NCBI GenBank assembly: GCA_950295325.1 | Contig: OX485803.1 | Coordinates: 62,945,554-63,009,553, forward strand | Source: Polytrichum commune | Taxonomy: Eukaryota > Streptophyta > Polytrichopsida > Polytrichales > Polytrichaceae | Direction: 5' to 3' | Length of the DNA: 64,000 nucleotides | Shown here: piece after piece, positions 1-64,000 of the stretch | Layout of the letters: each line of letters starts with the position of its first letter | How positions within the stretch are numbered: the first letter of the stretch is position 1 | Notes under the pieces: model-generated | The model's database searches: none | Told to the model about the DNA's origin: nothing | Seen by the model: the letters and a program-made list of their open reading frames with translations, nothing else | Made by a program: the position numbers and the translations under genes

Positions 1-95
1 ACTGCAGGTGCTGGCGACCAATTTCTTAAAGCCTCTTAAAATTACTCGACGTGTTATGTGAAAGTACTGATGCCCTGCAAATCGATGTGTTTCAG

Positions 96-1149
96 GAGAA
101 CAAGAGCGTGACGAAGCAGGTGCTCACTTCGATCGTGGCTGCCGGTGTGGCAATCAGCTTGGCGGGATCGGCTTTCGCAGCTGCAGGCCCCGGAATCGAT
201 GGCGCTGAGCGCACTGCCCGCAAAGCCGACGAGCTGCTCCAGGGAGCCGATGCCCTCATCAAGAACGACTCCCCCCAGCGCTTTGGCCCCGACAGAGGCC
301 TCGAGGCAGCCAAGGAGGATGTCAACCGCTTCTCTCAAAAGTAGGTTTACTAGCTCCTTTATCATTTACTCAAATGCTTTTCGCGAATTAAGTTGTAGAA
401 ATTGAATTACGCCATCTACTCAAGGAGCCGTGGCTGTGGGCAAATTGGGTCACTTGATAATATCCTGGCAGCTACCGACCATTTCTAGGATGCATAGCAA
501 TTTTTTCTGGTCTTAATTGGAATAATTTTTTGGAAATTTGTGCACCACAGTCGTCGAGAAATAATTTTCCGGATATCTATATGATTGCAGGGCCGGAAGC
601 GGTGCCATCCCAGCGCTCCAGGATGCAAGCAGTGCTCAGGTTGCAGGCGCCAGGGACAAGGTTGCTTCCAACTTGCAGAAGACCCAGCGTAGAGTGGACG
701 GCATTTGGGGTCAATCAGCGGTGTGTTCATGGCCTTATCCTTGAAATTTTCATATTGAATCAGTAGAAATTGCAATAGGACTCCAATCCTTGGACAGCTC
801 ATCCTGTCTAATTTGTTTCTTTTGCACATTATTAGTTTTCTGACGTTCAATTCTACGAATGTCCATGCAGCGTATGGCCAATGACCTTGTAGCCTCTGCT
901 CAAGGCAAGGTCGACGAAGTGGGCAAGGGTGCCAAGAAGGCCTTCGGCCAAGCCACGCAGGGCAGCGTCAAGAACAATGTCAAGAGCAATGTGAGCAACG
1001 TGGCTGCAGATGTGAAGGGCAAGGTGGATGAGGTAACTCCTGTCCCCGCCAAGGGAGGTTTCTTCGGCAAGATCAAGCAGCAAGGGAAGGCCTTCCAGGG
1101 CGCCGTTGCCAGCAAGGGCAACGAATTGAAAAGTGCTCTGCCAAAGTAA
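96..1149 (+). CDS. Ala/Lys-rich protein with lumen-type signal, 3' three exons
   Basis: Three exons join in phase: 96-340, 591-720 and 871-1149 (stop TAA). Acceptors are TTTCAG, TTGCAG and ATGCAG; donors are GTAGGT and GTGTGT. They encode 217 residues, and the true start lies left of the window, since the base before 96 is a splice acceptor. Near the start is a hydrophobic stretch ending in an Ala-x-Ala site (residues about 9-29, SLAGSAFAAAGP), as in thylakoid-lumen transfer signals. The rest is hydrophilic, predicted helical, rich in Ala, Lys, Gln and Asp, with two GKVDEV repeats in the last exon. I do not recognise the family. Composition recalls LEA-like or thylakoid-associated helical proteins, but no motif fixes a function. 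The exon structure is convincing; a plastid location is inferred. Confidence 0.7.
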
Positions 1150-1825
1150 ATAATTGTTCTGACTTCGGAGATGACTAGTGCAGAGAGCATTGTTCACTTT
1201 GAACAAAGAGTGTAAATTATTTGCCGTTCGAACTAACTTAGTAGCCTCCACGACTAGCTAGGCTCAACAAATGATCCTCTTGAAGAGGATAATTTGCAAG
1301 TTGAGTAGCTCTATTATTCTGTACGATTTTGTGACGTTTGGGCCTCACATGTACATTTGAAAATAGTTGATTCTTTAATACAGACACTGTTGTCGGCAGA
1401 CAGGTGGTGGAATTGCATCCTCACTCATGGTGTTAGAATTGTCAATCCTGCTTTCTTCTGCTAAGCTTGTCAAAATTCGTGTGGTGTTCTACTCCAAAAA
1501 AAATCTGGTTGAGGAAGTGTTATCGTGTGTGTGTGTTACCTCCACTCTGGAATTTCGTGATTCAGAAATGTGGTGGTAAGTATCTGATGGGCGTTATCAG
1601 GTTATCAGTTAATGATTTTTTAGTGTTCAATTAGAGCATCTGACCCTTACCCGGGCTGAGTGAGATTGTAAGTTTGGGGTTAGGGTTTGGGTCGGATGGT
1701 GAAGGCCGGAGTCGAGAGAGGTGGATGATGTCTGTCGATTCGGAAGATAATGTTAATGCTCTCGCACCCTAATTGTGAGGTGGTGGTGAAGCTGTTTGAT
1801 CCTTGACCCTCTGCAAAACAGGAAG

Positions 1826-2037
1826 AATGTGATAACTTATGTTTGTACTCAATTCAATGAACGGGGCGAACCGACTGATCGTTACAGATGAACTGGTTTA
1901 GTTTGAGAAATAACTGCTTGAAGTTCAAGACTTCAGGAAATAACCGATCATTTTAGAGGAATGTATAGAATATGCCTCAAATTCGTAAACAAAAACCCAA
2001 AAGATCAGAACACGTAACCAGTTGGACTTGGAAACAC
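1826..2037 (+). repeat. Dispersed repeat, copy 1
   Basis: It starts ATGTGATAACTTATGTTTGT and runs to about 2037. It matches 2424-2633 over its whole length with scattered substitutions and small indels. The two copies lie about 600 bp apart in the same orientation. No ORF or terminal repeat is visible, so the element class is unknown. Confidence 0.75.
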
Positions 2038-2423
2038 TAGGATCGTGACCGATTATGCCCATTAATTAATATCACCGGATACTAACCCAATTGCTCAATA
2101 ACGTTTGCAGCAATGCTCTGAGCTGGTTCTTGTGGATGTGGAAATGGGTGTTTCTAGTCTTCAAATATCTCAAAATGATATAATATCATTTCGTTATGAC
2201 TTGAATACTCTGGGGCGTACATGCGCGAATGTCATTTCATCACCCCATGCTCCCGTACCTTTCACTTAATGGAAAGTGGGTGGATGCTTTAGGTTGTCAC
2301 GAAATCAACTGGATACTTACAAGGTGTCTGCTATTGCTGAATTCAAGCAGCCTATTCAACGTCAAAAGCCTCAAAGTGAAGATTCCCAAGCTGAACCCGC
2401 ACCAACATTTCCCAGGGTGAAAA

Positions 2424-2633
2424 AATGTGATAACTTATGTTTGTACTCAACTCAATGAACGGGACGAACCGGGTGTTCGTTACAGATTAAGTGCTTGAGT
2501 TTGAGAAATAAATGATTGAAGTTCAAGACTTCAGGAAAATAACCGATCATTCTAGAGGAATCTATAGAATATACCTCAAATTCGCGAAGAAAAATCCAAA
2601 AGATCAGAACATGCAACCAGTTGGACCAAAAAG
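2424..2633 (+). repeat. Dispersed repeat, copy 2
   Basis: This is a diverged direct copy of 1826-2037, sharing the opening 20 bases and the downstream block around GAAGTTCAAGACTTCAGGAA. It ends about 140 bp before the end of the broken F-box gene on the opposite strand. Confidence 0.75.
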
Positions 2634-2776
2634 TAAAAAGTAGAGCAGATTCACCTGGACCTTGAGCGACGAGACATTTGATGGTAATCATCCTGTGCGG
2701 ACTCCTCCCTCTCAGACTATTCAGTTTCTGAATCTTCAAATACGAAATCTTCTTTATCTTCGTCATCATCTTTTTC

Positions 2777-3863
2777 TTAATCTTTCGTTGCTTCTCTTGT
2801 CCCTTCTGGTAATTCTACCTTCTTACATTCCTTCGTCGCTAAATCGAATAACATTAGCTTATATACTCGGGAAATGTCGATGAACCAGTAATAAATCACC
2901 AAGTATTGATCACAAAAGCATGTCACCATAGGATCAAACATACCAGGACCATTACTAGAATCAACGCACCATAAGCCATTCATAATCGGCAAACAAAACA
3001 CGAGCATATTCCACCCACTCATGATTCGTTTCGTCCACCATCTCCCACACCTCAATGCAATTTTGCTCCATGTTTTCGCTAGTAGTAAAAATACGACCCC
3101 CCCATGTCCCCAAGGTGTCCTCATTGTGGCTCCCCAAGGGTGGCCCTCGAAGGCTCGTCCAAAAGTCTCTCTCAATAGAATACATTAAAATCATGTCCTG
3201 GTGCCCCTCATATAAATAAACGCAACCGTTGCTGCACATACAACTTGCGAATCTCGTGAAGTAGGGCAATTTGATCAAATAGGATGACGGGGCGCTCCAT
3301 GAACCGGCCCGAAAATTACAAAATTGAGTCTTGTTGTGAGTGCAGCCCAGGAAGAGTTTAAACCTGTAGGGTCTTTCAGATGTATCTACCGTCATGCCAA
3401 GAGCTGAATATTTGGAATAATCAAAAAATAAATTGGAAGTGCTGATTGGAGTTGGTCCAGGTCGGGGTATGAAATGCCACGTTCTCAAGTGGATGCTGAA
3501 CACAGCCTTCTGACCCGGCTTGTCTGGGTGGTTGCAGTAGATCAAGCCTTCAACCTCCAATGGTGGATTGCCGTCAAGGACGAAGTGTTGGCGTCTCCAA
3601 CTCGATCTCCCAGTGTCAACATCATAAGTGAGAATTCCATTCAGGTACTCAAGTTCATCATCACTCGCCTTAGCACTCCCCACGATCATGGTCACAAAGT
3701 AGGGTTTCGGCTCTACTCTTTGTAGAGTCGCTTGTTTCCAAGATTTGCAAATCTCGCCCAGTCGGAAAAAATCCTTATAAGGCATCTTCCCGTGTATGTA
3801 CTGGAGTGGGATATGGTCTTGTAGTTTTCCCCACACCCTTGCATCTAGTTGTGTCCTTGTCAT
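2777..3863 (-). pseudogene. F-box protein, frameshifted near its C-terminus
   Basis: From ATG at 3863 on the minus strand, a 300-residue frame opens with an F-box-like motif (residues about 10-47: VWGKL, then DFFRLGEICKSWKQ). F-box proteins bring substrates to SCF ubiquitin ligases by binding SKP1. The rest has the Trp/Gly-rich, beta-strand-like look of plant F-box/kelch proteins (GRSSW, GSWSAPSS, EVWEM). This frame stops at 2961. A second frame overlapping it continues in the same style from about 2965 to 2777 (CVDSSNGPGMFDP, LMLFDLATKE). A one-base slip near 2961-2965 therefore splits a protein of about 360 residues. This is either a recent pseudogene, a truncated allele or a sequencing error. 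The kelch assignment is by resemblance only. Confidence 0.65.
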
Positions 3864-4810
3864 TAATTACACTTGTGAATCGCTCAACTTACGAGGTTGT
3901 ACAGGAGCTTGCAAGCTGTACTGCAACGAAATTGCTCCAGATGGAAAGCAGTCGACTTTCACACAACCTCCATTGAAAAGAAAACCCGATGCACCTCAGA
4001 CTACGGTATTTATAACATTGCATTATAACATGTCAACCTTGGATTTAAAATGCTCATCTGACATTTTTTGTACTTTCAAACTTCTTATAGAGATTAAAAA
4101 ATAATATAAAATTAGTTCAGTGGCGGAAGAAATGCATAAAAATTGAGTGTGCAATCTACCCCCAACAACCTTGGGGGTGGACTCTTCGCACCACGAACTA
4201 ACGTGAGTGTAAGTAGGGGTGTTATTTGAGGCATTAGCGTACAAAGTATACATTAGGGAGAGGTTATTAATTTTTTTTGATGTAAAGGTAGATGTACAAT
4301 ATATAGGAGGGCCTAAGATTTAGAGAATTTTTTTACAATAAATGTGTTAGTTTCATCCAATTCATGTTTTCATCCACTATTGTCATATGGTCAAAGTCCT
4401 CAATGACTATCATGTGTGTTCTTGTTAGGGTTTGCATTTTGGTTCTAGGCTTTTACAAATTGAAGGTTCTTGGAACGTTCATGGCCTTCCTTGAGTTATG
4501 CTCTCCAGTTTGTGGCTAAGTTATTGTGCTCTTGTCTTTGTTTGTTTGTTTGATACATTGTTGAGTTACATGCCATGGATGATAATGATTTTTTCATAGG
4601 AAAGTGAAAGTGGATTTCATGTGTAATAAAAGGCCTACTAAATTTAGGATGTAGATTTTGTGTATGTAGTAGAGGTATTTATCGCATTAGATAAACTTAA
4701 TATAAATACATGAGTCCATTTCTTAGCATGTTGTTAGTATATATATACACTTACTTTTCTAGATAAACTTCTCATACATGGAGAGTTGATTTCATGGTGA
4801 ACCACGCACA
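3864..4810. other. AT-rich intergenic region, no gene seen
   Basis: I see no ORF with coding character, no RNA gene and no clear repeat. It separates the F-box gene from the minus-strand exon ending at 4811 and may hold the upstream region of the former. Confidence 0.55.
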
Positions 4811-5296
4811 TCATTTAGGTTTCCAATGAAGAGGCCATCCCCCGGGCCAGCAATACCTCACAGGAATACCAGGCATACCTGGTTGGCTATTGAAACGGAC
4901 GTGGACCTCCGTTGCAATCACTGCACGGCACTTTCCCCCTATTGTTTTGTCGGAAAAGCTGACCCAAAGCATTCTCTCTGGTTTCCACTCCACTTGTGAG
5001 ATTTTATGACTTAATATCCTTGAATTTGGTTGGCAACATTTGTATTCTCTATCAAAATGAGAATTATGAGATCCTGCCTCATAACCGATGGGAGCTCTTC
5101 TTTGGGAACCTCTATAGATGCCACCCCAGGATTCAACTTGGGGTTGATTAAATTGCTGTGAGTTAAGGGCTCCAACATACCAATCTTCTGGCATCTTTTT
5201 GTGGCCGTGCGAACGGACGTGGAACTCGTGAGCTTGAATATTCTTACGATTGCGATCTTCAAATTCAATCTGCCTACGTTCAAATGGACACCGCTC
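4811..5296 (-). CDS. Terminal exon of an unrecognised protein
   Basis: On the minus strand a splice acceptor (GGTGACAG) is followed at 5296 by 161 codons and a stop at 4811. The product is rich in charged and aromatic residues and Cys (ERCPFERRQIEFEDRN near the start; CCQPNSR; WPGGWPLHWKPK at the end). It contains two related patterns, EFHVRSHG early and EVHVRFNS late, which hints at an internal repeat. I do not recognise the family. No upstream exon could be identified with confidence, so the gene may continue upstream through 5.3-5.6 kb or be a relic. The long open frame that begins exactly at an acceptor is the main evidence. Confidence 0.4.
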   Translation of the reverse strand, partial: ERCPFERRQIEFEDRNRKNIQAHEFHVRSHGHKKMPEDWYVGALNSQQFNQPQVESWGGIYRGSQRRAPIGYEAGSHNSHFDREYKCCQPNSRILSHKISQVEWKPERMLWVSFSDKTIGGKCRAVIATEVHVRFNSQPGMPGIPVRYCWPGGWPLHWKPK

Positions 5297-5586
5297 CTGT
5301 CACCCACAACTAGCCTCGTGTCCCTTCATGCCTATTAATGCAGAATTCCAAAATAGATATCAATGGTTGGTGCACATAGCTAACCTCCCTGGGCCTAATA
5401 AGGACCACTCCATATGCAAGAGTTGAAGAGAGGGTTGAGTTCTAGCTCATGTGACAGTGATGATTGAAAAGCTCATGCCGTGTGGTTATCTGTTCTTTCG
5501 GATTGGGTTTGTGGCTGTTCAACCCATTTCACGACCCTAAGGTGTCACACGGTTGGGCAGGATAAATACTGATGTGACACATTCGT

Positions 5587-6258
5587 ATGGTGGAGTTGCA
5601 GTTTTCATATTTCAATAGAGAACCATCTGCAGAGGAAACTTCGTTGGCGAAGTGGGAGGGGTATGCAGCCCTCGCGGCCAATACGCGAAGGAATGCAACT
5701 GTTGTATCTATCGACAATGACGCCGAGGACTCTACTGGCGAGCGGGCAGATCCCGAATCAGATCCCTCTGATGTTCAAGTGCCCGTGGACTCCTCGAAGA
5801 TATCGACACTGCTGCTCCTACGTTAATTGAGGTAAGGCCGTCCCAGGTAAGTAACGTCGCTAGACTCTAGCTATCATCTACAGTTGGGGTGACCATTCTT
5901 TCATTATGTCCGAAAGATCACATGACAAACAATTCCTAATTTCTGACAAGAGAACACTCCAAAAAAACTGAGACCATTGAATGTCCATATGGCTCCGAGA
6001 GGTCTGTCATTAGATTTGGGATCGATTAATGTCCATTAATTTGCTATTTGCAGATGGTGCGAGGAACCCGTTGAAAACTTTTGCACCCTTGGTGACTTCA
6101 ACCTCATCTGCAATGACGAAGCCCACGATCACTCGTCTTCATCCGATTCATCCGATTCTGATTCGTCTCATGCTCATCGACATCGTCATCATACCCACAC
6201 TAACAGAGGCCGGTATAATGACAGTCCCAAGAGCGCTACCAAATCAAAGAACTCGTAG
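5587..6258 (+). pseudogene. Two coding-like blocks, possibly a decayed gene
   Basis: Block A (5587-5826) is an acidic frame, with EPSAEETSLAKWEGYAALAA then a run of Asp/Glu/Ser. Block B (6054-6258) follows an acceptor (ATTTGCAG) and reads WCEEPVENFCTLGDFNLIC, then a Ser/Asp run, a His/Arg run (HAHRHRHHTHT) and a stop. Block B looks like a genuine C-terminal exon. A strong donor, CAG|GTAAGT, lies at 5848/5849, but the frame of block A ends in a stop before it, and the phase it would leave does not match block B. Either a frameshift has occurred near 5800 or the exon model is incomplete. No family recognised. Confidence 0.3.
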
Positions 6259-8620
6259 AACTGGTCTGGGAAAGAGAACCTCGGGTGTAAAGCCCGCCCT
6301 CTAGTAGCCGTGGTCGTTGTTTCTGTTTCTACAGGATTCAGGTGGAGTTAGAGATTTACAGTGGCTGGTAGAGAAATAGGTAACTACATCACAATCCATA
6401 CTTTTGGAGATGATATTATACTAAATCCGACATTTAAGTAAAACTGGACTTAGTTCAAGTCTACTATTCTAATGTGTTGAATTCCTTTCGTAGGATCTTC
6501 GGAGAGAATTGTATAGTAGGATTTTACAATAGAATATGCAGATTTGATTATGATAATATTATAGCAATTTTTTACATTATATTCTCATTACTTATCATAT
6601 AATTATATGGATTTAGTATCAAAAATAGATATTTTATTTTTCTCATCATATTTTATTATCATAACATTCAAGTTTTCAATGAAGATTCACATATCTCTTG
6701 TAAAACGTATGTACATCGGACATGTATCGATGGATCCACTGATAAAATTGAAGCAATCCAAAAGTCCAAATTTTGAAAATACGTCCAAATTTACTTGAAT
6801 ACGAGTCAAACAGATGAAAACTTACACCCATGAGCTAGTACCCTACAAATCCGCTAAGCACTAAGTCAAAACTGACAACCTGGAAGCTCCGGAATATGTC
6901 AGCTTCACAATTGGTGAATGTTGCTTTGGAAGCATTCTTAAACATAATGCCATGAAATTGTCCCAAAACAAACATTTTGTTTAAACTTCAGTGGGCAACT
7001 GTCGTAGAATTATATATAATGTCTCCAAATGGGACATTATTATGCTCAAAACCCACTAGTTGCAGCCATGTGAGAAATGTGCCTCTTAAACATATTTCCA
7101 TACAAGTATCCAGAGGTTCCTCATACGTAGCCTAAGTACTTCCGCAAAGTATCCAACAAAAACAGGAGACCACATGATCCAATTGGGGGTACTAACGATC
7201 AATGTGCTAATCAACTCCTCTAAGTCAGGTGCCTGCAGAAGACGATGCATGCATTGAGTTTCCTTTTCGAAGGTAACGATGATCGATTCAACAACATCAT
7301 GCTTAGCATAGAAACAAACATCACTTATTTCTTGAACAAACAACAACAAATCCTTAGCTCAGGGCAAAGTAGTCCATTCACCCAAAGTTTAGCATCGGAA
7401 GCTCCCAAGCTTCTTTCTCCAGCACAGCAGCAGATGATCAGCCCCCGCCCGGAGACCTTTGATTGCCTACAACTTAAGAGATGAATGCCACTGCAGCAGA
7501 GAAACCGACATAAATGACATCACTCAACAATACATTCACATCCTTCCCTTGAACCCTAAACCCAAAGTTCCACCAGCGATCATGAGATTTCCTACCGCAT
7601 TTTACATTGGATCCAAGACACTCCTTAGAAAGAAGAAGGGTGCTTGATGGCGGCCTATGAGTCAATGGCCTCAACAACCGAGATGATCGCTAGCCCTCGC
7701 ATTTCATCCTTACCATGATTCGAGAAAGGTGAAGGGCGTGCGGAAGGGATAGGTCATGTCAACCCCGTCATAACAAGGGAAGGTTGGCACACCCGGCGAA
7801 GATGTGGGCCTAGTTTTTTGGCCTTATGTAGGCTAATCCTTACTTTATTGGGGGTAAAGTTTTGTGACACCTACCAAGTGGAAGGATGAAAACGTTGGTC
7901 ACCATTGTAGAGCATGGACCCATGTACGCAACTTTCGTGTTATATGGCTATGATTATAATCATTTATAATGCATTTTAATTCAATTTCGAGTGATATAAT
8001 TTGTTTTCATATAGGAACTCTTGTAGCCCTTCTAACAAGGAATCCGAAAATGTAATTATATATAGGGAATGAATATTCCTTGAAGCATATAATTGCATTA
8101 AAAACCTAATTATATGAGTTTTTTTCATACATGTACATAGGCCACACTACTCAACTTTTTGGACTTTTGAATTAAAATTTTGAAGATTTTTTTTATTATG
8201 ATTAAAATATTGCCAATGACTTTTAATTTTAATTGGTGGCAACTACTCGTGTGGATCTTCTTAAATTAGACACTCTACAAGGTTTTATAAAAAAGGTGTT
8301 TCATTTCTTTACATATGTTGTGGAGATTTTTTTGTAATAATTATGCAACCCAACTATTTCTACATCTCATTTTATTTAAGCATTAACTACCTCTTTAATA
8401 TGATAAAATGGAGATTCTAAATGTCTCATTATCAAGTGTCGTAGTCGTATAAAAGAGGGAGTTTTGAACTAAAGAATTTGGTCTCACAAAAATGTGTCGT
8501 AATATCGAGGGTGTCGTATTAACAAGGCTAGATTGTAGTACCAAACTTAGCATTGGCTAAGCATAACATGAGTCAACTTTTTTAATTGGTAGTCCATGAG
8601 AAGAGCATATCATTATTCAA

Positions 8621-8694
8621 ATCCATAACAATGTTGTGCGTGACTGACAGTGTTCTACAAAATATTGTCAGTCCCACAAAACATTGTTATGGAT
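8621..8694. repeat. Imperfect hairpin (foldback)
   Basis: The left arm starts ATCCATAACAATGTT and continues through GACTGACA. The right arm is its reverse complement and ends AACATTGTTATGGAT. Arms are roughly 30 bp with a short loop and small indels. It could be a short foldback element or the core of a longer decayed one. Confidence 0.6.
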
Positions 8695-9359
8695 CTTAAT
8701 AATGTTATGAGAAACTAACCATAACTATATGAGTTAAATTTAGAGTCGAGTAAAGTGTACGCATATTAGTAAAAAGATAGGCATGGCAAGATTCTCAACC
8801 AACCTTTGGAGAAAGTTGCTAGGGAGACAATGCCATGCCACTTGGATGCCATTGTCAACCTCCTGCCTTGCTTTGGTCATTTGACATGCTTTGGGGGGCC
8901 AATGGCTACCTTGGCTACTAGCTCAAGTCTTCAATTGTTTGAGTGTCATAGTTTGACACACTCTACCTTTTGATAACTTGTAAATGGGATTACTTTGGTC
9001 CTTGGTCGTGGTCTTTGGCTCCTCTTCACACAACTATTCTACAAAGTATGATCAATTTGGTTGTTTTTGCATTTCTTGATGCATGAAGGTTACAGTTGTT
9101 TTTCACAATAATTAAAGAGACATAAAGGAACAAAATCATGTAACAATATTTAGTAATAGATTCACATTCCTTTTTTTTTTATTAAGAGTGAAAATAATGT
9201 GATGATATCATAACAACATGTATAGTTGGCCTAGTTGCATTTGATTTGGACATGCTCATGTTTGATAGATTTTCAATGTCTCATGGTGTAGGACAACTCG
9301 AATTTAGATTGAACTTGCTTTGAAGTGCGGGCATTTACCATTTTGATTTCTAGCCCCAC

Positions 9360-9704
9360 CCTCGGGGGGGGGGGCAGTGTGTTAAAAAGTTAAGGATATA
9401 GGTGCGAACAACCACTATTTTATAGGGGGGTATTACTTTCAATTCTCTTCTTTTTTTCACATGCTATCATTATGTAACTTTCTACTTTGGGTTAATAGAA
9501 AAATGGCTTGCATTACTTATAATTCCAAATTACCTATTATTCCATACCCTATAGTACTTTAAAGATGTCCAGTGCCATTTTTGATACCCTATATTACTCT
9601 TAAGTCCATTTATAATTTTTAGCCCCCATGTTTTTAAAATACCCTATCATTTGTTCGCACGTATATTGCTACTCCAACCAATGACTACCCCCCCTCCCCC
9701 GAGG
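9360..9704. mobile_element. Possible MITE with G-rich inverted ends
   Basis: The left end reads CCTCGGGGGGGGGGGCAGTG. The right end, reverse-complemented, reads CCTCGGGGGAGGGGGGGTAG. Further in, a second inverted match (ATATAGGTGCGAACAA against ATATACGTGCGAACAA) supports a terminal inverted structure. No coding capacity and no certain target-site duplication. Confidence 0.4.
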
Positions 9705-10245
9705 CCCCACCGAACAATCTCATATAGCTAAAGAATAGGGTCATGCACACACAAAATACTAGCAATTAAGTTGACATGTCTCTCTGGCCTCCTCAATTGG
9801 CATGTAGGTTAGTAAGGTAGATGGGTTTTAAATGATTACTTTTTCTTCTTCCAACTAGCCCTCTTCTCCTAGAATATGAAAACACATGATTAGCAAATCC
9901 AAATTGAGGTTGTAGTCACTTTCTTCATAGTTTTCAGAGTTCATATGAATATCTTAATCACAAGTGAAGATTCTTGTGCTCATTGAATGGTCATAAAAAC
10001 CCTCTCAATTATGATGATTGTTGAGTTTAAAAACGGTTATCAAATTTTGAGCAGATTATTCAAATTTCTCTTTTGAAAACATGTCTTTCTGATATCCCTT
10101 CTTGGAGCTACACCCTAAACTCCGTAATCTCACCCCTTATTGTCACATTTCTCTCCCTTATATCATGAAATTTGTCATAAAAGCAAACCACTAAAGAAGT
10201 CAACCCACACCCTCGCATTGCACCACGTGTCAACATGTAGAGTGT

Positions 10246-10269
10246 CTTCTTCTTCTTCTTCTTCTTCTT
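10246..10269. repeat. CTT microsatellite
   Basis: About eight tandem CTT units, roughly 640 bp upstream of the PYD1 start codon. Pyrimidine tracts are common in plant promoters and 5' regions; no role can be assigned here. Confidence 0.85.
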
Positions 10270-10909
10270 ATGGCACTTCTTAAATGTTGGTGCATGCGTC
10301 TGCCACATTGTCCGGGAAGGCCAAGTGGAGTGGACCACACTAACGTAGGCGATGGGAGCACGAATTCAAATTGTCCTCACATCTCCTTTATGTTATTCCA
10401 TAATGTCACATGCTACACTAATTCTATAGTATTGTGCAGCCATGTTAACACTATAAAACTCCTTAATATCACGTGCACTTTGGTTGCCACAGGTGTGCTA
10501 CTACGGAGTTTAGAGTGTAACCCTAATCACATACCACTCAAATGTGGGTGTCCGATTAAGATAAGTAACCGAATTAAGCACGCCTACATTGGAGTGACTA
10601 CTCGATCGGTTAACATTTTGGCATGGCAACGTGGGTGCTGACTGGATAGACACAGTGGACGATAAGCAATGAGGTGGCAGAGAATCAGGGTTTCTCTTCT
10701 AATTCCTTCATCGTGCTTCGCGTGAATCACGATTCATTTCACTCTGCATATTCCAATAATTCAGCTTGCACACATTCTACCCCGCTTGTTATCTCATCTC
10801 TTTCATATCCACAGAACGTCACCGATCTGCTGCAATTTGCTGGCCGAAGTCTTCGCAATTCGAGCTACGCTGGGAGAATTGTATGTGAGACGAGCAATTT
10901 CTTGCTTCG

Positions 10910-13900
10910 ATGGCAGGACTTGTGAACACATTGCATTTAGATGGCCTGCTGCATCAGGCATCATCACTAGGAGTCCCGGATCTTCGATCCAGATCACGTG
11001 AATTGCGATTCTTATCCGCCAGAAATGGGCGTCAAGTTGCGCCAATCCGAGCTGCGGCTGAGTCGCGGGGACCAGATTTGAGTGTCACAGTGAATGGGTT
11101 GCGTCTCCCGAACCCTTTCGTGATCGGATCAGGGCCTCCGGGGACGAACTACACGGTGATGAAGCGAGCATTTGACGAGGGATGGGGAGGTGTGATCGCC
11201 AAAACTGTTTCATTGGATTCATCCAAAGTGGTGAATGTAACTCCACGCTACGCAAGATTGAAGGCGGCAGCTCCAGCGGGGACCAAAGCGGAGGTAATCG
11301 GGTGGCAGAACATCGAGCTTATCAGCGACCGCCCTTTTGAGACCATGTTGGCGGAGATGAAGCAGTTGAAGGAGGAGTACCCCGATCGAATCCTCATAGC
11401 GTCCATCATGGAGGAGTATAATCGTAATGCATGGGAGGAGATCATTGAGCGTGTCGAAGAAACTGGGGTGGATGCCTTGGAAATTAACTTTTCCTGCCCG
11501 CATGGGATGCCGGAGAGGAAAATGGGTGCAGCCATGGGACAGGATTGTCAATTGCTGGAGGAGGTGTGTGGCTGGATCAATGCCAAGGCCACGGTGCCTG
11601 TTTGGGCTAAAATGACTCCCAACATCACAGACATCACTCAGGTTCGGGGCGACATTTGCTTGACCTCAAGTGTTTTTCACTGCAATTTGCATTCTGTTCT
11701 CGTGAATTAGGGTTTAGATGATGGTTTTGAAGACCGTCGTTGTGACGAGGAAAGTTATGGGTTTCTGTGGCTACTATAGCCATCACGCGCAGCGTTGACA
11801 GCAGGATGTGAAGGCATAGCTGCAATCAACACAATCATGAGTGTAATGGGCATCAACCTTGACACATTGCGACCCGAGCCTTGTGTAGAAGGGTAAGTCT
11901 TTTCGTTTCCTCAACACAAGTTTCTGTGTGTTGGGTAGTGTGCAATCAATGGTATTGAGAATGGGCTGAGTAATCAACCTTGATACATTGCGACCAGGTC
12001 TTCTGTTGATGGGTAAGCCGTTGTAGTTAGACTACATCTAAGTGTAGTTAGATTATAATTAAAAGCAGAATGTTGTTCTGCCTCTTTGGTATGGTCGTGT
12101 GTTTGCAACTTATGTGGCATTAGAGGACAAGAAACCTTTGAAAGTAGCAAATTATGCCTTCATTGCACACAATGACGCTCTTGTGAATTTGTCGTATCTC
12201 GTAGAGTAGATTGTGGCTTCATTGCAATTGAATTGACTTTTGGAGATAGGAACCCATTTGATATAAAAGTTGAACATCGCATCAATTAATGGAGTGTACA
12301 AATGCTGGTCTTCTGTGTGTTGCCAACAGATACTCCACACCTGGTGGATACTCATCCAAAGCTGTAAGGCCAATTGCACTTGCAAAGGTCATGTCGATTG
12401 CTCAAATGATGAGGGCTGAGTTTCCTGGTCAAGACAAGTCCCTCTCTGGGATTGGAGGGGTGGAGACTGGCAGTCATGCTGCTGAGTTCATACTCCTTGG
12501 TGCCAACACTGTGCAAGTTAGTGCTCATCTCTTTTGGTGTTTGCAATACATGTCTGCTGTAGCGTTTGCAGTGACTTTTTGTATCCCTAGCTCCCTTTCG
12601 CTCAAGAATGTCTTCTTAGTTGTGCTACACTGATTAGGGTAAGTAGTGTGGGCATATGTATAGTGTGACTTACCATAGGCAACCCCATAATGTGGCCCAT
12701 ACAATACAACATAGTCTACAACGTTACATAGGAAAATACCGTGCAACCCTAGTTACACTTGTCATGCCCCCGAGATGTACCTACCTCCTTCCTCCAGGTT
12801 GGAATTCTTTCAAATCCACACTATTCTCAATTGGAATTGTACGTTACAAAGGTTTGTAATGTACAATGTGGACGTCTGATGTTAAACAGTGTCAGTTGGG
12901 AAATAGTGTGTACCCACAATGTTATCCCACTGTTTTTAGTGTGGAAACAAGCTTAATAGCTTGGCCCACAGAATTTCCAGGAGCAGTGTAGGTTAGGGAG
13001 GGAACACATCTATTACTGTGCAAGTGCAATTATAAGGACATTGCTATGTAAACCCCAACTGCTATGCATACTGCAACCTTTTTGCCCTTTGTTAATGGTG
13101 GTAACTACACTAAATAGTCCTATTAGTGTGGGCCACAGTAATTCTCTAGAACCCACATCAATTTTCAGATCTCTGGTTAATGTAGCCCACACTAATTAAT
13201 TGTGGCAGATGCAAATTGGTTGATTTGAAGTCGAATTATATATCCATGATCTGTAATACTAGGGGTGTTTAGCACTCGGGTGATTATGATTTGCACAAGT
13301 TGAAACTCATTTTTAATAACTTTCTTGTTTGCGACAGGTATGCACAGGAGTGATGTTGCATGGATATGGCCATGTGAAAACGTTGTGTACAGAACTTCAA
13401 GCATTTATGGATAAGCATGGATTTACCTCTGTTGAAGACTTCCGGGGGTACAATAACCTACCAAACTTATTATATCACAAATTCTTAGTGAAGTTGTTTG
13501 TCATGCCTTTATCTGTTTATTGTACACATATCTTTGTTAGTACTACTTTTGAAGAAGTCTAATCACTAGAGGGGCTACATTTGGTGATGTCAGGTTTTCA
13601 TGTCATGCACATGCAAACCTTTGTCTATGGAATAGATCTTATACTGCCGAGTCATATTTAATTTGAATGTTCACCTACTTTTTTGAAGATGCAAGAGGTG
13701 ATTATAAGACTAGATCACACTTTATGCAACTTGTGGTAAGACGCAGGTTTAATTCAGACACTAGTTCGTATTGTTCACCCACCAACATTAAGACTGTGTT
13801 TGCCTATATTGTAGAGCATCTTTGGAGTATTTCACCACACACATGGATTTAGTACAGCGACAAAAGGAAGCTGTTGAGAAGAAACAAAAGGTTCGCAAGG

Positions 13901-13971
13901 GCTTGGCTTCAGATAAGGATTGGACTGGGGAAGGCTTTGTTAAGGAGACGGAGACAATGGTGTCCAATTAA
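10910..13971 (+). CDS. PYD1: Dihydropyrimidine dehydrogenase, plant (single-domain) type
   Basis: Five exons join in phase: 10910-11641, 11780-11892, 12330-12516, 13338-13447 and 13815-13971 (TAA), giving 432 aa, the usual plant length. The enzyme reduces uracil and thymine in the first step of pyrimidine breakdown, normally in plastids. Residues 1-50 are Ser/Arg/Leu-rich and transit-peptide-like. The FMN-binding TIM-barrel follows: GSGPPGTNYTVMKRAFDEGWGG, NFSCPHGMPERKMGAAMGQD, WAKMTPNITDIT, GIAAINTIMS, GYSTPGGYS, SGIGGVETG and VQVCTGVMLHGYGHVKTLC. The C-terminus is DKDWTGEGFVKETETMVSN. As in other plants it lacks the N-terminal Fe-S, FAD and NADPH domains of the animal enzyme, so it needs separate electron delivery. 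The position of the animal catalytic Cys (ACGQD) is Met here. Exon 1 is clearly GC-richer than the introns. Confidence 0.95.
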
Positions 13972-16209
13972 TATGTTCCTCACACTGGCGAACGGCATGG
14001 ACATTTGCTAAATTCATGTGCAAAGGGACTAGTTAAGGTAACTTTATACTGCAACAGTGACAGGGTGTGTATCTGCTTAAATGGTCACATTGTCAATCAC
14101 CAAATAGTGAATAAGAAACCTAGAGCTGCATTTAACTGTAGGTTGCAGATTGAAGGTGCCTTTAGGTGGTCCGGTAGTTATGTACCTGTGTGTATACAAC
14201 AATTAAATCCATGTATAGTGGGATGCAAGCTGTACATTCATAATTTCCTGCTAAAACAAGCAGGGGGGGTTAAATTTCAAGGTATTGCTGAATTCTTGAC
14301 TGTGTTGGGTAAGTGAAGTTGTCAATTTGTTCTGGGCTCTGTTTCAAATGAGGCAGGTGTTTGCGTGTAATAAATTGATAAGAGTGATCATACAAAACTT
14401 TGGGCAAGGGTCTGTTGATTATGGTAGTGCGGGCCACATTTAACATAGTGCAGATTCTTCACAAATTCTTGTTGCATGATACTTTAGGCAGAGATTTTTC
14501 TTTGAATTTTTTACACAGATGCAAGACCAATTAATTCTATTTGACAGGATTCTACTTGTAAGATGACAGGATTTAGGACAAGACAATCCCAGTAGATGCA
14601 TTTGACTGATTGCATTTTAGCAACAAGCTTAAATGAAGAGGTTTGCTGAGTTGCACTAAAGTTTTACAAGTTTGTAAATCAATTTATACACTTTGAATTT
14701 GACTAACACTGTTGCTCTACACTTACTTGGGCGCCATGGCAAGAAAGTCGAGACTTCTCACTTAGGAACTGCTTGTTGACAAAAAGGGGATGATTCCTTT
14801 CATGCGGAAGAAGTCTGAGCATCTGAATTGGATGTTGGGTGGCTTTTCAGTTGCCAGAAATGATAGCAGCTTCCACTAACCCTCCACCACCACTGCAAAA
14901 AAGAACACATAATGTTTTCAAAATCTCAAATCTCAAATATGTCCCCTTGCCTGTGGTTCAATTTCAGCCCTTTAGCAGCCTTTCTTGAGGACTTTTGCAA
15001 ATAGTGAAGGGCTGGCCTATCGGACACTTAAAATGTGGCTTAGATGGCTTCAATGACAAAAATGGAAGCGTTTTTTAAATAAAAATAAACTATAATGATA
15101 TTTGAAGTAGCTAAATGTCTGGACATCTGGAATGACACACGTGGTGAATAAGGTCAAGCAAACAAAGCCATTGTGGGTGACACAGATCAAGTATGATAGA
15201 AAGTTTGGCTATTATGATGTGAAAAAAAGTAATACATTGGCAAACTCCTAGAAGTGGAGTTCATTTTCCCTTGGACATGGGTTTCACTGCTCCGGTCAAA
15301 GATTTGCACCTCCTTTAAAATTCTAAGGTAACTACACTAAATATACCAATTGGTGAGTGTGGAAAATTAGTGAGGGTGATATAAATTCTTTTACACTATG
15401 AAGTAATGCCACCAAAAGATCTTTTGGTGTAAGAATATGGTGTTTAAAGGCACACAACTTCAAAAGAAAGAATTGGGTTAGACAAACCAAGAGAGAATGG
15501 TGCACAACGGCTAGACAACCCATGAAGAACATCCTCGTGTTGGGTTTTGTACTTTGGCCATCACCCTCCAAAGAGGTGAAACCGGAGAGAGCCACCAAAT
15601 CTTTACGTTTCTTAATTATCTTAGGCCCTTTTGGCTTCATGATATTGACAAATTTGGCAAATTCCAAGTGCCTTTCAGAATGGCAAGCAAAGTAGGAATA
15701 CATGGTATGTAGCAAACTTCCAATCCTTGTTTTGACTAATAAGTGGGACAACCCCCTCACTACCAAATTCGTGTGGTTTGGTTTGCAGTGAACACTTGTA
15801 TGTGTGGGATTATGGTCTCCTACATGGATTTTGTGATTTCACATCGAGCAACCTACCCCAAGCCACCCCTAGCAACCCCCATGCCAATATCAAGATCATG
15901 GAGAGGAAGAGCAAGAATTAGAGAATGATTATCTCATTTTGCGATTCTTCTTCATGGTGTTGTGGTTGTTGCTCTTCCTCTTTTGAAGGCACAAAGAAGA
16001 AGAGCAATTGTTGGAAGAGTTGCAAACGAACTTTGCATGTTCTTGCTTATGGTACATGTTCTTCTTCCTATTCCAAACATTTACAAGAGGAAAAAACAAC
16101 ATCAACATGAGCAAAATAAACACACTGTATTAGGTCATTTGAGACTTCCCATGATCTCAAATGAATATATGGATGATAACAACATGAAACTACCCTAAAC
16201 ATAAGCTAC

Positions 16210-16231
16210 AATATATATATATATATATATA
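16210..16231. repeat. AT microsatellite
   Basis: Eleven AT units in an AT-rich intergenic region. Confidence 0.9.
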
Positions 16232-16502
16232 GTTAATGTATTAATAATCCAATCTCAAAGTTAATGGTTGGCCAATACAAGCAAATTGGGTAGTGCATTT
16301 GAAACCCATCCCATTAAGAATATCAAAGGAATGTAGGCTATTTTTACCATCCATTTTTGTTTTCTTTGTTGTGTTTGTTATCATTATGTAATTTGTCTTC
16401 ACAATGCTCACAAAGAGTATATGCATTCCATATGCTATGTTTGAGCTTTTTCAAAAGAAAAAGAAACATATCAATTTGGGTAGGTGACCATATCATCAAT
16501 GG

Positions 16503-16524
16503 GTTTGGGTTGATTGACCCAAAC
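16503..16524. repeat. Imperfect 22-bp palindrome
   Basis: The outer arms GTTTGGGT and ACCCAAAC are perfect inverted matches around a TGATTG-type centre. It is the first of three members of a recurring motif. Confidence 0.7.
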
Positions 16525-16871
16525 TTACACTTGAACACATAATATCACAAATACTAATTTAAAATTGAAGGAATAGTTGGTTTGACTGACCAAACTCTCC
16601 CTTCCACCATTGGTTTTAAGAAGACTTTCTTTACATTTTAGGACTAGTCTGGGTCGATGATAATATCTTGTCATTTTGCAAACGATTTTTGTTCATTGAT
16701 TACACCTAGCAATGATTTTGTGTCGATCGACCTAAAATGCACCTAAAATTAATCAACAAATTAATACCTTTACAAATGACTAAACTCTCCTCACTTCAAT
16801 CTCCCCAAGCACTAGCCGAGCAAAGCAATTCCTTACCCAAACAAATGAAATTATGAGAATTAAGAAAATAT

Positions 16872-16891
16872 TTTGGGTTGATCAACCCAAA
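16872..16891. repeat. Perfect 20-bp palindrome
   Basis: TTTGGGTTGATCAACCCAAA equals its own reverse complement. It is the second member of the motif also found at 16503 and 17076. Confidence 0.85.
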
Positions 16892-17075
16892 TAATATTGT
16901 TGAATACTCACCTTCATGAAATATGAGCGCCTAAATCTAAATATCACATGACAAATAACAATTTCCCTTACCTTCTCCTCTTGAATCTGAAGTAGAATAT
17001 AAATCTATCATGTTGATGTACATTTGTGTTAACATAGTGGTAAGTTCCTTAAGAAAGTTATGATGTCAGTACTTG

Positions 17076-17097
17076 GTTTGGGTCAATTGACCCAAAC
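17076..17097. repeat. Perfect 22-bp palindrome
   Basis: The core TTTGGGTCAATTGACCCAAA (17077-17096) is self-complementary and is extended by one G-C pair. It is the third member of the motif. Confidence 0.85.
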
Positions 17098-17939
17098 TAG
17101 AAATCTATTGGGTAGTCCTAACAATGTTGCCCCCCTTGCGGCACCAAAAAAAAAAAGACCAAGTGAAAGGTGATTCATGCTTGCCCCTAATGTGATATGG
17201 GAGGAGCATGAGGCTCTTAAAGATGACTCGTATGTGCTGAAAGACGGGCTCATTATGAAATGGTCCATTCAAGTTGTTAGGGTGACACAATTGAAGATCC
17301 TCTTCGTTGTCAAGGTTGGTACTATGGAGCAGTTCACATGATCCAATCTATCGCTCGGGGGGGTCAATGGCAAAAATCGTAGAAACAACGTGCAATAAAA
17401 AAATAAGGTCTAATATATTCATTGTAGATAAATTTTGCAAAAAACGTACATATGATATAGGGGGGTTTAAAATAATGAAACATGTTTACATATGAAATAC
17501 TATCACATATAATGGCCTCATTTATCTAGTTAGTGTATGTAAAATAATGTGGAAACAATTACCATGAGTAGCAGGTTTAGGGTAAGGTATGTGCTAGTGG
17601 ATGAAAAGAGGTAATTTTTTGTTGAAAGATCTCGAATGGATGACTTTGCAGGCTAGCTGGTTTGAACATTAAAGTCAAAAACATTGGTTACTTGGGGTAT
17701 AAGGAAAAAAAATGCCATATAAGTAAAATAGGGTATTTTTAAATGATTCCCCAAAAAATTTATAATTACTGATAGGGTGTATTTAAATACAATCATTTAC
17801 CTTTATTTTGAAAAAGACCACACCTTATAATCTTTTTTGCAAGGTAAATAACCTCCCAATAGATAGCACTTGAGCACACATGTATGCACAATATAAGAGG
17901 GAGTGACCCCCCAAGTTCTAACGGGTTGGGAGGTAGCGT

Positions 17940-19633
17940 CGATGCAGGTGTTGGGGGATTATCTTGTTGTCGTCCTCAAGAACATGGCATTGGAGAATGT
18001 GCATATGTTCATGAACTAACACTCCAAGCCGTTTGATGCGATAAACATGAGAGATTCATGCGTGGACCTTGACATTGTGAAAACATGGTCAATCTTCATT
18101 GACGACATTGTTGCCAACACTAATGTGGCAAGTAGGTTTCATGAATTCAACTTGTAGTAAACACCATGAATAAGGGCAATAAGGCATGTGTTCATTGAGA
18201 GTACAACCTCAAGGAATATTGTGCCCACAAAACCTATTCCTGCAAAATTCAAAAAACCTCTACAACAAAGGTGCCCAATGATAATGATGTGCAAACGGCT
18301 ACCAACAGCAGGCATAACACCATGTCGAAGAGAAAGATGAGATACTTCGGGTATGACTGACGAGCCCGTCTCCCCCAAGCTACGTATGTCAAAACCTAGG
18401 CAAGTTGTGGATGCTAAAGAAATCCAAAAGACTGTAAACACTTTCACAACAAAGTGTCTACACTGCTTCTTCATGGCCAAGGATTTCAAGTTTGACATCA
18501 ACATTAGCCAATGCCATTTGGCTTCACTCGAGAAGTGTGTGCAAGCTAATGAGGATGCATACGCAAACTAGATAATTGCTTAAATAATGATTGAACATTT
18601 CAAAAATGATATTCAAACCCATTATCGTCATGCCTCATGCCTTAAGGGTAGAAGAAGTTGCCAAAACAAGATATGTTGCCCAAACTTGAAAAAATAAAAT
18701 TTTGGACGATTAACGGTCAACACAACGTGAAGTAAGGGGGAAAATCCAGCTCATGACTAACTAGGAGGATCCAAACGGTCAAAAAGAGAAATTGAAGATT
18801 TAGAAAGTGTGGTCGAACAATGAGACCATACTTGGTGACATTTCCAAATATTTTAACATGGTCAATTAGAGAATGGCATACCAACATCTTGGATTTGGAA
18901 TATTGTTGTTTCTTGGGAGGTTTGGGAGTTCTATGGAAGACCTCCCAAGGGAAAATAGAACACCAAAGATAAGAATCTCAAGTGGGAGGTAAGTAGAGTT
19001 TCGGTCAACTTACCCAAACTCCATTGCCATGACTTCAATTTTGTGAGTACAAAGTGGGGTGATCATCCCAAATAGTTCATGTATTCTAAAAATGTTTTTC
19101 TTTTGCTACTATTAAGCAAGCCTTCTATGTGTTGCATGCATGACTTCAAACATCAAATGATCAACAAGTTCTCATTTATTGATAACGCTTGCTACAAGCA
19201 AAAGAAGTACAACAGGCTCAAGGAGGAAATCTACCTGAGAAACTCCTCAAATGCCGTTTGGAGAAAGCGGAAGGAGGTATTCAAGAGACACAAGACTGGG
19301 GACCTCTTTTATTTGGACACCCATATGTTGTTCAACCAATCTTCAAACTTCAAATAGATGAAGCCTCTAGTAAGGGAATTCTTCAAGACTATGCAAAGCC
19401 TCATTGGAACAAAGATGAGAAAGGCGGCATCCCACATCCTCCACATAATGCCGACCGCAAAGAGATGTTGGGCACATGCAAAGATCATGTTCACTTACCC
19501 CAAGGCCTTCCTTCCCTTCTTCTATATTATTAAGGAATGAGTTGAAAATAAAAATAAAAAGACAATGATTGTCAAGGAGCTTAGCAAGTTTGTGCCACAA
19601 ATGAATTTCTTCATTGATAGGGAGATGTATTGA
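17940..19633 (+). pseudogene. Decayed coding remnants, probably transposon-derived
   Basis: Several plus-strand stretches look once-coding but are broken by stops and frame changes. One around 17943-18145 reads VDLDIVKTWSIFIDDIVANT. One at 18353-18571 reads KCLHCFFMAKDFKFDIN. One from about 19150 to 19633 is Lys-rich, with KKYNRLKEEIYLRN then KIMFTYPKAFLPFFYII. None matches a family I can name. Their density and decay suggest an old mobile element, but this is inference. Confidence 0.25.
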
Positions 19634-20337
19634 AACTCAATAAGTCTAAAGATTAGATTGCACAAGCATGTTACACATACACAAATGCATATGAACAATG
19701 CTTGGAGTGAGATAGTCATCCTCACCCCTTGCCTTGCCCTTTATTGCTCATTTTCAACTTGGTTCTCACAAACAATATGGGATAATTTTTCTCCCACTAC
19801 ACACCAGCCTTGTAAGCTTACTACAACTTCATTGATTTTCTTCTAATATTACATTTCTATGACTACAAGCAATCTAATGCTCCACCTTCAACACTCCCAC
19901 TTTGTGAGTAGTCAAAGACTTGTAATATTATTGAGTTTCTTAGTTTCTCAACCCTATATAATGACCTTCTAACATTGTCCATAAGTTTCTCCATATTATG
20001 GTTAATTGCTTCATTCCAACTCAAAGGACCTTCAAAATATTACCACATTTGCTATTTTTTCACCGTGTTGAGGCAAAATGTGATTCTTCCATCATTCTCG
20101 AAGTGGTCATCGCTCCCTCATGGGACATGGCTGCTCCTCGTTGAATCCTTCAACAAGAATGATGTCATTTGCCGGTCCTTCACGTGGCTATTCAATTGCA
20201 ATTTCATTACCTCCCACTTGCACGTTGTCATACACGAATTGTCTACATCCATCAAACAAAGGCGATGGAAGATTCATCCACCACCACCACCACTGTAGGG
20301 CCTTCATTTCACTCACTTGGATGCATCTCCAAATCTT

Positions 20338-21010
20338 TTATAATGCTCCCACTGTCTTCCATAAACAAAACATCTCTATTTTTTTTTTAATAATTTTCTT
20401 CGTTTCCAAATACATCAACATATATGCCTTCATATCTTTGCAATATCTGAGAAACATGCATTTGATTTCTTTCGCATTAAGTTTGCTCATTTTCTTGTCC
20501 GGAACCATTGTATACGAAATGTTTCTTAACAAACGTATGTATGCAACGTAAGGCCGCTTCCTGCTCCACGTTTCATTAAGTGTAATAGAGCGCAAGGCAT
20601 TCGTCGGACATCCGTTCAAGGTATAAACCGCATTTTCTACCGCTTTCACCCAAAGCGATTTTTCGAGCTTTTGAACTTTGAGCATACGCTTCGTCATTGT
20701 AATGGTTTGATTTGTACATTCCGTTGGTCCGATGTGTTGAGGCGTGCTCTCAATGATGTGTTTTATTAAAAAAAAACCTTCAAAATCGTTTGAAATGGAT
20801 TCCCCTCCGCTCATCTACTGAACCGCCTTGATTCATGCTCCAATTGAAATGCTCAAAACTCTTTAACCACTCAAACCACTTTCCTTTGGATTTCATCATA
20901 TTAATCCACAACTTCCTTGAAAAATCATCAATGAAAGTAACAAAATATTGTTCCCCTCCTAAAATTGTGTTCTTCATGGGGCCACAAACATCCAAATGCA
21001 CAATCTCCAA
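20338..21010 (-). pseudogene. Ty1/copia integrase fragment
   Basis: Two minus-strand frames cover the integrase core and its C-terminal part. The upstream frame (21010-20780) has LDVCGPM, GGEQYFVTFIDDFSRK and a Trp-rich continuation, the signature of copia integrase cores. It contains the first catalytic Asp region (DVCGPM) and the FIDDFSRK block. The downstream frame (20814-20338) has SLWVKAVENAVYTLNGCPT and LNETWSRKRP, typical of the segment after the core. A frameshift separates them near 20800. The region ends before any reverse transcriptase. Copia integrases insert element cDNA; this copy is dead. Confidence 0.8.
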
Positions 21011-21519
21011 GGGTTTTGTCGCCAGCCGCTTTGCATCGTAGCCTCATTTCATCTCATATTGCTAACCTTCTGTGTAATCTTCGCAAACCAATGTAGAGGT
21101 GGGACAAGGGGTTCTACCTAGGCTCATGTCCCTCACCATGCTTTGTTATGTAAAAATACTCCTCACATTCAATTGTCCAAGTCGGCGGTGTCAAAGCTCC
21201 ACCAAACTGCCTCCCGCACGTGAACGCACAAAATTGACCGCATCCGTTGCGCATACGTCCATGAAGATTATTTGGTACAAATTCCTTTTGCGTCAAGCTG
21301 TTGCAACCACGTCGCCGTTCGCACCTCCTACAATGCATTCGTTTGCCTGAAATTGCATTTTCAAACCCTTCAACAAGAACTTATTCACCGAGAGCAACTT
21401 GGCTTACAACTTGGGCACGTGAAGCACATCCGTGATGCAAATTCTATTCATTTTGCATCTCGTTTCAACTCTAACAACAATGGATCCCATTCCGATGGCT
21501 TCGGCCACGCTATCATCAC

Positions 21520-21876
21520 CTAAGAGCACATTACGTGAAAAATTACCTCGTAGGTGTTGAATGCCACCCTATGTAAAGTCATGCATTTTGAAGCTTCCAA
21601 ATTCATGATCCATTTGCAAACGCTCCTTGAATATACTATACGTTGCCTTGTAAATGTAAATTCATCCTCGTCCTTTGCATAGTAGGCATTCTCGGCATTC
21701 TCCCTTTCCTTGTTCATTGCTTTGTAGCAAAACCGCACAATGTGGCCCATTTTTCCGCAACAGAAGCACGTCCTTATGCCTTGCCGCAAAGGTGGATTGC
21801 CTCCTTTGTTGTCGTGCACCTCTCCATGAGGAGTGCCTGAAACATGTTGGGCACAAAGGGGACTCCGGAGTGACAC
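21520..21876 (-). pseudogene. Ty1/copia gag zinc knuckle and protease remnant
   Basis: The minus-strand frame carries a CCHC zinc knuckle, CFCCGKMGHIVRFC (21727-21768, spacing C-x2-C-x4-H-x4-C). It then has a protease-like start, WIMNLEASKCMTLH, where the active-site Asp-Ser-Gly has decayed to Asn-Leu-Glu. It lies upstream, in element orientation, of the integrase fragment, the normal gag-protease-integrase order. A stretch of about 500 bp between them has no open frame. No LTR was found on either side. Confidence 0.75.
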
Positions 21877-23949
21877 CCGGGACTTGTGGCGCCGTTTGTG
21901 AGAGGGCCCAAGTGATCCTAGTGTGTGTGAGGGCCTCAGGTGCTAGAAACGCCTCCCACCCACGGAAACTAGGAGTCACGAGGGTAAGGCCATAAGCTAT
22001 GTGTAGCTTATGGCATGCAGATTCTAGAATGCTAAACACCTCAATCGGAAGTATGAGGTAGGAGATATGGCAATTTGAGTGGGGCATTATCCCGGGACAT
22101 CGCCTTGATACAACAATGGCTTGGGAGTGGCTCCCGGGACTGCCAAGGTTTGAACAGACATAACCACTTTTGGATTGTGGTTTGCTATACATAATGCAAT
22201 GTTTGTTTCTATGTGGGAGGTGTGTGACATGTATAAGATTATTGGTTACCTTTGCTATCTCTAATTTCAACTAGACTCTACTATTTGTAACACTCGAGAA
22301 CTCTAATTCCCACTAAACTCTATTACTTGTAAGAAACAAGGACTTTATCTTGGGAGATGTAATAGTTCTAAAAGGTTAAGGGGAGTTACCCACTAGTTGG
22401 GACTATGGTGTTACATGATCTTCTCACCTCATAAGTAATAATTGTTACTTAAAAGCTCTTAACTCACCCCAAAGGCATGGAGGGGAGCCGGTTAAGTATA
22501 TACTTGAGGACTATTTGAGGGAACTTCAACTTTTAGATTCTACAAGTATACAAGGCTCAAGGTTGGGTGGATCATGCTTCATATTTTTCCTCTCTTTTGG
22601 AGAGACGTTACACATGGATATGCATTTTGATAATGAAGTAGATATAATTCATATGAGCTCCGAAAATTATGAGGAAAGTGGATATGGACACGATTTGGAT
22701 GTGCTAAGCATCACCTCCCGATCTTATAGGGGGAGGAGCTCGATGACGACCGCACCGGAAGGATTCGGAGCTGCAAGCACACACCCGCCGGAGACAGCAC
22801 AGATCGGCCACCAACACGAAGGTAGTAGCCACATTGAAGCACACAAACATCACAAGAACGGCAGCCAGACCCAACCACGGGAACTAGACAAGACAGACCG
22901 CAAGGCAGATCTACATACCAGCAACCCTAACTGCCTCCGCTCCTGCTCTCACCTCCGACACAACAACAGCAAGACCGCACCATCAACACCAGACTACACT
23001 TGAATTGCAAGAGGCGCAGCAGAAGCAACAAGCAGACCCCGAAGCACACCAAGGAAATCACGCCACAACAAATACCAACGGAGATGCATCAAAAACGACC
23101 AGAGCCCACATACATTGATAGTGTTGTGGACACTTATCAACCTCACCAGGTTGTGCATTCTTGACAAACGCCCACCAGCGCATCACATCACACCCCATCT
23201 CCTCCTAAACCCTCCCCCCTCCTCCTCTCTAGATCTACACCTCTACCCTACGAAACACCTACCAAAACTACATGCGACCACGCCGCAAATCTGGAGCAAC
23301 AGATGTCGACATGGAAGAGTCACCTCCGAACAACCCCGACACCATCAGCGACAGTGCAGACGAGCGCGCATCAACTCTACCTGCACCAAACACACCAACA
23401 ACACATCAGCAAATGGCACACCATCCCCCACACAAAGGTACATAACTTCAAACCTAACCTCCCAATCCACCTGTGAGGCCAAAACCACCCCCCTTAGGCG
23501 TCCTAGTCCGGGTGATGGTGTTGAGAATCACATGTATTGTTCGTATCAAAAGAATGATCTCTTTGCATCCCAAGGCATACATGTCATTTTGAATCACTTT
23601 GTTTATTAGTAATGACCTCTTGGCTTGTGACCGAATTGGCCTTCTCAAGAGTCCAACCGGCAGCCTTGGCAACACAAGCTCTCAAGGATATTCTCCTTGC
23701 GCCTTTGATTATCCTCTCCTTCACCTTGCCAATGCTAGAGTTCTCCTCCCTCTCCATTGTTATATAAGTGATTGATTTTTTTACCAACAAGGATGTAAGT
23801 GTTGAAAAACACTCCCTCAATGGTTAACCTCAAATATAGTTGCTTGTAAAAACCCCACACCCTCCTAGCTATCTAACCACACAACTCACACATTGACTAA
23901 TTTCATTAAGTCCTTTCCCTAAGTCCTAATTCTAAGTCACTAGGATAAT
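21877..23949. other. Intergenic region with possible retroelement 5' fragment
   Basis: No supportable gene. The 162-codon plus-strand ORF at 22515-23003 crosses a composition boundary and matches nothing I know. From about 22740 to 23460 the plus strand becomes rich in A and C like the retrotransposon at 25-37 kb. It shares the phrase CACACAAAGGTAC with that element's ORF1 (near 27477) and a GTCGACATGG-like block, so it may be the 5' end of a diverged copy. Confidence 0.35.
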
Positions 23950-23950
23950 G

Positions 23951-24451
23951 GCACTAAGGTTTGGCCAAGTAAGCTTGTATGCTGCCCAACCGGTAAGCTC
24001 GTCTGCTGGCCCAACCGTAAGCTTATATGTTGCCCAACCGGTAAGCTTGTCTGCTGCCCAACCGGTAAGCTCGTCTGCTGGCCCAACCGTAAGCTTATAT
24101 ATTGCCCAACCGGTAAGCTTGTATGTTGCCCAACCGTAAGCTTGTATGCTGCCCAACCGTAAGCTTGTATGTTGCCCAACCGGTAAGCTTGTATGATGCC
24201 CAACCGGTAAGCTCTTCTGCTGGCCCAACCGGTAAGCTTGTCTGCTGCCCAACCGTAAGCTCGTCTGCTGGCCCAACCGTAAGCTAGTATGCTAGCCCAA
24301 CCATAAGCTTATATGCTGCCCAGCCGTAAGCTCGTCTGCTGGCCCAACCGTAAGCTCGTCTGCTGGCCCAACCATAAGCTTATATGTTGCCCAGCCGTAA
24401 GCTTAGTCTGATGGGCAGAGCCCAGTATATTTGCACTAAGGTTTGGCCAAG
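23951..24451. repeat. 23-bp minisatellite, 18 units, flanked by 19-bp direct repeats
   Basis: The array (about 23970-24432) repeats the unit TAAGCTTGTATGCTGCCCAACCG in 18 copies. Variants occur at a few fixed sites (GTATG, GTCTG or ATATG; TGCCC or GGCCC; CCG, CCGG or CCAT). An identical 19-bp sequence, GCACTAAGGTTTGGCCAAG, occurs immediately before (23951-23969) and after (24433-24451). Units differ by 1 bp in length, so long open frames on both strands across the array are by-products and not genes. Confidence 0.92.
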
Positions 24452-25179
24452 CTCCTTAATGGCCCTGAATTAACACACAAATTAGGAGGCTACCTAAGGG
24501 ATTTCAAACTACAACTAATTTGGTGACTCTACCCTCTAATCAAATACTTTTCTACTTGGTCTCTATGATTTGGAATAAGTAACTAAACTAACTCCCTAAC
24601 ATCACTAAGGCTAACTAATCCACACATGTGGCCTTCAAGCTATAAGAGCTTACTCCCATGGGGTGAATTGAGAGAGAGAGCTTAACTAACTAACTTCACT
24701 AGAAAACTAACAATCCACACACGTGGCTCAAGCTCTTAGGAGCTTGCTCCCTTGAGAGCGCTTGATGGAGAGAGAGGAAAATGAGAGAGAAAACACCTTA
24801 AGTAGCAAAGAGGGAGAGAGGGGGAGAGGGAGAGAAAGGTGAGGATAGGGTGAGAGGATTAGCACCTCCAATCACAATCCCTTAACCTTCACCTTCAAAG
24901 TAGGGACTAATCCCCTTCCACCAAGCTTCCTTCTTCCTAAACTAACAAGATGGATCCAAAAGTGGGCATTTAACCCGCGGAGCTCACCTTGCCTCACCTT
25001 ACCCCTTACTCACATAATCAAGGCATTCTCCTATTGAACTCAACCCTTGAAATAACCACCCAACACATTCTAATGCCTAAACTTAAATCCACACCACACT
25101 TCACTCTTTTTATGTTTTGTGAATAATCATAACACCTCAAAGTCAAACTAAAATTGGTTTCGAAGAGTTAATCACCACA
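24452..25179. other. Intergenic region with imperfect tandem duplication
   Basis: No gene seen. Two imperfect direct copies of roughly 90 bp lie at about 24610-24690 and 24705-24790. They share a CTAACAATCCACACACGTGG-like start, a GAGCTTACTCCC-like middle and a GA run. Further GA-rich sequence follows to about 24850. Confidence 0.5.
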
Positions 25180-25622
25180 TGTGGGCACCATTTTGGGCTC
25201 ACACCACCCTACACCCCCCCCCCCTTCACCCCATACTCACACAAATACCACACAGACACACCCATACAAATCAAACAAAGCATACACAAGCAAACTGCCC
25301 CCCCATACGAGGAAGCACTCACCTGGCACACACAGCAGTCTCAGAAGAACGACCACAGCTCCTCCGATGCCGAATCCCCCGGGACGAAAACCTCCGAATC
25401 TGCCGAACAGTCAATCCATCCTCACACACTAACCAAAACCAAAACCACCCGCACATCGCCCCCTACCAAAGCTGAACATCTCTACCATAACAACACACAG
25501 AGCGGCAGACAAAGCCTGGTATCGCACCCCCCCACACAACGCCACATCTCGACACCTCCAACCACCCACCTAACAACTCAAGACAAACACCCACACGCAC
25601 AGCTCCGAAGCTACTCCCATCC

Positions 25623-25808
25623 ACTACCCACACAACCCCTCCCCTCAACAAACCCAGCCTCCCCAACCAGCACCCACACATACACTCAAAACCAACACCC
25701 CCCAAGCTACCTGACACTACCCACTCAACCCCTTCCCTCAACAAACCCTGCCTCCCCAACCAACATCCACACATACACTAAAAATCAACACCCCCCAAGC
25801 TACCTGAC
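25623..25808 (+). repeat. Two 93-bp tandem repeats in the LINE 5' leader
   Basis: Unit 1 (25623-25715) and unit 2 (25716-25808) both start ACTACCCAC and share CCTCAACAAACCC and ACACCCCCCAAGCTACCTGA. They differ at a handful of positions. Tandem monomers in the 5' leader are known in several LINE families, where they act as promoters. Confidence 0.8.
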
Positions 25809-27070
25809 ACCGAAACAGCCACTCGCTAACAACGAGCCAAGCCCAGCAACACCCTCTGACACACACATCTCCAAAAAAGCCAATCCAGCCCATCACAGCA
25901 AATGCCCACACACACACACTAAGGAGACCAATAACATCCACACCCCAATAAGCACAAAGACAACCCCACAGTCACCAAGAAAAACATGCAACACACTCAA
26001 TAGACACAAACAAACCCACACCCCCCGAAAAAATAACCCAATCCCCACCCATGATCAACCCACGATTGAACGCTACCCCGAATTACACCAAAACACACGA
26101 ACCCCAACATGGCTACTATCCCCAACAAATCTAACCAGCAACAACAATCCCCCCCCCCCCACCCATTGATAATAACCAAGCCCACCCCCTACTTAACACA
26201 CCCAGCACATCCTCCCTCATCACTCACCTCTCACTGTGCACACACATCTCTCCACACCACAATCCACACCTCTCACATCTCATCCTCACCACTTCTCTGC
26301 ATCCAATTAGCACTCTCTCCCATCCACCACTTCACACAGATCCTCCCAAACCTCCTCACCGAGCACACCAAGGAATTTCGAGAACAAGCATCGCCAACAC
26401 CGAAGCAGCTGCTGACATCCCAAACCATACTAGAGCCAGAGACACCGCCGACGCCTCCAACAGAAACAGAACCGGAACAGCCCCAGGCGCCTTCACCGAA
26501 ACCAACGCAACCGAAGAGAGTGATTACAACGACTACACCGCCAACACTGCCGCCCCCACCGTACCCAACGCCCCGCACAACGCAGCTGGAGAAGATCGCC
26601 CACAAACCTGCACACCACAGCACAACACCAATCACATACTCAGCCCTCCAACACAGCAACACCGAAACGCGATCAACACCCAGCCACAACTACGACGCAA
26701 AGTAACGACCCACATCGAAAATCCGAGACTGCCGAGACCACCAACCATACACGCCAGAACCCCGCCAGCTACAGGCAGACATCGCCAATTCTACAGACCG
26801 CTACTACAAAGACACCGGCTCCCACGACTTGAGGACCATGCACCACCAAGGAAACCGACAACGACTCAAACACAGGAAACACAATCACGGCGGACAGCAA
26901 AAGACCAAATCCGAGCACAAGTAGCAGACAACAAAAACGCCCAGCAACGACTCGACGACACACAACAACACTACTGCGAGGAAACGCCCACTGCCCGACC
27001 CCAACAACACTCCAATACCCGAGGTAAATCGCCATCTCATCCACCTGCAAGCACGATTCAGCGCACAAAC

Positions 27071-29023
27071 ATGTCACAACCTCCTACACTCAATGAGCAG
27101 TACAATGACTTCCGGCAACAAGTACTAGCGCAGCCGCCACCGCCCCCCACAGCTCAGCTCTCAAATCACACTCTTCAACCTCATGACTTGGATGCCGAAG
27201 AAGACCTCGACATGGATGCACAATTGGAGAATGTATCTCCGGAAAGAGGAGGGAGCTCCCTCCAATTGACATATGACCGCAATCCACAACACTCCGCCAA
27301 GGCCACGCTCTTCAAAGCAACACACAACTCCGAAAGCACGCCCCCAACCCTTCAATACCGTAATCCGAGAATTGAAGTCGCATCGGAAAGCCAAACCACC
27401 AAGAGAAGAAAAGCGGACGACTACACCGCGACATCAACACTCGACATCCCACATGCATCCGCAACACCACCATCACACACAAAGGTACAAAAAATGGCCA
27501 CTCTTGGCATTGACATGATGGGTTGCATGTGGCTAGGATTTCAAATGCACGAAATGCTAGCTACACAAAGAGGCAAGAAAGAGTTGAAGGAGAAGCGCAC
27601 CGAAGAGGAATTCATCGCCACCAACACACCCGTGAGTGAAAGACACGAATTCCGATCACTAAGGCGAGCATTCCCAAGGGTCAAGCAAACTCTCTACCCC
27701 ATTGAACGACCGGATGCGGTACCCGGACAACATCTACACTTCACACAAATACCCATGTACGAGAAGACATCCCAAGTCACGGGCCTCACCGAAGATTTCC
27801 ACGTCACCATCCGGTTTGATGGAGAATACAAGCAACTTAGCCGAAGGGAGGTCAAGACCACATGCATAGAGCGACTCCGAATCATGAACATACCTCTTGG
27901 AACCACCTACTCCAACCCCATCGACATTGGAATCAACACGGTTACAAGGAATTGGGCCGGCTTCATCAAAATTCACCTTCAAGAACCCAAGCGTGATGGC
28001 CTAGCTCTACTCCGAGGGGACCGAGCATTTGTCATGGCAATGGGAGACGGGGAAAAAATCATTGGAAAGGTGGAGAAGGGCTTTGAGCTCATCACAAAGG
28101 TGAAGAACATGAGATTACACCTCAAGGGTGAAACCATTCGAAACAACTTGGCTCTCGACATACTTCGCAACCTCATGCAACACTCATATTACGATGGTAG
28201 AGAAGTTGAGATACTTTCCCTCACTAAGGCGGCCATAGAGAAAGACTTCACCTTCATCACTCTCACCACCGAGGAAGCCCGTGATGACATCCTCAACAAT
28301 GGCCTCACATTTCAATCCGAACGTTTCAAAGTAAGCATCACCAAAAACAAAGACTTGGGCAACCCCTCGGAGCTAAGAATTAACACTACTTTAGTTGCTA
28401 ACAACCTACCACAACGGGAGTCTCAATCAACCATCACCAAATCCCTCAAGAAGTTGTTCGGAGAGGAGAACATCACCGGAGTCACCTTTGGACACAAGAC
28501 CAATCAAGATGATGACCGCCAAGCCGGATGGTGTCACATACAATGTTTGAATGCGGCGGTCTACACGGATTGGCTTTACAAGTCTACATACATTCTAGGG
28601 AGGCGTGTAGACCTCATCCCGCACAAAGGAAGCATTGACGGCACCGAACCAAACCAAACCGCTATCCGCTTAGCACAAGCCCCCGTAAGAGAAGCCATTG
28701 CTCAGAAAGTTCATGCTATGAGCAACACCACGGCATCCTCACCACTAGTTTCCGAGAAACTCTTCACCAAAGCCATGAAAGAGCTAGCCAATACGATGGA
28801 CGACAAACTTACCACACTCACCAACAACATCAACCTCAACACGGACATGCGTATCGAAGCTTCTACGGACACTCTCAAAACACATGCAACAAACATCCAC
28901 AACATCATGAGCGCAATGGCAATGGAATTTCAACAATCAAACCACCGCATACACAACATAATGCAAACGTTAGCCGCCACATCCCCGGACCCCCCCCCCA
29001 CACACACACACACACCAACATAG
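27071..29023 (+). CDS. LINE ORF1: RNA-binding-like protein, intact
   Basis: An uninterrupted 650-codon frame. Residues 1-140 are Pro/Gln/Thr-rich and low in complexity. Residues about 230-450 hold folded sequence with two RRM-like stretches. The first ends near TFITLTTEEARDDILNNG. The second begins TTLVANNLPQRESQSTITKS and ends GRRVDLIPHKG, following a beta-alpha-beta pattern. Residues about 540-635 are helical with heptad-like spacing (FTKAMKELANTMDDKLTTL), a probable coiled coil for multimer formation. ORF1 proteins of LINEs bind the element RNA and form the transposition particle. That ORF1 is open while ORF2 is broken is unusual; the RRM call rests on pattern only. Confidence 0.75.
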   Translation: MSQPPTLNEQYNDFRQQVLAQPPPPPTAQLSNHTLQPHDLDAEEDLDMDAQLENVSPERGGSSLQLTYDRNPQHSAKATLFKATHNSESTPPTLQYRNPRIEVASESQTTKRRKADDYTATSTLDIPHASATPPSHTKVQKMATLGIDMMGCMWLGFQMHEMLATQRGKKELKEKRTEEEFIATNTPVSERHEFRSLRRAFPRVKQTLYPIERPDAVPGQHLHFTQIPMYEKTSQVTGLTEDFHVTIRFDGEYKQLSRREVKTTCIERLRIMNIPLGTTYSNPIDIGINTVTRNWAGFIKIHLQEPKRDGLALLRGDRAFVMAMGDGEKIIGKVEKGFELITKVKNMRLHLKGETIRNNLALDILRNLMQHSYYDGREVEILSLTKAAIEKDFTFITLTTEEARDDILNNGLTFQSERFKVSITKNKDLGNPSELRINTTLVANNLPQRESQSTITKSLKKLFGEENITGVTFGHKTNQDDDRQAGWCHIQCLNAAVYTDWLYKSTYILGRRVDLIPHKGSIDGTEPNQTAIRLAQAPVREAIAQKVHAMSNTTASSPLVSEKLFTKAMKELANTMDDKLTTLTNNINLNTDMRIEASTDTLKTHATNIHNIMSAMAMEFQQSNHRIHNIMQTLAATSPDPPPTHTHTPT

Positions 29024-29812
29024 CTAGGCTACCACATACACCAAGCACATCTATGGCCAATGCACAAGTAGGGGACAACAACGCACCACAGCTAGCACCC
29101 CCAGGATTCCAGAATCCCCATTTTAGGAACTCTCCATCAAGTCTCCACAAAGGCCCATACCACCTACATGAATAGTATACACATAGCATACTCATGGACG
29201 ATACTCATACATCTACTATGTATTTCCTTCTTACATATAAATAAAGGATACCCAATTGTGCTCAAAATGGTCACACTAGGCGTAAGATCTCCCTTATACA
29301 CGATCAAATACAAAATTACACCCTCTACTAACCAAGCATACATTATAATAATTGCACTTCTCATCATGAAAACATACGCCCACACCAACCCCCCAACCCC
29401 ACAAAACATAATCCACACAAAGGTCTACATACATACTAACCCCCTCATCCCACACACCACAATACATCCAACAACACATACCCACACGACCATTCACCAT
29501 CATCAAAACTATAATACCATCCCAAACTCAAACAAAACAACACCTAAAAAGGAAGAGCTATTTTACACACTAAAAGAAATACTACAAACTCACCTATCGG
29601 GCACATCCATCACATCCACACTAAACCCACATACACCTCCACTACCTCACACCACCCTACCATTAAAACATCACCACATTGGATATAGCCACATAAACCG
29701 CCACAACATTACTTTAGTCAACTTCTACACAATAAGACATACGCACTTAAAACGCCCAACACTACACAAAACCTTTGCACAAATTGTTGACCTCCAAACA
29801 CTCATCCTAAAA

Positions 29813-29842
29813 GGTGGAGACATACAACTCAACCCGGGCCCA
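29813..29842 (+). other. 2A-like ribosome-skipping motif
   Basis: In frame with ORF2 these codons read GGDIQLNPGP, preceded by LQTLIL. The canonical 2A end is D-(V/I)-E-x-N-P-G-P, and the only departure is Gln for Glu. Functional 2A and 2A-like sequences, including those of some animal and trypanosome non-LTR elements, make the ribosome release the chain between the final Gly and Pro. Here the break would fall at 29839/29840, freeing about 224 residues from the rest of ORF2. Activity is not shown by sequence alone. Confidence 0.75.
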
Positions 29843-30208
29843 CTTTCATACATTTATAAAAATCCCCCTATAAAAAACACACAAGAAACAAAACCATACT
29901 CTATTAAAAATCCATCCGTATTCCAATACGCCCAACTAGTAAGCCTATCACCCATACACTTACCACAACACCCCCCTAACCCCATCAAATTAGGCCTAGG
30001 CCATTCACACCACAAACCAACCGCCCCAAAACCCTTACATCCAAACTCACAACATAACACCGTAATTATACATAGATACATAGCTAACATATGGGCATTA
30101 CCCTACTTACTCCAAAATCAACCACCACCCGCCATACAATCACATAACAAGAAACCACAATTAAGCATAAGCACACAATACCACAATCAAAAACATCTCC
30201 TCCTACAA

Positions 30209-30238
30209 TGTGGAGATATACACCCTAACCCAAGACCT
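30209..30238 (+). other. Second, damaged 2A-like motif
   Basis: The codons read CGDIHPNPRP, preceded by HLLLQ. Related elements in animals carry GDIHPNPGP. Here the essential Gly is Arg (AGA), which should abolish skipping; a single G-to-A change of GGA would produce this. It lies 132 codons after the first motif in the same frame. Confidence 0.6.
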
Positions 30239-30867
30239 ATGCCTAACCTACTACAAAAATACCCCCCGGCTCACAAAAGACGACAACATACATATTTCCT
30301 ACTTGGTACGATCAAATTTCAACCCGAATATCAACACCTTGCCAAAACATTCAAACATTTTTTCCAAAATACACACCCCTTACACGAACAAATAACACTC
30401 TCACTCCCATACTTATACAACCACATACAAAAATACCATGCCCACCCCCCCTCACGAATCATATATGCAATAATAGTAACAATTAGCCCCTCTACTATAG
30501 CATGTAACTTGTACCTACAACAACAACCAACACATAACTGGACATCACAAATATTAGAAAAAATGACCAAACTATCTAACCCGCCGGAACGACACATAGA
30601 CACCCCACACCCATATACGCAATTTTGTAACATATTTAATGATACAATCAACCCCGCCAACACAATACACAAAAAATTATATGATTACATCCACTTACAT
30701 CCCGACTCACTTAGCATACAAAATTTACAGGAAGCATTCCCATACCTACCAAAGCAACTTATAACGGAAGCCTTAAGATACAACGAACCCATAAACGAAT
30801 ATACACATCCTAATCCACCCATACCCATCCCACCATCACCATCCGAACCAATCCCACTAACAAGTCT

Positions 30868-31640
30868 AGAAACATATGCCATAACATGGAATGCTTCTTC
30901 ACTTAACACCGTTATGTCATGTTTACAAGACTTAATTACAAAAGAACCCCCGTCAATCATCACCCTACAAGAAACCAAACTATCCGCCACAAAATCCACA
31001 AAACACATACAAAGATAACTTCCCCAATATAAACTTTTCTTCAATAATACACATAACATCACGAGAATCACACGCCAAAAAATAACCTATAGAGGTTTTG
31101 GAGGAGGTCTCCTACTCCTTGTACACATCAAACATGCATTCCCCGGTAACATCTCCAAAATACCCACTCCCGCAGCCATATCCCCTTTTCTCCAAATAAC
31201 ACGCATAGCCAACCAACCCCTACAACCTTGGCTCCTACTTAACTTATATATGCCCTCACATGAGGACGACCTACCTCTCATCCCCACCATCCAAAATACC
31301 ATTACGGACCAAATTAACACACACCCAAACCACACATATATCTTATGCGGAGACTTTAATAGGGACATTGCCCTAATAGGACGACAAAACGACCAACAAA
31401 TTACACCGCCACAAACAGAGGACTACCTATGGAGATCCTTCATACTCGACCTCGGACTGACATATATTCCAACAAATACAACATTATCTAGACAAGGGGG
31501 ATACAACTACACACAAAACAACTTAATTAACGGTTTTTTCATAAAAACCCTTGATAACAACCAATACTCCGCTACTACAAACCAACATACTCAGCTAAAC
31601 TCCGATCACATGCCCATCCAACTAAAAATTCCCCCTAACA
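30868..31640 (+). other. APE-type endonuclease domain of LINE ORF2
   Basis: Conserved blocks appear in order: TWNASSLN (Asn), LQETKL (catalytic Glu), LYMPS (Tyr), LCGDFNRD (Asp and Asn, near 31346-31369) and NSDHMPI (Asp-His pair, 31598-31618). All active-site positions are kept. This enzyme nicks target DNA to prime reverse transcription. One stop (TAA at 31016) interrupts it about 50 residues in, and the frame continues unchanged after it. Confidence 0.88.
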
Positions 31641-32579
31641 CACTCATCGCTAGAACACCAATTATAGCATCCGAACCACCACCAAGAATTCTCAACCTTA
31701 TCCCAAAGGAGAAAATTGAAGACTTCCACACCAAATTCTTTGAAACTAACTCAACTCAAATTGATGAGCTCATACTATTATTAAAACATAACCAACTAAC
31801 AAATGAACAATGGCAATTAGCATGTGACTCACTAAACACCCTCACCGACAACATCACCAACATCGTCTTAGAATCATGCAGTGCCCCACCCATTCCCACA
31901 TTGCCAAACCGAATTGCTAACCAAGGAGGCTATCTCCCAAAGAAGACACAAAAAACTGGAAACTACACTTATCCACCTACCACCTCATCCGGAAGGCAAT
32001 TTACACCATAAAAAACAACCCGAACTGGCGCACCCACCCCATTATTACCCAAGAAATACACAATCATATTCACACTAGCATACCTCCACCACCAAACCCC
32101 TCTCTCCCACACAACACATGGGTGAATGCCCTAGCTAAAATTGCAAAAGAAGCTAAGAACAAAGCCCGCAAAATCATCACCGACTACACCACCAAACAAA
32201 TTAAAAAAACCATATCAAAATATCAACAACTCTATGATAAAAGTCCCAATACTATCTACAGAAAAGTTTTTAAAAATACCGACACCCCCCACTCGATTGC
32301 CTCATATATAGGCACAACAACATTCTTACCAACCCAAAAGACATCGCACAAGAAATACATGCCCAACAATCAATCAGTAATAGACCAACTGTCCCAACCT
32401 GCCATTATCAACCAGACCACCCACAACAATGTTGTCAATGCATATGCGGAGTCAGACAATACCCGTGGCATGATCTGAATGGATATGCCCTGGAAAAAAG
32501 AGGCGAAGCATCAACTCCCATGCATACATACCTAGATCAAGGAACATATGACATATGCCTCAAAAATTTAACCAACGAG

Positions 32580-33410
32580 AAAATCCCTGGATCCGACAAA
32601 ATACCCAATGCCATATTAAAAAATATGCCACCCAGATTTCACACACTTCTATTGCTATTTTTTACTCACTGCTACAAACAAAAACAAATCCCCGCATCTT
32701 GGAAAACAAGCCTCACAAACTCTTATATAAAAAAGGCAACCCCCACCACCTTACTAACCATAGACTAATCGCACTCGCTAATACAATTTACAAACTATTT
32801 ATTAGTACACTTACAAGCATATTATCCACGTACGGAGAAAAATATCAAATCCTACACAACAACCAAGAAGGCTTTAGGGCTGAACGATGCACCACACGAC
32901 AATTACAAACCCTCATAGCGGCATTAGAAGATGTAAGACTTACTACTCAAGATATTTACATATTATACATCGATTTCAAAAACGCCTTCGGATCTATTGA
33001 TCATGCCAGACTTCTCGCCATTATAAAGGACCTAGGCTACCCACAAGACGATGTGGCCTTAGTAGGCAATATCTACTCACAATCCACTACCACCTTTAAC
33101 AGAGAACATTTTGATCAAACAAAACTCATACCCATACAACGTGGCACTATACAAGGTGACACCTTGAGTCCATACATTTTTATCATATTTATTGAACCAC
33201 TCCTACAATGGCTACAACGAGGTAACAATGGATACACCTTTCACACCTCTAATACAAAACTACGCTCTGCAGCCTACGCAGACGACCTGGCCGTAATAGC
33301 CAATAATTTGCCATTCCTCCAACTCCAACTAAATAAATTGGACAAATTCTGTGAGTGGGCAGGTATGGACCTCGGCATCCCAAAATGCGCAATCACGGAT
33401 TGCCCCAACA
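32580..33410 (+). other. Reverse transcriptase domain of LINE ORF2
   Basis: Signatures in order: PGSDKIPNAIL, a HRLIALANTIYKLF block, QEGFRAERCTTRQLQTL, YIDFKNAFGSIDH (near 32964-33002), QGDTLSPYIF (33152 on) and AYADDLAVI (YADD at 33275-33286). Both catalytic Asp of YADD and the first catalytic Asp in YIDF are present. A frame change near 32735, at a run of A, lies between the first two blocks. The blocks are those of LINE reverse transcriptases, not of LTR elements. Confidence 0.92.
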
Positions 33411-33547
33411 AAACAAAATTAAACCCCCAAGCCTTCAAAACACACATAAAAAATATCAACATAAACTTTAGAAATCAACCCATACCTATCCTAAGCCAAC
33501 ACGAGCCATATATTTATCTTGGAATTAATCTAGTCCCCTCACTATAA

Positions 33548-35695
33548 TGGAAAACTCAAACACACATAACAACAACTAACCTAATCAAACAATGCAAGCT
33601 ACTAACCGCATGCCCAGCCACCATGAAACAAAAAATCCAAATGATTGACACAGTCATAAGAGTTGGCATCGCCTACAATTTCTACGCCGTTCCATATTCA
33701 CTCCCGCCATTAAGAAACTCGATAAACGAATAATCGCCCTACACAAAACTATATGCGGCTTACCGAAATGCATGTCCAATGCGGTCACACAGCTACCACA
33801 AGATATGTTCGGCACACAAGCCTTTTCACTCAAAAATGCATACCTTACATGTATAGGTGAACAACTTATTAATGCCCTCAATGACAAAGGGCGACTAAGA
33901 AAAATATATAATGAATTAACTAAACACATACTTGCCAAACATGGCGGATCCCTTAAACTACCACGCATATCCCGCCAAGATTGTATCCGATCACCAATTA
34001 CACGCACGTTATTCTTACTCAAAACAACTAGTGGCATTCACCTCAAGAGCCAACTCGAGAAATTTCCCCTCCTCCCCACACCCTTAGAAACCCAACGGAT
34101 GCACCAAGCACAAACCATACCAACACTAACTCCCACACTCTCCCTTAAATACCTACATAAATTCATCCTCCACAACATAACCGAACTCAAGCACATAACC
34201 CACCCCAACGGCACACATCTTATGACAAACGATGACTTCAAACATTACTATGGTACACTCACTAAAACAACACAAGCCGCCATAAAACAAGCCCGAACTC
34301 TTTTTTGCGAACCACCGTGTCATAACCCATGCCTAAATAATTGCCCAACACATACCCTATCAAACATCCTCAAAAACCCTTACAAAATACACAACCACCA
34401 CATAGACACACGATTAGAAAGACATAATGCACACCTACCCACACCTCCACCTCCGGAATACCCGAAGCCACCCTCGTATATACAAAACAACCACATACAA
34501 TATCCAATTCACTCTATAATAAATGACCGCCCCCACACCTACAAAGATAAACACAAAATTACCAAAAGGTATACATCCTACCTATGCCAATGGATACTCC
34601 CCCACGAAACCATATACAACAAGTGGCTTCCCCAAAAAGAATTGTTCCCATGTAACAACCAAAACACCATAAGCCATAACATTCTACTTCTAACACAATA
34701 TTCTACCCACAAACAAAATCAACACTTCACCAACATCTTAAAATCACACTTTAATGAAGAACAACTAAGAGACACTAGATACATCCCCCCCCCCCCCCCC
34801 CCCCACAAATTATAACCCTATGTCATGTTAATATCAACGAATGTAACCCAGATAATGACATCGCCTGCACTCAACACACCATCCAAAGCCAACATAGTGT
34901 AACACACATATACGACAATGATGGTCGTCACTTAATTACCATCCCCGAACAAAGACTACAATGGTTGTGGGAACAATACCAAAATGCATTACACATACCG
35001 CACAATCTCAAACCCCCCACACAATCATTCAAACAAGAAGTTGTATGGTTATACCAAAGGTACAAATACCGAATGCCCAAAAGTGACCCCCTCAAACTAT
35101 CACAATATACACTCCCAAATGCCATCATTAACCATATTATAGACTCCTTCCATATCACACATTCATATTTTTCATCACCCGTCACATGCCCTACCACGCT
35201 AAGACAATTCTCCTCCACTTTCTCCCGAGACAAAGTTTTCAGGTAAAGAGGAACGGCATTCCAACACAAATGGACAGGTAACGGGTATGCCCACCCACAT
35301 ACAGAAACACACATCCAACAAGCCCTTCACTGGGCAAGACTTGCAGCCCACAACAACCCCGACACAATTACAATCCTTATAACAACTGATCCAAATTGGT
35401 ATAAGAACCTTCACCCTCATGAAGGCCCTTTCCCGGACTCATACGTCATCACGCACTTTAAAGCAGACACCATTACATACGAAGAACCCACGATACCCCC
35501 AGAACTACAAATCGAACCTCGAATAGAAAGCCGTGACATTAGAATACTATGTATACACCACAAAACCACGTCCATCGGAACCACAAGATATGCATGTTGC
35601 ATGAACACTATCGGCAAATTTCTACAAATACCTACTATATTCAACACAACCGCACCACCCACACCAATGAACACCTCAGTAAACCGTAGTAAGAA
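33548..35695 (+). other. Large unassigned region between RT and RNase H
   Basis: About 700 residues separate RT from RNase H, more than is usual. The first part (to about 34260) may be the RT thumb and a linker. It is followed by a Cys cluster, CEPPCHNPCLNNC (34308-34346), that could bind zinc. A Trp/Tyr-rich stretch comes next (LQWLWEQYQ, VVWLYQRYKYRMP), then a block with HWARLAAHNNPDTITILITTDPNWY and later ADTITYEEPTIPPEL. The last block has the look of a Rossmann-like strand followed by conserved aromatic residues. A decayed methyltransferase-like module is possible, but I cannot support it from motifs. Confidence 0.5.
34785..34804. repeat. Poly-C run (20 C)
   Basis: A 20-base C homopolymer inside LINE ORF2; the reading frame changes across it. 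Shorter C runs lie at about 25208, 26149, 28986 and 35709 in the same element. Confidence 0.9.
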
Positions 35696-35800
35696 ATGGG
35701 CCCAACTCACATACCCGCCCCCCCCCCCCAACCCCTAACCCATAATACCACTATTCCACCAATCATAAACCATGACATATGCCTACCCCTCAAATACCCA

Positions 35801-36250
35801 CCACAATATTGTTATTATACCGATGGGTCATTTATCCCACCCAAAGCAATAACCCAAGAACATTGGAGACGAGAAAAGGCAGGATATGGAATATACAACC
35901 CTTTTAAAAACCTTAAAATTTCAGAACGACTACCAGGACTCCAAAATATACTACGAGAGGAACTGATGGCTATCCACCACACCTTATGCCTCCTCACCAC
36001 CACATACCGAAATGAACCCGCGCACATTTTCACAGATTGTCTTAATGTTTTATACCTCATAAACACACAAACAAAACATCCAACCTCACACAATAGTCAC
36101 CTGGACAAGAAGATACTTGAATCAATTATTAAGATGTTACAATCCCGCACACAAACCACCACACTACATAAAGTCAAAGCCCACACGAATATTAGTGGCA
36201 ACTAGCAAGCGGACAAATTAGCCAAAATGGGATGTGAATTAGAACATAGA
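35801..36250 (+). other. RNase H domain of LINE ORF2
   Basis: YYTDGSF (TDGS at 35819-35830, first catalytic Asp), REELMAIHH (Glu), IFTDCLNVLY (second Asp) and KVKAHTNISGN-stop-QADKLAK mark a type I RNase H. The final block normally reads G-N-E-x-A-D. Here the Glu codon has become TAG (36203-36205), consistent with one G-to-T change. The enzyme would remove element RNA from the RNA-DNA hybrid. Confidence 0.9.
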
Positions 36251-36596
36251 GATGCCCTAGCCACGTACGAATACGCACACCCCACGCCATACTACCTCCA
36301 AAAAGGTTGGTGGCACTCAATGCAAGATACACCAGATAAAGGCCCCATCCGGCACCTTGGCAAATACATCACTAAATACGACAGAAAACATAACCTAGCC
36401 CTCATAGCAACTCAAACACACCAACTACACAAATGGCTCGATAATAAAGATATTGACAAAACACTATCAAATGATTTTTGGAACAACCCGATTATCACAG
36501 ACAGACAAAAAACATGCCTAGTCAAATTCAGAACCGGACAATACATGGGACATGCTAGAAAACAACTTCGGAAGAAATGCATACCCCTCACATACG

Positions 36597-37271
36597 TGCC
36601 CCATATGCAACGCACAAGAAGCAGACACATGGTTATATGTACTCCTCAAATGTAAACAACAACACATTCACGCACTAATAACCAAAAGACATAACAAAGC
36701 CGTATGGGAAATACGCAAACTTCTCATCTCAAACAAAAAGACAATATACTACACACTCATGAATGCAGGTACATATAATGAGCTCCCCCAAGAAAACACA
36801 GTACCATCATGGTTACTTCCATGCACATGTACCACCCAAAGATGTCACTGCAACGTTAGGCTCAAACCTGACATATTATGCATACTAGGACACCCATATA
36901 AGTCCCCACCACCAGAAGCACCCACACCGGAAATTACAGTTCAATTCATAGAATTCACATAGTGTAATGATAGATTCTCCACTGAAACCATAAATCAAAA
37001 AATTACAAAATATCAACCACTCATAAATAATATTATCGCAAAGGGTTGGAACGTAGCCCCACTTATTGTATTAGCATCTGGTGCTAGAGCCACAACTCAC
37101 ATCCCCTCAATGAACGAACTTGAAACAAAGCTTAAACTTCCTACATCACAAATTAGGAACACATTCAAACAACTTAACATAATTACCATACAATACGCAC
37201 ACTCAATATTAATCCACAAAAGACGAATAGAAAATAGACAACCCATCACAGATCTACAAAATCATAATTAA
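36597..37271 (+). other. Zinc finger, RHN and PD-(D/E)xK-like (REL) endonuclease module
   Basis: CPIC (36597-36608) begins a zinc-finger-like block ending in LLKC (Cys at 36651). The His of the CCHC pattern is Tyr (TAT at 36636-36638), one base from His. KRHN (36684-36695) follows at the usual distance. Then come LKPDI (KPD at 36864-36872) and FIEFT (Glu at 36951-36953), followed past a TAG by NQKITKYQPL, which supplies the Lys. CCHC-RHN-PD-(D/E)xK is the hallmark of the restriction-like endonuclease of R2-type non-LTR elements. The order here, after RNase H at the extreme C-terminus, is unusual. Confidence 0.7.
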
Positions 37272-37679
37272 AATTAGAGAGGGGTAGTGGTCAGACCACT
37301 AGTTATTAAGTTACCACCTATAGCTCAGAAAGGCGGGGAGTAGCCAGCTGGTTGGCATAACTTTCCTGCCTATGATTAATTCACTTGCAGCACCAAGTCA
37401 AAGTGTATTGCACTAACACGCTCAGACGGATTCAACGCGAATCGAACCCGGACCGTATTAATATAACACGCACGTCCTTATCCAACCAACCTTGGAACCA
37501 TGACTTGGCGACCAACTATACAACCAACCACCACTTATACTCCAAACAAATACACACGCTTCCCGTCTCAAACAAAGTAGCAAGACCCACAAAATTCTAA
37601 ATTAAAACCCATGCACCCTACACACACCCTTCCCCCCCCCCCCCCCCCCGGTTCAACCGGTTAAAACATCAGTTACTAA
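37272..37679. other. LINE 3' flank with tRNA-like sequence and poly-C
   Basis: No gene. This stretch follows the last ORF2 codon and may be the element's 3' UTR. It holds a plus-strand A-box-like block, TAGCCAGCTGGTTGG (near 37340-37354), a minus-strand tRNA-like segment (listed separately) and an 18-base C run (37632-37649). Confidence 0.5.
37427..37502 (-). ncRNA. tRNA-like pseudogene or SINE head
   Basis: On the minus strand an A-box-like GGTTGGTTGGATAAGG is followed about 35 bases later by a B box, GGTTCGATTCG. Possible acceptor-stem halves GGTTCCAA and TTGAATCC pair at six of eight positions. The T-stem does not pair properly, so this is not a working tRNA. It could be a tRNA-derived SINE head. 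Confidence 0.35.
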
Positions 37680-37815
37680 CATAGTGTCTACTCCCTCCAA
37701 AGGGTGAAGTAGTATTACACCCAACACCACTACCCTGGGGTACGGCCACGGTTGTCCTACGAACAAACACTTTATTCACTCCGGTCCCTAGTAGGGACCG
37801 GAGTTCTTCTTCTGC
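37680..37815 (+). mobile_element. SINE 3' fragment
   Basis: It shares ATAGTGT, a CTCCAAAGGG-like block, AGTAGTATT, ACACTTTATTCAC (37767-37779) and a terminal hairpin, CCGGTCCCTAGTAGGGACCG plus G (37781-37801), with the fuller copy at 46335-46720. The hairpin is followed by a short TTC repeat. Only the 3' half of the element is present. Confidence 0.7.
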
Positions 37816-37921
37816 TAAGCATCATGTACTAATCACATGTCTCGTATCTAGGAGAATTAAATTGTTTGGAAAAGTCAACCATTTACAACCCATCTACCTT
37901 AGCCCTCAAGTGTAGCACCGT

Positions 37922-37949
37922 TTTATATATATATATATATATATATATT
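37922..37949. repeat. TA microsatellite
   Basis: About 13 TA units in AT-rich DNA downstream of the SINE fragment. Confidence 0.9.
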
Positions 37950-40900
37950 TTTTGGCAAGTCTACATTTTATGTAGAAATCGCCTATCTAAAAAGGCATCA
38001 CATTAACCCCTAACTTCCCAAGTAACCCATTTTGAGTAGATGGATGAATTCTTCCCTACGTTAACCCCACCTAACTCATTCATCCGCAATCAAGAAACTA
38101 TAAACATCAAGCCAACATGAATATCTACACATATATTGAAACGAGCCATGTAATTTGGAGATGATTAGAATGTGGAAAAAAATGTCGAAGTGGGAAGTGG
38201 TCATATTTTTGTTGTGTTGGGAGCTCATACATGTGAGGGTGTTGACTCCAATCACTGGTTGTCACTCCAATGCAAACTTTGCATGAACATCAATGATGTT
38301 ATTTTGGTAAAATTGATTTTTTGTGTTCATATAAAAACAACATTTGTGCTCACATGGACTATTCAATTTGACATTTTAACACTCTTTAATTTTCAAGGAA
38401 TTTCTTGCACATATGTGATTAGAAATATGGGCCAATTTATACACCCCAAATGCAAGGTGACTAGCTTCTTGTGATTTGCACATTTTGGCATGAGAATTTG
38501 TGAAGGTGCATCATTATTAAGTTGTTCCCCATGTAGTGGATAAGACAAGCATTATGCTCATTTTCCAAGGGAACTTGGTTGGACAAAGGTCTATTTTGAT
38601 GGATAAAACATGACATTTTCTTGTGCATGCCTTTCCTTTAGTAATTATAATGTTAAAGTACAAATGGTTATTCATGCCCAATATTTCCCTGTGAAATAGC
38701 TCATCTCCCATGTTTTAAGATCCTACGGTTAAATCCAATTAGAAAATATGTCCATGGAATCTCCACAACCAACATTGAGTGAAATGCACTCAAAACTACC
38801 CTTTCATGAGCTTGGGAAGTTAAGGGCCGGTTCACATGGGGTCGCAAGTCCCAACTTTTGAGCCTCATGAAACCATTAAAATATTTTTTTAATTATCATT
38901 AAAATTTGGACCTAGATTATTTTTATGCAAAATATCTGCGGGACTTGTGTAGAAAGTTGGGTCTAGCTTTTTGGTCGACCCAACTCTAAACATAAGGACC
39001 ACTTCGCACACGAGCCAAGAGCCGTGACCATGAAATTTTGAGAGCCCAAAAGAAAGTGTCCAAAGGGCGTTTCAACACACCCCCAAAATCATGTAGTGTG
39101 GTCACGGACCCTCAAGTGTAATGTGAAGTCATATGTGACCGGGCCCTCAACCAAATGCTATTTCAACGAACTTCTATTTATACGTTTCCTCACACATGAT
39201 AAAATAGAATAAATCAACGGTTGTGAGCATTCAAAGTGCCATGATCTCCCGGTTTTGTGTTACGCCTACCTCCAAGAGGTGGTTTTTGAAAATAATGCAA
39301 GTGACCATGAAACACGATCCATTCGATGCCATGTAGGAGTCTATGTAGACTTTACATCCATCTTGCATTCACATACTCCGTCGGTCCCTCAACTGTAGTG
39401 TGAAGTAGCAAACTTGGACTGGCTCCGCCTTTTCCACCAATGAGAGTGCTCGAAGCGTAATGGTCACGGGCTCTCAGTCTCGCGTGTGAAGTGGCCCTAA
39501 GTCCCAAGCCTCACCTCCAAACAATGTTGCCATGCCTTGTCATACTCGGGACTTAGGACTTGGGGGAGAGTCTTACTAAAATAAGGATATAAATAATACA
39601 TAAAATAGTATGCCAAAATGGGGTTGATTCCGCCTGTTGAGACGCGGCAGCTGTGGAAGGAGGCCCTTCAGGGGAGGGGAGCCGGGGTCCAACCTGACGC
39701 GTCACATGCTTCCGCCACCTGGCGCCTTCTGTATGGCTGATCAGGGGGTATTTCCTGCGTGGCCTTCCAAGTAGGCAATCCTTCGTGGCGTCCAAGAGCC
39801 TAACTTAGGCGTGGGAGGAGGCGAGCCTGGGACTGCAGTCAGGAACTTAGGGCCTTTTTGGAATCCCCAACCTTGAGGAATCTTCATTTTGGGCTAATTG
39901 TGGCAAAACAACACACTATACTAATTAATATTGTTGGCTCTGTCTGTGGGACAGAGACTATGCATCAACTTCTTCGTTTCAAGAGCAAATTTCCTAACCA
40001 CTTTGTGTTCACACTTGGACGTTACTTGTTCTTGTTATTTTGGTTCTTTATGTATTGTGTATGTTAACTATAGTTTTTATATATATATACAAGTGCTTCC
40101 TAAAATGCATTGAAAGAAATCTAGTTAACTATAGTTAATGTGGTAGTTCTTGATTATTTATTTTAAAAATTTCGGGTGATAAATGAGTAGCTTCAATCCT
40201 TGACCTGTATTTGAGAAGAAGGTGCACGAAATCCAAGAAAGGTTTGGTATAGTGAATAGCCATGGATTGGCGTGAGCAAAGTAATCAGCTACAATTGTAG
40301 TCTTTCATAGCAAAGGACAGAGCCTCACGGTTCTACCGTTTTCTTGTTTTTAGAGTCATATGGTGCCACTACTATGCCGCTATGGTAACTTTTGTAATGA
40401 CATTTCTTATGAATGAGTTTACAAGTATTGTCATCCCAACTTACTTTTAGTTCATCCACTTTTGGTTTGGTAGATCCTGCATTTTATCAATTTGTTTAAT
40501 GAAACAATGTCATGGGATGATTGAAAATTGGATGAAAAATCATTTAGTAAGTGACAACAATCACACTTTTTTAATGTGTAATACCAAAAAAAAATTACAA
40601 GGAAAGTCAAATGATGTTAGGTTTACATTTAGTGTTGGTGACGCTACACATGCAATTTACAACTGGCATTGAGCAAGACAAGTAGAATTGGTGACACTAT
40701 ACACAATATTTAGTGTATTTATGGGCTCACTCAGGTCTGTCAAGATGATTTTGGAACTTCTTAATTCGGGATTGGGGTGCTTTTGCTTTCAAATTTGTAA
40801 TTAAATGGGGAATCAATAACTCAAAACGTGTGTATTGGCGACATATGCCACAAAGAATTTTAAAGGTGTTTCAAAGTTACAAGCTTTCATAAATTGATCG

Positions 40901-42531
40901 CTCATCCAAGAGTTGAAGGGTTACATGAACTCACCATGTTTTTTTTCTATAGTAGGCATCATATTATCCATAATTTCCATATTATGTTCACGAGTTGCTT
41001 GGTTATAACAATTATCAAGTTAGGTAGGTGGATGACTTCATTGCTCTTGTGGCTCATCGTCTGTCTCTTCTCATTGCTTATGGAGTTTGTAGCATGCCTC
41101 CATGGGGAAAGTAAGCAGACCTAATTTGCTAACTTGTTATGACACCCATGTTTGGGGTGTGTCTGATTAGGTGTGGATCTAAGAACATACATTAAAAAGA
41201 TTTGTGTTTAAAAGAGATTGATCTATGTGGTGGAAATTTGATAACCATTCAAGGTTCAATAGTCAAGATAATTGAAACGATCTACATGATTATACAATTT
41301 TTTTTGAAAAACCCCGCTTTGATAATTAAATACGATAAGCATATGAGCTTCAAAAGTCACCAAGAGAATGAACACAACCGTCATGTCCTAATTGAGCGTT
41401 TAATATCCCTAGGAAAAGTGGGTGCACAACCAAAAGCGTCCATTTAAGGCTCACCACGGGTTTTTAGCCTATAAGAATTTTGTGCATCATGTGCAATGGA
41501 GGGGTATTCGTTTACATGTTAATTACTCCCAAGTCATGAATTAAAGGTTACCTATAATTACTTAATTCTTTAAATCAACCCATTTGTTTGCACCGTATCA
41601 TTAATTCTATTTCCCATGCCAATGTAGTTTATTATAATATGTATTTCTTTTAAACTGATAAAAAATAATCCATGTCCATGCATATCATTGCATACATACA
41701 AAAGCCATGTCCATACATACTATTGCAAACATGGATCTTGAAGTCATGACCTTCATAGGGACTTTAGACAAAACACAACCAAGCACACTTGCATATCATA
41801 CACAACCATATCAACAACTAAAATATCATATATCATATGCATCACGAAAGTGTAAGTGTAATCACCAAAAATGTAAATGATTGTGTAATAAAAAAAAATA
41901 CAACACCCGCTCCGTAGCAGTTGCGCATGAGCACAAATAAACTAATATATGGGTTTTTCAAAACGATAACCTCAAAAACTAACAACCTCATGCAAATTTA
42001 GAATGCCCTAGCTCCCATTTCATGATCGTATTAAACATAGAACCTAGGATCCTAAACTCCAACCCCTATATTAATTATACTAAAAAGTAATGGCCCATGT
42101 TTTATACTATCTACTTTACTTATAATGGGACTATCCACTTTTGAAGGACCCTTCATTATTTGGAATTCCTTTATACTTTTTCATTTCAAATGAATTTCAT
42201 CCTCTCTATAATATACCGCATGTTGTTTTGTAAAATGCACTAAGTGACCCACCTATGAGGCTCACTCATTGTAGAGTATTAGAACCACATGTGGCTCAAC
42301 ATGAAGTCCTCGTTTCTCAAAAATATAATGACATGAAATCCAAATGGAGTCTTTTGCAATCAACTTTTAGAAGGTTAGTTGATTGCTTGGAATTCATTTT
42401 AAATTTGTCCATGAAATTGATCCTAGGGTTCTCCCCAACCCTAATTGTTGGGTATGGTTTTAAGATTGTCACATCCTTAAGCAAACATTGGCTGAAAATG
42501 ACAATGTGTATATTGTGGGTGAAGCAATATT

Positions 42532-42551
42532 GGGGGGGGGGGGGGGGGGGG
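42532..42551. repeat. Poly-G run (20 G)
   Basis: A 20-base G homopolymer in otherwise AT-rich DNA. Such tracts can form G-quadruplexes and are prone to slippage. Confidence 0.9.
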
Positions 42552-42802
42552 ATGTGAACTGTACTTTCATTGTTATTTCAGGTGTTGCCAAGTGGCAATG
42601 GCTTTCGATACATGTATTCGAGAGGCGGTGAGGATAACCACTAGACTAAGGTGTATCGTTATCTTAATAGGGATTGGTTTCCTCTTCACTTGCCATTGCC
42701 TTAAGAAAATTGATAGATATTGAGGGATCGAAATCAAAGAAATTGAAGAAAGAAAGGCGATGATCATTGAGATTATTATACGCATGATGAAATATGTCCA
42801 AG

Positions 42803-43125
42803 GAAGAGAGAGAGAGAGAGAGAGAGAGAGTTGGGCTTTTCTTGCTTAGTGCTATGCTTACTACCAAGCTTAGCTCTTGTGTAATACATCCTCTTAACAA
42901 GAGGTCAAACTATTCTTTTACGTATCCATGCACCTTTCAAAACCCATGAGGGTGGGTGGGATCATTTCATATGTCCACTTCCTTGCCTTACCATCATCTT
43001 ACCAATGTCATTGTTTCCTCTTGGTGTGTTCTTAAGAAAGTAACCACTCATAAGTAAACCCCATTACTAAGGTTTTCCTATTTGCACCCTTAAGCAAAGT
43101 ACTACATATCATATTTAAAATTTGC
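42803..43125 (+). repeat. GA-anchored dispersed repeat, copy 1
   Basis: It begins with a GA microsatellite (about 42804-42830). It continues CTATGCTTACT, AGCTTAG, ACATCCTCTT, TATCCATG and GGGTGGGTGGGA, and ends near GGTTTTCCTATTTGCACCCT. It aligns with 43783-44115 over its full length. Confidence 0.7.
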
Positions 43126-43781
43126 GAAATCAAGTATAAAACGGTATATAACACTTGTTCCCAAATACTTCAAGGTCCTATTACACTACAATACATTGCA
43201 TAACATTGCTCATCATCAAGGAAAGTCTAGGCACTATGCACACATTATTTTTGAAAAGATGATAAACAAAACCTAAATATGTTGTCAAACTTGTGAAGGG
43301 TCTACCTCACATGTGCCCATGCCACCAACCAAATCCAAGGAAAGGGTTAGTAACATACACGAGGTGAATAATAACAAAACTCAATTGTTATCTATGTCAC
43401 GCAATTATGTACAACATGAAAATACATTTTGCATCAAAGAATACACATACTTCCATAGAGTATTTTACTTGTTCCTTAGCCATTTGAACCTTGTGCGGTG
43501 GAAGTTAGAGTTAAGTTGCATACACCTCCCACCACAACTAGCTTGCACAATCTTACACTAAACCTAAGAGTTACTTAGGGTAAACATCCATTGTAGTGTA
43601 ACCAATGAAAGGAGGTTCTCATGTCCTCCTTCACTAAATATATGACTAGGTAATCCATTGTGGCCATAGATGCAAATGCCTTGATCTATGGTGGATATCT
43701 GTTAGTTGAAACTAACCTAACCCTAAAGTAACTTTACTTTGGGTTTAACTTGAGTTACTGTTTTGGTTCTTTATGGTTACG

Positions 43782-43782
<1 letters not shown>

Positions 43783-43827
<45 letters not shown>

Positions 43828-44115
43828 CTTGAGCAATTCTATGCTTACTTTGAAGCTTAGACACTTCTTAGCACATCCTCTTGTTTGAAGGTTGTTTCAC
43901 TCTCCTACATATCCATGTCTCCTCCAAAACTTAGGAGGGTAGGTGGGACCATCCCTCAATGAAAAACTATGTCCAAAAACTATCCTTGACTAGGTGCTTT
44001 CCTATAAAAGTTTGTCTCCTTAAAGTAAATATTCACATAAGCAAACAACAACCTATTACGGTTTTCCTTGTTTACACTTAAGTAAAGTTGTTTTGCTAAG
44101 TATCTAGTGTTTCAT
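43783..44115 (+). repeat. GA-anchored dispersed repeat, copy 2
   Basis: This is the direct copy of 42803-43125. It starts with a longer GA tract (43784-43823) and shares the block order CTATGCTTACT, AGCTTAG, ACATCCTCTTG, TATCCATG, GGTAGGTGGGA and GGTTTTCCTTGTTTACACTT. Spacing between copies is about 980 bp. The pair could be LTR remnants or two insertions of one repeat. Confidence 0.7.
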
Positions 44116-44297
44116 ACTCAAGTTCAAGAAATGTGCAAGACAATATCAGTTGAGCTTCAAGTGTTTGCCTCAAACCCACATGCTTTGTAGAATACCTAAA
44201 CAAAATACAAAAACTTGAAGAAAATATGAGATACAAAAGTTAACTTGGTCAAAGTTTGGTGAGAGTTTCAATTTCTAGTGCATAGCTCAATCTTCCA

Positions 44298-44316
44298 TGT
44301 GTGTGTGTGTGTGTGT
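44298..44316. repeat. GT microsatellite
   Basis: About nine GT units in the intergenic region, with no flanking repeat seen. Confidence 0.85.
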
Positions 44317-46334
44317 AATATTTTTTCATGGATGAATGATAGTAGTCTATGATGTGAGCGACACAAACTCTTTGATCAACCATGTTGTTGGTGACGATGA
44401 CTTTGCCTTACTTGTTACTCGAAGCTTCTTGTGACAAGACACTTATTGTTGGTGACATGTTTGCATCTACGGTTTTCTTTCTTAAAATATATAATGAGGG
44501 GGTGGTTGGTAACATCTTTGTTTGTGGGTTTTTCTTTTCTAGAATATCTACTAAGAGGGTATGCTATATTGATAGAATGCTCAATATGGTCAAGGACATA
44601 TCAATCATCTTGCTTAAAACACTAATTTCATAATGCACCACTTTCCATTTGTAACATCGAATATAAATGCATAATCATCCCCCCACAAGGTTTTGCCTAA
44701 ATGGTACAAGCAAAATCATTCATGATTGATACACATGTGTTGAACCAAAATCTATTACCTCTCACAATGTCCCAAGGATGCAATTGATGATAAATTTTCA
44801 TGTTTGTGACATTGATTTGTTAACATATTGTGACCTTTCAATTATAATGGCTAAAGAATTATGAGTTACTCTATTTATAATTATGAGTCACCGAGGTTTT
44901 TCATGATATTTTCAATTAACATTGTATTGAATATTATATCATATTAAAACTCATATTTTTATATAAACTACTATATTATCATAGTTTTGATTCTCATGAT
45001 TATGATGGTTAGCATCACCTCGGTAGATTTTGACCACGAAAACAACATGACCTCATAATTAGCATAACTTTTTGGTATATAGTGAGTCCCAGTGAATTCA
45101 ATAAACCACACTGACTATCCCACCTAGTGCGTATGTTACTAAGTCCCAAAACGTGCGCTAATTTGCCAAATCTAAAAATGATTGAGGGCTGAAATTATCA
45201 CTAAATGATACTAAATTCATGAGAACATACTCATTCATCATACATTTTGAAGAAAAAAAGGTGTGTTCTAAAGCGCTTTGAAGCTAAGACCATAACTTTG
45301 AGATTAATTTTCGATGATGCAACAACAATAACAACTTCAAGCATTGTAAATTGGTGTGGTAGCATTGCTACTCGTCAAAACTTGAAAATAATAATGGCAA
45401 AAACACTTTGGACTACTAAAACCCTAAACTTTTTGGTGATACCAATTTCATAGCGTAAAGAAATTTAGAATGACCTTCACTAACTAACCAACTCTCATTA
45501 AATGGGATCATCAATATGGTATGGCGTGCTAAAGATATCTTGAAGGACTGCAAGATAAGCTTGAATGTGGGCCATGAAGGCAACAAGTCATGACACATAT
45601 CAATTGATCAGCTCATGCAACTATCTATAAAGGTCATGGTTCCTCTCCATCATCCTTTGCTTTTTTTACGTATTCAAACAACCGCCCAAAGCTTGCTTGT
45701 TGCCTTGACATAGCCCATATGAAAGAACGTGATGCAATACCATTCTAATGTGATGTAGATGGGTCACTACTCGCAATACATTGGAAGTTTGGATGTGCTT
45801 AGATATATCATGCTAGACTTATCCTAGATAGTGATTGATTGTGTTCCTATAACCCCCTTCAATCTTTATTGGATGTGGAGATATTGGTCAGTCCAATGAA
45901 AACTTCTTGAAACCCCAAGTTCCCTTTACTACAAGTATATGAGACTCGGACGACACGTTATACAACGAAGAAAATTGTCCTACATCATTAAGAAATTTGT
46001 AATTTTATCATTGTGATAGATTTGCAAATTCTTTCACGGATGTGGGAGTGTTGCCCAAGTCTTGTACACTTCTATGTCTTGCATTTCATTTGGTTCTTTG
46101 TTTTGTGATCATCCATGTCACAAAACAAAAAGGCATGGACGATTCAACTCCACATGTAGTCACATTCATGGAGATCAATTTGGACACTTGAACAATTTTA
46201 TAACAATATTGAGATGTGCAAATGCATTGTCTTTTTGTATTAGGAGCCTCCATAACCTTGAGACGAACACCCCCTTTAGATTCAACCTTAGAGTTGAAGT
46301 ACTGCACATGAAGTTTAATTTGTACTTGGCAAAG

Positions 46335-46720
46335 GCACCACGGGCCTTGGCTTGGTGGTTAGGGCTCATGGCCCCCAATGAGGAGGTTGTGGGTTTTATT
46401 CCCCATGCCGGCGTGGTGCTCACCACCTTAGTCCACCCAACTATGGTGGGGGGTCCTTGGACCTTGTTGTATGGGTACCTCAAAGCCCTTTGGGGGGATT
46501 CCATGTCCGGTATCTTCAAGGCACTTGTGGCTTGCTAGGAACTAGTATAGTGTGTCACTATAATGCCCATCCTCGAAAGGGGAGAGTAGTATTGCCCCAA
46601 TGTCCCCTTGTCCAGTGGGCATCGGGTCATTGACATTACGAACGGACACTTTATTCACGCCGGCCCCTTGCTAAAAAGGGACCGGAGTTTCTATCTATCT
46701 ATCTTTCTATCTATCTGTAC
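46335..46720 (+). mobile_element. tRNA-derived SINE with 3' hairpin and CTAT tail
   Basis: The head has tRNA-like polymerase III promoter boxes: A-box-like TTGGCTTGGTGGTTAGGGCT (46348-46367) and B-box-like GGGTTTTATTCC (46391-46402). The body shares several blocks with 37680-37815. It ends with a conserved hairpin, CCGGCCCC paired with GGGACCGG (46660-46685), then a CTAT/CTTT microsatellite (about 46691-46718). This matches the organisation of plant tRNA-derived SINEs, whose 3' ends are recognised by a partner LINE reverse transcriptase. The partner is unknown. Confidence 0.75.
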
Positions 46721-47617
46721 TTGGCATATAGTCATGAGCCAAGGGAGTAGCTAGGTCATATTAGTAATGTTGTATTATGGAAAGGTTTGAGAATAACGTA
46801 GAAATTACACGAACACATTGCCAAATTGAGTTGAAGAACATGAGAATTGAGTTTGTTATTTTGAAGTCAAAGTGAATAGCATTTTCAAACTTTTGAAATG
46901 TTGCCCATAGATATAATTCAAGCTGACTACTTTGCATATGTAAATTTCATACTTGGATACGTCACAAACCTTGGATAACACTATAGGTATGTCTATGTTA
47001 TAGGTGCACTCACCTTAATGGGAAGGTAATGAACAAGATCCAAAGATCATGTTCTTATTTAATTACTTGTAGGATGATTCGATGCCATTTGTCCAATTTG
47101 TTGCCTAGTGCTTATGTCTCCCTACAATGTGAAAAATACATCTCATTAGGCACAGTTTAACATATGTAGATATAAATAAGACTAGAAGGAACTTCATTTT
47201 TGAGATTCATGAAAAATACCATAAAGCAAGAAGTTGACTATGGCATTGGAATGCATATGCAACCATTCATGTTGAACTAATGATAGTTGCATCGCCCCCC
47301 TTGATAAAGGGATGTTAAGTTATTCACCATCGCCACTTACCCTACTCTAGTAAAACTATTAATTTAAGGGGGGAGAATACATTGGGCTTTAATCCATTAC
47401 GTAAGTTCAAGGCTAGTATGCAAATGGACCAAATGTTAGCACACATGATGACCTTACCTTGAAGTTTCCATCCAATAAGTTTTGGGTCATGGTGTTAAAG
47501 TGCTATTGCACTGTGATTCGACACCCAATACCTAATAAGTAGGAACTTCCCTAGGAAATTGAAAGGTTCCCAAAAGGGGACAGTAGTAGCCTTTTTGGTT
47601 AAGGAGCTCTTGACACT

Positions 47618-47808
47618 ACTAGGATTGTGGGGCCTAGCACACACTTCTCATTTGACACGGGTCATTGTGACATGACCCCATTTACATGTGTCAAGTCCAA
47701 TCTAACTTAAAATCGTTGTGAAATGGATTCGACTCATGTAAATGAGATCATGTCGCAATGGCTCTCCATGTCAAATGGGAAGTGTGTTGTAAGCCCCACA
47801 ATCCTAGT
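47618..47808. mobile_element. Foldback element with arms of about 70 bp
   Basis: The left arm (47618-47688) starts ACTAGGATTGTGGGG and includes CACACTTCTCATTTGACA. The right arm (47735-47808) is its reverse complement with scattered mismatches, ending CCCCACAATCCTAGT. The loop is about 46 bases. There is no coding capacity. This is typical of a small foldback or MITE-like element; a transcript would form a long hairpin. Confidence 0.8.
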
Positions 47809-48496
47809 CGTGTGAATGCCATATTTGCATCCAAGGGGGTTCCACTGACAAGACCGAGAAAGGAGGGGTAAGACCAAGAAAGGAGGGTGGACCAAAGGAG
47901 GTAATGGCTATTCTGACACTTTTGTTGTTGGGTGCCCCACACACACACACGGACACCCACAAACAACATAATTTAACAACTTGTCAACGGTTTGTCTCCA
48001 CTTCGGATGGATCAATGTTGATGTTTGCAAAACGTTCTACACGAGCATCGTCTCCAAGGCGGATATAGGTGCCCTTAGCTTACTCCCCATTGGGCCATTA
48101 GCATTGTTTTTCCCTAGGCGCCCTGCCCATGTCTGTGTAATCTGAGGAGGACTCTGACACTAGGCGGTTAGTTGGTTGGTTGGAAAACCTGCCAATGGCT
48201 ACATATCAAGCTAATCGTGAGAATATTCGCTCCCCCCTAGATCAGCCATATTCCTACATGTCGGAAACTTCCCAAATGAACCCAGATTGAACATTCAGGC
48301 TGAGCGCCGCAGGGGCAGTTGGTATATGGATGTAGATCTGAGAGGAATAGAAAGCATTCTTGAGGAATCAACAACAAGCTTAGATATTGCTCACGAAACT
48401 GGTAGATCTGAATGTTCGAAACCAGTTTAAGCCTAGATTTTGGGGGAAACCAGGGGTTAAGTAAGCCCTCTCTCACAACGGATGGAGGCCAAGACC

Positions 48497-48545
48497 GAAG
48501 GAAGGGAGGAAGGAAGAAAGGAAGGAAGGAAGGAAGGGAGGAGGC
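48497..48545. repeat. Purine-rich GGAA repeat
   Basis: About 49 bases made almost only of GGAA, GGGA and AAGG units on the plus strand, roughly 1.7 kb before the PEPC start codon. Confidence 0.85.
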
Positions 48546-50260
48546 AAGCAAGCAAAGGACTGGCGATGGTGAGATTGTAGCGTCCAAGGGTTCTGCCGTT
48601 ACTGCGTCTCATCCATCGAGATCTCCACCAACGCAAAGCGCATCTCCTGCGTATCCTTTAGAAATTTGTTTTTTGAAATTTCATAACCTGTGACCTCAGA
48701 TAGAGAGTGTTCTCTACGAGGATTGGAATTTCAGCCTCCGTGAGGCTGCCAAACCAAGCGCTTCCCTTGGAGGTTAGTGCTCTTGGTCCCCTTTTTTTTT
48801 TCCTGGTTCAATGTATCATAGGAAACAGAAAACGGATACTTGAAATTCGTAGTGACAGAATCCAATCCGCAGGTCCGTGTCCATTGCGGCGACCTGCTTT
48901 TTCTGGTCTGTCTCGGTTTCTGCGGCGTTGAGGTTATTTCCAAATGCTTCTGCTCCACAGAAGAAGAGTGTGGCGGTCTTGTATGTACCCTCTTTATTGA
49001 ATTCTGGTCTAATCAATGCGAAGATATATAGTCGACTTACACGTGGACATGGATTCCTATCCGGGACCGTTTTTCGTTCCAGTATGTTGACAATCCTAAC
49101 TTGACCTGATGTCGCTTGTACATTCTGATGTAATTTGTAGTGCCAATTTGTTTCCTTCAGTGTTGTAACTGGATTTTGTGTGTATTCTCTGCTTCTGTTT
49201 TAGCTTAGTTCCTGCACCTGTCCTCCTGTGAGCTTCCGTGAGCACGTCCGTCCGTCCGTCATCCGCAGAGGAGAGGTGTCTAGGTCCGAGGATTTTTTTT
49301 CGAAGATTGTCAGATCGCGAGAAGTAAGCAATATGTATGCTCACAGAGCTGCAGTTATAGTTTCTACTGCCTTCTGTTATTTCCAGGTGTCCATATTGTG
49401 CATGAACTTTTTGCATTTTGGCTGCATGATCGAGAATGTCCTGATGTCAGGATGCATTTGGTTCTCTTCTTTGTCTCCCATCGAAATGCCATCTGGCTCT
49501 GCTGCAATGAACGCAGGACGAATGAGTGGAGACAAGCGGGGAACAAGAAAGTGGACGTTTGTACTCGGCTCAACGAGATTTTCGTTGAATGCAATTCTCA
49601 AATTTTCCATCTTTCTCGGAAAATACAATAGAATCTTTTGAACCTTTTGAGATAAACTGAGAATGTGTGGAAATGAATGACATTATTGTGAATTCTGAAA
49701 GTACTGCCTGAAACGCACGCAGTCGAGCTTCCGGCAGTCGAACTGGAAGAGTCGTGACTGTGTTATAAACTAGTATTGCATCATTTTGAGATTCTCCGCA
49801 GGCAGTTACTTATTCCTGTAGCTCAAACAATCCTTGCGACATACATTTTCACGATATAATTTGTTCTAACCTTCATTAGTTCGTGGTTGTCGCCAATCAT
49901 CAACTGTAGCAGTCAGATGAAGAGATGAATTTCCTACTGGGGCTATGCATTCAATCTCCAGCTTCTCTATCACAGATTGTAGGAATTACGTAAGGAGCCT
50001 GATTAAAAGCAGAACCGAGCACCTTGAGTAGTGTAGCGGCAATCCGCTGTTTTCTTATTCTAATTGTGACCTGAAGGTATGTCCAAGAGGCAGGGGCACA
50101 AATTCAGGTAAATGAGGCGTTTGTAATCACATAGAAAGATCACTGAAGTGGAAGAGAAGACAGGTTTCTATCTTGTTGAGCTGTTGAAAGTTTTCTCCTT
50201 CTGGCAGTCTCATTCATGACTTGGGATTTCTTAATCTGACAGGTGCACATTGGTGCGGTG

Positions 50261-53200
50261 ATGGCACGCGCTCCAGCTAGTCTGCATACTGTATCCAGGT
50301 AAATCTAATTGAGTGATCTTCAGATGTTAAACCTCAACAAAACCCTGCTAGAAAGTCATGTTTACTTCTATTTAGTGGGAGAGGTTGCACAATACTTTGA
50401 AGTGGTAGATGAAGAACCAAACAAATTTTAAAACAAATTGCAATCAAGAGACACTCGTGTTGCTGGTTCTGGGAGGGTCAACAGGTTGCTGGAGGGACAA
50501 CCTCCAGCCAGACTTAGATGTCTCGTCAATGCTTGTCGATGCCATTTGCAACACCTTGGACACACTGTGAATCTTGGAGATGAAAGGCTGAGAGTCTTAA
50601 GTGACAAGTAAGTCATGGCTAGGAAGCTTGTCTTGTTTCACAAGAACCAAGAGGGACAGACATAATATCACGCCATATTCAGAGTCACACAGGGTAGGTG
50701 TTCGGATGTCCCGACTAAGGGTTATTTTGTTAATCCCGCAAAGTTACATGAAGTTGGAAGGTTCTACTGAACCGTGCATATTGAATGGACATGCAATAAG
50801 TGATGTGATGGTTGTCCCCCCCATAGATACTATCTAAATAATTTTCTTCTCTTGTTAAAGCATTCCAGTAGAAGTAAACCCTAGAAGGGTTTATGAGAGA
50901 GTGAACCTAAAGCATTTAAAGCTGATGCAGGTGATATGTGTTGGTCCTCTCAGCATAATTGATAGGTCAAGGTCTCAACTTTTTGCCACACTTTGGTGAT
51001 GTTTGTGTTCACAGTACAAGAAGTTTCTGGAGAGTAAGTGTTAGTGTGTGATTCTTTAGGTTGTAGAGATTTGCTGCAGCAGCAAAACATGCTGCTAAGC
51101 TTTTATTTCTGTGGTGCTGGTAATGTCTGTGCAGAACGTTGTGGCAGTTTGGTGCTGCAGCTAATTGCAGTGAAGAGCAACTGCTGCAACATGGGCAGGT
51201 GAGACCAAAGTATTCAGAGGCATGCAGCAATGTCTTTGAACGATCCTGCTGTGGTAGATACACAAGTTGTTGCAGTGAGCGGGTTTGGAAATTTAAACTG
51301 TTCTCTCAAAGTGAATAGGATCGTGTCCGTATCCAAGAAATGTGTAGAGAATTCTACCACGACGCGCATTTGCGATCAACTTACAGTCTTAAACAATAAC
51401 TAAATCAACAAGGAATATTTGTTGCCTTTCTGTAAGAAAATGAACAACAATAACTTTGGTCATGTGAGATTCTAAGATGCTGCTGCCCATCACTTAGTAA
51501 AGGGTATTGAAGAGCTTCAATGAGCTTGTCAATTTGAAAATGTAGTGTTAGTAATTGCTTTGGAATGCATCTTATGAGTTGACTTTGTAGTGAAAATTTC
51601 GTTCAATTTCTGAATGAAATATCTTCTTTTGCAGTTACCACTAATTTAGTCATAGAACTGATATGAAGTTCCAAGTTGGTGTTTGCAGGTGCCTAAGGCG
51701 TCACTGTATGGTAAGGTGGACCCTGTGTCTGTCTCATTTTCTCGAGGCAGCTTACATGGAGGAGCACACAGATTCTCAGCAATTGCACTGTCAATGCCTA
51801 CTATAAGGTGCTTTACCACTGCAGATAATTGTACATCTCGCATGTCTACGCACACACCATGATTCCAGGATTACTTTTCCATTTTTGTAATGTAATGGAT
51901 GTCAACAGAGCTTCCTGGGTTTGCCAATGCAATAGAATTCCACATTAAGGACGATATGCCTGCCTGCCTTTGCAATTAAATGGTTCAAAGAGCTTTGTTA
52001 TCTATCTGGGTTCTATGATGCAGGAGAGGCATGCATCCAAGGACAAGCAGCCGAGCTGTAGCTGAAACTTCAGAAACACGCCCTCCTAAGTCTGGTGGGT
52101 CAATTGTGACGGAGGATGGAGGAGGCCTTTCTGTTATGGATGAAGCACCTGGGTCTAGAGCAAATTATAGTGTTGATGCTGAGGGTGAGAGTGCCTACAA
52201 TGTGACGTTTGATAACGGAAGTAAACCTGGTTTCACTGTAGTTGGGGTTGAAGGAATGGACCAAGATAATCTTCTCATGGATGTGACGACGAGCTTCTTT
52301 GAAATGGGCATCAGGTTGGACAAACATGTACTTAATCCATTTCAGATACGTGTTGTTCCTAATGAGGCAGTATTGGGCATGCCCATGACTCTCTTAGCTG
52401 GAAATGTTTATTCTGTAGCTGCCTTCATTGAATGTGGTTCACTGTAGCTTCACGAGGCACTGGATTCTGTCGCTTTTGTTCTCTTCCTGTTTTCTCAATA
52501 GTTCTCCTTTTTGTGTTTATTTATCCTCATTCCTTCGTTTCAAACCTCTATAAGTGTACTTTTCCTGTAACTTGTTGCCTCTGCCTGAGCAGTGTGAAGA
52601 GTGCGCGAGTTTTATCAAAGAATAATCGCGTTGTGGACGAGTTTGTTGTAATGAAAACTGAAACCAAGACGGCTGTAAGCGAGAATGAGTGGCTTTTTAT
52701 CAAAGAAAAAATTATAGCCAAACTTAAACGAAGAAGTGCTCTTAATACTCCTGACGGTGACCCCCAGCTTCTGGAACAGGCAAGTCGCTTGCTATTATCC
52801 TTGTCTTAAGTGGTAGATAGTTACTTGTATTCAATAAACTCCTTTTGCTGCTTAGGAAGGAGTTTGTGGAGAGGATGGATTTGGCATGATTATGTTCATT
52901 ATGTAGTGCAGCATGTGCAGGATTGGCATTGAGTTTATGGCAGGAATGCAGGTAGAGGGCTATTAGTAGGAGAGCTTATAAGAAGGGTGACATGGAGTAA
53001 CTCATTGGACCCATTGAACTGAGCAGGTGACATTCTTGACACAAACGTTGGACAAAGCAGTTTGTGCAGATAGCCAAGAAGATGTGCTTGAGGCAGTAAG
53101 TATGAGCTCTTATCCTTATGTGTTCCATGCTTGGTTGGTTCTGGCTGTTATATCTGATGTCTTCTTTAGTTGCTTACCATTTTTTAAGGAAAAGACTACA

Positions 53201-56200
53201 AAATTGCAAAATATGTTCAGGAGAGAGTTAACTTAGAGGATGTCCTTGTGTTCTTTATTTCAATTTCTAGTTCTGGGGTTTTTTGAGAAAGATGCCTCAT
53301 GAAGACAGAGTGTTGCTGAGCTTTACCATCTTGAAGTTAGAACGTCTGCCTTTCTGCTGTGATTGTGTTTTGGAACTCAAAATATGATAAAACCCTACAT
53401 CCATGTAACCTGTTGTAGTTTGCTTTTGCAAATTAAAGAGTCTTCCTCACTGCCAGATTGTGTATGCAATCATCTATTAAAAGTCAAGTGCTTTTTGAAT
53501 GGCAGTATCGAATCAGCCAAAGAGAATGAGTAGTCAATGAGAGTCATTTCTGTCCTTTGCGCTCCATTTTAGGCATGTTATTTATGGAATGGCATGTTAA
53601 CCAGATTGCACAAACTGTGTTCACATGAGTATATGGGTTCTGTTAATACAGGCAACTTTGCTGCAAAAAGGATTCAATGAGCTGCGTCAGAGAGAAGATC
53701 CTCGTAAGAGAGCGGAGTTGCTGCGTTATATTGAAAAGATGGACCAGAAGAAGGTGTGAGCTTTGTTGTGGTCAATCTATTCTGATGTCTCCACTTGTGA
53801 AAGTGACGAGGTCAACATAAAGCTCATGAAACAAAGTGGATTGTTATCATATGATATGAAGTTTGTGCATATATCATGAAGTTAATACAGTCTGATTAGT
53901 GCTGAATCAACAATGTGTTCTTTGAAAGCTTTATGTAATCTCAATATAATTGCGACTTGTAATGAGTGAGGCAGAAGACCAACAAAGGCTCTGCATTTGT
54001 CTTTATTCCTTCTTGACATGAAGGCTTAAGAACATGTATGAGGTCATAGGCGTGTAACATGATTTGTGCATAACATAGATCACAATCAGTGATCCAGAGT
54101 GAATTTCTCTTCTGCCTTCAGTTTTTTGGTCTAACACAAGACTATTTGCAGATGACAGCAGTTGTTCGACTATTCTACTTGTATTCATCTCTTCTAAATG
54201 TGGCAGACGAGGCCCACAGTCATCGACAACGTCGCGAGATGGTAGGCTGTTATTCATATGAATCTTTAGTTGGCCATCTGTTGTCATTTGCCACAAGGTT
54301 GTACCATCACGGTGGTAGTCTTGGCGCCAAGGTTAATGAAGATGACGCCAAAGTAACTTAGTGAAAGTATATGCCTACAATGGACGTGCCTGTGATGAAC
54401 TTGGGTGGTGGTGGTTATGAATGATTACTTGCAATCTAGTGGGGAGATTCTAACTTTGTCAGTGCAGGTGTTTGCCAGCAGAAACGCTACACCACTATGG
54501 CCTGCTTCATTTGATCACACTTTGAGAACCTTCAAGGAGAAAAATGTGAAAGCTGCTGATCTTCAATCTTTGCTGAATAGGACCGAGGTAAGAGTGTGTG
54601 CTAAATGTGGTGGTAGATTTTGATGTACTTGTGAAGTAACAAAGTCATTTTTGTGGATTGATGGGTGTTGATTGTGTTTGATCGATCCAGTATTGGGTGT
54701 GTCCATGGCAGCGAACTAGGTTGCAACTTGTTGCTACCTTGCAGAATAGTCAATTTGATCACTTTCTGGAGCATCATATCTGAAAGCATGAAATAATCAC
54801 CAAGCTATGTCTGAGCCAGGACGAAGAAATGAGGGTATGGAGGAAAAATGGTCTTTGAAATAACTTTGTTGTAATGTTTGAAAATGTCAGTACAATCCAG
54901 TGTTTACAGCGCACCCTACAGAGGCTCGGCGTAGAGAGGTTCTAACATGCCTGCATCGCATCTTCCTTTTGTGCAATGATCGTGAGGTAATTTTTCCTTC
55001 TCCAACTTGCCATCAAGCCTGGGAGTCACTTCACTCTTGGATGTAGATTTCACCCGAGTTGGTTATTTGGAGTCTAAGTCTTGGAACATCTTGAAAGCTG
55101 CTGCCTGATTTTAGTGGACTTTGTAGCAAGCCTACCAGTTGATGCTAAGGTTTGTCAACTTGCTTCTCATTTGTGTTGTCATCCTGTCTCGTGTTCCTTT
55201 GAAAGGCGAATGTTTCTTATGTTCATTCAAGTCCTTCTATCCAGGTTCAATTCTAGTCATTACCACTTTGACCTTTTGGAAAGACTTATATTTTAGTTAT
55301 ACAGATTTTAGTATTCCCTGTATCAGTTGGGCACATTCATGTAAAACCCAGGTTATACTGATATCAATGTACGTGCAGGATCCAAGGCTTAGTCCAGCTC
55401 AGAAGGCCGAGGTGGAGGCTGAAGTGGAAGCTGAGGTTTGTGTGACTACCTTTTTCACTATACAGTTATCCAATTTGAAAATGTACAATTGTACAAATGC
55501 GAAGAAAAAAGCTAATTGGTACATGTACTGATGTCCAGATTGAGATACTTTGGAGGACAGATGAGATGAGGGCCACCAAACCTACCGTCCTGGAGGAGAT
55601 TGTGACTGGACTTGATTATTTTCGTTACTCTCTTTTCGAGGCTGTGTGCACCACATATCGATATGCTGAGAACTCTATCAATGTAAGTATTCAAGGTGTT
55701 GATTTTTAGTTTCATAAACTGTATGGAGATAAGAGGTCGGGCGTTTTTGACTGATTTCTCTTGACATTATTGCTCATGATCACAGGCTATCTATCCGAAT
55801 GAAGGTCTGGTTATACCAAGCTTCATCAAATTTGGTTCCTGGATTGGTGGTGATCGTGATGGTAATCCTTTTGGTGAGTACACCAACCTAAGTACCTGTT
55901 ACACATGTGTGCTTTTTTCTAGCTGCTGTCAAATGATTAAATTAAGGTCTTAATGCTTGGTAGTAGCTACGGGTGTGATAGTTGTTGGTTGGTTCCTCAC
56001 ATCTTTCCTTAAAACATGAGTGTTCATACATTTCTCAATTCATGACTTGGGTTGTGCTTTTATGCACAAGGATTTTCTGATCTGTTTGAAGGTAGTAAGA
56101 TACAAAATTCGTTACAATTGGTGGTCCCTGCCACTTGCACAGTTAAATTGCAAGATTGATTGATGTTTATAGCTGCATCTAGTCAGCATCCTCTTATTCA

Positions 56201-59200
56201 TGATCCATCTGAAACAAATGTCCAGAATTAGTGTTCTTGGAATGTAATTAGAAGTGAAGATCTTGACAAAACTCAGGCAATTTTCTCTTTTACCTCTAGA
56301 AAGGCCTGACTCTATGTATTCTGACATAACTGGAACATTGTTTTCATTGAGGCAGTGAAACCTGAAACAACAGAGATGGCTGCCCTGTTGGCGAGTCGCC
56401 TCGTCCTGGCGGAATATATTCGTCGTGTCCGTGCTTGTCAGGTAGAAGTCTGCAGATTATTGATTGTACCCAGATTATATGAATTGCACATGATGCTACT
56501 AAGACATCCTGAGAGAATAATTAATTAAGTTTTCCTTTTTTCCTTTTTGCATTCAAAAGTTGATGAACTTTTGGCCCAAGCCACAACATTTTTTCTTACG
56601 TTATCGTGTATCAGGGTCCAGATATTTCTGGAGATAGACATTAGCAAATGAAGAATAGTGATACAAATGCTCATCATGATTATAGTGTTGAGAATTTATA
56701 GACCCAAGTTGGGTGTTGTTTCACAAACAATTTACTTGTCTTGCAACATGGATTCACGAATCATATGTGCTTATGCAGGACACATTGACACACTCATTAC
56801 TCATTTGCAAAGTGTCAAAAGACCTGATAGACAGTCTTGAGAAGGACAAAAAAGTGATGGAGGAGATCCCAGGGATTAAATTTGACAGTTCGCTTTATGA
56901 ACAGGTAGTCAGTGTTTGAGTTGGCATGCTGCTTTGACAGGTGCAATGCTTGTTTTAGATTGTGTGCAGTAGTGGAATAATTTGAACCACCTCGTTTATG
57001 CCATTAGTAGAAAAATATTGCATGCCCTTTAGCGCAGTTTGCATTACATGCCTTTCTGAAGGAAAAATAATCCCGACTGTCTGAAGTTTTGTAAGGCATT
57101 CAACATTTCTTAATCATAGCCAAACAGTGAGGGAAGATGTTCCAAGTTCCTAGGGTGCCTTTGTATTGAAGGCTGATATTTTGAGAAACAATTGTTTACG
57201 CATCTCTATGCAGGAGCCATACAGATTGAAGTTGAGGGTTATGAGGCACCGACTTGAGCAAAACCTACGTAACGTGAATGCCCGCCTGCGGGAATTGGGA
57301 AAATTAGGCCAGCATGATGAAGTGCGTTACTAATTTGCCACTCTTGATTTACTCCAGTTCAGAATGATTGATACAATTAGGATAATCATGGCAACTCATT
57401 AACACCTCACATGATGCCAATGGCCCAAAAGTTTGTGATGTCATTTCACAAAGGAATAGATTTGATGCATGATGATTTCAGATAAATACAGAATCTGCAT
57501 CTTGCAACTTACTTGTTTCTAAGTGGTACTAGGGTTGTATGATGGTTTTGGATTAAAATTTAGCTTTGTCTCTTGAATTGTGAAATATTTAAGCATGATT
57601 TTGGCTTATTCCGAGTTGGATTGTTGATATGTCAACTGGGGTGACCCATGGATGGCAGTTGCTGATAGATATTGAGTTCAATATCGATGAGATAGCAGGT
57701 TTGGACCCAAAGAAGGATGCATATCTCAGTGAGAAGCAATTTCTACATGATCTGAGACTCATTGATGTGCGTGTTCTCAACACTACTGTTTTGGATATAA
57801 TATGTCTCCAATTAGTAGCTTGCAGGCATATCTGGTTATGAACCATCTGGTATATCAATTTGGTGAAGTCATCTAGAAAATTCATCCTGTGTGAGGGATT
57901 TGTTGAATAACATCCTCTACCAGAGCAGAGATATTGGCATGGTTAAGGAGGTTTAAGTCTGTTGTGAGATCTTATTGATAGCAGAAAATTAGGTGATGGT
58001 AAATCAACATAGGTGGACTAAGTCACATGAGTGGCGAGTCTCTTCTTTTCTGACCTTTTCAAGAATTTGCAGTCTTCTTTGAGAGCAAGTGGAGATGTTT
58101 GCTTGGCGGATAGGAGATTGAAGGACTTGATTCGACTGGCAGAAACTTTTGGCTTCCACTGTTGTTCTCTTGACGTCCGGCAGGAATCAACTGTCCATTC
58201 AGAGGTAAGCAAGCTTCTATCATCAACAAGTTTTAATTTTAGAAGTCATATGATTTGTAATGTTGACTAGAAGACCCCCTTTTAGTGGCAAGGTCCTCTT
58301 TTCGTTTGCATAGCTGGACAGGTTAATTTAATCATAATTTGGTTTTTTAGGAGTGTCTTTTCTTAGTTAGAATTCTCTTGTTGTGATTAAGTTGTATCTT
58401 CTGCATCAGAAGTATTAAGAGTAAGCTTAAACCTTGGTGGTTGGGTGTACCCTCCTCACACTACAGCAGTCCCTGCTGATGTTTTGAGGAGCTTCCAGAG
58501 AAGGAGGCTAATTTGCTCGAGTCAAAATAAACTGAGTCATTAATAGAAATGCTCTTATTGAAAAAAAGTATCTAAAATCAAAATGTGGAGCCTGCACCCG
58601 AGTCCCCTGTGATTGATGTCAACATTAGGTTTGTACTGTCAAAGTTGTTGTGATAGTCTATGTGTAGCTGAACTCTTTCAACTGCTAAGCTTCGCCTTTA
58701 AAATTTGATAGTGCATTCCATTTTCCAGCAGTAGGAACTGATGCTTGAGGATGCTTAGCGAAGTTGCTGGAGTTTGACTATATTTTAACCTACTATCTGA
58801 AAGACAGAATGGTCTTTACTTTTAGAAATTTCTCTCCATGAGAGTATGTCTTGTAGCTACTTGAATCAACTAGTTGTCTTTCAGAGGCACTCAGAATCGG
58901 ATGTGGGGTGTTGTAATACTGCAGGCAACAGATGAAATCATGCGGCTTCTAGGATTGACTGATAAGTACAGCTCTCTTTCTGAGGCAGAGCGGATGAAGT
59001 TACTTGCACACACAATTGCAACACCACCTCCTGTTGACAAGCTTGAGGTTTGTTTATTTTGTCTGAACAATCTTCATGAGCCCTGTAGTACATGAAGGTA
59101 TCTGGTATAATACAGTATTCATTTAGGAGCCAAATGTGATAGCAGCTCTTTTTACTTGTCAATGAACGTTTTATATTGCACTCAATTCCTGTACCGGCCT

Positions 59201-62200
59201 TGAGTAATTCAGGCATCACTATCTTAATAGCCAGATCTTTATTACCCTCTTGCAAAATTAGTTAGAATGAATCTGATTGGATAGAGTAGGTCCCTATACT
59301 CATATTATCAAATTTACTGTGATTTGATTTCAGAGCCTATTCGAGAAAATGTCAACAGGAACAAAGGAAGTGGTGGAGCTTTTTTTCTCATGTGCACGTA
59401 TCATGGACAATATCTCACACAACTCCATTGCCTCCTATGTTATTTCCATGACTCGCCAAGCATCTCATGTTATGGAGGTTTGTTTTACTTACTCGATGTC
59501 ATCAGCAAGAGGACCTTGTCTTTATTTATTTGTTTTACAACCTGTTCAACCACTGCAAGCTATACATTACAATATAGGTCATAGACAGTTGACAAGTTTC
59601 AAATTTGTATGGTTTGTCATTGATCTAGTGGTCAATCTCTATGGCCAGATGACAGTTAGTTGGGACTTTGGTGGGAGTATTGATGACTACTTTACTTCCT
59701 AAAGGACCAAAGGTTCATGGTTGAAATTGACCGATTCAATTGATCATATTGTGAAAAATTAATAGATCAGATGGGGCAAATTTCACTTTCTGAGAAGCAG
59801 TGCATGTTTTGGTCAAAAAGCAATTGAAATTGAACAAAAGTAAATGCCCTTTATGATGTACCCAAGATTGTTAAACCAACAATAGAGACCCAATCTGGGT
59901 GTCTTGGTCCTTTAGGGTTAATCAAGAATATGCCTCTGAGCTTTACTGTCTGGAGCAGGTATTATTTTTGGGATGGTTTTCATGTAAGAACTTATTGGAG
60001 AAGGAGGCATCTGGTGAATGGAAAGCAAGGCTCGTGGTTGCCCCTCTTTTTGAGACCATCCCAGATTTGGAGGTACTTTTGTGAAAAATGTTTGCCAGTC
60101 TACTTACGATTGGTACCTATGGTCCTTTTAGAGACCTAGCTATAGGAAAATTATAGTTCATATATTATCACAGGACTCAGGTGTGATTTAAGGAGGCAAG
60201 TCATTCGATGGGGATCAGTGCCTAGTTATCTTCTATCCTGGATTTTGTATACTGTGCTTATGTTTAACAGTTCAAGATGCTTGTGTTCATAGACATGTCA
60301 TTCTTGGCCCTGAATGTATAGCTTATGTAGTTCCTACAATTTTTTGGCTTGTAACTCTGATTGCTTATAGTTACTCATGAGATGAAACTCATGAACGGCC
60401 TGCAGAACATGCCAGAGGCTTTGGAATCGCTCTTTGGAGATGAGACTTACAAGGGTATTTTATTGGCCTCTGGTGGTATTCAGGTAGATATTATACCCTG
60501 TTAGCATCGTACACCCATGTTTCTTTTAAAAATTGAAAGCATGAGATTTGCCAGCACACTTGTCTTCTGATTGGTTAATAAGTGAATTGGTTCAAGGAGG
60601 TTGATGCTGAGATTCCCATCTTACTTTTTCAATCTTCATTTCCAGAAAGTGTGACAGACGACAAATGACATTTCTAATGCACCTGAGTGTGAATATTTGA
60701 GAGAATTATCCTACTTTAGATGATGTGGTGGGTCTTGGTTGTGGGATTTCTTTGATCCTTTACATCTGCTGTATAAAAGGATGTGGTGGTTCTTCCTTTG
60801 GTCGTTTGATTAGTTTCCGTTCTGTTCAGAATGCACTCTATCGAGACCTTCATGCTTTAACACTTATTTCAAAGGGCAATGTTTATTGCTTAAAGTTTCA
60901 GCCTTACTGGGAGCTGTATTCCAATCTAGAATCTCCTAGACCTTCTATGAAATCCATCTGTATTTACATTTGGATGAATTCAACAGTCAAGTAGATGAGC
61001 AAGTTGTAGTCTAGGTTTGACTAATTAGATGTGGCTTTACTTCGATGAGCTTCTCATAAATTAATTAATATAGTAGAGATTTATCTCATAAATCTGGGTG
61101 GGGATGGGAATCCAGGAGGTAATGCTTGGCTACTCAGATTCCTGCAAGGATGGAGGTATAACGGCAAGTGCATATAACCTTTACAAAGCTCAATGTGTGA
61201 TTCAAAAACTCACAAAGGAGGCAGGAATAAAGTCATGCATCTTCCATGGTCGGGGTGGCACTGTCGGCCGTGGAGCTGGCCCAACTCATGAGAGTATTCT
61301 TTCACAGGTATTTGTTAATGAAATATGTTGTGTTTAAAGTGAAGAAACTCACTATGCAACTCGTTCAGCTCACCTCTGCATCAATGCACCTACAGGTCGC
61401 TTCATGCTACCCATATTGAAAACAGGAATCCCATGCGAAACAAAAGATCATCTCATAGTACAATCTCAGTAAAATCGTGGAGTTTTCCAATTTTCATACA
61501 AACACAAAGTCAAATCTACCCATTTTGTAACTTACCACCTGCAAATGTATGTTCTTGAATCAAACTGTTCTAGTTTACTTGAGATGTGCTTATGGAGGAC
61601 TTTTCATTATTATTTTTGTTTAGATTTGAATTTCTTGTTGTTCTGTTCTGGCGTATGGCAGCCTCCAGGCAGTGTTGATGGACAAATAAAGTTCACAGAG
61701 CAAGGAGAAGTCATTACCTATCGCTACGGCAATGCTCAGACAGCTGCATATGAACTAACTGTATGTGATTGATTTACTGGAACCAATGGAGTGTGAACAT
61801 TTAGCATTCGTAGTTTTTTGGTTCAGATTTACTCTCTTGCTACTAGAATGGACAAGTGTCCATTTGTTTATTCTCTTGTATACGTGATAATGGGGTTAGA
61901 CAATTTGCCATAATGACCAGTGCGTATGAAACATCAGTGCCTGTACTTGTATAGTATTTAGACTTAGAGTTGAACCAGGGCTTCACTTTTGTAATTTCTG
62001 GGTCATTCAGGAAAAGAGTGTGTAGAACATTCATACTGATTGCTGTCCCCTTGATCGAACTGGTAGGTTGGCATTACCGGGCTCATGAAGGCAAGTCACC
62101 CTGCCACACGGTCTCCTGATGGCCTCTATGAAAAGGTGAGCATCTTCTATTTAAATGTCTTGAAATAGCACATACTGGTCAGGGACCTAGTGATGTTAAA

Positions 62201-63886
62201 TGTACTAGTTTGATACATCTGAACTATATGGTCCGTCTATAAGTAATCTCAGGCAATGTCTGATAGTAAGCAGCTTTGCTAATGCTAAGTAGGTCGTGAT
62301 CAATGCTTACTTTAAATGTCATTTCCGGCCTTTGTGTCAAGGAGCAACAGTCCTTATCATCTAGTCTCTCTGAAAGCAAATTTTGTTTGGTCAAATATAA
62401 GTGATGATGCCTCCATTCATGTGTGTACCAGTTTTTCCCTATCATGGAAGAGTTGGCAACAGCTGCAGAAAGGTCATACCGTGATCTGACAGACGAAACA
62501 GAGGGGTTTTATGATTATTTCTACGAATCAACTGTAGTCAATGAGATAAGTCTCATCAACATTGGCAGTCGTCCTGCTCGCCGCAAGGCAACAGTGCGAG
62601 ATAAATCCTCTTTACGTGCCATTCCTTGGGTGTTTGGCTGGGCCCAGGTATATCTTCCAACCAGTTACCCAATGTAGCTTGTAAAAATTGAAAAATAGTG
62701 GATAACACCTATGTTTGCCAACACTAGCATGAATTATAGAGTCCGGTTGCCTGCATGCTACTGCCTCAACAAAGAGGTGGACTCTTTCTCACTGCTGTAA
62801 CAGGTGCAAATCTTTCTAACAATCGCAAGTAGGGCAACTTGATTGCCCATTGTTCCTCCCTACTCATTGTGTTGTGTTGTTTGTGGGCAACAGTCAAGGC
62901 ATACTCTTCCAGCATGGTATGGTGTGGGGAGTGGCATCACATCATATACACAGGATGACCCAAAAAGGATTCAGGAGGTCCAACGTATGTATAAAGAGTG
63001 GCCCTTCTTCCGGACATTTCTTTCAAATGTCCAGGTATCTAATATTTCTCACCTCAACTTCATAGCTGAAGTAGACAACTCTGCATTGAACGTCAACTGT
63101 GACATGGATAGCCATTCGGGTTCATGAAAGCTTAATAATTGATGGGCTTACAGAGGTTGACTGGTTTCCAACACACAGGCATTGGGCTAATTAGCTGATA
63201 CCTCTCGCAAGTATGTCACTTTGTGTCTTAAACTTCAAGATGGCGAACTGAATCTGTAAAAACTTTGGCTAGTTGGAAGAGGTAGGACAAACAAACTGTG
63301 TCTGGACATTCATGATTTAGAAACTTGGCATGCTTGTATGTGAAACAGATTGATAAAATGCTACTTCTACTTACCAGAGATACTTTCCCTAATCAACATT
63401 GGTTGTTGCTTGAACAGATGTCTTTGTTCAAAGCTTCAATGGAGATTGCTCAAGAATATGCACGCCTTTGTTTGTATGTGTCCCACAAAATTAACTTGTA
63501 TTTCCTGTAGTAATTACTTAGACTATATGGCGCTTTTGTGTACTGTTTCAACTTCACTGGGAAACTCAATTTTTGTTTTAGAAAATATTGTCTTCCATCC
63601 TGCAACATGACAAAGTGCAGGCAGTAATGTTAGTTTGTTTTCTAGTTTCCCTGTTGACAACGACTTAGAGGGACGTCCTTCTACCACTATACAAGTTTCC
63701 AGATGTCCTAGAATGAAGTCTCCAAGGTATAGCTGATAGATAAATTTTGAATTTTGTGAGTATGAAGTTTGCAAATTTTCTTACATTCGTTTTTTTATCT
63801 GGTGAATCATTGAATACAGAAATCGCATCACTCAGAAGTTGGTGTTTGATCTAGTGTCACAAGAATATTTCCTCACCAGGGATCAG
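50261..63886 (+). CDS. Phosphoenolpyruvate carboxylase with N-terminal ACT domain (3' end outside window)
   Basis: PEPC adds bicarbonate to phosphoenolpyruvate, giving oxaloacetate. Twenty-nine exons join in phase: 50261-50298, 51135-51198, 51689-51807, 52024-52314, 52593-52779, 53027-53095, 53652-53753, 54122-54241, 54468-54587, 54891-54986, 55379-55435, 55539-55682, 55786-55873, 56356-56441, 56779-56904, 57214-57321, 57659-57766, 58073-58204, 58925-59047, 59334-59477, 59959-60072, 60406-60483, 61116-61307, 61662-61760, 62067-62135, 62432-62647, 62894-63034, 63418-63473, 63820-63886. They encode 1,118 residues; roughly 100 more lie to the right. Residues 1-90 are Ser/Arg/Ala-rich and transit-like. 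ACT domain about 132-215. PEPC from about 228: FTAHPTE with catalytic His378, GGDRDGNP (490-497), [17 protein letters not shown] (843-852) and [11 protein letters not shown] (881-891). The ORF is open in every exon. Sequence choices such as [10 protein letters not shown] and [15 protein letters not shown] recall a bacterial PEPC subgroup. Confidence 0.93.
52024..52779 (+). other. ACT domain exons of the PEPC gene
   Basis: Exons 4 and 5 encode [20 protein letters not shown], then [33 protein letters not shown] and [12 protein letters not shown]. This follows the beta-alpha-beta-beta-alpha-beta order of ACT domains, with the usual Gly at the first strand-helix turn region and the R-V-V-D-E-F strand. 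ACT domains bind amino acids or other small ligands and regulate attached enzymes. Exon 4 ends ATCAG|GTTGGA in phase 2. Reading through that donor gives nonsense, while splicing restores the domain. Exon 5 continues into the first PEPC helix (PQLLEQ). Confidence 0.85.
52780..53026 (+). other. GC-AG intron between ACT and PEPC coding parts
   Basis: The donor is CAG|GCAAGT, the standard rare GC-type donor, and the acceptor is GAGCAG. Splicing joins PQLLEQ to [12 protein letters not shown] in phase 0. Reading into the intron gives a stop within 10 codons. The other introns of this gene have GT donors. Confidence 0.75.
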
Positions 63887-64000
63887 GTTGGTGTTGGCCT
63901 TTTAACAGTCACTCACAGCAAACAGTTCCTCAAATGCTTGGCTTTTACCTGCATATTAAAAGAGCTGTTTGCTATCCGTTTATGTGCAAGGACCATGATA

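Follow-up and report, generated by a model that had tools for sequence, protein, structure and literature searches.

An ACT domain joined to phosphoenolpyruvate carboxylase in the moss Polytrichum commune: sequence evidence for a third plant PEPC lineage

The window analyzed here, a 64,000-nucleotide stretch of Polytrichum commune contig OX485803.1, contains on its forward strand a gene for a phosphoenolpyruvate carboxylase (PEPC) that carries an ACT domain (50261..63886). Its 29 coding exons within the window, rebuilt from the sequence and corrected by homology, amount to 3,324 nt in a frame free of stops; the model is also based on alignment to the Ceratodon proteins P0002 and P0003 and on exons found downstream. 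All 28 splice acceptors are AG and 28 of the 29 donors GT, with a single GC donor after exon 5, and intron retention causes a frame break or an added stop for each of the 28 introns (as computed before the exon 22 acceptor was changed, see below). The window end cuts the gene: two further exons follow in the downstream sequence (L009, 145-249 and 767-886), and the gene ends at contig position C1:63010385, 832 bases past the window end. The whole product is one protein of 1,182 residues that terminates in RNTG and a stop codon; 933 of the 1,178 residues aligned with P0003 are identical, and the few gaps lie almost entirely in the N-terminal extension. An earlier, sequence-only reading of this locus had arrived at the same number of exons, whereas its length of 1,118 residues in the window is revised to 1,108 by homology.

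The encoded domains follow the order N-terminal extension, ACT (residues ~132-218) and PEPC. Exon 1 (50261..50298) carries the start codon, and the encoded start aligns with Ceratodon MAHAQASLHTVV; the extension continues through exon 2 (51135..51198), which aligns without gaps to P0002 and P0003, and exon 3 (51689..51807). Exon 4 (52024..52314, residues 74-170) encodes the remaining extension and the first half of the ACT domain, the first strands and helix 1 of which (52196..52314, from residue ~132) were placed using the GlnD ACT match and the AF2 model of P0003. The second half of the ACT domain (to ~52734), a linker and the start of the first PEPC helix all lie in exon 5 (52593..52779), and the PEPC domain (52756..63886, residues 226-1108 in the window) occupies exons 5-29, so that the original assignment of exons 4-5 to ACT and 5-29 to PEPC is reproduced in the rebuilt model. 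Within the PEPC domain, exon 10 (54891..54986) encodes the catalytic His (E. coli H138), exon 13 (55786..55873) a PEPC motif and exon 23 (61116..61307) two motifs with E. coli D543, K546, H579, R581 and R587; exon 29 (63820..63886) is the final coding exon within the window. For exon 22 (60406..60483), the acceptor at 60382 was rejected in favor of 60406 on homology to Ceratodon (PDLENMP). A frame-neutral 123-nt candidate exon (50485-50607) was dropped, as the first ~73 residues align gap-free to Ceratodon without it; it could be an alternative cassette exon. The domain and homologue searches and the first tree used a draft protein containing both the 123-nt exon and the 60382 acceptor, and the second tree and AU test a draft with the 60382 acceptor only.

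The fusion proposed in the sequence-only reading is borne out by one stop-free model, by the same architecture in homologues and by a significant ACT match. Were it instead two adjacent genes, or a join made in assembly or annotation, the evidence from this species would fit in so far as it consists of genomic DNA and includes one non-canonical donor, directly after exon 5. However, the junction lies within that single exon, as had been reported, and recurs in 17 proteins from the database, including two Ceratodon sequences and some transcripts; the early dismissal of adjacent genes therefore stands, and we regard such a join as so improbable as to be negligible. In the homologues the ACT and PEPC parts occupy one open frame; P0009, P0014 and P0123 are labeled as transcripts, and P0001, P0004, P0017 and P0122 lie whole or nearly whole on contigs of 3.8-4.6 kb.

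The ACT match of the window protein is far beyond chance. Its ACT stretch aligns with the ACT portion at the GlnD C terminus (6e-11), contrary to the possibility, raised at the outset, that the region would give no significant ACT match, and it matches Pfam ACT_ACR9_3rd at 1.3e-5 (6e-4 for the full protein), both values under the Pfam cut-off. In an alignment of 16 of the 20 clade rows (omitting P0003 as a near-copy, P0010 for an insertion, P0012 as incomplete and P0013 as truncated), all 16 rows match GlnD models and 15 the ACR9-type Pfam domain; searched against the PDB, the alignment profile hits the ACT domain of RelA (3.8e-7), and Mesostigma P0015 clears the PF01842 cut-off. On these matches we assign the domain to the GlnD subtype, shared with the C-terminal ACT domains of GlnD and with plant ACR proteins; it differs from both in being a single ACT attached to a carboxylase, and a Pfam scan of the window protein returned no nucleotidyltransferase and no ACT repeat. 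In the AF2 model of Ceratodon P0003, confidence is very low over residues 1-128; a beta-beta-alpha-beta-beta-alpha unit follows (strands 131-136 and 144-150, helix 156-166, strands 169-179 and 182-191, helix 200-221; pLDDT 61-90 per 10-residue block), and after it comes the PEPC part. Matches in the fold search were dominated by PEPC chains, and the ACT part was hardly probed there.

A Gly in the beta1-alpha1 loop is typical of ligand-binding ACT domains. This residue is Gly in only 6 of the 16 ACT rows, with Asn in nine and Asp in one, so ligand binding could be altered or lost. The ACT domain may thus be a structural or oligomerization module or a degenerate remnant that senses nothing, leaving the aspartate/malate site as the sole regulation, a reading that would also accord with the intactness of that site (see below) and with the faster evolution of the ACT part (65-67% identity to Ceratodon, versus 85% for PEPC). 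Against this, 18 of the 20 rows of a clade ranging from Mesostigma to mosses keep the ACT domain (the remaining two rows are incomplete), and six residues (N9, L28, V43, A46, D57 and F59) are invariant in all 16 ACT rows; we therefore consider a non-sensing domain unlikely, if well worth keeping in mind. ACT and PEPC identities covary (Spearman 0.84 over 153 non-independent pairs from 18 rows).

The PEPcase domain, for which a Pfam check had been suggested together with ACT, is recovered at full length: the in-window part matches PF00311 with an E-value of 2e-246 over profile positions 3-842 of 919, and P0003 spans positions 1-919. The ACT half of that check stays below the Pfam cut-offs for the window protein. 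Ten catalytic positions, which we take to be H138, R396, E506, D543, K546, H579, R581, R587, R699 and R713 in E. coli numbering, are identical in 29 of 29 alignment rows, including the window. At the aspartate site, K773, R832 and R587 are the same in every row and N881 in 28, P0012 being gapped, which indicates that the usual inhibitor (aspartate/malate) site is intact. E. coli positions 437 and 438 are not kept: the clade mostly has Pro, Ala, Ser or Glu there, and its bacterial relatives also differ. The C-terminal RNTG is found in 19 of the 20 clade rows, the exception being P0012, and the best NCBIfam match of the in-window part is the bacterial model NF000584/PRK00009, at 762 bits against a cut-off of 815.

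Plant-type PEPC (PTPC) has the PEPC fold and active site in common with ACT-PEPC (28-30% identity in structure matches) and forms a distant clade; its C terminus is QNTG where that of the window protein is RNTG, and the SIDAQ phosphorylation motif occurred in none of the 20 ACT-PEPC rows in a pattern run made without a plant-type positive control. Bacterial-type PEPC (BTPC, AtPPC4 type) shares with ACT-PEPC the PEPC domain, the ten catalytic positions and the terminal RNTG, and we know of no GlnD-type ACT domain on a plant BTPC. A C-terminal (R/K)NTG serves as a BTPC criterion according to an excerpt of PMC4196954. An ordinary AtPPC4-type BTPC that acquired an ACT domain, perhaps serving a class-2 complex as its regulatory subunit, would account for the RNTG end and for the best NCBIfam model (albeit below its cut-off), both marks that surveys use for BTPC. 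It fits poorly, however, with the spacing from GDRDGNP to DxRQE, which is 177 residues in the window, 156-181 in all 20 ACT-PEPC rows and 286-354 in all eight BTPC, so that the long BTPC insert is absent from ACT-PEPC; with the coexistence in this genome of a separate AtPPC4-like gene (L010), an ordinary BTPC found alongside two plant-type PEPC genes; and with the phylogeny, in which BTPC falls in a separate clade and a constraint grouping it with ACT-PEPC is rejected (p-AU 1.8e-10, for a group defined after the first tree was known). We hold this origin to be very unlikely.

In the trees, the ACT-PEPC proteins fall into a single clade (SH-aLRT 100) close to PEPCs of proteobacteria; the second tree comprised 18 of the 20 clade rows and 14 of the 27 bacterial rows of the first. 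With the BTPC grouping rejected, these alignments and trees identify ACT-PEPC as a third lineage, separate from the two types already recognized in plants. The nearest PEPC relatives among the matches listed include those of the gamma- and betaproteobacteria Ectothiorhodospira, Thioalkalivibrio, Thiobacillus and Woeseiaceae. Proteobacterial PEPCs cover 48-66% of the query (best 120 of 311 matches), that is, the PEPC part only, and are mostly ~930-950 residues long; two longer ones (P0129, 1006 aa; P0176, 1052 aa) are among the best 120 of 1,413 matches of a second search. Support for the bacterial sister group is middling in part, and long branches and the arbitrary root limit any claim of transfer. 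Long-branched sequences, E. coli and P0149 among them, make the deeper branching unsure.

Protein searches, in which the best 120 of 311 and the best 120 of 1,413 matches were listed, found full-length ACT-PEPC in Ceratodon, Riccia, Calypogeia, Marchantia, Diphasiastrum and streptophyte algae, so the domain pair for which a search of plant proteins had been recommended exists in mosses, liverworts, a clubmoss and algae. The clade spans Mesostigma to mosses. The ACT domain is complete in 18 of 20 rows, the window included (that of P0010 carries a 28-residue insertion), while P0012 is without part of it and P0013 begins after it. This range marks ACT-PEPC as a conserved and old architecture, no one-off. 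No seed plant, fern or Selaginella is among the named ACT-PEPC matches listed, and BTPC of all three are present in the same database (best 120 of 7,632 matches); no Isoetes name appears among the matches listed either. A contig search for relatives with P0007 found none, peptide patterns being poor probes.

The N-terminal extension resembles a transit peptide for organelle import, and the enzyme is probably located in an organelle, most likely the plastid. In 15 of the 19 clade rows considered (P0013 omitted; draft model used for the window), acidic residues make up a fraction of at most 0.07 over the first 60 positions, compared with 0.13-0.15 in the body; on the final model the value for the window is 0.05. 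The extension is ~130-155 residues long in P0003, P0005 and P0008 and evolves fast, with 49-51% identity between window and Ceratodon and 14-19% to liverworts (draft model). P0005, P0011, P0122 and P0123 are without the low-acid N terminus, and the first residue of P0017 is not Met. A cytosolic enzyme whose extension is a mere disordered spacer would agree with P0122 and P0123, which start near the ACT domain, and with the 0.12 acidic N terminus of Riccia P0005; given the low-acid start of most rows and the length, rapid divergence and very low AF2 confidence of the extension, we judge a cytosolic location improbable, though a serious contender. The sequence-only reading had passed over this transit-peptide-like extension, as well as the old conserved architecture and the separateness of the PEPC lineage from both plant types.

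The explanation that we favor, with some reserve, is a single-chain, organelle-targeted PEPC of a third lineage in which a GlnD-type ACT sensor adds amino-acid control. A PEPC akin to some gamma- and betaproteobacterial ones would have entered the green lineage before streptophytes diversified and acquired the ACT domain and, in most cases, a transit peptide. Vertical inheritance would have followed; seed plants, together with at least some ferns and Selaginella, seem to have lost the gene later, going by the matches listed. The PEPC part would convert PEP and bicarbonate to oxaloacetate and keep the usual aspartate/malate brake, while the ACT domain, attached directly to the first PEPC helix, would bind an amino acid and so exert a second allosteric control, by which carbon-skeleton supply would follow nitrogen status. 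Glutamine is a first guess by analogy with GlnD, and both the ligand and the sign of its effect are what we infer. The C-terminal ACT domains of GlnD sense glutamine and 2-oxoglutarate, according to an excerpt of PMC12702975.

Few allosteric plant enzymes have been studied as intensively as PEPC. Excerpts from the literature on the family divide the plant enzymes into two types, a picture that an old third lineage with its own sensor domain would alter. We suggest, tentatively and with rather more doubt than attaches to the preferred explanation, a third plant PEPC class, plastidial and of proteobacterial origin, with a GlnD-type sensor coupling anaplerotic carbon fixation to nitrogen, retained since the earliest streptophyte algae in mosses, liverworts and lycopods, with a loss on the line leading to seed plants; some surveyed early-plant "bacterial-type" PEPCs, perhaps the underwater-CAM ones of Isoetes, may belong to it. 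Caution is warranted in this respect, as the RNTG rule and domain-database labels may merge two classes as "bacterial-type". ACT-PEPC would provide a direct protein link from amino-acid status to carbon supply and a regulator open to testing in bryophyte models, among them Marchantia and Ceratodon, and it raises the new question of how seed plants manage without it. The proposed plastid location is shared with the rice chloroplast PEPC Osppc4, which, according to an excerpt of PMC9358456, supports ammonium assimilation and is a plant-type enzyme, and hence would have an origin independent of ACT-PEPC.

The ACT-PEPC gene, which encodes an N-terminal extension, an ACT domain and a PEP carboxylase, lies in a genome of 407.8 Mb in 64 contigs and comprises 29 coding exons on the forward strand of the window (50261–63886), followed by two final coding exons beyond its end (145–249 and 767–886 of L009, on the same contig), with a total span of ~14.6 kb. 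The 31 exons encode 1,182 residues ending in RNTG and a stop codon, and the final model matches the Ceratodon protein P0003 at 933 of 1,178 aligned residues. All 28 splice acceptors are AG and 28 of 29 donors are GT, the sole GC donor following exon 5; retention of any of 28 introns would break the frame or add a stop. Phase 0 is found in 23 of the 28 introns between the in-window exons, and in 22 of the 24 located after exons 5 to 28. The interval separating exons 1 and 2 also contains an open, frame-neutral run of 123 nt bordered by AG and GT (50485–50607), possibly an exon that is unused or alternatively spliced.

Relatives were sought with residues 165–430 of the draft protein (the ACT domain and the start of the PEPC). 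Among the best 120 of 311 matches, full-length relatives came from Ceratodon (P0002, P0003), Riccia (P0005), Calypogeia (P0006), Marchantia paleacea (P0007) and Diphasiastrum (P0008), together with proteins whose gene-name prefixes we read as Spirogloea (P0010, P0012), Mesotaenium (P0011) and Mesostigma (P0015); others were TRINITY and MMETSP transcripts (P0009 and P0014, respectively), a JGI protein (P0017), P0001, P0004 and P0013. A Mesostigma query (best 120 of 1,413) added P0121, presumably Chlorokybus from its prefix, P0122 and the MMETSP transcript P0123. The domain pair described in the sequence-only reading recurs at full length in several bryophytes, Diphasiastrum and, by prefix, streptophyte algae, and, judged from these sequences, the architecture is not confined to one species. 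The whole ACT domain is present in 18 of 20 clade rows (the window protein included); part is missing in P0012, and P0013 begins downstream of it. The frames of P0001, P0004, P0017 and P0122 sit on contigs of only 3.8–4.6 kb, compared with the far longer gene here, which suggests spliced RNA as their source, a compact gene being possible in algae. Precomputed annotation gives PF26956.1 as a further domain in P0015, P0121 and P0017; a local Pfam scan did not list it for P0015 or P0017.

The next matches after the ACT-PEPC rows were PEPCs aligned over the PEPC part only, the named ones gamma- and betaproteobacterial. A control search with the species' own bacterial-type PEPC (best 120 of 7,632) confirmed that the database includes Selaginella moellendorffii, Adiantum, Araucaria and many angiosperms, and none of the named ACT-PEPC rows in either search (best 120 each) came from these groups. 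As a full-length relative there should rank above the bacterial rows, this argues for absence, with a small gap from rows lacking an organism name.

Also in this genome are L011 and L012, both plant-type PEPC loci, and a single bacterial-type locus (L010), whose protein begins MTDTTDDIAEEISFQAFDDD and which we take to resemble AtPPC4, a likeness supported by its matches to proteins named 'phosphoenolpyruvate carboxylase 4'. ACT-PEPC and bacterial-type PEPC also occur together in Marchantia paleacea, Calypogeia, Diphasiastrum and (by prefix) Spirogloea. The ACT-PEPC rows all group in a single clade with SH-aLRT 100 (20 rows in the first tree, 18 in the second), nested in a larger group with proteobacterial PEPCs, and the bacterial-type and plant-type proteins fall elsewhere, alongside E. 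coli. In both trees the nearest named relative of the window protein is Ceratodon, as befits a moss. Constraining ACT-PEPC and bacterial-type PEPC together, in a group chosen after the first tree, cost 289 log-likelihood units, and that grouping was rejected by the AU test (p-AU 1.8e-10). On this phylogenetic evidence, ACT-PEPC is a third PEPC lineage beside the plant-type and bacterial-type enzymes. Branching within the clade is consistent with plant phylogeny (mosses, liverworts, lycopod, zygnematophytes, Mesostigma plus Chlorokybus), several of the forks being open or moderately supported, and ACT and PEPC identities covary (Spearman 0.84, 153 non-independent pairs), as expected under inheritance as a unit. 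In contrast to bacterial-type PEPC, ACT-PEPC lacks the long insert, with a motif spacing of 156–181 in 20 of 20 rows versus 286–354 in 8 of 8; the plant-type phosphorylation motif was found in 0 of 20 clade rows, using a pattern without a positive control.

In the accessible parts of the open PMC literature, no account of ACT-PEPC or of a third PEPC class was found. As far as the available text of each goes, PMC6093901 names an ACT kinase and PEPC separately; PMC8784020 divides the PEPCs of 17 plants into the two types via a domain database and gives extra 'PEPcase superfamily' genes; PMC12301720 and PMC9358456 use the two types, PMC4196954 also applying the RNTG rule; and PMC8566536 has two clades, with a strongly expressed Isoetes 'bacterial-type' PEPC. 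Classified by the RNTG rule, or with the PRK00009 model, ACT-PEPC would probably count as bacterial-type.

Ten catalytic positions are identical in 29 of 29 rows of the alignment, the window protein included. The aspartate-site positions K773, R832 and R587 (catalytic and aspartate sites follow what we take to be the E. coli numbering) are likewise the same in all 29, and N881 in 28, P0012 being gapped there; their retention argues that the ACT domain is an addition to the usual feedback site and not a substitute for it. At positions 437 and 438 the clade and its bacterial relatives differ from E. coli. At the ACT loop position that is typically glycine where the domain binds a ligand, 9 of 16 rows have Asn and 1 of 16 has Asp. 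The acidic fraction of the first 60 residues is ≤0.07 in 15 of 19 rows, versus 0.13–0.15 in the body, the low-acid N-terminus being missing in four; the extension is variable, with very low model confidence, and these features fit an organelle transit peptide. In the portions available, PMC12702975 describes sensing of glutamine and 2-oxoglutarate by GlnD via its C-terminal ACT domains, and plant plastid ACR proteins akin to GlnD, and PMC9358456 a rice chloroplast PEPC that supports ammonium assimilation. Taken together, the site conservation, the N-terminus, the likeness to GlnD and ACR proteins and the rice enzyme suggest that ACT-PEPC would be a plastid enzyme fitting oxaloacetate supply to nitrogen status; the ligand, the sign of its effect and the location are what we infer. 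The Asn/Asp residues at the ACT loop (10 of 16) and the four rows without a low-acid N-terminus count against a plastid sensor.

Elsewhere in the window, a long A/C-rich block on the forward strand (24000–38000; GC skew to −0.55, AT skew to +0.43) contains LINE-like ORFs: an endonuclease (31019–32011; PF14529, 3.6e-7), a reverse transcriptase (32552–33547; PF00078, 3.7e-27) and a 962-aa ORF (26135–29023) with no Pfam match. Two tandem repeats lie near its start, one of 18 copies of ~24 bp (23969–24410) and one of 2 copies of ~93 bp (25622–25810).
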